In this document: one piece after another, positions 1-32,845 of the stretch | Layout: every line of letters begins with the position of its first letter | Numbering within the stretch: the stretch's first letter is position 1 | IMG/VR virus record: IMGVR_UViG_3300047550_005720 | Location: 1 to 32,845 of that record | Length of the DNA: 32,845 bases | Origin: a virus | Strand: one strand, 5' to 3' | Program-made: the position numbers and the translations under genes | Notes under the pieces: model-generated | Database searches by the model: none | Told to the model about the DNA's origin: nothing | Seen by the model: the letters and a program-made list of their open reading frames with translations, nothing else

Positions 1-254
1 TTCCACTCCCAATCTTCTCCAGTGAGAGGGGCAATTGGTTCAAACTTTGCAAGCTTTTCAAAAAGATCGATCGTATAATGTGCTGAAGTTCCTGAGTGAC
101 CTTCACCATGGAAAACATCGAGAAGTTTGATTACGTGATTGCAAATCATTTCTTGCATCTCATCATCAAACTTGCCATTTTCATCGACCCAGCCAGCTGC
201 CTTAAACTCTCTTAAAGCATGTTTTACATAACTACTAAGATCTGATTTACTCAT
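1..254 (-). CDS. Hypothetical phage protein, C-terminus cut off by window edge
   Basis: An open frame starts at the ATG whose complement is at 252-254 and runs off the window at position 1, giving at least 84 residues. The visible part begins MSKSDLSSYVKHALREFKAA and ends with PLTGEDWEW. I recall similar short acidic proteins with a PLTGEDxEW ending from many tailed phages, with no assigned function. The start overlaps the stop of the upstream HAD-like gene by 4 nt (ATGA), which supports translational coupling and this start. The true C-terminus cannot be seen. Confidence 0.75.
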   Translation of the reverse strand, partial: MSKSDLSSYVKHALREFKAAGWVDENGKFDDEMQEMICNHVIKLLDVFHGEGHSGTSAHYTIDLFEKLAKFEPIAPLTGEDWEW

Positions 255-712
255 ACAAGATTCCCCACGTTAATAAAGTCAATTATTTGGTCAGTGTCTA
301 AATTATTAATTCTGATATTAGGAACTACATCATCAATCAGCACAGCATGCTCAAACTTAAGAACAGAGCAAAAGTTTGTAAAAGCACCAACCTTACCACG
401 GATCGATATGAAATCTGTAATACTTTCCCACCGTACGCCAGTTAGCTCTGTGTCAATCTGCATCATTGTTTGAGCCGTAGGTGTAGTTTCAATAGCATTA
501 CCCAAAACTCTTTCTAGAGTAGGACGGATATTGTTTGTAAACTCACGGTGATCGCTATCAGTCCAAATAGCAAAAGAAAATACACCGAGCTTGTCGGTAG
601 GATCGATGACTCTTCTAATCTTCTCAACATTAACCAGGAGTCGAGAAGACCAACTATCAATAATAGTCTCTTCAAGGTCAAGAAACACAAATCTCGGTGC
701 ATTATTTGTCAC
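251..712 (-). CDS. HAD-like phosphatase-fold protein
   Basis: This 153-residue protein carries the signposts of the haloacid dehalogenase fold. FLDLEET near residues 10-16 resembles motif I, although the second Asp of DxDxT is replaced by Glu. WTDSDHREF near residues 50-58 sits where the motif II Ser/Thr is expected, and LIDDV near residues 124-128 matches the acidic motif IV. Such proteins usually hydrolyse phosphate esters; the Asp-to-Glu change makes activity uncertain. The start is a GTG that overlaps the TGA of the upstream gene by 4 nt, with an AGGA about 9 nt before it. The substrate is unknown. HAD fold is likely; catalysis is an inference. Confidence 0.7.
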   Translation of the reverse strand: MTNNAPRFVFLDLEETIIDSWSSRLLVNVEKIRRVIDPTDKLGVFSFAIWTDSDHREFTNNIRPTLERVLGNAIETTPTAQTMMQIDTELTGVRWESITDFISIRGKVGAFTNFCSVLKFEHAVLIDDVVPNIRINNLDTDQIIDFINVGNLV

Positions 713-924
713 AGCGCTGTTCCTAGAATATTGTTTAAGTATTGATCAAGCTCTTTATTGCAATCTTGCCCAAACTTTCGCTTCAGGTAAAGCCGTTGTA
801 TGATGTTGGGGTCGGCCTCGCTCGTTTCATACACTATATAACCACGACGTTCCAATTCTTCAACCATTTCGTCTGAATCAACATCGTACAAATCAATTTC
901 AGCATCAACACGAACAGTCGGCAT
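709..924 (-). CDS. Small acidic hypothetical protein
   Basis: This 71-residue protein begins MPTVRVDAEIDLYDVDSDEM and has a short beta/alpha pattern with many Asp and Glu residues. No catalytic motif is visible. I recall phage proteins with the same opening (a V-x-V-D-x-(E/D)-I-D stretch followed by DEMVEELERRGY), none with a known function. The ATG at 924 is preferred over the GTG two codons upstream because GGGAG lies at normal spacing before it. It overlaps the end of the upstream gene by 20 nt. Confidence 0.72.
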   Translation of the reverse strand: MPTVRVDAEIDLYDVDSDEMVEELERRGYIVYETSEADPNIIQRLYLKRKFGQDCNKELDQYLNNILGTAL

Positions 925-1144
925 TATCACTCTCCCATGCCCAATGAACTACAACCCAATCGTCGATGCAATCAGCAGGACTGTATTCAGCATCGACACA
1001 TTCTTTGCCAAACTTGTCGCACATCCTTCCATACCAATAGTCCCAGTATTCTTTGAGAATTTCTTGTTCGGAAAGAGTGACTGTTATAGCAGAGAAGTCA
1101 CCATTACCGGGATCGTTTGGTTCGTAGTATGAGTAGTATTTCAT
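905..1144 (-). CDS. Conserved phage hypothetical protein (MKYYSYYEP family)
   Basis: This 79-residue protein is rich in Tyr and Trp and carries the pattern EYWDYWYGRMCDKFGKE followed by CIDDWVVVHWAWE. I recognise this from many T4-like and other large phages, where it is always annotated as hypothetical. No catalytic motif or membrane segment is evident. The ATG lies 2 nt after the TGA of the upstream gene, with an AAAAGGG ribosome binding site overlapping that stop. An alternative TTG two codons earlier is less likely. The function is unknown. Confidence 0.82.
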   Translation of the reverse strand: MKYYSYYEPNDPGNGDFSAITVTLSEQEILKEYWDYWYGRMCDKFGKECVDAEYSPADCIDDWVVVHWAWESDNADCSC

Positions 1145-1146
1145 TA

Positions 1147-1329
1147 TCAACCCTTTTCTACAAAATACCTCAACTCACCAACAAAGTCAAGGAAATTCCT
1201 TTTAATATATTCTTCCGAACCATTGACAAAAGCGATATGTGTCATTTCAACATCATACTCTTTTACGTATACGACGTGGTTGGGATTAATTGCTATAGAT
1301 GCACCTGCCGTGTTTGTAGTTATAATCAT
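1147..1329 (-). CDS. Small hypothetical protein, all-beta
   Basis: This 60-residue protein opens with MIITTNTAGASIAINPNHVV. The alternating hydrophobic pattern and the INP(N/D) turn loosely resemble FlbD-type small proteins, but the match is weak and no function is assigned. The ATG overlaps the stop of the upstream coiled-coil gene by 4 nt (ATGA), so the two are probably translated together. Confidence 0.7.
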   Translation of the reverse strand: MIITTNTAGASIAINPNHVVYVKEYDVEMTHIAFVNGSEEYIKRNFLDFVGELRYFVEKG

Positions 1330-1658
1330 TTCCGACCCTTTTTAGGAAGTTTGATATGTTTTTTAAACTCTTCGGCCAGCCGATTATGCTCTTCGTGTGA
1401 GCAGTATAGATACCACTGACGCGTGTCACCGTTAGGTGCAATAAAGCCGATGACAGTAACGGCCTGTCCTTTGTTAAGGCGTTCAATGCTAAATGCATTG
1501 ACTGCATTAAAATCAATAACGAACGTAGAATCGTTAATATCCTCCTCTTGAGCATTGTTGTAGAGATCTTTTTGATCTTTAATATTCTTCTCAAGGATTT
1601 TGATTCGTTCGTTAGCAACAGCAAGTTCTTGTTTCAGTTTTTTAACTTTACCAAACAT
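1326..1658 (-). CDS. Hypothetical protein with N-terminal coiled coil
   Basis: Residues 3-40 of this 110-residue protein form a Lys/Glu/Leu-rich heptad stretch typical of a short coiled coil. A beta-rich segment follows (FVIDFNAVNAFSIERL and AVTVIGFIAPNGD), then a basic tail ending KLPKKGRK. A TAGGAGAT ribosome binding site precedes the ATG at good spacing. It lies directly downstream of the prepilin-like gene, 9 nt from that stop codon. I do not recognise the family; oligomerisation through the coiled coil is an inference. Confidence 0.75.
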   Translation of the reverse strand: MFGKVKKLKQELAVANERIKILEKNIKDQKDLYNNAQEEDINDSTFVIDFNAVNAFSIERLNKGQAVTVIGFIAPNGDTRQWYLYCSHEEHNRLAEEFKKHIKLPKKGRK

Positions 1659-1667
1659 ACTAATCTC

Positions 1668-1916
1668 CTAGCAGCGAACACCGGAACCGTTTTCGCCAAT
1701 AATTTGTTTACCGTTGAAGAACAGATAGCCATGAATACAATCTGTTGAACGTTTCACCCAATCATCGTTTGCTTTCGTTGAAGCACTGGTAGTGATGTTG
1801 ACATCAGCAATGCCAGCAACTTTACTACCAGATGGTAAAGCAACAGTTAAAAGCATACCAATTATTGCTACCCAGATCATAAGTTCAATAATACTGAAGC
1901 CTTTATTTGCCAACAT
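1668..1916 (-). CDS. Type IV prepilin/pseudopilin-like protein
   Basis: This 82-residue protein begins MLANKGFSIIELMIWVAIIG. That is the class III signal of type IV pilins: a short basic leader ending in Gly6, Phe7 as the residue to be N-methylated, Glu11 at mature position +5, then an unbroken hydrophobic helix to about residue 28. After processing by a prepilin peptidase (a host enzyme, since none is seen here) it would sit in the inner membrane or join a pilus. The short globular part ends NGSGVRC, with Cys at about 57 and 82 that could form the disulphide loop seen in many pilins. It overlaps the end of the SPFH gene by 14 nt. The longer in-frame start is less likely because it would bury the leader. 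Confidence 0.82.
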   Translation of the reverse strand: MLANKGFSIIELMIWVAIIGMLLTVALPSGSKVAGIADVNITTSASTKANDDWVKRSTDCIHGYLFFNGKQIIGENGSGVRC

Positions 1917-2700
1917 TAACCATTCCTTTGAAGTCTTGAGGAACAACAATCGTGTGAACCTTACCGTTCTTAATACCTTCGGAAATGTTCATCATTGCTT
2001 GCGCTTGCATATAAGCAATAGATTGTGTTGACTGATTGGCAAGAGCTGCCATTCGGCGTGCTTCAGCTTCAGCAGTCTTAACCTCGACTTCTTTCTGCTT
2101 CAGTTCATTCTTAGAGCGAACAAGCTCGTTAGCAGAGGCAACGACACTATCAGCTGGTTGAACATTACGGATCAACACCTGTGTGATCGTCAGTGATCCA
2201 TCAAGCTTTTCTTCAGCAAGCGCTCGCTGGATATGCTCGCGGACTTTCTGTTCCATCGTTTGACGATTGTCAGCCATGTCAAGTGCTTCATATTCACGGG
2301 CAGCTTTGTAAATTGCATTACGAGCTGTCTGGACGATGTAGTTATACATCAAATAGATGTCGCCACGTTCGGCAGCATGGAAAGCTTTGCTTTTCTGCGA
2401 GTATAGTTCAGCAACTTGTGACTGATTAATGTTGTAAATTACAACAGCATCTAGATCTTTCATCGTGCTGTTATCTTTTGCAACAGGTGTCATATCGTTA
2501 AGCGAGACGTTAACATCTTTAATCGGAAATGTTAGAACATCACCGACTAAAACTTGATTGAACGAACCTGGAAGAAGTTCACCGGGCTGAATCTGTTTAT
2601 CAAAACCAATTCGGACACCGACTTCACCCGTTTCAATCCGAGTGCAACCAGTAGCAGTGATCACAGCAAGAGCAACAGCAGCAAGTTTAAAGGTTTTCAT
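1903..2700 (-). CDS. SPFH/prohibitin-like lipoprotein
   Basis: The ATG at 2700 has a GGAG site just upstream and opens a lipoprotein signal peptide ending ITATGC, with Cys19 as the lipidated residue. It is chosen over the longer frame, which starts 51 codons earlier in unrelated sequence. The 265-residue product then shows RIETGEVGVRIGF, the start of an SPFH (stomatin/prohibitin/flotillin/HflK-C) domain, an Ala/Glu-rich coiled coil around residues 195-225 (ELKQKEVEVKTAEAEARRM) and a C-terminal HTIVVPQDF segment. Similar proteins are known from marine phages. SPFH proteins form membrane-bound rings. Here the lipid anchor would place it on the periplasmic side of the envelope. Modulation of host HflK/C-FtsH or membrane microdomains is only a guess. 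Confidence 0.9.
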   Translation of the reverse strand: MKTFKLAAVALAVITATGCTRIETGEVGVRIGFDKQIQPGELLPGSFNQVLVGDVLTFPIKDVNVSLNDMTPVAKDNSTMKDLDAVVIYNINQSQVAELYSQKSKAFHAAERGDIYLMYNYIVQTARNAIYKAAREYEALDMADNRQTMEQKVREHIQRALAEEKLDGSLTITQVLIRNVQPADSVVASANELVRSKNELKQKEVEVKTAEAEARRMAALANQSTQSIAYMQAQAMMNISEGIKNGKVHTIVVPQDFKGMVNVGK

Positions 2701-2720
2701 AATATCTCCAAAAGTCAGTG

Positions 2721-2897
2721 TTAGAATACCAACACAATAATCATCAGGATAGCAGTTGTTATCATCGCACAAAATCCAGAAAAGGTCAACGTCTTTACCA
2801 ATTGCCATTTCTCTTTTCCGGTCATTTGCCGCCATGTGATAACTGATAGCCACACTGCTGCAAAGACAAACACAAAAACAATGAACATCCTAATCAT
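2721..2897 (-). CDS. Small two-helix membrane protein
   Basis: This 58-residue frame starts at the ATG complementary to 2895-2897 and begins MIRMFIVFVFVFAAVWLSVI. Residues 3-20 and about 40-58 are strongly hydrophobic, separated by a charged loop (RQMTGKEKWQLVK). It therefore looks like a two-helix inner-membrane protein. The ATG overlaps the end of the upstream gene by 8 nt, and the stop lies 20 nt before the SPFH start. No family is recognised. Position and overlap support it being a gene. Confidence 0.65.
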   Translation of the reverse strand: MIRMFIVFVFVFAAVWLSVITWRQMTGKEKWQLVKTLTFSGFCAMITTAILMIIVLVF

Positions 2898-3123
2898 TTT
2901 TAACCTCTACAGTCTTCTCAAACTCTCTCGACATATACTTTTCGAGTAGCTGCGTTGAGATCATTCGAACGAGGTCGTTGTACTGACCATACACGGAAAA
3001 CACATACGGGCAATGTGCCCAGCTATGTGTCTTAAGGAAAGTGTAGAACAGCCTGCGATGTTCTTTGTTCTCGGGGTCAAAATCAATAACAGGTTTCAGT
3101 GCTTTTCGCAGAACGTGACTCAT
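2890..3123 (-). CDS. Conserved phage hypothetical protein
   Basis: This 77-residue protein contains FDPENKEHRRLFYTFLKTHS and WAHCPYVFSV, then an amphipathic C-terminal half ending in a basic/acidic tail. I recall proteins with the pattern FDP-x-NKEHR...W-x-HCP in other phages, all of unknown function. It begins directly at the stop of the Tat-signal gene, and its own stop overlaps the small membrane protein downstream. No catalytic motif is visible. Confidence 0.75.
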   Translation of the reverse strand: MSHVLRKALKPVIDFDPENKEHRRLFYTFLKTHSWAHCPYVFSVYGQYNDLVRMISTQLLEKYMSREFEKTVEVKND

Positions 3124-3432
3124 TTAGCCCTCCAAAGCAACTCGTTTCCATTGACCATCTGTGCTAACCCACAACCGATTATCTTTCCCAACACCAAACT
3201 CGACTTTGTTTGTCATCGCATAATCGGTTTCGGGGAAAATAGTAATTCCACCATCACACTGTGCTGTGTAGCGTCTTAGTTCTTGGTTATTTGATGTAAG
3301 TTTCATTACGGATTTTGTTGGTTGTAAAGTGTAACTCGTTGAAAGTGATGCTTTCGTGGCGCTATTAGCCACTCCAGCAACACTCACGGCTCCGACACCA
3401 AACAACCCTGTGATAAAGTTTCTACGATTCAT
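3124..3432 (-). CDS. Exported protein with twin-arginine-like signal
   Basis: The N-terminus MNRRNFITGLFGVGAVSVAG has the RRxF-hydrophobic layout of a twin-arginine (Tat) signal. Arg3-Arg4 precede an Ala/Gly-rich weak hydrophobic core and a probable AxA-type cleavage site (ANSA) around residues 22-25. The mature part, about 75 residues, is small and beta-rich and ends VSTDGQWKRVALEG. It has no cofactor-binding motif that would explain folding before export. A strong TTAGGAGC site precedes the ATG. Periplasmic location is inferred and function is unknown. The signal could also work through Sec, as the region is not unequivocally Tat-specific. Confidence 0.78.
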   Translation of the reverse strand: MNRRNFITGLFGVGAVSVAGVANSATKASLSTSYTLQPTKSVMKLTSNNQELRRYTAQCDGGITIFPETDYAMTNKVEFGVGKDNRLWVSTDGQWKRVALEG

Positions 3433-3440
3433 AAAAGCTC

Positions 3441-4019
3441 CTAATCAATGTATAGTTGCAGCTGATCACCATCAAACTGCCTCGAGGATATTGATCGCAC
3501 AAGGTCAACCAACGTTGACTCTTTGATATTATATCCCTTGTTCTTGTACTTGAACAAGCGGTTAATTGTTGCAACAGGGTATGTTACATCATTGATGCTA
3601 AGGTTTTTCTTACGAACATCTTTGATAAAGCCACGGTGCATAAAGACTGTATCACCGTCAAAAGCAGCCATACAAACACTAAAATCGAACGAATAAAGAA
3701 GTTCTTCGACGTTTGAATAAAAGCGCTTGGTAATCAGCTGCACTTTAATACCCTTGCGCTTGAATGTATAGAGTTCTTTTTTGGGACATGAGAACACGCA
3801 CTTCCAACCGGCAACAGTTAGAGTGTTGTGCAGCTTCTCAGCGTACATAACATCGCTGAAGAACATGTCGTAGTCGGCGATTGGTTCGTTCGTGTTAATC
3901 AAGCTTCTGAGAGCACCACCAGCGCACCAAACCTTACCAGGCTCGCAGAACGCCGATACAGGAAATATACCAGCGTTGCTGCGGTTAAACAAATTCTCAA
4001 TTTTGAAGCGATGGATCAT
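3441..4019 (-). CDS. Nucleotidyltransferase-fold protein (pol beta/CCA-adding-like head)
   Basis: This 192-residue protein has WCAGGALRSLI followed by EPIADYDMFF near residues 31-54. That is the GG-x-x-R...DxD arrangement of the nucleotidyltransferase superfamily (tRNA CCA-adding and minor NTases), with the two Asp of DYD as metal ligands. DFSVCMAAFDGD near residues 112-123 fits a further core strand carrying the third acidic residue. Similar proteins occur in many large phages without a demonstrated substrate. The start overlaps the upstream stop by 1 nt. The domain call is well supported. Whether it modifies RNA, a nucleotide or a protein cannot be told from sequence. Confidence 0.78.
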   Translation of the reverse strand: MIHRFKIENLFNRSNAGIFPVSAFCEPGKVWCAGGALRSLINTNEPIADYDMFFSDVMYAEKLHNTLTVAGWKCVFSCPKKELYTFKRKGIKVQLITKRFYSNVEELLYSFDFSVCMAAFDGDTVFMHRGFIKDVRKKNLSINDVTYPVATINRLFKYKNKGYNIKESTLVDLVRSISSRQFDGDQLQLYID

Positions 4020-4357
4020 TACCCTCTCCTCATCTTAGAGATATCTTTCGCATGGTCGGGTGAAAACACAGGAACTGCATTTGACTTGTGCATGGTTGAG
4101 ATGCCAATCATAGCATCACCAGTATACATTACTTTTTCACGTTTAAAAACATCACATTCAGTCGTTTCAAGTGATTTAATTTCTTTGTAAGTGTCGGCAC
4201 CTGGACGAAGTATAACGATTGACTGGGGTTTCTTCGCAATGAAAGGTTTCTTGGTAGTTTCAACACGATAAGCTGCTTGCTGCTTATTCCAAGCAGCCTT
4301 TTGCTTAAGTTTCTGCTTACGGGTTTTCTTCGAAGATTGATTCGTATAGATCAACAT
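4019..4357 (-). CDS. Conserved phage hypothetical protein (YTGDAMIGI...HKSN family)
   Basis: The first 40 residues of this 112-residue protein are very basic (KKTRKQKLKQKAAWNKQQAA). The C-terminal half carries YTGDAMIGISTMHKSNAVPV and ends DISKMRRG. This C-terminal block recurs in many large phages in my recollection, always as a hypothetical protein. The basic arm suggests nucleic-acid or nucleoprotein contact, which is an inference. It is the first gene after a promoter whose -35 lies inside the preceding terminator. Confidence 0.85.
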   Translation of the reverse strand: MLIYTNQSSKKTRKQKLKQKAAWNKQQAAYRVETTKKPFIAKKPQSIVILRPGADTYKEIKSLETTECDVFKREKVMYTGDAMIGISTMHKSNAVPVFSPDHAKDISKMRRG

Positions 4358-4386
4358 AATTCACCTGAACATAATATATGGGATGT

Positions 4387-4415
4387 ATTGTACATCACAA
4401 AACAAAAAAGGTCAA
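4387..4415 (-). promoter_or_regulatory. Sigma70-type promoter (TTGACC-17-TACAAT)
   Basis: On the minus strand, TTGACC (4410-4415) and TACAAT (4387-4392) are separated by exactly 17 nt, near-consensus for bacterial sigma70. It would transcribe the gene block from 4357 down to position 1. The -35 box is part of the stem of the terminator at 4404-4433. Confidence 0.75.
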
Positions 4416-4433
4416 CATAAATGCTGACCTTTT
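4404..4433 (-). terminator. Rho-independent terminator
   Basis: Minus-strand AAAAGGTCA (4425-4433) pairs with TGACCTTTT (4406-4414) across a 10-nt loop and is followed by a run of six T. It lies just after the stop of the gene at 4455-4691 and would end the transcript begun at the 5970-5998 promoter. Its 3' arm contains the -35 box of the next promoter. Confidence 0.8.
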
Positions 4434-4454
4434 GTAACTTATTGAAATTGTTAT

Positions 4455-4691
4455 TTATTCAATTCCAAAGTGATTTTTTATTCGTCGATCTAGTGCATCA
4501 CAATCGGACCAATTTTTAGCAATATCTAAACATTCTCGAGCAGTTCGTTCTATGTAATATTCTTTGATAATGTCAACAAAATGTTGAACTTTATCATACG
4601 TTTCATACCCATCGTAACCTTCCGGATCATTCACTGCGTTGGGGTCAACGATACCACTAATAATAGCAGCTGACTTAACTGTAGGGTTCAT
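4455..4691 (-). CDS. Hypothetical protein
   Basis: This 78-residue acidic protein begins MNPTVKSAAIISGIVDPNAV and has a helical C-terminal half (HFVDIIKEYYIERTARECLD). I do not recognise the family. It is the last gene of its transcript, directly before the terminator, and its start lies 2 nt after the upstream stop. Residues DPNAVNDPEGYDGYE form a flexible acidic linker. No motif allows a functional call. Confidence 0.7.
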   Translation of the reverse strand: MNPTVKSAAIISGIVDPNAVNDPEGYDGYETYDKVQHFVDIIKEYYIERTARECLDIAKNWSDCDALDRRIKNHFGIE

Positions 4692-4693
4692 TA

Positions 4694-4870
4694 CTACCAG
4701 CCTCCTGTATAATGTGCATGTACATATCTGTAAACTTGCCTGGGAAACACTTGAAAGACGTCAATTGGTTTTTGTTCGTCAAATGCCTTGTTGCGTGAAT
4801 TCCACCAGCGTTCTATATCTTGTTCTGACAGTCCTATACCAATCAACATATCGTTAATTTCATTAATCAT
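4694..4870 (-). CDS. Xre/MbcA C-terminal-domain-like small protein
   Basis: The ATG at 4870 lies 1 nt after the upstream TGA with a TTTGGGA site before it. It is preferred over in-frame ATGs that would overlap the upstream gene further. The 58-residue product reads IGLSEQDIERWWNSRNKAFD followed by EQKPIDVFQVFPRQVYRYV. This resembles the W-(L/W)-x-x-x-N-x-A-F/L...P-x-(D/E)-(L/V) pattern of the toxin-binding domain found in Xre/MbcA/ParS antitoxins (DUF2384-type). A DNA-binding half is absent. The resemblance is moderate; it may be an orphan antitoxin-like domain or an unrelated phage family. Confidence 0.55.
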   Translation of the reverse strand: MINEINDMLIGIGLSEQDIERWWNSRNKAFDEQKPIDVFQVFPRQVYRYVHAHYTGGW

Positions 4871-4871
4871 A

Positions 4872-5564
4872 TCAGTCCCAAAGATTTTCATAGTATTTAC
4901 CAAACAGTCTATAACCATTTCGCATTCTATCATGAAATTTTGTATATCCTTCTTTGTCCCACTTTCGAGTGTGCTTGGGACCATGCTCTAATCGACTAAC
5001 ATTAGTGCCTTCCACTTTTACAAAAATATAGTCAGAAACACCAGTGTAAAACTGGTCTTCCCATTCTTTATTATCACCGACTTGACAATCAAACGCAAAA
5101 ATCATTTCATCGAGCACCCAATCCCACCGAGCAAAGTGATTGCTGTCGGTATCATATTCGTTTTCCTTTGGAGGTGCTGAAGTACTTCTGAGATGTTCCG
5201 GAACATCTTCATCATCAACATAAGGTGCACCATGCTTAGTTTCTTTCAACTGTTTGAGCATTGGTAGAATAATATAGGCTAAAGTGTGATACATACTCCA
5301 GGTATCCCACTCGTCAATTTTTACCTTTATCTTTCGTTCGTACCGAATACTATGAACCCAGGTTAAAAATTTACAGAGTAGAGTTTCATTCCGTTCAAGA
5401 TTAAAAATTCTGACATGCTCATCATTGGCTTTCAATTTACCATATGCAAGCAGCTCACCAAGTTTACAAACAATAGGATCGTTCGGGTCTTTCCAGAAAA
5501 GAATCTTTTCTGCTAGTTGATACGGACCAAACCAGTTTTTATAAGGTCCAATTTTAACCTTCAT
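4872..5564 (-). CDS. Conserved large-phage hypothetical protein (MKVKIGPYKNWFGPYQ family)
   Basis: The ATG at 5564 follows AGGAAAACAC and gives a 230-residue protein starting MKVKIGPYKNWFGPYQLAE. The longer frame reaching 5645 would run far into the upstream gene and lacks a good start. The central part carries KIDEWDTWSMYHTLAYIILP and KHGAPYVDDEDVPEHLRS, then HFARWDWVLDEMIFAF. I recognise this combination from many T4-like phages as a hypothetical protein, with Trp and Asp residues strongly conserved. No standard catalytic motif is evident. The start overlaps the preceding gene by 11 nt. Confidence 0.88.
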   Translation of the reverse strand: MKVKIGPYKNWFGPYQLAEKILFWKDPNDPIVCKLGELLAYGKLKANDEHVRIFNLERNETLLCKFLTWVHSIRYERKIKVKIDEWDTWSMYHTLAYIILPMLKQLKETKHGAPYVDDEDVPEHLRSTSAPPKENEYDTDSNHFARWDWVLDEMIFAFDCQVGDNKEWEDQFYTGVSDYIFVKVEGTNVSRLEHGPKHTRKWDKEGYTKFHDRMRNGYRLFGKYYENLWD

Positions 5565-5946
5565 GTGTTTTCCTATATTCCAATTCAGTTGTGAAAATAT
5601 GACGCACCCAGGGTTTGATGTGGTTTTGAGTTTCGAGGATAGCAATAATATGGTCGTCAGTCATAGCCGATATTGGAATCCATTTCAGCTCGTCGTTACC
5701 GCTTGGACCTCTTGTACCCCAATGAAAGGCTTCACGAATGGCTTTATGTGGGTCAGTATCATATACTGACAATTCAACGTAGGGATGATCTTTGTGAATT
5801 GTTCGACGAGCATAATCAAGCCCACCATCAACCATGTATTCTAAACCGTTCATATCAGTGTATACCTTATAGTCATGTCGATGAAACGACTGGAGAATCG
5901 TTCCATCAGGCGTCATGATGCGATTAGCTACAAGCCGACCTTCCAT
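5554..5946 (-). CDS. Conserved phage hypothetical protein
   Basis: This 130-residue protein shows RLVANRIMTPDGTILQSFHR, YMVDGGLDYARRT and FHWGTRGPSG. I recall this set from many phages in the pattern R-L-x-A-N-R...P-D-G-T...S-F-N/H-R-H-D-Y...D-G-G-L-D-Y...H-W-G-T. The family has no function I know. The ATG follows a perfect GGAGG at normal spacing and is the second gene after the promoter at 5970-5998. Confidence 0.87.
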   Translation of the reverse strand: MEGRLVANRIMTPDGTILQSFHRHDYKVYTDMNGLEYMVDGGLDYARRTIHKDHPYVELSVYDTDPHKAIREAFHWGTRGPSGNDELKWIPISAMTDDHIIAILETQNHIKPWVRHIFTTELEYRKTHEG

Positions 5947-5969
5947 AACAACCTCCGCAAGAAAATTAC

Positions 5970-5998
5970 ATTGTATAATAGTTTGTTTAAATGGTCAA
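5970..5998 (-). promoter_or_regulatory. Sigma70-type promoter (TTGACC-17-TACAAT)
   Basis: Minus-strand TTGACC at 5993-5998 and TACAAT at 5970-5975 are 17 nt apart. The predicted start lies about 10-20 nt upstream of the 5946 ATG and its GGAGG site. The -35 box overlaps the stop codon of the 41-residue gene at 5995-6120. It would drive the block from 5946 down to the terminator at 4404-4433. Confidence 0.78.
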
Positions 5999-6120
5999 CG
6001 TTTATTTTCTTCTTTGGTTTCCGGCTGCTTAATTGGAGCAGTGATGGTGTCCATGATTTTGTGGCCACTCCACCATCCTGCTCCGGTAAACAAACCTATC
6101 AAAAATACTGTTGTATACAT
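5995..6120 (-). CDS. Very small membrane-anchored protein
   Basis: The 41-residue frame begins MYTTVFLIGLFTGAGWWSGH and ends ITAPIKQPETKEENKR. One hydrophobic, glycine-rich segment (residues 4-18) is followed by a polar tail, so it looks like a single-pass membrane peptide. Its ATG lies 2 nt after the stop of the membrane/coiled-coil gene, suggesting coupling. It has a weak ribosome binding site. Gene status rests on position and a coherent membrane-peptide sequence. Confidence 0.55.
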   Translation of the reverse strand: MYTTVFLIGLFTGAGWWSGHKIMDTITAPIKQPETKEENKR

Positions 6121-6122
6121 TT

Positions 6123-6707
6123 TTATTTCGCCAGTGGGTTATCTAATGCCTTCTTAATTTTATCGTCTACTTCTTTTCTGATTTGTCTCAGATCTCTATC
6201 GAGGTCACGCTGGATAGCTTGAACCTGACGCTCAGAAGTTTTGATGGAGTCGTTGATTTCTTTTTGAACTTGCTTCATTTCACGATTGGCGCCATTGATT
6301 GCCTCTGTAGCTTCGCGGCTTGATTGCTTACTCGATCTTTCAATATTTTCCACAACACCTTCTAGTCTACGAATATCTTGCTTAAGATCATTCTTAATAT
6401 CTTGAGTGTATTGAACAGCCTTGTCTGAGTTTTCTTGAATAACAGCAAGCTTCTTTTCTATCTCTGTTAGATCCGGTGAGACATACTCAGCAATCTTCTT
6501 TTTCATTCCTTGGTAGTCTTTATAAACCTCAAACGCTCCATATAGACCACCAAGTGTTGATGATACTAGCGTGAAAGCTACCATTAATTTAGCTGGAGTG
6601 AATTCATAACCACCAATGCTAATTACTGTATCTTTGCTAGCATACTTTTTCATTGCTGCTTCTGCTTCGTCAATCTTTTTATTGACGTCTTTTGTTTCTC
6701 CCGACAT
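6123..6707 (-). CDS. Membrane-anchored coiled-coil protein
   Basis: This 194-residue protein has a soluble charged N-terminus, one membrane segment around residues 39-60 (PAKLMVAFTLVSSTLGGLYG) and a long coiled coil from about 68 to 190, rich in Lys, Glu, Asp and Gln (KEINDSIKTSERQVQAIQRD). It ends KIKKALDNPLAK. I recall similar proteins next to the cysteine-repeat protein in other aquatic phages, which supports a shared role at the cell envelope. No enzyme motif is present. A spacer or tether across the membrane is an inference. AAGGAAAG precedes the ATG. Confidence 0.82.
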   Translation of the reverse strand: MSGETKDVNKKIDEAEAAMKKYASKDTVISIGGYEFTPAKLMVAFTLVSSTLGGLYGAFEVYKDYQGMKKKIAEYVSPDLTEIEKKLAVIQENSDKAVQYTQDIKNDLKQDIRRLEGVVENIERSSKQSSREATEAINGANREMKQVQKEINDSIKTSERQVQAIQRDLDRDLRQIRKEVDDKIKKALDNPLAK

Positions 6708-6719
6708 TTTTTACTTTCC

Positions 6720-8639
6720 TTATCTGTATTGTAGCTCTATTAACTGTTGATGACGGTTTTCACTTGGTCCATACAGACCACGTAATGCACGATTGTTATC
6801 AACATTGCCTTTGTCTTTATAAATTTCAAATGATTTATAAAAAGGAGAGTCTTTCAATATTACTGCCGAGTATGCATCAAATGCTGCATTATATCCCATT
6901 GCTGCTAGTACTGCTCCTTGTGCTGCCACTTGTTGTTCCATCGATTTTGCCTCGCCAGCTTCTTTTTGTGCTTCTTTACCTTTTGCTGCAGCTTCCCTAC
7001 GTTGCGATTCTACACGAGCTTGTTGAATCTGTTGTGCTCTTGTTGCTGGTTGTTGTGCTTGTCCTGCTCCACTTGGTGCTGGTGGAGGCGCTGTTGACTG
7101 ACTTGTTGATTGTGTAATTGCTGTTGATGTAACTGCTGTTGGCGAACTTGTTGCTGGTTGTTGTGTGAGCGGGACTGCTGTTGTAACTGCTGCTGGTGAT
7201 GCTGAAGGAGCAGCCGCTGTTGAATTGTTTGTAATCGTTGAATTGACATTTTGATCGCTCACTATTGCTATTGTTGACGATTGTGATGTTGTTGACGATG
7301 TTGGTGTTGTAGCTGGTGTTGTTTGAGTTTTCTGCTGCGATAATAATTGCTGTGTAGCATATGCTTGTGAATAGTTAGGACACTTTCTATCATACAAGCC
7401 ATTTAGTATGCACTGCTGGTCAAAATACGCTTGTGCGTACCCTGGACAGTCAGGCGCATATAGTGGATTAATTGAGCACTGCTGATTATGAAAAGCCTGC
7501 GTATAACCCGTACAATTTACATTGTATAACGGATTCAGTGAACATTGCTGGTTGAAATATGCTTGGCCATAACCTGGGCATTGACTGTTATATAGTGGAT
7601 TAGCATTACACTGTTGATTAAAATATGCTTGTGCATATCCTGTACAACCAGAATCATACAACGGATTCAGTGAGCACTGTTGATCATAATACGCTTGTGC
7701 ATAGCCTGGACAATCTCTATTATACAAAGGATTAGCTGTACACTGTTGCGTAAAATAAGCAGATGCATAGCCTGGGCAAGCTTGATTGTATAGTGGGTTT
7801 ATAGAGCATTGCTGATTGAAGTAGGCAGTAGTATAACCAGGACATGTCGGGTCGTATAAAGCACTTACGGTACATTGCTGTGTCAGATAAGCCGAGGCAT
7901 ATCCAGGACACGTAGGTGACGATAGTGGGTTTGCAGCACAGGGATCAGCGCCAGTAAAACCACCATTTGTATTCCAACTGAATATGTTTGCAGAACCTGG
8001 TGTGATGTTTAGTCCTGCTCCATGATAATATTGATAATACTCACCTTTTGATAGGTCACCGGCCATTCCGGATGTGACAGGATTCCAATTAACCATCGCA
8101 CCTGCAATTCTTGTATCTACTGTGCCAGATGATGTAATCTTTATTTCAAAACTGTTACCACCTTGAGATCCGCAACATTGACTTATATTATACCAGCCAT
8201 ACGTCATTGCATTTGCTTCACGAAGATACCACTGGTTTGCTCCATTCCATGAATACAAATCAGTATGAATGCCGTAAATTGTGTAGTTGTACGCAGAATT
8301 GGTTGTTGTTCTCAGATCAACACCAGAGCAACATCCCCCACCTAAACCAGATTGCCATGGATTTTGAAATGTTACAAATCCATTAGTTGCAGCCCAAGAC
8401 GTTGTAAAACTTCTACCAAAAAATGGAAATGTAAACCCCAGTGGTACTTCAACAACATTATCATCCCAAGTTGTTATGTTGGTGGCTGCAGGATTAGTGT
8501 GAATGTTTTGTAGTGGTAAAGCATTAGCACCCACACCAACAGTTACACTAAGTCCAGGAGCTCCTGGTATAGGAACAGTGACAATTTGTGCGTAGCTAGA
8601 TGTTACCAGCCAGCAAAGAATAAAGGCCAGAAAACGCAT
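6720..8639 (-). CDS. Secreted NIDO-like protein with nine cysteine repeats and low-complexity tail
   Basis: The 639-residue protein starts with a Sec signal peptide (MRFLAFILCWLVTSSYAQ). Residues about 50-235 look like a NIDO-type beta domain: WDDNVVEVPLGFTFPFFGRS, TNGFVTFQNP, several CC pairs and a late VNWNP. Nine tandem 22-residue repeats follow, of the form C-x(3)-PLY-x(3)-C-P-G-Y-x(2)-AY-x(2)-QQ. A Ser/Thr/Ala/Gln-rich linker, an Ala/Glu/Lys coiled segment and a short globular tail complete the protein. Similar repeat proteins occur in marine phages. Oxidised disulphides fit the periplasm or cell surface. Its start overlaps the upstream stop (TAATG). A role in adhesion or surface remodelling is inferred only. 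Confidence 0.85.
   Translation of the reverse strand: MRFLAFILCWLVTSSYAQIVTVPIPGAPGLSVTVGVGANALPLQNIHTNPAATNITTWDDNVVEVPLGFTFPFFGRSFTTSWAATNGFVTFQNPWQSGLGGGCCSGVDLRTTTNSAYNYTIYGIHTDLYSWNGANQWYLREANAMTYGWYNISQCCGSQGGNSFEIKITSSGTVDTRIAGAMVNWNPVTSGMAGDLSKGEYYQYYHGAGLNITPGSANIFSWNTNGGFTGADPCAANPLSSPTCPGYASAYLTQQCTVSALYDPTCPGYTTAYFNQQCSINPLYNQACPGYASAYFTQQCTANPLYNRDCPGYAQAYYDQQCSLNPLYDSGCTGYAQAYFNQQCNANPLYNSQCPGYGQAYFNQQCSLNPLYNVNCTGYTQAFHNQQCSINPLYAPDCPGYAQAYFDQQCILNGLYDRKCPNYSQAYATQQLLSQQKTQTTPATTPTSSTTSQSSTIAIVSDQNVNSTITNNSTAAAPSASPAAVTTAVPLTQQPATSSPTAVTSTAITQSTSQSTAPPPAPSGAGQAQQPATRAQQIQQARVESQRREAAAKGKEAQKEAGEAKSMEQQVAAQGAVLAAMGYNAAFDAYSAVILKDSPFYKSFEIYKDKGNVDNNRALRGLYGPSENRHQQLIELQYR
7347..7940 (-). 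repeat. Nine in-frame 66-bp tandem repeats (22 residues each)
   Basis: The array is exactly 594 bp, nine units with no indels. Each unit encodes two Cys and a conserved PLY...CPGY...AY..QQ frame. Units at the ends (the first with PLSSPTC and the last with GLYDRKC) are the most divergent, while central units are near identical in protein but vary at third codon positions, which suggests selection on the protein. Confidence 0.9.
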
Positions 8640-9115
8640 TATTTGTCGCTCTTAACCTCTTTAGGTTTTCTTTGTGGGTTGCTTTCCCAAACAACCTTTG
8701 CTTCTTCACCAATCTTTCCATCAACAGGACACGGTGTACCAGCATTCATCATTGCTGTGAATACGCGTTCATCTTGACACATAAGTGAAACAGCAGCAAC
8801 CTTCATTCCCATGTCATAAAGGTTTTTTGAAAGCTTGATTCTTTCACAATTCATGTCTCTGGTAGTTGCACCAAAAGACATACCAAGAATTTGAGTTTGA
8901 ACAGCGCCGGAAGCACCAACAATACAGAGGTCGTTATTAATTGACGTAATTGTAGGTGCTACAGCTGTAGGTGGAGGTGTTCTTACAGTAGTGGTAGACT
9001 CTGATTTTGAATATGTTGTGCTAGTGCTATTTGAAGTCGAATCAGTAACAATTGGTTCAGCAAAAGCTGATGTAGTCATAACAAAAAGCACTGCAAGCAG
9101 TTGCTTTTTGGACAT
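8639..9115 (-). CDS. Secreted conserved phage protein (QTQILG...CQD family)
   Basis: The ATG at 9115 follows AGGAG and opens a signal peptide (MSKKQLLAVLFVMTTSAFAE); in-frame codons further upstream are rejected because they precede the signal. The 158-residue protein has a Ser/Thr-rich linker, then LCIVGASGAVQTQILGMSFG, NCERIKLSKNLYDMGMKVAA, LMCQDERVF and TPCPVDGKIGEEAKVVWE. I recognise this block from other aquatic phages. Four or more Cys suggest disulphides in the periplasm. It precedes the NIDO-like gene and probably works with it. The function is unknown. Confidence 0.85.
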   Translation of the reverse strand: MSKKQLLAVLFVMTTSAFAEPIVTDSTSNSTSTTYSKSESTTTVRTPPPTAVAPTITSINNDLCIVGASGAVQTQILGMSFGATTRDMNCERIKLSKNLYDMGMKVAAVSLMCQDERVFTAMMNAGTPCPVDGKIGEEAKVVWESNPQRKPKEVKSDK

Positions 9116-9150
9116 TAAATATTCTCCTGGAAGCCACAATTTGGCTCCCG

Positions 9151-9159
9151 GTATTTATC
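9151..9159 (-). promoter_or_regulatory. Possible T4-type late promoter (GATAAATAC)
   Basis: The minus strand reads TAGATAAATAC here, differing from the T4 late consensus TATAAATA at the first base. It lies 36 nt upstream of the 9115 ATG. The leading TAG is the stop codon of the zinc-ribbon gene. The same 11-nt arrangement recurs at 22986-22996. Confidence 0.45.
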
Positions 9160-9335
9160 TAATCAATGTCTGTTTCTTCTTCGTCATCATCAACTTCATA
9201 ATCGATTTCAATCCCACAATATGGGCAAAATTCCACCTGTTCTCCATCATCATGTGCAGATTTAATTGTAAATTCCGCGTCACAATTGAGGCAAAAATAC
9301 ACAAGAGGTTCGTGTGGAAATAGTGGTTTAATCAT
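9159..9335 (-). CDS. Small zinc-ribbon protein
   Basis: This 58-residue frame, with its ATG at 9335, begins MIKPLFPHEPLVYFCLNCDA and contains CLNC (residues 15-18) and CPYC (about 37-40). This is a two-knuckle CxxC...CxxC zinc ribbon. It ends in a very acidic tail (DYEVDDDEEETDID). Such ribbons in phages usually bind nucleic acid or host RNA polymerase, but the partner is unknown. It begins 9 nt after the nrdB stop and overlaps its ribosome binding site with the end of that gene. Confidence 0.8.
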   Translation of the reverse strand: MIKPLFPHEPLVYFCLNCDAEFTIKSAHDDGEQVEFCPYCGIEIDYEVDDDEEETDID

Positions 9336-9344
9336 GTTTTACTC

Positions 9345-10334
9345 CTATTTTGCAGCACCCCACACATCACTCCAGTCCCCGTTGAGAGCGCCTTTTGCAT
9401 AGTCGGTTGCTCTATTTTCAAAGAAATTGGTGTGCGTTGGAGCATTAATCATTTCTTCAACCCATGGCAATGGGTTTTTCTTAACTTTGTTAATTCCTTT
9501 CAGTCCAAGTGCAATTAGTCTACGATCGGCAATATATCGGATGTATTGTTTAACATCAGCTGCGGTGAGATTTTCCATCTCACCCATCTCAAAACAAACG
9601 TCAATAAATTTATCTTCAAGTAATACCATCTTTTCTGCAATGGTATAGATGTTGGATTTTAGCTGATCTTCCCAGATGTCTCTATTCTCTTCAATAAAGG
9701 TACGGAACAGTTTGATCATCGACTCTGTGTGGATTGTTTCGTCAACAATTGACCAGGTCACAATCTGACCCATACCCTTCATCTTTCCATTACGTGGAAA
9801 ATTCAACAGCATAATAAAACTAGAGAACAGTTGCATCCCTTCTGTGAACGCGGAGAATGCAGCGATCTGTTGGGCTATCGTTTTTGAGTCCTGGCCAGCA
9901 AGTGACATGAAGTACTCGTGCTTCTCCTTCATTGCCTCGTATTCCAGGAATTCGTTGTACGTTGACTCCGGCATCCCTAAGGTCTCGATCAAATGACTGT
10001 AAGCAGCCACATGAAGTGCTTCCCTCGCTGCAAATCCACATAACATCATTCTTACCTCCGGCTGCGGAAAGTAAGGTAAGTAGTTGTTGACGTATCCCCC
10101 TGCTACATCCACATCGCCCTGAGTGAAAAAGCGAAAGATGTTCGTCAGAAATTGTTTTTCTGGTCTTGTTAATCTGTTCTTCCAATCCTTTACATCCTCC
10201 ATCATTGGCACTTCCGTGTGAAGCCAGTGACTCTGTTCGTGCTTCAGCCACGCTTCATAAGCCCACGGATAGTTAAACGGTTTGAATGTTTGTCTCGGAT
10301 CCGTCAGCCGTAGTTTTCTTTTTGCTGCGTTCAT
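9345..10334 (-). CDS. nrdB: Class I ribonucleotide reductase beta subunit
   Basis: The 329-residue protein houses the di-iron/tyrosyl radical centre that starts NDP reduction in NrdA. Visible ligands are Asp74 or Asp76 (QGDVDV), Glu105 and His108 in REALHVAAY, radical Tyr112 four residues later, Glu165 in TEGMQLF, and Glu199 and His202 in VDETIHTES. All expected residues are present. The ATG at 10334 is preferred because GGAGCACAGAAAT precedes it. The N-terminal 62 nt overlap the upstream gene in another frame. It is separated from nrdA by four genes, including pstS, so the order differs from the usual nrdAB pair. Confidence 0.97.
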   Translation of the reverse strand: MNAAKRKLRLTDPRQTFKPFNYPWAYEAWLKHEQSHWLHTEVPMMEDVKDWKNRLTRPEKQFLTNIFRFFTQGDVDVAGGYVNNYLPYFPQPEVRMMLCGFAAREALHVAAYSHLIETLGMPESTYNEFLEYEAMKEKHEYFMSLAGQDSKTIAQQIAAFSAFTEGMQLFSSFIMLLNFPRNGKMKGMGQIVTWSIVDETIHTESMIKLFRTFIEENRDIWEDQLKSNIYTIAEKMVLLEDKFIDVCFEMGEMENLTAADVKQYIRYIADRRLIALGLKGINKVKKNPLPWVEEMINAPTHTNFFENRATDYAKGALNGDWSDVWGAAK

Positions 10335-10563
10335 ATTTCTGTGCTCCAATAATTGTTACGTTACTCTCTGTTTCAATCCATACTCGTGCACCACACGAAA
10401 GAGGTTTATCAGGACTATACACTACTTTTGATGGGCCGTCAATGATTACTTCATGACCATACGTGTTCTTTGATCCTTGTTTGACCGTCAATACAGGATC
10501 TTTCTTTCCGTGTTTATTATTTGATTTAATCACATGCTGATTAACATGAACAATAGTTTTCAT
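10273..10563 (-). CDS. Conserved phage hypothetical protein (MKTIVHVNQH family)
   Basis: Using the ATG at 10563, which overlaps the pstS stop as ATGA, the protein is 96 residues. It begins MKTIVHVNQHVIKSN and contains YGHEVIIDGPSKVVYSPDKP followed by LSCGARVWIETE. I recall this beta-rich family from many phages, located next to nucleotide metabolism genes, with no known role. The last 20 codons (KKKTTADGSETNIQTV region) overlap the start of nrdB by 62 nt, so that part is constrained in two frames. Confidence 0.85.
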   Translation of the reverse strand: MKTIVHVNQHVIKSNNKHGKKDPVLTVKQGSKNTYGHEVIIDGPSKVVYSPDKPLSCGARVWIETESNVTIIGAQKYERSKKKTTADGSETNIQTV

Positions 10564-11534
10564 TGCAAGCCCAACTTTTTCCAATCGCTCCTAATCTTGT
10601 CCTTTACTGCGTTTGGTAGTGGCACATAGTCAATATCGCTCGCCATTTTATCACCATTTTTAAATGCCCAGTCAAAGAACTTAACAATATCTTTCGTTTT
10701 TTCATTCTTTTCGTAGATCAAAATGAATGTTGCAGAAGTGATTGGCCAACCACTAGGTTGATTGTTTAAGTTTACTGCCATACCTGGGACATCCCACTTG
10801 GCATTTTTTGCTGCTTCAGCAAACGATTGTGCTGATGGCGTTGCAATCTTTTTGTTTGTCTCAATAGAAATAAAGTTTAGTCCACCTTGCTTAACAAAAG
10901 CATACTCAACATAACCAAGACTATTGTCAACCGTCTTAACAAAGTTTGCTACACCCGCATTGCCCTTACCAGCCAAAAACGTTCCCTTCCATTTTACAGA
11001 TTTACCTTCTCCAATCTGTGTTTTAAATTCTTCACTAACTTTTGTTAGATAATCAGTATAAACTGCTGTAGTGCCAGATGCATCTGATCTCACGACAAGG
11101 CTAATATGTATGTTGGGCAGTTTAGCTTTTGGATTTAGTTTTATAATAGCAGGATCATTCCACTTTATAATTTTACCAACATAAATGTCACCAAGAACCT
11201 TGCCTGTTAAAACAAGATTATCAACACCTTTAATGTTAAAAACAGGAACAACACCGCCAATTACGGCTGGAAATTGATAAACACCCATTTCTTTAAGTTT
11301 TTGCTCATCGACAGGATCATCTGTTGCACCAAAATCAATTGTTTTTGCTTCTGTTTGTTTAATGCCACCGCCACTACCTATTGCTGAATAGTTTATTTTA
11401 ACATTAGTTACTTTTGCATATTCAGCTGCCCATTTTGAATATATTGGTTCGGGAAACGTTGCTCCTGCACCTGTGAATTGTGCGAACACGTTACTACAAA
11501 AAAATGCTAGAAGAAAACCAAATACTTTTTTCAT
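10560..11534 (-). CDS. pstS: Phosphate-binding periplasmic protein PstS
   Basis: The 324-residue product has a Sec signal peptide (MKKVFGFLLAFFCSNVFAQ) and the PstS landmarks in order: FTGAGATFPEPIYSKW, YSAIGSGGGIKQ, FGATDDPVDE, KWNDPAI, RSDASGTTAVYTDYL and NLNNQPSGWPIT. The Ser/Thr/Asp/Arg of these segments bind phosphate in the host family. In bacteria PstS feeds the PstCAB importer; no transporter genes are present here, so it must use the host machinery. Phage-borne pstS is established in marine phages and is thought to raise phosphate uptake during infection. GGAGATTTT precedes the ATG. Length matches the family, so it is probably functional. Confidence 0.96.
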   Translation of the reverse strand: MKKVFGFLLAFFCSNVFAQFTGAGATFPEPIYSKWAAEYAKVTNVKINYSAIGSGGGIKQTEAKTIDFGATDDPVDEQKLKEMGVYQFPAVIGGVVPVFNIKGVDNLVLTGKVLGDIYVGKIIKWNDPAIIKLNPKAKLPNIHISLVVRSDASGTTAVYTDYLTKVSEEFKTQIGEGKSVKWKGTFLAGKGNAGVANFVKTVDNSLGYVEYAFVKQGGLNFISIETNKKIATPSAQSFAEAAKNAKWDVPGMAVNLNNQPSGWPITSATFILIYEKNEKTKDIVKFFDWAFKNGDKMASDIDYVPLPNAVKDKIRSDWKKLGLQ

Positions 11535-11547
11535 AAAATCTCCATAA

Positions 11548-11730
11548 TTAATATCCTGTTTTTCTTACCCTACGCTTGCCATTGCTCTTATTGACTGAAA
11601 CAGTCTTACCGTTGCTTTTATATGAATAACTTTCCGTTACTTTTCCTGAACTGTATTGTCTTGTCGTCACCTTACTATTGCTTCCAAGACTCTTTACAGT
11701 GGACTTAATCAGTTTATTAAAAAAGCCCAT
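11548..11730 (-). CDS. Small basic serine-rich protein
   Basis: This 60-residue protein begins MGFFNKLIKSTVKSLGSNSK and ends NKSNGKRRVRKTGY. It is rich in Ser, Lys, Arg and Tyr, with a short amphipathic helix at the N-terminus. A GGGAGGAAG site precedes the ATG, which overlaps the end of the upstream gene by 14 nt. There is no recognised family. The charge suggests binding to nucleic acid or membrane, but this is a guess. Confidence 0.68.
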   Translation of the reverse strand: MGFFNKLIKSTVKSLGSNSKVTTRQYSSGKVTESYSYKSNGKTVSVNKSNGKRRVRKTGY

Positions 11731-12367
11731 CTAGCTTCCTCCCATAGAATCCTATCCGTGAATCAAACTCAGCTTCTTCTGGTGAATGTATAAATGTTCC
11801 AACACGCTCAGGTGTGGTGTTCCATTTATCTGAATCCCAAACAACATCTAGTCTGTCAAAGTCATGTTCGATAAAATCTGGATTTCTTCGAAGATGAATT
11901 TCAATAATTTTTGAGTCGATGTACTCAACGTTGATGTAACTAATCGCTGGATTAATATATGTTGATTTAATAAAGTCGGGAAGTGTGAACTGATCTTTAG
12001 AATAATCTTTTATCTTTGTCCAGGTTACAAATTTATATTCATTAACTTTAATGCCTCTAACAACAAGATCGCATTCCCAATCGGTTGTAGATGTGCGTTT
12101 AAAATCGACACTGTAGTGATGGCCATCAAAGTATTCACACCAAAAATAACCCGGTGGAGTAGAGAAGTCCCCTACGTTCAAAAACTTTCTTTGAGCTCCT
12201 CTACTCATTCCATCTAGGTTATAAATTGGTCTAACAATATAGAATCCGGTTTCTGGAATTGAAACACCACCTGGTCCACATTTGTAGCTCAGTTGCTGAG
12301 CTACCCATAATTTGTTAAAAAACAAGTGGTGTTCGGGATATGCTTTCCAGCACTCCTCATCCATCAT
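11717..12367 (-). CDS. Conserved phage hypothetical protein (GWYIVRP...GYFWCE family)
   Basis: The 216-residue protein starts at an ATG overlapping the nrdA stop (TGATG), with GAGGG before it; a second ATG immediately follows. It contains LSYKCGPGGVSIPETGFYIV, RPIYNLDGMSRGAQRKFLNV and GYFWCEYFDGHHYSVDF. I recall these blocks from other aquatic phages as one conserved hypothetical family. The arrangement of conserved Gly, Pro, Arg and Cys/His hints at an enzyme, possibly ATP-grasp-like, but no diagnostic motif is clear. Confidence 0.82.
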   Translation of the reverse strand: MMDEECWKAYPEHHLFFNKLWVAQQLSYKCGPGGVSIPETGFYIVRPIYNLDGMSRGAQRKFLNVGDFSTPPGYFWCEYFDGHHYSVDFKRTSTTDWECDLVVRGIKVNEYKFVTWTKIKDYSKDQFTLPDFIKSTYINPAISYINVEYIDSKIIEIHLRRNPDFIEHDFDRLDVVWDSDKWNTTPERVGTFIHSPEEAEFDSRIGFYGRKLDGLF

Positions 12368-14163
12368 CAACCCTCGCACGCTAGACACGTATCACCCTCT
12401 ACGATAGCTTTCATATCAAGTTCTTCGATTACTTTACGTTCAATTCGCTTTGATACTTTATCTGCTTTACCAATCTTTTCTGAACGGCAGTAATAAAGCG
12501 TTTTCAATCCCATCTTCCATGCCATAAAGTGACATGCGTGAAGATATTTTACACTAACATTAGGTCTGAAGAAAAGGTTAACGGATTGTGACTGGTCAAT
12601 GTAATTTTGTCTGTCAGCTGCGTGCTCCACAATCCATCGCTGGTCAATTTCCATTGAAGTTTTAAATACGTCTTTTTGCCAATCGTCAAGTATGTCGAGG
12701 TGCTGCACTGAGCCATCATTGGCAATGATTGAGGACCAGATTTCGTTATAGTCGAGCTTTGCATCTGCATCACACTTCTCCTTTATAATCTTATCCAAAA
12801 ATCTATTCTTGTTAAGGTGGGCTCCAGACAACGTATCCTGACGATAAGCATTGGCTCTATATGGCTCTATAGAAGGTGATGTATTCCCCATAATGATAGA
12901 GCTAGAAGCATTAGGAGCAACAGCCATAAGATGACTGAAGCGGAGTCCTGTGCCTGCTGCATCCGGTGCTTCTCCTCGCTCGGCTCCAAGCTGCTTGTTA
13001 GCTTCATCCAGATGCTTTCGGATGTGCTTGAACATTTTGATGTTTGTTGCTTTTGCTGATGCACTTTCAAATGGGATTGAATTTGCTTGTAGATACGCGT
13101 GGAAGCCAAGAGCTCCAACACCAATGGACCGCTCAGACAAAGCAGAATAACGAGCACGACTAATAGTATCAGGGGCACTATCAATAAAATATTGAAGCAC
13201 ATTATCAAGCATCTCAGCAACATCGTGCAGAAATTGCTTATCTTTTTTCCAATCATCAAAGAACTCCAAGTTTACAGAACTTAGACAGCAAACAGCTGTT
13301 CTATCCTTATCGGTTGGCAGAATAATCTCTGAGCATAGATTTGATTGTCGAATCTTCAAGCCCTTCTTCTTTTGGAACTCGGGCATCAGTCTGTTACTTG
13401 TATCGACGAAATGTATATAGGGTTCGCCTGTATGCATTCTTGTCTCAAGAATTTTCTGCCAAAGCTCTTTTGCAGAAACAACTTCCCTAACAGTTCCATC
13501 GTGTGGATCTTTTAGTTCCCATTTGTCATCATAGTTTGGGTCTTTCATCGAGTTCTCTACGATCTCCATAAAATCATCGGTAATGTTGATACCGTGATGG
13601 AGGTTGAGAGCTCGCATGTTTTGGTCACCTGTTGGCTTTCTCATCTCAATGAACATTAATACATCAGGATGACTGATATCAAGATAAGCAGCATAACTAC
13701 CGCGACGAGTACGACCTTGACGATAAGCCAGACAGCTCGCATCATAAGTTTTAAGATGGGCCATAACACCCGTAGACTTATCATCAGCAGAACGAATACC
13801 AACACCAATTCCAACGCCACCTCCTAACATGGAAAGCCAATTAACTTCAGATAGCGTATTAACCAGGCCAGCTGATGAGTCATGAAGATAAGGAAGAAAA
13901 CACGAGATAGGAAGACCACGTTGGGATCTTCCAAACGAAAGAATTGGTGTTGAATAAGACAACCAGTGCTTAGATGCATATTCATACAGACGCTGAGCGT
14001 GCTGATCATTTGAAGAAAACTGCTTTGATACAAAAGCAAACCGTTCTTGAGGAGATTGCTCTTCATCTTTCATATATGATTCTCTTAAACGCTTAATACC
14101 AAGCTCATCAAACAGCTTGTCCCTCTCTAGGTCAATTTCAACCCCAAAAACAGTTTTCTTCAT
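12367..14163 (-). CDS. nrdA: Class I ribonucleotide reductase alpha (catalytic) subunit
   Basis: The 598-residue protein reduces ribonucleotides to deoxyribonucleotides with NrdB. Visible active-site residues are Cys88 (ISCFLP), the Asn275/Cys277/Glu279 triad in QSNLCSEI, the partner Cys292 or Cys293 (VCCLSS), the radical-transfer tyrosines 557-558 (LYYCRSE) and the C-terminal redox pair Cys593/Cys596 (TCLACEG). The N-terminus has no room for an ATP-cone, so dATP overall-activity control through that domain is absent. That fits a phage enzyme of reduced length. AAGGAATAAG precedes the ATG. It follows thyX at a 12-nt gap, forming a dNTP-supply group. Confidence 0.98.
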   Translation of the reverse strand: MKKTVFGVEIDLERDKLFDELGIKRLRESYMKDEEQSPQERFAFVSKQFSSNDQHAQRLYEYASKHWLSYSTPILSFGRSQRGLPISCFLPYLHDSSAGLVNTLSEVNWLSMLGGGVGIGVGIRSADDKSTGVMAHLKTYDASCLAYRQGRTRRGSYAAYLDISHPDVLMFIEMRKPTGDQNMRALNLHHGINITDDFMEIVENSMKDPNYDDKWELKDPHDGTVREVVSAKELWQKILETRMHTGEPYIHFVDTSNRLMPEFQKKKGLKIRQSNLCSEIILPTDKDRTAVCCLSSVNLEFFDDWKKDKQFLHDVAEMLDNVLQYFIDSAPDTISRARYSALSERSIGVGALGFHAYLQANSIPFESASAKATNIKMFKHIRKHLDEANKQLGAERGEAPDAAGTGLRFSHLMAVAPNASSSIIMGNTSPSIEPYRANAYRQDTLSGAHLNKNRFLDKIIKEKCDADAKLDYNEIWSSIIANDGSVQHLDILDDWQKDVFKTSMEIDQRWIVEHAADRQNYIDQSQSVNLFFRPNVSVKYLHACHFMAWKMGLKTLYYCRSEKIGKADKVSKRIERKVIEELDMKAIVEGDTCLACEG

Positions 14164-14175
14164 TCTTATTCCTTT

Positions 14176-14853
14176 TTATTGTTGTACGAAATCCATAATC
14201 ATTGGAAACACTGTGCTAATCTGTTCTGCACACTGTCTGGCAATGATTCGATGCTCTTTTTGTGTTTCAACCCCACTCCTAAGTTCAATGTAATGGATCC
14301 ATGACCGGAGCGATCCATTCATGTACATTCTCGATACTGTTAATCCTTCAGGCAAGACGGCACGTGCTTGTTCTTTTGCAATATCATTTTGTATTGCCCA
14401 TTGATATAGATTGTTTATTTGTGCTGTAAGCACCTTTTGACGCAGCAACCACTCGTCCGCTACCGCAAGATGATGATCTCCATCCATCGGTGTGATCTCA
14501 TGACTGTTTTGACGGTTCGTAGGGTCCTGTAAACGCGCTGTACGCGTAGTGAACGATAGATCCTTTGTGGGGTCAGCATACCGCTGTGAAAACTCCTGAA
14601 AACTAAAACTACGGTGTCTTAGGATCTGTCTTGCAATGTCTCTTGTTGTAGTTATCTCGAGGCAAACACTTGCCATCTCAAAAGGAGACCAATGCTTGTG
14701 CTTGATAAGATATTTGATCAATCGTTCGTTTGTTTCTGTGTTGTGCTGGTTTGAGGGATTGGAAACGCGAGCACAATAACACACTAGATCTTGTAATGTT
14801 GATCCCGATGCGTTGACAGAATTTGAATAACTAATTAATTTTACACTCAACAT
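14176..14853 (-). CDS. thyX: Flavin-dependent thymidylate synthase ThyX
   Basis: This 225-residue enzyme makes dTMP from dUMP with methylene-THF, FAD and NADPH. The diagnostic ThyX motif RHR-x(2)-S-x(5)-S-x-RY appears as RHRSFSFQEFSQRY at about residues 79-92. A downstream YIELRSGVETQKEHR segment holds further FAD/dUMP contacts. The ATG at 14853 is chosen because GTGGAGAAA precedes it; a GTG three codons upstream would remove that site. Its start overlaps the primase stop by 7 nt. Together with NrdA and NrdB it supplies dTTP for phage replication. Confidence 0.97.
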   Translation of the reverse strand: MLSVKLISYSNSVNASGSTLQDLVCYCARVSNPSNQHNTETNERLIKYLIKHKHWSPFEMASVCLEITTTRDIARQILRHRSFSFQEFSQRYADPTKDLSFTTRTARLQDPTNRQNSHEITPMDGDHHLAVADEWLLRQKVLTAQINNLYQWAIQNDIAKEQARAVLPEGLTVSRMYMNGSLRSWIHYIELRSGVETQKEHRIIARQCAEQISTVFPMIMDFVQQ

Positions 14854-15875
14854 TTTCTCCACATTGAAAATTGCAGTTTTGCTTCAAGACCACTAAACAC
14901 GTTATTGTCAATAATCAGCTTAATATCAACTGGTTTCATCCCAGCCATCACCATATCATTAACATCTTTATACTGTATATGGCTGGGCCAAATTAACACT
15001 CTGTAACCCAACTCAATCATCTTTTCTATTCGTCCACAGATCTCTTTATTCCTTGGTTCATTATCATAACAAAAGATAACATTCTCTTTGTTTATGTTAA
15101 TGGCAGCAAGAGCACGGAGACAATCAGAGCCTGCCATTGCTAACGAATTTGGAATAAACATCGAATCGATAGGACCTTCGAAAATGTATGTAGTCTTTTC
15201 AATATTCGTATGATCAAGACCATACACCTTTGGCTTCGATTCGTCAACGATGATCGTTATATATCTCACCCCAGACTTCGAGAAATTTCTTCCCTGTAGT
15301 CCCACAAAGTTACCGTAACTATCTAACAAAGGGATTACAAGTCTTGGTTCATCTGGTTGATCTAAGTTGAATTTTTCAGGAATGAACGTGTTAACCCAGT
15401 GCTTAAACTTTGGTGCATAGAAAAGCTTATGATGGAACGTTGTAGGTATCTTACGTTTGTCAATATACTTTTTGACAGGATGATCTGGACGAAGTTGTGA
15501 AACCTTCTTAAGATCTTTGAGAGGACTGTATTTAACGAATACGGGTTTAGCAGTTGATGTTATATCTGGAACCTTCTCCACGAGCTTAACCTGTGGAGGT
15601 TGGTTCTTGTCAATAAACTTCTCGGTTTTATACTGAGAGGCTAAGTCAGGATTGCAAAGCTCAATTAGTTTGAATAACGTTGTTGAAATATTACAGTTGT
15701 GACATTTGAAATAGACGCGACGCTTGGTCTCGAGAATATATCCCCGAGCCTTGCGTTTATCTTTTTTCGAATCACCACAGAAAGGGCACCTGCAATTATA
15801 AACATCGTTCTTTTTCTTAAACCCAGTAAGGTGGTTAGAAATAAGTCCGATATACTTAAAATCAATATGATCCAA
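14847..15875 (-). CDS. DNA primase with zinc finger and TOPRIM domain
   Basis: The 342-residue protein has a zinc-binding head with Cys30/Cys33 (CPFCGDS) and Cys58/Cys61 (CHNC). A linker follows, then a TOPRIM domain with IFEGPIDSMFIP (catalytic Glu) and NVIFCYDNEPRNKE (acidic metal site). This is the layout of DnaG and phage primases such as T4 gp61, which lay RNA primers for the lagging strand. The start is a TTG (DHIDFKYIGL follows), supported by GTGAGG at proper spacing and by the family's habit of starting with this segment. It is the first gene after the promoter at 15906-15934. Confidence 0.94.
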   Translation of the reverse strand: MDHIDFKYIGLISNHLTGFKKKNDVYNCRCPFCGDSKKDKRKARGYILETKRRVYFKCHNCNISTTLFKLIELCNPDLASQYKTEKFIDKNQPPQVKLVEKVPDITSTAKPVFVKYSPLKDLKKVSQLRPDHPVKKYIDKRKIPTTFHHKLFYAPKFKHWVNTFIPEKFNLDQPDEPRLVIPLLDSYGNFVGLQGRNFSKSGVRYITIIVDESKPKVYGLDHTNIEKTTYIFEGPIDSMFIPNSLAMAGSDCLRALAAININKENVIFCYDNEPRNKEICGRIEKMIELGYRVLIWPSHIQYKDVNDMVMAGMKPVDIKLIIDNNVFSGLEAKLQFSMWRKC

Positions 15876-15905
15876 TTTAATACCTCACTCACACACGACA
15901 TAGCG

Positions 15906-15934
15906 ATTATACAAACATCGCTTTAGTAAGTCAA
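15906..15934 (-). promoter_or_regulatory. Sigma70 promoter (TTGACT-17-TATAAT)
   Basis: Minus-strand TTGACT at 15929-15934 and a perfect TATAAT at 15906-15911 with 17-nt spacing lie 31 nt upstream of the primase start. The -35 box abuts the stop codon of the upstream gene. It probably drives primase, thyX, nrdA and the following genes. Confidence 0.85.
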
Positions 15935-16174
15935 CTAAAACAACTTATCAATTCGTACGTGAGCGAGGATATATCCTACAACAATGGCGCCACCAAAAAT
16001 CATCCAGCGCCATCTTTCAAGTATTCCAATTCTTTTAGATACGTCGTCAAACTTGTGGCAAAGAGCTTGATGCTGTTCTTTTTGCTCTTCACGCATCTCC
16101 TCAATTTTTATTCCAATGTTTTTTACTTCGTTTTCCAGCACAGCAATTCTCGAAGTTGTGTCAAACGTTTCCAT
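15935..16174 (-). CDS. XhlA-like coiled-coil membrane protein
   Basis: This 79-residue protein has a coiled coil at about residues 8-50 (VLENEVKNIGIKIEEMREEQ), then one membrane helix in RWRWMIFGGAIVVGYILAHV near the C-terminus, ending RIDKLF. The layout matches haemolysin XhlA-type phage proteins, which are tied to host lysis. I recognise the motif KIEEMREEQ...HxALCxxFD...LERWRWM from other phages. It lies in the lysis region, the last gene before the primase promoter. A role as a holin partner is plausible but not shown. Confidence 0.83.
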   Translation of the reverse strand: METFDTTSRIAVLENEVKNIGIKIEEMREEQKEQHQALCHKFDDVSKRIGILERWRWMIFGGAIVVGYILAHVRIDKLF

Positions 16175-16363
16175 TTACTTCTTAGCAGGAGGAACCTGTG
16201 TACCTTCAAGTTTCTTATGGATCTTAACATCTTTACAAACTTGTTTTGACTTGCCGTCTTTTTGTTTCTGATCAACACACACTTTTTTCGTTTCTGGAGC
16301 TTTGTCGGCTGCAAATGAAACAGTTGTAAAAGCAAAAAGGAAAGCAAATAAAATTTTATTCAT
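16175..16363 (-). CDS. Small exported protein
   Basis: The ATG at 16363 is preceded by TGGAG, so it is chosen over the ATG four codons upstream, which overlaps the previous stop. The 62-residue product begins MNKILFAFLFAFTTVSFAAD, a clear Sec signal peptide with an SFA-A cleavage site. The mature part is about 43 residues, very basic, with two Cys (KVCVDQKQK and KQVCKDVK). A small disulphide-linked periplasmic peptide is likely. The function is unknown. Confidence 0.78.
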   Translation of the reverse strand: MNKILFAFLFAFTTVSFAADKAPETKKVCVDQKQKDGKSKQVCKDVKIHKKLEGTQVPPAKK

Positions 16364-16374
16364 GGTGTTCTCCA

Positions 16375-16881
16375 TTAAATTTCTGGTTGTGGTGGTTGCA
16401 CGGGAGCTGGTTTTCCACCAAAGCCTGTTATAACTTGTGGTGCCACTTCAGCAACAGCTTGCGTTGGCGCGATATTTATCATTCCTGTTGTTGTAGTATA
16501 TTGTGCTGCAGGAGCAGTAAATGTCAAAGGAGAAGGAGACGAGGGTCTAACAGGTGCCGGCGATTGCGATACTGGAGAAGGTGGAGGAGCTTTTGTTGCA
16601 GCTTCTATTGCTTTCATCCTTGCATCTTTGTCGTCGCCGGCAAGCATAATACCCGAAAGTGTACCTGTTAGAAATGTTGCAACAGGAATAATCAACTCAA
16701 AAAACTTGTTGTCAACAGGACTCATACCATTCATTGGTTGTGTAACAAAGATAAGGCTGTACAAAACAACAAACACAATACCAAAAAGTGTTAGACCTAA
16801 AATAATACCAATAAAGAATTTAAGTCGTGCATTTAACTCTTCGGAAGTATATTTTTCGTCACTAAAAAATGCTTTAATCAT
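16375..16881 (-). CDS. Two-helix membrane protein, holin candidate
   Basis: This 168-residue protein begins MIKAFFSDEKYTSEELNARL, followed by two membrane segments at about 22-48 (FFIGIILGLTLFGIVFVVLY) and 64-84 (ELIIPVATFLTGTLSGIMLA). The second half is a Pro/Ala/Thr-rich extension. I recall the first 80 residues from many aquatic phages, where they are encoded next to lysis genes. Two transmembrane helices and location make it a holin candidate, although the long Pro-rich tail is unusual for a holin. The start overlaps the upstream lipoprotein stop by 4 nt. Confidence 0.82.
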   Translation of the reverse strand: MIKAFFSDEKYTSEELNARLKFFIGIILGLTLFGIVFVVLYSLIFVTQPMNGMSPVDNKFFELIIPVATFLTGTLSGIMLAGDDKDARMKAIEAATKAPPPSPVSQSPAPVRPSSPSPLTFTAPAAQYTTTTGMINIAPTQAVAEVAPQVITGFGGKPAPVQPPQPEI

Positions 16882-17108
16882 TTACACGCTCCTTTATTTT
16901 CTTTTACCTGCTGTGGTGCTACTGTTTGAGGTTTCTGACCGTCTTTCAGGTAATGAGCCAAGTCTTCAGGACAAGTACCATTTGCACTGCAGTATGGTTT
17001 TTTACATTGTTCATCGTTCCAGTTTTTTGGATCCTGGCAAGGATATCTATAATGTTCCTCGCATCCAGCAAGAAACAAAACAAAAGCAAGAAGAGTTAAT
17101 ATTTTCAT
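16878..17108 (-). CDS. Small cysteine-rich lipoprotein
   Basis: The ATG at 17108 with AAAGGG before it starts a 76-residue protein whose signal ends LFLAGC, placing the lipidated Cys at residue 16. The mature part has EEHYRYPCQDPKNWNDEQC, YCSANGTCPEDL and a C-terminal Cys, with conserved Cys spacing. I recognise the RYPCQDPxNW...CPEDL pattern as a phage lipoprotein family of unknown function. It is coupled to its neighbours by overlapping stop/start codons. An outer- or inner-membrane anchored periplasmic role is likely. Confidence 0.83.
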   Translation of the reverse strand: MKILTLLAFVLFLAGCEEHYRYPCQDPKNWNDEQCKKPYCSANGTCPEDLAHYLKDGQKPQTVAPQQVKENKGACK

Positions 17109-17110
17109 TA

Positions 17111-17275
17111 TCATCCCTTTATAAGATAGACAATAGATGCAAGAATCATTCCCACAACTATGATTGTTTTCCAACTAATGTCATCAATTTTCATCTTAAA
17201 CCAAGGGCTTGATACTTCTACTCGCTCACGTTCATCATCAACTGGACATTGTTGATTGTTATCAATATGTTTCAC
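17111..17275 (-). CDS. Small single-pass membrane protein
   Basis: A GTG immediately after the endolysin stop codon opens a 54-residue frame reading KHIDNNQQCPVDDERERVEV, then a membrane helix at the C-terminus (TIIVVGMILASIVYLI) ending KG. The TGA is embedded in the start region of the downstream lipoprotein. The N-in topology and KIDDISWKTIIVVG segment resemble small phage membrane proteins of the lysis region. No ATG alternative gives the helix with a soluble N-part. Gene status rests on tight packing and composition. Confidence 0.62.
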   Translation of the reverse strand: MKHIDNNQQCPVDDERERVEVSSPWFKMKIDDISWKTIIVVGMILASIVYLIKG

Positions 17276-17914
17276 TTACGCACCAAATACATGAAGTGCA
17301 TGGTTGTAGTGCTTGATACGATCATCCAGACCTATCGTACCACCATTGATTCTTTTTGTCAGAGTTAGAATATCACCCTTGTCTGCCCACTGATTAAGAT
17401 TGTTAGTTTCCCAGAACCAACATGCAGACTGAGCTGCTCCCTCAAACGTCTGAAGATATTCAGCTGCTTCTTCAACTGAGATTTGAAGCGAGGCTGCAAA
17501 CCACGTGTAGTTTTCTTTACCTGTTAGCTGAATTAAACCCCGACCACAGTAACGATATCCATCACCACTTGCTTCATCACCATTGCCCATGCGATTAGCA
17601 TAGACCTTGTTTGCAATTGCTTCTTGTTTGTTTGGAAGGCTTGCATAGTGATTTGCTGATGCATCGTCAGGGAAATATTTTGGAAAAATTTTACGAAGCG
17701 TTGCTGCTTTGTAATTTAAATTTTCCTTTAAAGTCCGGAAGTTACCACTTTCATGTGCGCATTGAGCTACGAAGGCAGCAACGCGTTGCGGTGTGTTAAT
17801 ATTGTAATCAGGAAGCAGCTGATTCAGAGCATCGTACCAATAATTGAGGTATGGGTTGCCTGGAATGCATTGCTCCAGTTTTTCTTTTGTAAATTCAAAC
17901 GTAAATTCAGCCAT
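17276..17914 (-). CDS. GH19 (chitinase-like) endolysin
   Basis: The 212-residue protein is a glycoside hydrolase family 19-type lysozyme that cuts the glycan strands of peptidoglycan. AHESGNFRTLKENLNYKA near residues 53-70 carries the catalytic Glu55 and a second acidic Glu64. YRYCGRGLIQLTGKENY (about 113-130) is the conserved substrate-groove block, and NGGTIGLDDR is near the C-terminus. There is no signal peptide, so it needs a holin to reach the wall. AGGAGAATGCA precedes the ATG. The spanin pair upstream and membrane proteins downstream complete a Gram-negative lysis module. Confidence 0.94.
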   Translation of the reverse strand: MAEFTFEFTKEKLEQCIPGNPYLNYWYDALNQLLPDYNINTPQRVAAFVAQCAHESGNFRTLKENLNYKAATLRKIFPKYFPDDASANHYASLPNKQEAIANKVYANRMGNGDEASGDGYRYCGRGLIQLTGKENYTWFAASLQISVEEAAEYLQTFEGAAQSACWFWETNNLNQWADKGDILTLTKRINGGTIGLDDRIKHYNHALHVFGA

Positions 17915-17923
17915 TGCATTCTC

Positions 17924-18130
17924 CTATGCTAAAGCTTTAGCAACATTAATCGCCCCGATGATAATATCTCTATACATGATATTTTCCTCAAGTTGAGCTG
18001 TTTGATCGTTGATTGCATTAACCAAACCGATATTATTTACCAGTTCTTTGTATTCATCAGGTGATATTTCACCTGTTTGCAATGCTTGTTGAAGGGCCTG
18101 TGCCTGTACTGCCATTTCATGTATTGTCAT
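17924..18130 (-). CDS. Small helical hypothetical protein
   Basis: The protein has 68 residues, mostly alpha-helical, with MTIHEMAVQAQALQQALQTG, GEISPDEYKELVNN and ENIMYRDIIIGAINVAKALA. I recall similar short phage proteins (EISPDEYKELV) near lysis genes, without a function. The ATG overlaps the o-spanin stop by 4 nt. It lacks a membrane segment, so it is not an obvious holin. Confidence 0.75.
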   Translation of the reverse strand: MTIHEMAVQAQALQQALQTGEISPDEYKELVNNIGLVNAINDQTAQLEENIMYRDIIIGAINVAKALA

Positions 18131-18546
18131 GGGCGTGGTCTCTTTGCGATGGCTTTTTGAATTAATTCAGCCGATTGGTTGATCGATGTGAGCTTTAACT
18201 CACAATATGTCTTGCTGACTGTAATACCAGAATTATATCTGGTGTGAATTTCAACAACCATTTTGTCCAATAGCTCAACTGGACTAATTGTTTGCTTATT
18301 CTTTGGAATGTGTTGGCTGTAATTCTTTAGCTCTGTTGATGTAACAAAGAGAGCGTCGACGTCAGCACGTGCAAGAAGTGATACACCGCAATTTTCTTTT
18401 GCGAGTTGTGATTGTGTGCGAATTTTATTTACAAGGGCATACTCATTTGAATCGAAAGGAGCAATTGTGAATCTATCGACAACAGGTTGAATCACAGCAC
18501 ATCCTGAAAAGAATACAAATGATAATACTGCTAGAATATTTTTCAT
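18127..18546 (-). CDS. Outer-membrane spanin lipoprotein (Rz1-like) candidate
   Basis: This 139-residue protein has a lipoprotein signal ending FFSGC with Cys16 as the lipid anchor. An exported helical domain follows (NKIRTQSQLAKENCGVSLLA) and a basic end (AIAKRPRP). It directly follows the i-spanin-like gene with an ATGA overlap. Inner-membrane coiled coil plus outer-membrane lipoprotein in tandem is the layout of two-component spanins that fuse the membranes at the end of lysis. It is longer than classical Rz1 and not Pro-rich, so the call rests on arrangement and lipobox. Confidence 0.72.
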   Translation of the reverse strand: MKNILAVLSFVFFSGCAVIQPVVDRFTIAPFDSNEYALVNKIRTQSQLAKENCGVSLLARADVDALFVTSTELKNYSQHIPKNKQTISPVELLDKMVVEIHTRYNSGITVSKTYCELKLTSINQSAELIQKAIAKRPRP

Positions 18547-19130
18547 TTTACGCTCTCATATATTTTCTTTTGTTCTTTATACCATTCTTGCCAACCGAGT
18601 AACTGCTCTCTCATTTGGTAATAGGTTCCGTAGTTTTCTGTGACTGTTCTGATGAGCTCGCTTGCTTTAACATTGGAGGTTCCTTCAACAGTTGGTCCGG
18701 AACTTGGGGCCACGACATTTTGACTGGCACTGTTGTGGAGCACGACAGCAGCATTAGACAAAGTGCACAGGTTGTCATACTTTGTAACAACCTTCTCAAT
18801 AATCTGCACGTTAGCATTTGTATTCTCCTTAACCACCTTTATTTTTTCGACCACTTTCGTCTGTATAACTGTATTGACTTCAGCCGACTTTTGTTCGGCT
18901 TCTTTAACCTTTGCCTCGTATTCAGCCACCTTTGCCCTGTATTGTTTTGTCCCATATAACATACCCTCAAAGAATAGACCTAAACAAACAATTGCCAGTG
19001 CTACTGGTACAATAAAAATTTTATAAGCTCCGGCAAACCGTGCTAACAGATAAACTAACACCCCAAAAACAACGACCCCGTGGGCAATCCAAGGGGTCTT
19101 ATCACCAACTATTATATCAAGTAGAAGCAT
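18543..19130 (-). CDS. Inner-membrane spanin-like protein (Rz-like)
   Basis: This 195-residue protein has two or three hydrophobic helices in residues 12-58 (HGVVVFGVLVYLLARF and IFIVPVALAIVCLGLFFEG). A long periplasmic coiled coil follows at 63-120 (YRAKVAEYEAKVKEAEQKSA), then CTLSNAAVVLHNSASQ and a terminal REQLLGWQEWYKEQKKIYE helix. The periplasmic coiled coil with LSNAAVxLHN and WQEWY is typical of Rz-like proteins of large phages. It pairs with the lipoprotein encoded immediately downstream. Known i-spanins usually have one membrane helix, so the extra segment is a variation. Confidence 0.82.
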   Translation of the reverse strand: MLLLDIIVGDKTPWIAHGVVVFGVLVYLLARFAGAYKIFIVPVALAIVCLGLFFEGMLYGTKQYRAKVAEYEAKVKEAEQKSAEVNTVIQTKVVEKIKVVKENTNANVQIIEKVVTKYDNLCTLSNAAVVLHNSASQNVVAPSSGPTVEGTSNVKASELIRTVTENYGTYYQMREQLLGWQEWYKEQKKIYESVK

Positions 19131-19676
19131 TTACACCACCTTTTTACGCCGTATAATGCTGACTATTGATTTCTTTCTTTTAGGTGCTGAAGGATCATCT
19201 TTCATTGGTTTACCTAAAGGGGTACTACCAGGAAAAGCAATATTACCTGCACCAACATTGTTGGCGGCTACTTCTTCAGTAATTGTTTTCCATTGTCTGA
19301 CAAGATGTTCAGTTAAAACTTTTTCGTTTGTGCAGTCAATGTTTTTGTGTTCTTTGAACAGAAAATATGCGGCTGCAATTGAGGCCAACCGAGTTGAACC
19401 ACCGGGAAGTTTTGCAAGAATCTTTTTGATGTTGGCTGTAACAATATCAAAATACCCCCACGCACGTCTTTCATCTGCAGATGTGAGAGTTGATCTTGGT
19501 TTCAGCACCTTTCCGTTCTTATCGATAATTCCGAGTTGATAAGCTGGCCATTTCTCAAATGGAGTCGTGATCCGCTTGAGAAACTGATACACCATGTACA
19601 TATCAACAAATTGATTTGTGCCACCAATTTTTTTGTTTTGTACGGTGTTTATTTGACTTACTGGTACAGTTGCCAT
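19131..19676 (-). CDS. Virion-associated hypothetical protein
   Basis: The 181-residue protein contains YMVYQFLKRITTPFEKWPAY, LGIIDKNGKVL and WGYFDIVTANIKKILAKLPG, ending with a Lys/Arg-rich tail (RKKSIVSIIRRKKVV). I recall this FLKRITTPF-x-KW...LGIID block from T4-like and marine phages, where the gene stays beside head and neck genes. There is no enzyme motif. It is coupled to the upstream gene by a shared stop/start. A structural or packaging-associated role is inferred from its neighbours. Confidence 0.8.
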   Translation of the reverse strand: MATVPVSQINTVQNKKIGGTNQFVDMYMVYQFLKRITTPFEKWPAYQLGIIDKNGKVLKPRSTLTSADERRAWGYFDIVTANIKKILAKLPGGSTRLASIAAAYFLFKEHKNIDCTNEKVLTEHLVRQWKTITEEVAANNVGAGNIAFPGSTPLGKPMKDDPSAPKRKKSIVSIIRRKKVV

Positions 19677-20068
19677 TAGATCTTCCCTAAAACTTCTTCT
19701 ATCCGTTTATCAGAAGGAATTCCCTCTGTAAATATTGTTTCGTTTGTAATACCTATATTACAAACCGTTTCTGGAAGTGTACCGAGCAAAACAAGAAACG
19801 GTTTTAGCATGTGGTACTGGCCACGAAGCTTGACAAATAACATTCTTGTTGCTGGCTCAACACCAAACACGTTGTATAAAACAGTTAGGTGATTGAGAAT
19901 TAGACGTTCTTTCAGATCACCCGTTTCAATATATTTATTGAACAATCTTTTAATATATTTAAACCTATTAAGGTCTTCGTAAAACTCGATAGTATCACAA
20001 CACTGTGTACTATTATAGTGCTTTGCTGCATATAACAAAATGTTGCTTTCGTCAAGTTTTTCAATCAT
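19676..20068 (-). CDS. Conserved phage hypothetical protein (YEDL...KYIKRL family)
   Basis: The protein has 130 residues, all-helical, with TIEFYEDLNRFKYIKRLFNK, GDLKERLILNHLTVLYNVFG and ATRMLF. This FYEDL-x-R-x-KYIKRL...ERLILNH pattern is widespread in large phages in my recollection, close to virion genes. The function is unknown. Its start overlaps the upstream stop by 1 nt. Confidence 0.85.
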   Translation of the reverse strand: MIEKLDESNILLYAAKHYNSTQCCDTIEFYEDLNRFKYIKRLFNKYIETGDLKERLILNHLTVLYNVFGVEPATRMLFVKLRGQYHMLKPFLVLLGTLPETVCNIGITNETIFTEGIPSDKRIEEVLGKI

Positions 20069-20406
20069 CAGAATGAGCTTAAAGCAACCCTCTTCAGCGT
20101 ATTATTAGCGGTTGCAATATAGAGATAACTCGAATCGTAGAAGATTGTACCTTGAGCTACAGTAATTGTGCTATTTGCTGGAGTACGGGTGTCGCGAACA
20201 ATAACAGAATTTGCTGAAAGCACGCTAGTGTTCGACATTGTCACGTTAGCACTATGTGTAACAGCAAACTTCACATTACCAAGAAGATTGCCTACTGTGA
20301 TCTTCTTGGTTTCAGGAGACCCCGAAGGATCATCTACGATTAATAGAAGATCATCCGAGGTCGCATTAGTAAGAGCTGTAAGCTCTGTTACTTTCTTGGT
20401 TGCCAT
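20068..20406 (-). CDS. Short virion protein, tail-fibre/collar N-domain-like
   Basis: This 112-residue protein begins KKVTELTALTNATSDDLLLI followed by VDDPSGSPETKKITVGNLLG. That block opens many phage tail-fibre and structural proteins. The rest is Ser/Thr/Asn-rich beta sequence with SSYLYIATANNTLKRVAL at the end, typical of beta-stranded virion proteins. There is no long fibre shaft here, so it may be a head or tail decoration or an adaptor. It sits directly after the 174-residue structural gene and is coupled to it. Confidence 0.82.
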   Translation of the reverse strand: MATKKVTELTALTNATSDDLLLIVDDPSGSPETKKITVGNLLGNVKFAVTHSANVTMSNTSVLSANSVIVRDTRTPANSTITVAQGTIFYDSSYLYIATANNTLKRVALSSF

Positions 20407-20930
20407 TAGCTATCAGCTGCTACCGTGTCGTCGTTAGCATCAGAAGCAGCTGTTGACGTCATGCTACGCATTGCAACAAGTGTCTCAACTTGTTTACGAC
20501 CAGCGCGGCCACCCGAACCAACAACATAATTGATCCAACCAGGTGTTTTCAGACCGTTTGCGCGGTTTGCAGACACACGAGCTTCAGTAACGTCAACACC
20601 AACAATGTCTTGTTTGTTAGCCAGTGAACGACCAACATAAGAGTTGTTGAGATCTTTTGGTGATTGTTGATAGTATAATGTAGCTGCTGCGTTAGTTGTT
20701 CCAGCGTATGTTGTTGAAACAGTGATAGCAGTGCTATTAACAACACTAGCTACTCTATAACGAGTGTTTGTTCCTGGTGCAGTGTTTGCTGTTGAAAGAA
20801 ACACAACATCACCAACTTTAACAGTGGTGCCTAACGTTGTTGATGAGTTTGCAACAATGCTTGCGCTACCGTTTGTAAGCACGACAGTGCCAGTAACTGC
20901 GCCTTGATCTAATTTACCCCATAGTGCCAT
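20406..20930 (-). CDS. Virion structural protein (MALWG family)
   Basis: This 174-residue protein begins MALWGKLDQGAVTGTVVLTN, followed by a Ser/Thr/Val-rich beta domain (TTVKVGDVVFLSTANT, RYRVASVVNSTAITVS). A C-terminal part holds TPGWINYVVGSGGRAGRKQV, ETLVAMRSM. I recognise the opening and the ending from T4-like marine phages, where the gene lies in the virion block. It looks like a small head or neck component. GGAGTAGTAAA precedes the ATG; an AATAAATAAC stretch upstream may be a weak late promoter. Confidence 0.85.
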   Translation of the reverse strand: MALWGKLDQGAVTGTVVLTNGSASIVANSSTTLGTTVKVGDVVFLSTANTAPGTNTRYRVASVVNSTAITVSTTYAGTTNAAATLYYQQSPKDLNNSYVGRSLANKQDIVGVDVTEARVSANRANGLKTPGWINYVVGSGGRAGRKQVETLVAMRSMTSTAASDANDDTVAADS

Positions 20931-20952
20931 TTTACTACTCCTTTGTTTTTAG

Positions 20953-21144
20953 TTATTTATTCATTAAATCTTGCATGTAAGCAGATGTTTTATTGTTTCT
21001 CTTTGGTTTTTGATTGGTTTCACCAGCAGCAGATTGATTTGTAACCCTAAGTTCTGCAAACGAAGGAGGATTTCTTTTTATCTGCTGTTTCTGCTGTTCA
21101 ATACCAGCGTCTGTTATTATTGCGTTACCAACAAAAAAGCCCAT
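20953..21144 (-). CDS. Small hypothetical protein
   Basis: The ATG at 21144, 1 nt after the stop of the EF-hand gene, gives 63 residues beginning MGFFVGNAIITDAGIEQQKQ and ending AYMQDLMNK. A longer TTG-initiated frame inside the upstream gene is less likely. The composition (Gln, Asn, Lys, Pro) suggests a flexible protein. No family is recognised. Its place suggests a virion-associated role, without further evidence. Confidence 0.7.
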   Translation of the reverse strand: MGFFVGNAIITDAGIEQQKQQIKRNPPSFAELRVTNQSAAGETNQKPKRNNKTSAYMQDLMNK

Positions 21145-21145
21145 A

Positions 21146-21625
21146 TTATTCCAATCTTTCTGCTCTTGATTTAATATCCTCAACTTCTTTATCAGTGAAG
21201 AGAGCTACTTCTTCATTGCGAAGTTTTTTGAGGATGGCACCAGCAACGCGCTTACGCGCTTCTTCTGAACCATATCTTTTAGCAGCTTTAGCGGCAATTT
21301 TACTAAACATCTTGCCTGGCTTACCGATGTCTTTACCAGCACGAGCAGCTTTTGCTGAGTATGAAGCCTCATCAACCTGTTCAACTTCTTCTTTCATTGC
21401 AGCTTTAATCGCTGAACGACGGTTCTTAAGATAAGAATCTGACTTATCGACTTTACCATCGTTGTTGACGTCAGCGTCTTCTTTACCGACAGGATCAAGT
21501 TTTTTCTTTTTTGCTTCGATCAGCTCAGCTTCGACTTTTGTAAGAGCAACTACACCAGCACTCATTGATTGCTGGGCTGCCTTAATTACGCTCTCTGGCA
21601 GGTTAAAATTTTTATTTGAGTGCAT
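21146..21625 (-). CDS. EF-hand/dockerin-like, lysine-rich virion-type protein
   Basis: This 159-residue protein contains a 12-residue calcium loop at about 52-63 (DVNNDGKVDKSD), with Asp, Asn and Asp at coordinating positions 1, 3 and 5 and Asp at 9 and 12. That loop is followed by YLKNRRSA. A basic helical block comes later (KAARAGKDIGKPGKMFSKIA, KRYGSEEARKRVAGAILKKL). I recall both blocks together in T4-like phage head-region proteins. Calcium binding is inferred from the loop only. GGAGAAACC precedes the ATG. Confidence 0.8.
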   Translation of the reverse strand: MHSNKNFNLPESVIKAAQQSMSAGVVALTKVEAELIEAKKKKLDPVGKEDADVNNDGKVDKSDSYLKNRRSAIKAAMKEEVEQVDEASYSAKAARAGKDIGKPGKMFSKIAAKAAKRYGSEEARKRVAGAILKKLRNEEVALFTDKEVEDIKSRAERLE

Positions 21626-21633
21626 GGTTTCTC

Positions 21634-22248
21634 CTAATCCTCATCTATGATTTTTATTTTTCTTTGCATTTTAGCAGCACGTGAAATTGGTAGCTTGCTA
21701 TTGTCAATATCTTTATCCATTGTAATGTCGCCAGTTGGATCTTTTGGAAGAGTCTTTTTGGCGTCTTTTACTGGATCAAAACTATTTATTTCTCGTAGGA
21801 CTTTGTCGAGGTACTTGTGCTTTCCTGCAGTACCAATCTTGTCAGCAATCAGATTAATTCTATCAACAATGTCTTTTGCTTGACGTTTTTCATCGTCCGA
21901 TGCACCATTTTGAACCTTGAGCTGCTTGTACATACCAAACAGTTTGTCGTGCAGTACAACCATCTTTTCAGCTTTGTCAAGATCCGCATCACGTGGAAGC
22001 TTGGTAAAGAATTTTTGCGCGTCTGGACTCACCTCAAAATGCTTTGTCTTATAAGTTCCAACAGCAATCTGATCGTTAGGATCAATTTCAATAGGGACTT
22101 TATGCTGTTGTGCCAAAACAGATTTGGGAAGATTAAACTGCTCTCTCATTACCTTACGAACAGAGTGCTCGAGGCACGTGTACTCACCTTTTTCTGTCTT
22201 CTTCGTCATTACATCACGAACAATGCTTTCTAACGATCTGAAGTTCAT
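21634..22248 (-). CDS. Virion-associated hypothetical protein
   Basis: The 204-residue protein begins MNFRSLESIVRDVMTKKTEK, followed by CLEHSVRKVMREQFNLP, a helical middle rich in Lys/Asp (KAEKMVVLHDKLFGMYKQLK) and a basic end (RAAKMQRKIKIIDED). I recall the LESIVRDVM opening and the closing RAAKMQRKIKIID block from large phage genomes, always within the head-gene region. There is no enzyme motif. It overlaps the Dps-like gene by 4 nt. It may be an internal or scaffold-type protein. Confidence 0.78.
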   Translation of the reverse strand: MNFRSLESIVRDVMTKKTEKGEYTCLEHSVRKVMREQFNLPKSVLAQQHKVPIEIDPNDQIAVGTYKTKHFEVSPDAQKFFTKLPRDADLDKAEKMVVLHDKLFGMYKQLKVQNGASDDEKRQAKDIVDRINLIADKIGTAGKHKYLDKVLREINSFDPVKDAKKTLPKDPTGDITMDKDIDNSKLPISRAAKMQRKIKIIDED

Positions 22249-22688
22249 TTTGCTTTTACCAGTATAGATTTTAACATCCAGGCATGCTTTTTATGTGCAT
22301 CATAACGATCTTGAAGGAAGTTGCTCAGGCCAATCTCGTTATATTGCTCAGCAAGTTTATATGCCGCATTTAAAGTGTTTAGAAGTGTGGTGTTATCAAC
22401 AATCAACCGAGCAACCATTGTACTGTGGTCAGGAATTGAAGTCTCATCCTGAATTGCAGATAGCTCTTTAAACCTACCAAACGATCCGGGTGCATAGCTA
22501 CCAAGAGCTCTAATCTCTTCAGCAATCCTGTCCACAGCACCGTAAACTTCCTCGTAAAAATTACCAAAAAATTCGTGATATTGAGGAAAATCTGGTCCCT
22601 CAACGTTCCAATGATAGTTATGTGCTTTAAGATAAAGTGCAAAAGTTTCTGCTAAAACCTTCTTCATTTGTTCAACTAATGTATCCAT
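22245..22688 (-). CDS. Dps-like ferritin
   Basis: This 147-residue protein matches the Dps family in length and layout. HNYHWNVEGPDFPQYHEFF (residues 23-41) supplies the ferroxidase histidines (His26, His38), and AVDRIAEEIRALG (51-63) supplies Asp53 and Glu57. Dps oligomers oxidise and store iron and in some hosts bind DNA. There is no long basic N-terminal tail, so DNA binding is less likely here. It is embedded among virion and packaged-protein genes and coupled to both neighbours, so it may be made late or loaded into heads; that is an inference. Confidence 0.92.
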   Translation of the reverse strand: MDTLVEQMKKVLAETFALYLKAHNYHWNVEGPDFPQYHEFFGNFYEEVYGAVDRIAEEIRALGSYAPGSFGRFKELSAIQDETSIPDHSTMVARLIVDNTTLLNTLNAAYKLAEQYNEIGLSNFLQDRYDAHKKHAWMLKSILVKAK

Positions 22689-22967
22689 CTATGCCTCCAC
22701 CTTTGCACCAGCGCGCCATTGACGGCAGCTCCAGTATCTTGCTTTTGTTCTTGGACCTGGGTTATCACAATTGTGTCGAGCTCTGAAAGCCTTTCTACGT
22801 GCTGGGCTGTCTCTTTTGATTGAAAGATTTGGGTCACCAAACGTAACTTTCTTTTCATTGCCCGACTCAGGATTTTTAACATATACAGCAAACTTTTTAG
22901 GCCCACCGGGTGTCCTAAAAGGCTTGCCGAGCTGTTTCTCTTCTAAAAATTGTGCAAATGTTTTCAT
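22689..22967 (-). CDS. DUF6321-like protein with capsid-targeting-like leader
   Basis: The 92-residue protein begins MKTFAQFLEEK, close to the capsid-targeting sequence of T4 internal proteins (MKTYQEFIAE). The body reads PGGPKKFAVYVKNPESGNEK, VTFGDPNLSIKRDSPARRKA, then RHNCDNPGPRTKARYWSC. That is a widespread phage domain with conserved His/Cys residues that may bind zinc. An AGGA site and a GATAAATAC box lie upstream. I am confident of the family. Packaging into the head is inferred from the leader. Confidence 0.88.
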   Translation of the reverse strand: MKTFAQFLEEKQLGKPFRTPGGPKKFAVYVKNPESGNEKKVTFGDPNLSIKRDSPARRKAFRARHNCDNPGPRTKARYWSCRQWRAGAKVEA

Positions 22968-22985
22968 AAAAATCCTTGTTTTTAT

Positions 22986-22994
22986 GTATTTATC
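22986..22994 (-). promoter_or_regulatory. Possible T4-type late promoter (GATAAATAC)
   Basis: The minus strand reads TAGATAAATAC, where TAG is the stop codon of the FMN-reductase gene, 19 nt before the 22967 ATG. It is identical over 11 nt to the box at 9151-9161, and differs from T4 late TATAAATA by one base. Confidence 0.5.
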
Positions 22995-23668
22995 TAGGTG
23001 TAGGTTTCGCCAGTTTTATCTAGATCGGCCGACTGGACACCGCTAAAATTACTTATTTTTAGCATCTCAGCAAATAAAACTTGGTTGCGGACAAATACTT
23101 TTATTCTTTCGTCAAGCTCGTTGTCTTGTTTAATTTTATTTTTTGACTGATTTTCATCCGAAACAAACGCTTCTGGTGGCAAAGTAAAACCAAGTTGGGA
23201 AACAAAACTACCCATCAAACCTTGTATCTGCTGCCATCCATCATCTGCACCGCTAACGATTGCCCCAAATGTTTTACCATATAACATACTAACGTTTCGT
23301 TTAATGTATTGATCATCAAAATAAGACATTCTTTCAAAAAGTGCTTGCACATAAGATGAATAAACGCCCCACCAAATTGGTGTTGCAACAATTAAACCAT
23401 CGCAGTCTTTTATTTTTTCCAACACGTTTGTCAGATCATCTGCGTTTCCATATTGATCAACAATATCGACACCTGGTTCAAAATGAAGTTCGTTTGCAAC
23501 AACAATCTCACAATCACAATTAAATTCTTCTAGTGCCTGTTGAACCATCAATGCAATAGTGTGTGAATTACTTTTTTCGTAGTCTTTCTTCAACGTAGCG
23601 CAATAAATGAGGAACTTGAGTCTTTGCTCAGGTTCCTCAGCTACAAAATAACCGTTAAACGATTTCAT
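22994..23668 (-). CDS. Flavodoxin-fold NAD(P)H-dependent FMN reductase with capsid-targeting-like leader
   Basis: The 224-residue protein opens MKSFNGYFVAEEPE, resembling the capsid-targeting leader seen in neighbouring genes. It then enters a flavodoxin-like domain with LKFLIYCATLKKDYEKSNSH (FMN phosphate loop), DCDGLIVATPIWWGVYSSYV (flavin-ring contacts) and GAIVSGADDGW. Enzymes of this fold reduce FMN, quinones or azo/nitro compounds. It overlaps the gene upstream by ATGA. If packaged, it would arrive in the host with the DNA. The specific acceptor is unknown. Confidence 0.88.
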   Translation of the reverse strand: MKSFNGYFVAEEPEQRLKFLIYCATLKKDYEKSNSHTIALMVQQALEEFNCDCEIVVANELHFEPGVDIVDQYGNADDLTNVLEKIKDCDGLIVATPIWWGVYSSYVQALFERMSYFDDQYIKRNVSMLYGKTFGAIVSGADDGWQQIQGLMGSFVSQLGFTLPPEAFVSDENQSKNKIKQDNELDERIKVFVRNQVLFAEMLKISNFSGVQSADLDKTGETYT

Positions 23669-24801
23669 TTGCTCTTGTGCATATTAATAAACCAGTGAGC
23701 AAGCTGTTTTTGTCTCTTGCTTGACGTATCTGAAGAGCGAATCTTTTTTAGCTCAGAAAAAGACTTTCCCAACAGTCCGTGTCGTTTCATGTCACCTTTG
23801 TCTTGTGGATTCTTGCCATCTAAAAAATTTTCATTAACTTGTTGCTCTTCGCTGACTGATCTCCAACCACCGCCTTTTGACTTGTACCACTTTGCAGCCC
23901 ATCCATTCGCGTATGCAGAAGGATATACATCAAACTTGGAACGCGCCAAAGCTTTTGCTCTTGACCACAATTCTGGATTTGTTGGCTTACTTTTTTCTGT
24001 GACTAACTCAACCTCTTCTTTTGTGAGTTTCCCTTTCCCATAGTTTGAAACATTTATTGGGGCACCTTTTCTTTCTGGGTTGGGATCATGTTTTCTTTTT
24101 GCTGCAACAGCAGCTGCTCTTTCTTTCTTTGATAAACTAGCAATCTTTTCATTTGACATACATTTAGGTTTAGGTTCACCTGGCTCACGAGCACAAGGTC
24201 CTGCAACTTCACCTTTGCTGTTGATTCTTTTCCATCCACCTTCTGGGTGAGAAGGATTGAACCAGTTTCTCAAATCTTCGTTGAGTTGTATTGTACGGTA
24301 AATGTTTTCTAGCAACGAATGATCAAATTCATACTCAGTCTCAGCTGAGATAGGACGAATATTGTACGTTGATGTGCGCTTGCCAGCAAGAAGACGGGCT
24401 GTTTCTGCGCGCTTAACTGATGGAGCAAGCCTGTTAGCAAGCTTGAGTATTGCTTGCTGTTTTGGACCAATCATTCTATCGATAACAATTTTATCCGAAG
24501 GAGACAGTTGTTGGTACGAAGCACCCATCTTGCCAGCAACACGTCGTCTCATAAAACTACGAGCAAGACTTTGCGAACGCTTCTTAATCTTTTTTTTACT
24601 TGCAACTCTTTTCAGGGCAAGCTCTCTTGCACGTTTAATTTTTGGTAAGCGACGGCGCATATTGATAGCACGCTTGCGTCTTTCTTGATAAGTGACAACA
24701 TGAGCTTCTTTAACATCACTTATTGGCTTTTCCGGGTCAACCTCAACCGTCTCACCTTCTTGGTTAATAACAATCTTCTTTTTCTTTTTTACAATATCCA
24801 T
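23665..24801 (-). CDS. Basic head-region protein fused to DUF5872-like repeats
   Basis: This 378-residue protein has a very basic N-terminal half (RRKRAINMRRRLPKIKRARE, LKRVASKKKIKKRSQSLARS, KQQAILKLANRLAPSVKRAE). I recall this half from T4-like phage virion genes. Two DUF5872-like blocks follow: HPEGGWKRINSKGEVAGPCA with CMSNEKIASL, and NPELWSRAKALARSKFDVYP with WAAKWYKSKGGGWR. Such blocks are common in phages and giant viruses, with no known function. The basic half suggests DNA binding within the head, which is an inference. AGGAATTAAA precedes the ATG. Confidence 0.86.
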   Translation of the reverse strand: MDIVKKKKKIVINQEGETVEVDPEKPISDVKEAHVVTYQERRKRAINMRRRLPKIKRARELALKRVASKKKIKKRSQSLARSFMRRRVAGKMGASYQQLSPSDKIVIDRMIGPKQQAILKLANRLAPSVKRAETARLLAGKRTSTYNIRPISAETEYEFDHSLLENIYRTIQLNEDLRNWFNPSHPEGGWKRINSKGEVAGPCAREPGEPKPKCMSNEKIASLSKKERAAAVAAKRKHDPNPERKGAPINVSNYGKGKLTKEEVELVTEKSKPTNPELWSRAKALARSKFDVYPSAYANGWAAKWYKSKGGGWRSVSEEQQVNENFLDGKNPQDKGDMKRHGLLGKSFSELKKIRSSDTSSKRQKQLAHWFINMHKSK

Positions 24802-24809
24802 TTTAATTC

Positions 24810-26120
24810 CTATTGAACGATTTCTTCCCAGTCGATAGAACCCAAAGCATCGTTGCCGTTCGATGCGCCCGTTGCAACAAGACTAAAAATTGTTGCAGTG
24901 TTGGTGAAGCTATCACGCTCAAGCTGGAATTTAAATAATCCGTCTTGAAAATCAACAACACTAGCACCGCTGCCAGCACCAACGTTAATATATCCAACTT
25001 TAGCATCGTCACCACCTGTATAACCAGTTGCTGAAATATCATACTCAACAGATGACGTTGCACTAGTACTTGTCCAAACAGCGTTTGCATCCAGCGTTGG
25101 ATTTACAACAATTTTGTATCTATATTGTGTATTATTTGTAACGCCAGCAAAGGCTACGTTATTTGGTATAACAATTGCATCAAGGCGAGTGGATTTTAAT
25201 CGTATACTGATTATTGGTACAAATGTTCCAGCTATTGGAATATCTTTCGGTGTTGTGATAGGTATACCTACAGCTCTTTGTTTTCCTGATAACTCATATC
25301 CACCTTCAGTAATAACAGTAGAGCAAATTTGTTTCATTGTGGAGTTTGATGATGTTGTGCCTGTATTTTCAATTTCATATCTGCAAGGAAGACAAGCAGT
25401 TGTCATGTACGTTGTCGAGTTAACGTTATCGTTATGAAACGTGTGAGCAACACGAGGTATTCCGTTAACGACAAATCCACAGCGAACGTCACCCACACCC
25501 AGCCATTCAACATCAGTCCAGAATATGTTTGATTTTGTTACATCAAGGCCACCTCGGTGTTCTTGCGTTGTAGACTGACTAGATAATCCGGTACCATCGA
25601 ACGTGTCTCCATTCCAACTACTCTGCGGGACGCGTGTTTCAACCACAGCACCAGTCACATAGCTTCGAAGAACCATATAATTGGTTGTTCCATCATTTTC
25701 AAAAAATACACCATTTTGACTACTAAAATAACCAACACGTTGTCTCAAGTTTGCTTTGGGTTGATTCATGACAAAAGTATTCATTATAAGAAGTGATTTG
25801 CCTGGTTGATAGGCAAATACTCTTTTTGTTTCTCTGTATACATAATGTCCTGAAGTGGTGTCAACATTGAGGTCAACAACCGACTCGTTGGCTTGGTGAA
25901 CTGTATTGCAGCTAGCAGTATTAGCAGTATTCCACTTACCGTTGTCTTGATAGCGATGTTGAGAATCAAATAAAGTTAAGCTATCAGATATGCGAATTCT
26001 GCCAAAAGCATCTGTTAACGTACCAGAAGGTGTCAACCTGTCTGATAGCATTCCAACTTCATAACGTGTTACAAGACTTGGGCCATCTAATTTTTTCGTG
26101 TCTGTTCTATACTGAGCCAT
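24810..26120 (-). CDS. Virion structural protein
   Basis: The 436-residue protein begins MAQYRTDTKKLDGPSLVTRY and has TDAFGRIRISDSLTLFDSQH, YDDGKW-type and YVTGAVVETRVPQSSWNGDT segments. It is beta-rich and Ser/Thr/Asn-rich, with no enzyme motif. I recognise the FGRIRIS-x(4)-LFDSQ block from structural proteins of T4-like and marine phages. The terminal third looks like a separate beta-sandwich. It may be a capsid, head-vertex or tail-shaft component. The start overlaps the upstream stop (TAATG). Confidence 0.9.
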   Translation of the reverse strand: MAQYRTDTKKLDGPSLVTRYEVGMLSDRLTPSGTLTDAFGRIRISDSLTLFDSQHRYQDNGKWNTANTASCNTVHQANESVVDLNVDTTSGHYVYRETKRVFAYQPGKSLLIMNTFVMNQPKANLRQRVGYFSSQNGVFFENDGTTNYMVLRSYVTGAVVETRVPQSSWNGDTFDGTGLSSQSTTQEHRGGLDVTKSNIFWTDVEWLGVGDVRCGFVVNGIPRVAHTFHNDNVNSTTYMTTACLPCRYEIENTGTTSSNSTMKQICSTVITEGGYELSGKQRAVGIPITTPKDIPIAGTFVPIISIRLKSTRLDAIVIPNNVAFAGVTNNTQYRYKIVVNPTLDANAVWTSTSATSSVEYDISATGYTGGDDAKVGYINVGAGSGASVVDFQDGLFKFQLERDSFTNTATIFSLVATGASNGNDALGSIDWEEIVQ

Positions 26121-26320
26121 TAGTCACACTCTCTTTTTAACTTTTTCAGTTTAATAACAGGTTTAAGCTCATCTTCTTCCTCTTCCACTACAGAAGGATG
26201 ATATGCAAACGCACCCTGCATTTTCATGCCAAGCTCTTTTGCAGTGGGTGCGATAACAGGTTTGTAGCTCTCATCAAGCGCACCCGCTTTTGTAAAATAT
26301 TGCTTAAATGTCTTTACCAT
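26120..26320 (-). CDS. Short protein with capsid-targeting-like leader
   Basis: This 66-residue protein begins MVKTFKQYFTKAGALDES, a diverged form of the leader in adjacent genes in which the usual Glu before the presumed cleavage point is Lys. The rest is short, with an acidic run (VEEEEDELKP) and a basic C-terminus (IKLKKLKREC). It overlaps the HAD gene by 17 nt and has only a weak ribosome binding site. It could be a small internal protein of the T4 IP type. The function is unknown. Confidence 0.72.
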   Translation of the reverse strand: MVKTFKQYFTKAGALDESYKPVIAPTAKELGMKMQGAFAYHPSVVEEEEDELKPVIKLKKLKRECD

Positions 26321-26924
26321 TGTAGGGCTTCATTGATCCGTTAGGTTGAACATGATGCGCGTAAAACTTGACAGTAGGATGCTTCTCGCGAAGCTTAAGA
26401 AAATGATCTAGATTACCTGTATCATCGTCATACATATGGACTTCTTTTGGTCTGTGCTTGTTTATGTATCCACTGGTAATTCTTGCTTTCTTTTGAGGAC
26501 CACTTTCTTTGGTTCTAATATTACCTGCACGGACAATATGAACCTTATCCATATTAACACCGTGCTGTTTAAATGCACCAACAAACCGTTTTTTATCGTC
26601 GAGATTTTCACGAGCGGTGTTGAATATTACCTTGTTGCCTTTTGAAGCAGACGTTAGGCGGACGTGACTGATCATTGATTTGATTGGTTTTGATTCTTTG
26701 GAAAACTTTTCTGCTGATCTAAACTCACCAAAGTCATATGAATGACCTTTGGGTAATGATGTACGTGAACTTTTTGCATACTCATGAGTGTCTAATGTTT
26801 TTACAACTTCACCTTTTTCATTCTTCACTTTGATTTTTGCAGTAGGATGTACTAGCGTATCATCAATATCGTAGACATGAAGAGCGCGTGCCTCCTCACT
26901 GATAAAATCGGAAAAGCGTTTCAT
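26304..26924 (-). CDS. HAD phosphatase with capsid-targeting-like leader
   Basis: The 206-residue protein starts MKRFSDFISEEARA, then at once enters motif I of a HAD hydrolase, HVYDIDDTLVHP, with nucleophile Asp19 and Asp21. Later come VIFNTARENLDDK (motif II Thr), a KKARITSG segment with possible motif III Lys, and VHMYDDDTGNLDHF (motif IV acidic pair). The full set suggests activity. Phage relatives include 3'-phosphatase domains of end-healing kinases, but no kinase half is present. It is followed and preceded by genes with the same leader, in one ATGA-coupled chain. Confidence 0.88.
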   Translation of the reverse strand: MKRFSDFISEEARALHVYDIDDTLVHPTAKIKVKNEKGEVVKTLDTHEYAKSSRTSLPKGHSYDFGEFRSAEKFSKESKPIKSMISHVRLTSASKGNKVIFNTARENLDDKKRFVGAFKQHGVNMDKVHIVRAGNIRTKESGPQKKARITSGYINKHRPKEVHMYDDDTGNLDHFLKLREKHPTVKFYAHHVQPNGSMKPYNGKDI

Positions 26925-27535
26925 TTACCAAGACCCTTTCTAACATCATTAAACAATTCACGTGAGTGTTGTTCACTACTTTGGATGTGAGAGGGCAGGT
27001 GTTTTTTGAAACTTTCATAGTCATTGTTTTCAGCATGCTTGCGCATGTCTGTACCAGAAATTCCAGCTTTGCGTTCTCCGGTTTTTAAAACACTAACTGA
27101 TTTGAATCTATGTTCCGTATCTTTTCCCTCAGGACCGTGATACTCTTTAATCCGTTGATACTCACCAGCTCTATCTGAACCACCTGCAATTGTAATGTGT
27201 TGGTATCCCATCTTGTGAAGTTTTTTCACCTGATGAAATATTGAAGGGTGTTCGGCATCAGCGACTGATACAGTCGCTTTTGGAAAAGCCCGTTTTAAAT
27301 GCTTTTCCTTTTGTTCTGGTGTCAGTGGATCTTTGTTTGGACCTGTTTTTGTTTTAGCACCAGTTGACCGCGATGCTACAACGTGTGCGTCAGCACCAAT
27401 TTTTTTAGCGTGACTGACAACGGCATTAACATTTTCTTCGTGGCCAGAAGTTGGAGGGTTCATTCTTCCAAAAAGAAGGACAGCATGTTTTTCTTTTTGT
27501 ACTGCTTCTTTAATAAATGATAAGAATCTTTTCAT
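26921..27535 (-). CDS. Cytidylyltransferase-like nucleotidyltransferase with capsid-targeting-like leader
   Basis: This 204-residue protein begins MKRFLSFIKEAVQKEK and continues HAVLLFGRMNPPTSGHEENV. The PPTSGH segment at residues 27-32 corresponds to the T/HxGH nucleotide-binding motif of the cytidylyltransferase/NMN adenylyltransferase superfamily. HITIAGGSDRAGEY and GISGTDMRKHAENN supply the second half of the site. Relatives attach NMP to small phosphates, for example in NAD or CoA pathways. Similar proteins occur in many T4-like phages without a known substrate. The leader suggests packaging in the head. Confidence 0.88.
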   Translation of the reverse strand: MKRFLSFIKEAVQKEKHAVLLFGRMNPPTSGHEENVNAVVSHAKKIGADAHVVASRSTGAKTKTGPNKDPLTPEQKEKHLKRAFPKATVSVADAEHPSIFHQVKKLHKMGYQHITIAGGSDRAGEYQRIKEYHGPEGKDTEHRFKSVSVLKTGERKAGISGTDMRKHAENNDYESFKKHLPSHIQSSEQHSRELFNDVRKGLGK

Positions 27536-28647
27536 TATGCGAACCTTGGATTGTTTCTGATAGCGTGAGAAATTTCTTGTGGAACAAGTTTAGCAACAGG
27601 ACGTTTTACACCAATCTTATCTTTCTTGAGAAGTACAATACCCTCACCAGCTGATGGCTTCTTATCAATACTGGTTGTCATATCTGGATGATGGATATCT
27701 TTTAGCAGATGCTCTGTTGCCTGGCCCAGGTGATGTCTGATGTCAACTGTTCTTTGAAAATGTTCTTTATTGGCATCTACTTGTGATTGCATAGTCTTGT
27801 AAGCAGCAATCTTTTTTTGCTGCCCGGTTGGCGTTTTTAATTTCTTTGCTTCTTTAACACCCGTTTCTGCGAGATGCTTTTTGTACCCCTCGACGGTTGG
27901 TTCTTTACCTTCTTTAACAGATTTGCCAATATAAGCAGTGAAGTGTTTTACGTGCTCAGGAGTTAGATGTTCTGTTGAATGCTTGCCAAACAATGTTTCA
28001 GCCTCTGATACGTGCTTCTCAACAGCTTTCTGGTCTTCAGGTTTGTAGGTATTTGGTGTTGGCTTGTATTCGGATTGAGGAATAAACACATCTTTGTGTT
28101 TTTGAATTGCTTCTGATGTAATGGCATGAGCTGCACCACCAGTTATCTCTGTATGAGCGGCAATACCAATTTTAGCATTGTGTTTTGCACCATACGTAAT
28201 ACGATTTGGTGTGACTGATTGTTTGTTTTTTTCATGTTCGGTAAACATTAGGTCACCCTGAACAGTGTGACCTGGTTTTACAAACTTATGTGCATGCTCG
28301 AGCACGTTATTTAATTGAGCAGCGTATTGTGGATGGTGGCCAAAATGTTGCTCAACTTCTTCTGGTGTTCTTGCAACCTTACCGGCATCAAAACGATGCT
28401 TATCGGAAACAAATGTTCCTTCGTTGTCGTGACCGACAACAACAGAAGCACCACCATCTACTTTTAACTGGCCGGTGACAGCATTGCTTTTTCCAAGTTT
28501 ATGTTGGTGGAAACCTTTGATCAGGTCAAGAGCTTCCTTTGCCTTCGAAGGATCCTCGTGTGGGATATCTTTAAGGTGCGAGAGGTGCCCTAATTTTTCT
28601 GACTCAAGAGAAGATGCTTCTGCAAGGAAAGTGAGGAATTTAATCAT
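27535..28647 (-). CDS. Ligase-type nucleotidyltransferase (DUF6267-like) with capsid-targeting-like leader
   Basis: The 370-residue protein opens MIKFLTFLAEASSLES. At residues 62-65, in GQLKVDGGASVVVGHDNE, it shows the K-x-D-G motif used by DNA/RNA ligases and capping enzymes to bind AMP or GMP through Lys62. Matching elements are QGDLMFT at about 130-136 (motif III-like) and GEGIVLLKKDK...VAKLV near the C-terminus (motifs IV/V-like). I relate it to the phage DUF6267 family. It is His-rich and basic. Ligation, nucleotidylation or a structural role cannot be separated from sequence alone. Confidence 0.8.
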   Translation of the reverse strand: MIKFLTFLAEASSLESEKLGHLSHLKDIPHEDPSKAKEALDLIKGFHQHKLGKSNAVTGQLKVDGGASVVVGHDNEGTFVSDKHRFDAGKVARTPEEVEQHFGHHPQYAAQLNNVLEHAHKFVKPGHTVQGDLMFTEHEKNKQSVTPNRITYGAKHNAKIGIAAHTEITGGAAHAITSEAIQKHKDVFIPQSEYKPTPNTYKPEDQKAVEKHVSEAETLFGKHSTEHLTPEHVKHFTAYIGKSVKEGKEPTVEGYKKHLAETGVKEAKKLKTPTGQQKKIAAYKTMQSQVDANKEHFQRTVDIRHHLGQATEHLLKDIHHPDMTTSIDKKPSAGEGIVLLKKDKIGVKRPVAKLVPQEISHAIRNNPRFA

Positions 28648-29323
28648 TTGGTTTAATCGTCTGTGTATCCAGATTTTTTGAAGACTTGGCTACATCACCT
28701 TTTAGCGACATAACCATCAACGCACCGTATTTTTTCTTTCCTGTTTTTTTATCAGTGCCGCGATACTTCATTCTTGCTCTGAGCTGTGTTTTACCTTCTA
28801 GCTTGTTAGTACCGAGCCTTGCAGAATCACTCTGGAAATGATATAGTCCATGTCCCCCTCCAATTTGAATATAAGGAGTTTTTCTATCGCTGTGGTAATG
28901 GGCCGCAATGGGTGAAGTATCTTTATGTTCATGATAAACGTTACCCATCTTCAAATCGGTATCATAGTCACCTGAAGGTTTGTGCCACTGTTTGTTAACT
29001 TTGTGCAAAAACTCTTTGACAGCAGGATGGCTGGCTGTAGCAGGGTATCTTTTTGCTGCTTTGGGACTAACGTGCCAGCCTTTCTCATCGCTATGGTGGA
29101 GTTCAAGCTGACCAAACATAGCTCCCTTATCTTTTTTAACTTCCAGATTGTGCTGTTTACCCTTTATATTCATATGGGCGTCTGGAGCATCGCCGGAACT
29201 ACCAGCAGTCTTTGCTTCTTTATGCATCACACCGCTTTTTTTTAGTTTATCAGCTATCTCATTTTCATAATTAAATCCACCAGCAGCGTGTTTTTCGGTG
29301 ATAAAAGATAAAAAACGAATCAT
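28640..29323 (-). CDS. PD-(D/E)XK-like putative nuclease with capsid-targeting-like leader
   Basis: This 227-residue protein begins MIRFLSFITEKHAAGG and carries FNYENEIADKLKKSG. Next come SSGDAPDAHM (Asp45/Asp48) and HNLEVKKDKG (Glu61, Lys63). The D-x(12)-E-x-K spacing in a strand-like setting is the signature of the PD-(D/E)XK nuclease fold. A basic, His-rich C-terminal half with LRARMKYRGTDKKTGKKK could contact DNA. It is the first gene after the terminator and TATAAATAC box at 29.36 kb. The nuclease call is inference from motif spacing; the rest of the fold is not confirmed. Confidence 0.75.
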   Translation of the reverse strand: MIRFLSFITEKHAAGGFNYENEIADKLKKSGVMHKEAKTAGSSGDAPDAHMNIKGKQHNLEVKKDKGAMFGQLELHHSDEKGWHVSPKAAKRYPATASHPAVKEFLHKVNKQWHKPSGDYDTDLKMGNVYHEHKDTSPIAAHYHSDRKTPYIQIGGGHGLYHFQSDSARLGTNKLEGKTQLRARMKYRGTDKKTGKKKYGALMVMSLKGDVAKSSKNLDTQTIKPND

Positions 29324-29353
29324 TTCTACAATCCCTGGTTAATTATTGGCCAA

Positions 29354-29362
29354 GTATTTATA
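29354..29362 (-). promoter_or_regulatory. T4-type late promoter (TATAAATAC)
   Basis: Minus-strand TATAAATAC, an exact match to the T4 late -10 element, lies 31 nt upstream of the ATG of the first gene of the packaged-protein cluster. It sits within the T-tract tail of the terminator that ends the previous transcript. Confidence 0.6.
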
Positions 29363-29364
29363 AA

Positions 29365-29389
29365 AAGAAAAAGCCCCTGCAGGGGCTTT
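29365..29389 (-). terminator. Rho-independent terminator
   Basis: A perfect 20-nt inverted repeat at 29370-29389 (minus strand AAAGCCCC-TGCA-GGGGCTTT) is followed by a broken T run. It lies 4 nt after the stop of the gene at 29394-29618 and ends the transcript from the 30122-30150 promoter. Confidence 0.88.
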
Positions 29390-29393
29390 GAAT

Positions 29394-29618
29394 TTACGTC
29401 ACACTAACGACGTGTTCGATGAATCTATTTGCATCCTCCTCGCCCTCAAAAAACCGGATGTGGCAGTCGTCTGTTTTGTCGTTGTACATAACTAAACATA
29501 TGATTCCAAACGAAGTTATTGAAGCTTTCACATACCAACCCTCACACCACACGACATCCATCGATGTGATTTTCCACTTTTTTGGTACTGATTTGTTATT
29601 TGGTTTTGTCACAGTCAA
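29394..29618 (-). CDS. Small hypothetical protein
   Basis: Up to 74 residues, including MDVVWCEGWYVKASITSFGI and a C-terminal DANRFIEHVVSV. The longest frame starts at a TTG overlapping the upstream gene by 23 nt. A GTG two codons on, or the ATG at 29561 (55 residues), are alternatives, and the ribosome binding site does not decide. The protein looks like a small alpha/beta domain. No family is recognised. It is last in its transcript, just before a strong terminator. Confidence 0.6.
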   Translation of the reverse strand: MTVTKPNNKSVPKKWKITSMDVVWCEGWYVKASITSFGIICLVMYNDKTDDCHIRFFEGEEDANRFIEHVVSVT

Positions 29619-29862
29619 TTACCCGAACAATTTTATAATATTTATTAAAATCGTCAAGTTCAACGTAGAAGCATTGGCCAATATTATTCCACAGCAGCTT
29701 TGATTGGAGATCACTTTTTGCGATGTCTTTGCTGCGCTTAAAGTAGTCGGTGAATACAGTTGTTGCAAACGAGGTAACAATAATTATGATTACGGCAACG
29801 ATGAATACACCAGTGTTTTTCGTTATGTTTTTAACAAAAGCTACAAGTTTGTCAGTCTCCAT
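29596..29862 (-). CDS. Single-pass membrane protein
   Basis: The 88-residue protein has one strong membrane helix at about residues 18-37 (GVFIVAVIIIIVTSFATTVF). A charged segment follows (DYFKRSKDIAKSDLQSKLLW), then a small soluble tail with Cys (IGQCFYVELDDFN, VIDCDKTK). It is preceded by GGAGAGCGGT. It is the middle gene of a three-gene transcript of small proteins. The function is unknown. Confidence 0.72.
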   Translation of the reverse strand: METDKLVAFVKNITKNTGVFIVAVIIIIVTSFATTVFTDYFKRSKDIAKSDLQSKLLWNNIGQCFYVELDDFNKYYKIVRVIDCDKTK

Positions 29863-29871
29863 ACCGCTCTC

Positions 29872-30090
29872 CTATTGAAAAATACCAATAATATAAATGA
29901 ACGTCAACACCAAACTAATAACAAAAAGACTCCACTCTCTCCACATATATCCCACAATAAGCCATCCAAAATTACCGACAAACGACAGCCATTTGTTCCA
30001 CGGTGTGATATCAAAACTGGTGAGCAATGCACCACCGATAAGAACAACAGTTGATATCCATTTTATCCACCAGTCTGATTTATACTTCAT
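29872..30090 (-). CDS. Small three-helix membrane protein
   Basis: The ATG at 30090 follows TGAGG and gives 72 residues starting MKYKSDWWIKWISTVVLIGG. The longer in-frame GTG/ATG region upstream overlaps the promoter and is rejected. Three hydrophobic helices are visible (residues about 9-25, 35-50, 54-71), with Trp at the interfaces. I recall short phage membrane proteins with the WxKW...TSxxIxPxN layout, none with a known role. It is the first gene after a perfect sigma70 promoter, so early expression is likely. Confidence 0.78.
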   Translation of the reverse strand: MKYKSDWWIKWISTVVLIGGALLTSFDITPWNKWLSFVGNFGWLIVGYMWREWSLFVISLVLTFIYIIGIFQ

Positions 30091-30121
30091 AAAAACCTCA
30101 TCAAATTCAATTGTAATTACC

Positions 30122-30150
30122 ATTATACGCTAGAATTTGTGCATGGTCAA
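30122..30150 (-). promoter_or_regulatory. Sigma70 promoter (TTGACC-17-TATAAT)
   Basis: Minus-strand TTGACC at 30145-30150 and a perfect TATAAT at 30122-30127 are separated by 17 nt. The box lies immediately after the terminator at 30155-30180 and 32 nt before the 30090 ATG. It drives the three small genes down to the terminator at 29365-29389. Confidence 0.88.
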
Positions 30151-30154
30151 CAAC

Positions 30155-30180
30155 AAAAAAGGCCCCGAAGGGCCTTTTTT
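30155..30180 (-). terminator. Rho-independent terminator with UUCG tetraloop
   Basis: Minus-strand GGCCC-TTCG-GGGCC with flanking A6/T6 arms forms an 11-bp hairpin closed by a UUCG loop, followed by T's. The 5' A arm overlaps the TAA stop codon of the DUF2828 gene, so the coding frame ends inside the terminator. Confidence 0.92.
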
Positions 30181-31597
30181 ACAACGCGTAGCGGTCAACC
30201 ATGATTGTTTTCAACATGATACCCTCTGGCGTGAAGTTTTCTTCATCGCCGGAAAGAACACTTTGTACAATCGAAGGAGAGAACCCTGAAACCAGGGCAG
30301 CACCACGTTGGTCGTACTTAACAGGCACGTTATCGTGACTATTAATGTTCCAGAAAACAATCCGAGGGATTGCGTATCCAGCTTTCTCATACTGATGCTG
30401 CACAGACTCAAACGCACTATGATCAAAACGAGCACACTGGTCAAACTGCATGTCCGAAAGGATCAACAGCGTCTGAGGCATTTCTTCCTGGGGCACATTG
30501 TTATCTTTAGCCACTTTAAGGATCTTCGTAAACGCGGCAATAATATTGGTGTTCATCCCCCATTTAGATTGCATCATTTGCTTAATCTTCTGGTTAATAT
30601 TACCCCGAAGATGGAGAAGCTCAGGTGATTCAGAAAACGTCAGGAACGTGTCAGCAAACTTACCTTTGTTCTTATCGGCGAGATAAAGACCCAGCGACAC
30701 AGCAACATCAAGCGCAGTAAGTGTGTTTGCACCACCAATCCGACTTGTCATTGAACCGGAAACATCAACCATAGGAAGAACATTTGCATCCCCGACATAG
30801 TTAGGAAGTGCTTCCCACTGCTTTTGAATCAAATCAAGTTCAGTTTTTGACCAGCTGCGCAAGTATACACCAATACGGCCTTTCAGCACATCATAAGGAA
30901 ACACAGCACCAGCGTTAACCTTGACTTTAGGATCCTCACCTTTAACCAGGCTCGACACATAATCAGTATACACATCCTTCGCGTTACGGAAGAACGCAGT
31001 CTTGTAACGAGCGTGGGCGAGAGAAGGCACGTGGCTGAAGTTAATATCAGTCCATTGTTTTGCGCACATCTTTTGCTCAACGACGTTCGTCAAAGACACA
31101 AGCGTCTTACGATACTGCTTAGGTGTAAACCCAAGATAACTACGAAGCTTGGCTGCAACATCCCCTTTACGAGGCATCCATTTAGCACAAAGACCGTTGC
31201 CTTCATTGAGAGCCTGTTTGATTAGTTCAAACGCTTCCGCTTCAAGCTCAGTACCAACGAGAACCAGAAGGTCGTCCCAACGACCAATCTCAGGAACCTT
31301 ACGAACCAGAGCACGGCACGCATCAGTATCGTTCTTTGCCAGGTCCGCAAAGATTTGGCGGAACAGTTCGCGTTCACCTGCTCCACCACGAACGTCACGT
31401 GCCCACTGTGCAATGCGCAGTGCTAGATCACGGTTTTCGACATACGCGCCGGTAAACAGTGGCGCAATTTTCTGACCGCGCGACGCGCCGATCTTAAAGA
31501 AAAGATCAACACACGCACTAGCCGTGCTTTTGCGTGCCTTCATACCGTTCGTGGTACGTGCTTCTTGGTTCTTTACAGCATTAACAAATGTAGTCAT
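30179..31597 (-). CDS. DUF2828/TROVE-like (Ro60-type) protein with vWA domain
   Basis: The 472-residue protein starts at the ATG preceded by GGAG 8 nt upstream; a GTG two codons earlier is too close to that site. The N-terminal two-thirds are helical repeats with RDVRGGAGERELFRQIF, RWDDLLVL and KWMPRKGDVAAKLR, as in TROVE/HEAT-ring proteins that bind structured RNA. The last third is a von Willebrand A domain with MIDAS residues DVSGSM (278-283), a downstream Thr (NTNIIAAF) and SDMQFD. I assign it to DUF2828, a Ro60-like family. Ro60 binds Y RNAs and misfolded RNAs. Its base composition looks more GC-rich than its neighbours, hinting at transfer. Function in the phage is unknown. Confidence 0.85.
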   Translation of the reverse strand: MTTFVNAVKNQEARTTNGMKARKSTASACVDLFFKIGASRGQKIAPLFTGAYVENRDLALRIAQWARDVRGGAGERELFRQIFADLAKNDTDACRALVRKVPEIGRWDDLLVLVGTELEAEAFELIKQALNEGNGLCAKWMPRKGDVAAKLRSYLGFTPKQYRKTLVSLTNVVEQKMCAKQWTDINFSHVPSLAHARYKTAFFRNAKDVYTDYVSSLVKGEDPKVKVNAGAVFPYDVLKGRIGVYLRSWSKTELDLIQKQWEALPNYVGDANVLPMVDVSGSMTSRIGGANTLTALDVAVSLGLYLADKNKGKFADTFLTFSESPELLHLRGNINQKIKQMMQSKWGMNTNIIAAFTKILKVAKDNNVPQEEMPQTLLILSDMQFDQCARFDHSAFESVQHQYEKAGYAIPRIVFWNINSHDNVPVKYDQRGAALVSGFSPSIVQSVLSGDEENFTPEGIMLKTIMVDRYAL

Positions 31598-31684
31598 TTT
31601 CACATCTCCAATAACAGGTTAAATGGTTTTCAGATTTTCAGTCTGTTTTGTTTGTTTGCGGAACTTAACCTAACATAAAGTAAC

Positions 31685-31872
31685 TGGGTGGTCGGCGGAC
31701 ACGGTCCTAAGCTCTAGTTTATTTTTCAGGTCCTCAAGCTAGCCCAGACCATATTACTGATCGCCAGTAAGCGATCCTGAGTCTCGTCAGGCACAGAGTT
31801 GGGTAACGACCAACCACGTAGGGAGGTTTTACGTCCCTAACCGAGTAATGTTTTTATTGCTGAACCCACCCA
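31685..31872 (-). ncRNA. Putative structured RNA upstream of the DUF2828 gene
   Basis: The 281-nt gap between the HNH gene (ends 31879) and the DUF2828 start (31597) has no credible gene but dense hairpins. A 7-bp closing helix pairs 31866-31872 with 31685-31691. Inside are stems at 31819-31824/31834-31839, 31798-31802/31810-31814 (7-nt loop), 31776-31780/31787-31791, 31759-31764/31771-31776 and 31697-31700/31704-31707. Its position, just ahead of a Ro60-like gene, matches bacterial Y RNA genes near rsr. The typical Y-RNA GNCGAAG motif is not seen, so it could also be a regulatory 5' leader. Confidence 0.5.
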
Positions 31873-31878
31873 AAAATT

Positions 31879-32442
31879 TTACAGCAGCTGCTTCACTCTT
31901 GAATGTTTAGGCAAAAAGTCCATCAAGAATTGCATCTGGTCAGTGAGAATATTGCGGTTCTGTAGTATCAGACCTTCAGCCTTATCAGGCACGTAAGGTA
32001 CGTACAACAGTTGCATATTACACTGATCAAGGAGCATATTTCCTTTGAACGAGTTGCACTTAACACAAGCGGTTACACAGTTGGTCCAAGTATTAAGACC
32101 ACCTTTACTGACAGGAATAATATGATCCTTCGTCAGCTGGGTGTCCTTAAATTTCTTTCCACAGTAACCACACAAATTTAGATCGCGTCTGAACAGGTTC
32201 TTGTTCGATAACGTTGGCACCCTGTTCTCATAGTGAAATTTGGATTTGATTGCAATGATAGAGGCAACATCCACGTAAGATCTTTCTCCAGTCATGCGAG
32301 AAATACCACCATGGAACATGAAGTCCTCATCGCCAAATTCCCAGGCAATAAGACCTTTACATTTAAGGGTGACCGCGTCTTGCCATTTCATCCAGCTGTG
32401 TGGTTGCCCACCGCTGTCAAGTGCTAAGATCAGGTTACTCAT
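31879..32442 (-). CDS. Stand-alone HNH endonuclease
   Basis: The 187-residue protein has a conserved N-terminal half (LALDSGGQPHSWMKWQDAVT, LIAWEFGDEDF, RMTGERSYVDVASIIAI) and a zinc-stabilised HNH domain. Cys91/Cys94 (CGYC) and Cys126/Cys129 (CVKC) bind zinc, with Asp106-His107 (KDHIIPV) and Asn121 as active-site residues. This layout matches a bacterial HNH family of standalone nucleases. GGAGAGCAACG precedes the ATG. Nothing indicates an intron or inserted element: neighbouring frames are intact. DNA cleavage is inferred; the target is unknown. Confidence 0.9.
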   Translation of the reverse strand: MSNLILALDSGGQPHSWMKWQDAVTLKCKGLIAWEFGDEDFMFHGGISRMTGERSYVDVASIIAIKSKFHYENRVPTLSNKNLFRRDLNLCGYCGKKFKDTQLTKDHIIPVSKGGLNTWTNCVTACVKCNSFKGNMLLDQCNMQLLYVPYVPDKAEGLILQNRNILTDQMQFLMDFLPKHSRVKQLL

Positions 32443-32464
32443 CGTTGCTCTCCGTCATTAAAAA

Positions 32465-32689
32465 TTATTGATCACCAGGAAAAAACCCTAGTATATCCTC
32501 TTCGCTGAGTCCATCATAATCATCAAGAACCCAGTTAAATTTGTGAATCTTTCTTTCCTTTGGCGTTAGTGTAAAACCTTTTATTGATTTTGTCAGCAGC
32601 CAATTAATATACTGGGGGTCATTTCTGATCACCCATTCGACCGTCTTTCCTTTATATTTGCCAAACGAGAAACGACGTTTTTTATTCAA
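32465..32689 (-). CDS. ExoX C-terminal-domain-like small protein
   Basis: This 74-residue protein has FSFGKYKGKTVEWVIRNDPQ followed by YINWLL. That is the pattern of the small C-terminal domain found in exodeoxyribonuclease X and as a stand-alone domain in many phages (F-GKYKGK...DP-x-Y-I-x-W). There is no exonuclease active site of its own. It is the first protein gene after the tRNA. Nucleic-acid binding is the usual guess for this domain. Confidence 0.82.
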   Translation of the reverse strand: MNKKRRFSFGKYKGKTVEWVIRNDPQYINWLLTKSIKGFTLTPKERKIHKFNWVLDDYDGLSEEDILGFFPGDQ

Positions 32690-32709
32690 AAGCGTTTTCC
32701 TAACAAAGC

Positions 32710-32804
32710 TGGTGCTCCCGGAGGGATTCGAACCCCCAACGTGCGCTAATCTGGCGCCTATGCCGAGGTATAAGCTCGGTGTTTTACCATTAAACTACAG
32801 GAGC
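32710..32804 (-). tRNA. tRNA-Ile(UAU)-like with long variable arm, encoded CCA
   Basis: A cloverleaf can be drawn on the minus strand. The acceptor arm GCTCCTG (32798-32804) pairs with CGGGAGC with one G-T, and the D arm is GTTT-AATGGTA-AAAC. The anticodon stem (32763-32767/32775-32779) has loop CTTATAC, giving anticodon TAT at 32770-32772. The T arm is GGGGG-TTCGAAT-CCCTC. The discriminator A and CCA (32710-32713) are encoded. The variable region is 25 nt (32738-32762) with an internal 4-bp GCGC hairpin. That is unlike normal Ile tRNAs, which have about 5 nt there, so its identity is uncertain. Confidence 0.82.
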
Positions 32805-32813
32805 GATTTGTGT

Positions 32814-32842
32814 ATTATATATTACATTCGTCAAAAAGTCAA
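32814..32842 (-). promoter_or_regulatory. Sigma70 promoter (TTGACT-17-TATAAT)
   Basis: Minus-strand TTGACT at 32837-32842 and a perfect TATAAT at 32814-32819 are 17 nt apart, just upstream of the tRNA. It would drive the tRNA, ExoX-C-like, HNH, structured RNA and DUF2828 unit to the terminator at 30155-30180. Confidence 0.85.
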
Positions 32843-32845
32843 CAC

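Follow-up and report, generated by a model that had tools for sequence, protein, structure and literature searches.

In phage T4, the internal proteins IPII and IPIII carry a ten-residue N-terminal leader, the capsid targeting sequence (CTS), with aromatic residues at positions 4 and 7, Ile or Leu at position 8 and Glu at position 10 (Mullaney and Black 1996). For the IPIII leader, MKTYQEFIAE, positions 4 and 7 matter for head targeting, and positions 8 and 10 for processing. Enzymes have also been reported in virions of T4-like cyanophages, among them NMNAT/cytidylyltransferase, kinases and SAM hydrolase (PMC10665884, PMC9602691, PMC9146016, PMC3037559). No targeting signal for these enzymes was found named in those proteome papers.

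Leaders of the same kind were found in a complete 32,845-base IMG/VR fragment (hereafter the window), which comes from a marine T4-like phage and in which 55 plausible genes were scanned.

Seven genes with a common leader

Leaders of the form M-x-x-F-x-x-[FY]-[ILVF]-x-E open seven genes on the minus strand, between positions 22689 and 29323 (Table 1). The original prediction had described seven related leaders in front of unrelated bodies, five of them ending in a protease-type site, and this description was correct: all seven are present, the bodies are unrelated, and five leaders have an (I/L/V)-x-E whose Glu is residue 10. In the FMN reductase leader, F4 and Y7 are followed by V-A-E at residues 9-11, the Glu being at 11. 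The leader of the 66-aa peptide is displaced by one residue and has L-D-E at residues 15-17; a candidate site is therefore present in all seven. Lys follows the Glu in two of the five strict leaders, an uncommon residue there among the sampled leaders listed.

Table 1. Features of the leader gene region, all on the minus strand (a slash marks the end of the leader or candidate site)
Feature	Coordinates	Size	Leader	Leader DNA	Match or remark
T4-type late promoter octamer TATAAATA	29355..29362				32 nt upstream of first leader gene
PD-(D/E)XK-like protein	28640..29323	227 aa	MIRFLSFITE/K	29294-29323	
DUF6267 protein	27535..28647	370 aa	MIKFLTFLAE/A	28618-28647	ligase/nucleotidyltransferase-like
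Nucleotidyltransferase	26921..27535	204 aa	MKRFLSFIKE/A	27506-27535	cytidylyltransferase-like; phrog_3041, 1.7e-41
HAD-type phosphatase	26304..26924	206 aa	MKRFSDFISE/E	26895-26924	
66-aa peptide	26120..26320	66 aa	MVKTFKQYFTK, L-D-E/S at 15-17	26270-26320	
Virion structural protein	24810..26120		leaderless		within cluster; phrog_1645 'head and packaging', 1.5e-121
Lys/Arg-rich protein	23665..24801	378 aa	leaderless		part matches S-CREM2 virion protein gp160, 7.8e-15
FMN reductase	22994..23668	224 aa	MKSFNGYFVAE/E	23636-23668	PF03358, 2.6e-15
92-aa protein	22689..22967	92 aa	MKTFAQFLEE/K	22938-22967	phrog_7595, 3.2e-12
Dps-like ferritin	22245..22688		leaderless		within cluster; PF00210, 4.9e-26
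159-aa protein	21146..21625	159 aa			relative of S-SCSM1 ORF92 (virion protein), 2.7e-12
DNA primase gp61	14847..15875				anchor of conserved gene island

The strict form M..[FY]..[FY][ILVF].E matched 5 of the 55 genes, where shuffles predict 0.009 matches and internal positions of these proteins predict 0.012 (Poisson P ~5e-13). With a wider form, seven genes matched, against 0.06-0.07 expected. Chance resemblance of short N-termini has nothing in its favour other than the shortness of the motif; it is already refuted by this P value and by the conservation of the leader across orthologues (see below), and we give it practically no weight.

In the PD-(D/E)XK-like protein, A-P-D48...E61-x-K63 is invariant among 6 homologues, P47-D48 and E61-x-K63 making up the PD...(D/E)xK signature. 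A relative is present in P-SSM2, and the structure model (pLDDT 52) was too poor for a fold search. The protein initially described by its KxDG motif could be specified as DUF6267 (PF19782, 3.9e-31), and motifs I (K62xDG), IV (E335GxV) and V (KxV) of the ligase/nucleotidyltransferase superfamily are invariant in 16 homologues. Its model reached pLDDT 87, with residues 1-12 below 50, and Foldseek returned weak matches, mostly to DNA or RNA ligases (best E 0.06); close IMG/VR relatives were not found by single-protein search. Solved-structure searches gave no match for the nucleotidyltransferase and the HAD protein; the latter resembles phage polynucleotide kinase in the phosphatase portion of that enzyme (phrog_415, 2.8e-6). 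The FMN reductase has a solved-structure relative (5mji, 2.2e-9), and a single-protein search found no IMG/VR relative for it. The label DUF6321, proposed earlier for the 92-aa protein, was rejected: this protein matches phrog_7595 and, weakly, DUF5754, and its body recurs as the C-terminal domain in Melnitz gp18 and in several leader polyproteins. PADLOC gave zero defence or counter-defence matches among the window proteins. The set goes beyond the nucleotide- and nucleic-acid-processing enzymes that had been anticipated, with the FMN reductase and the 66-aa and 92-aa proteins here, and kinases, toxins and chaperones elsewhere.

The late promoter octamer upstream of the first leader gene is the sole copy in the window on either strand. 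It was also found upstream in 12 of 115 sampled leader genes (among the matches listed), versus a background of 1.2% (P 1.6e-8). Regarding the leaderless neighbours, cyanophage relatives of the 24810..26120 protein are annotated as virion structural protein, S-CREM2 gp160 was detected by MS in a published virion proteome, and the Dps-like ferritin is also a neighbour in L248, L249, L260 and L317. The gp61 of the window shares 40-43% identity with the primases of P-SSM2, Melnitz and S-CREM2, and the gene order island-gp61-nrdA-nrdB is common to the window, S-SCSM1, S-CRM01 and S-CREM2.

Comparison of the leaders with the T4 signal and across phages

The conserved positions of the window leaders coincide with the functional positions 4, 7, 8 and 10 of IPIII, and five of the seven leaders have exactly the T4 combination of aromatic residues at 4 and 7, Ile or Leu at 8 and Glu at 10. 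In the whole T4 genome, the leader pattern picked out ipII, ipIII and gene 61.1 alone; a backward control pattern gave zero matches in five phages. Among 80 sampled leaders (from the matches listed), the non-fixed positions were also T4-like (S/T at 3, Q/E at 6, A/S at 11), and information fell beyond residue 11. The leader end resembles the sites at which the prohead protease and the major capsid protein are probably cut, both the protease termini (YITE/A, FLTE/G) and the capsid sites (FLSE/A, LLTE/A). No S77/gp21-type prohead protease gene was detected in the window; one is present in 5 of 8 long relatives, and the gene is annotated in Melnitz.

Homologues devoid of leaders would have spoken against the original prediction. 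Orthologues were found to retain the leader though their bodies diverge to 23-52% identity. It is kept by the PD-(D/E)XK-like protein in L370-L372, L375 and L376, and by most stand-alone homologues of the HAD protein (35-86% identity); the L377 orthologue of the 66-aa peptide is MVKTFNEFFKKSQPQTLDE. The first cargo differs between the window and L377, the leader being retained. Sampling of IMG/VR gave 134 leader proteins in at least 56 body clusters, among the matches listed, and the pattern was placed at a gene start in 81 of 124 cases, versus 22 of 120 for a spacing control (again among the matches listed). The bodies include nucleotidyltransferases, DUF6267 (ligase-like), HAD, adenylate kinase, HicA, Zeta, DnaJ, SET, GNAT and ATP-grasp proteins. 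If, as this suggests, bodies are exchanged between phages behind a constant leader, the leader would be a portable address label for variable enzyme cargo.

Many of the sampled bodies are short, basic or low-complexity, and the island also encodes structural and basic proteins that lack a leader. Both observations would fit proteins that enter the particle by way of the leader and serve there in the prohead core or in DNA condensation, without the enzymes being used in the next host. We consider this unlikely: catalytic motifs are conserved, proteins such as SAM lyase, adenylate kinase, HicA, RimK and SET have no plausible structural role and differ from phage to phage, and injection is established for the T4 internal proteins (PMC9026906).

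Leader proteins in published virion proteomes

All 4 canonical leader proteins of S-CREM2, a SAM lyase and a kinase among them, were detected by virion MS, versus 48 of the 215 other proteins (p = 0.003). The enrichment was also found when only non-structural proteins were compared (p = 0.00035) and with size-matched proteins (p = 0.005). With a looser pattern allowing any gap lengths, specificity was lost and 4 of 7 proteins were in the virion (p = 0.06). The 'Cas9' annotation in S-CREM2 was set aside, for lack of a Pfam match. Nucleotidyltransferase orthologues were detected in virions of S-CREM2, S-SCSM1, S-SZBM1 and S-SM1, and 7 of the 9 S-SCSM1 island genes ORF89-97 are labelled virion proteins. 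Absence of the products from virions, a further observation that would have told against the proposal, was not what these homologues showed, but the S-SZBM1 leader proteins ORF191 and ORF192 do not figure in its short 30-protein virion list. The leader is not the sole entry route, because S-SCSM1 ORF89, 90 and 92 are leaderless and occur in virions.

The authors of the proteomes admit that carry-over through CsCl is possible. Detection might then reflect contamination by abundant proteins, whose N-termini would be alike for a reason foreign to the head, for instance a role in translation, recognition by a chaperone or a shared interaction within the infected cell. This appears very improbable: the leader predicts detection better than size does, it matches the T4 CTS and the gp21 and capsid cleavage sites, the genes have a late promoter, and leaderless DUF6267 relatives (S-CREM2 gp87, S-SZBM1 ORF141) are missing from the virion lists.

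Proposed packaging and its relation to known systems

We conclude that the leaders are very probably CTSs of the T4 internal-protein type, which direct the packaging of exchangeable cargo; the sequence, the comparison between phages and the published proteomes lend good support both to the identity of the leader and to head targeting. In this very phage, the operon would be transcribed late from the T4-type promoter, and aromatic residues 4 and 7 would bind each product to the prohead core. To judge from the leader sequences, a prohead protease of the gp21/S77 family would then cut after (I/L/V)-x-E and release the enzyme within the head, where it would be packed alongside the DNA and from which it would enter the cell at infection. 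Since tagged relatives of these enzymes are found in published virions, a swappable enzyme kit is probably injected with the DNA. In the cell, the enzymes would most likely serve in counter-defence, or let the phage quickly take over the metabolism of nucleotides, NAD and RNA/DNA ends.

NMNAT-like transferases and kinases have repeatedly been seen in cyanophage particles, unexplained and with contamination possible, and a ten-residue leader that predicts them provides a testable rule. With this rule, injected proteins could be identified in any T4-like genome, and it points to counter-defence and take-over enzymes acting before the first phage gene is expressed. The leaders may also be used directly as tags to bring proteins into phage heads.

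Compared with P1, where an N-terminal signal of DarB brings large enzymes into the head so that they can be delivered (DarA/DarB, PMC9024508), the present leader differs from a signal of about 30 residues, belonging to another phage group and another assembly route. SPN3US also packs and ejects many proteins, and its prohead protease cuts N-terminal propeptides (PMC10052503), but a common ten-residue leader on exchangeable enzymes is not seen in the available part of that report. The T4-like cyanophages have an orthologous nucleotidyltransferase, a shared gene island, and detected enzymes that, where checked, mostly bear leaders; the proteome papers reported presence only and left contamination open. 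With T4 IPII and IPIII, the window further shares a late-type promoter and unrelated bodies behind one leader, and an S77 protease is found in its relatives. For T4, however, a few small basic proteins have been described, whereas here recognisable enzymes are found, several per genome and across many phages, both in an island flanked by gp41 and gp61 and at other places. We lean, by a little, towards a still wider reading, in which marine and freshwater T4-like phages share a general protein-injection system. In this reading, effectors of dozens of exchangeable families (nucleases, ligases, kinases, SAM lyase, HicA and Zeta toxins, chaperones, methyl- and acetyltransferases) would bear a ten-residue address label, and the system would be predictable from sequence alone. 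Such a system would be comparable to the secreted effectors of bacteria.

Seven leader genes in the window

All seven leader genes of the original prediction were found; the window, at 32,845 bases, is the entire IMG/VR fragment. Their products start with MIRFLSFITE, MIKFLTFLAE, MKRFLSFIKE, MKRFSDFISE, MVKTFKQYFTK, MKSFNGYFVAE and MKTFAQFLEE. The strict form M..[FY]..[FY][ILVF].E was matched by 5 of the 55 plausible window genes, when 0.009 matches are expected from shuffled N-termini and 0.012 from internal positions of the same proteins. The bodies include, as in the original prediction, a PD-(D/E)XK-like protein, a HAD phosphatase and an FMN reductase, and also a cytidylyltransferase-like enzyme and a 66-aa peptide; the supposed "KxDG" ligase type is DUF6267, and the 92-aa protein is kin of phrog_7595. 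Three neighbouring proteins have no leader: one is Lys/Arg-rich, one is a Dps-like ferritin and one is a virion structural protein (phrog_1645).

Residues 1-10 of T4 IPIII, MKTYQEFIAE, are enough for a protein to be taken into the head, targeting being governed by residues 4 and 7 and processing by 8 and 10 (PMC9026906). Comparison with T4-type capsid targeting sequences (CTS) showed that the residues conserved in the window leaders are these same four positions. As predicted, (I/L)-x-E ends at residue 10 in five of the seven; the FMN reductase has V-A-E at 9-11 and the 66-aa peptide L-D-E at 15-17, and all seven candidate sites fall inside the length range reported for propeptides of T4, 10-19 residues. 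Across the whole T4 genome, a DNA pattern for the leader form matched only ipII, ipIII and gene 61.1, and its backward control gave zero matches in five phages. The 54-aa product of gene 61.1 (MKTFKEFIKED...) is a candidate for an overlooked T4 internal protein; its gene sits between 61 and 41, as the marine island does.

The proposed search for a gp21-like protease and its site preference was answered in part, from relatives. With cut points set by T4 analogy, prohead protease N-termini read YITE|A, FLTE|G and HITE|A, and capsid protein sites FLSE|A (Melnitz), LLTE|A (cyanophage S-CREM2) and MLQE|A (G002); at these predicted sites the sequence is almost that of the leader's own end.

Coordinates of the features discussed
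Feature	Record	Position	Remark
Seven leader genes	window	22689-29323 (-)	
TATAAATA	window	29355-29362	sole occurrence in window, directly before first leader gene
Dps-like ferritin	window	22245-22688	within island; kept at that place in several relatives
DUF2828/DUF7788 protein	window	30179-31603	beside cluster; von Willebrand-like domain
PstS-like phosphate-binding protein	window	10560-11534	phage-borne
SPFH/Band 7 protein	window	1903-2853	phage-borne
Nucleotidyltransferase-Zeta toxin-like kinase fusion	L251	6549-8960	one leader; internal EEFEEFLSE site
Nucleotidyltransferase-PD-(D/E)XK domain fusion	L374	4405-6764	one leader
gp12, virion protein annotated Cas9	L006, S-CREM2	7707-10313	leader-like LRFASFMAEAA near residue 17, then LGL-DGHG segment
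Gene 61.1	L333, T4 NC_000866	18966-19130	

Constant leaders and exchanged bodies

Relatives, located via the structural, HAD and PD-(D/E)XK proteins, keep the leader as the bodies diverge, so that the original prediction withstood this comparison: DUF6267 (MKTFLTFISEA, MYTFNGFITEA, MLSFQTFLTEA; identity 23-52%), HAD (MKTFKSFLTEA, MISFKEYLAEK, MIPFKEYIIEK) and PD-(D/E)XK (MKSFSNFVTEA, MLTFTHFITEL). In 16 DUF6267 proteins, 8 of which (the window's included) were picked without regard to the leader, M1, F4 and E10 are invariant, likewise K62xDG, EGxV and KxV. The predicted DUF6267 model has a mean pLDDT of 87, with residues 1-12 below 50, as would be expected of a detachable tag. The related cluster L377 has the identical five-gene order with a different first gene. 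At the DNA level the two are similar upstream of that gene and over its initial 21 bases; the similarity then breaks off and resumes in DUF6267, which makes this a cargo exchange behind a constant leader.

IMG/VR was scanned for ATGAAANNNTTYNNNNNNTTYHTNNNNGAA, giving at least 120 stretches. Among the matches listed, 81 of 124 were gene starts, versus 22 of 120 for the spacing control, several of these 22 also carrying F4 and F7. Among the matches listed, leader positions left free by the search converge on T4 (S/T at 3, Q/E at 6, A/S at 11), conservation drops beyond residue 11, and 134 leader proteins fall into 56 body clusters; the Pfam families matched are adenylate kinase, RimK ATP-grasp, HicA toxin, Zeta toxin, DnaJ, SET, GNAT, lysozyme and cytidylyltransferase. 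TATAAATA, the T4 late promoter consensus, lies at most 80 bases upstream of 12 of 115 leader genes among the matches listed; for random stretches the figure is 1.2% (P = 1.6e-8).

Between the leader and unrelated enzymes there is often a second short module, which reads LGLxxDGHGxWYD...AKTxxGxLKF or else LGLxYRGFGYW; it was seen in L103, L074, L365 NMNAT, S-CREM2 gp14 and the S-CRM01 kinase. EAYxxVY is another N-terminal motif that recurs in these islands, where it is found on proteins without leader, virion or fused (L365 ORF89; L428, L430, L431); it is perhaps a second kind of signal.

Leader proteins in virions of relatives

Presence in virions, on which the original prediction depends, was checked on homologues. 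The 219 genes of S-CREM2 were translated and compared with its virion list (Table 3 of PMC10665884). All four proteins with a canonical leader, SAM lyase gp6 (PF23780), kinase gp14, gp136 and cytidylyltransferase gp154, are in the virion, versus 48 of the 215 others (p = 0.003; 0.00035 with T4-type structural proteins left out); with size matching, the chance of 4/4 is 0.005. Permitting Leu at position 4 adds gp13, in the virion, and gp175 (55 aa), absent from the list. Despite its Cas9 annotation, gp12 gave zero Pfam matches. The S-SCSM1 island, from mazG/gp41 to gp61-nrdA-nrdB, holds seven proteins with a virion label, including an NMNAT with leader MKSFLQFLKE, and its position is that of the window cluster, which itself adjoins gp61-nrdA-nrdB. 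The S-SM1 orthologue of the nucleotidyltransferase is a virion protein too (PMC3037559). The S-SZBM1 virion list includes an enzyme with N-terminus MRFRQFIIEA, but the leader proteins ORF191 and ORF192 are absent. Leaderless DUF6267 relatives of S-CREM2 and S-SZBM1 are absent from both virion lists. A protein kinase reported from S-CRM01 virions, as cited in PMC10665884, is probably the product of the kinase gene starting MISFDQFLSE.

Proposed route and relation to the T4 system

Leader genes would be transcribed late, the leader would bind each product to the prohead core and be cleaved off, and the enzyme would be packed along with the DNA and injected, and would then act ahead of phage gene expression. 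Late transcription and core binding have support in the sequences; packaging is supported by the relatives' proteomes; the predicted cleavage rests on site similarity and the proposed injection on T4 precedent. To judge by the SAM lyase of S-CREM2, one role of the cargo may be to guard against restriction.

The claim that no such whole set had been described was compared with open-licence literature on "capsid targeting sequence": in the papers covered, no link from CTS to marine-phage enzymes was found and cyanophages were mentioned only in one T4 review, which suggests that the CTS may allow T4-like phages to package various proteins. On these grounds, we class the leader set as the T4 CTS applied more widely, to a large cargo of exchangeable enzymes.
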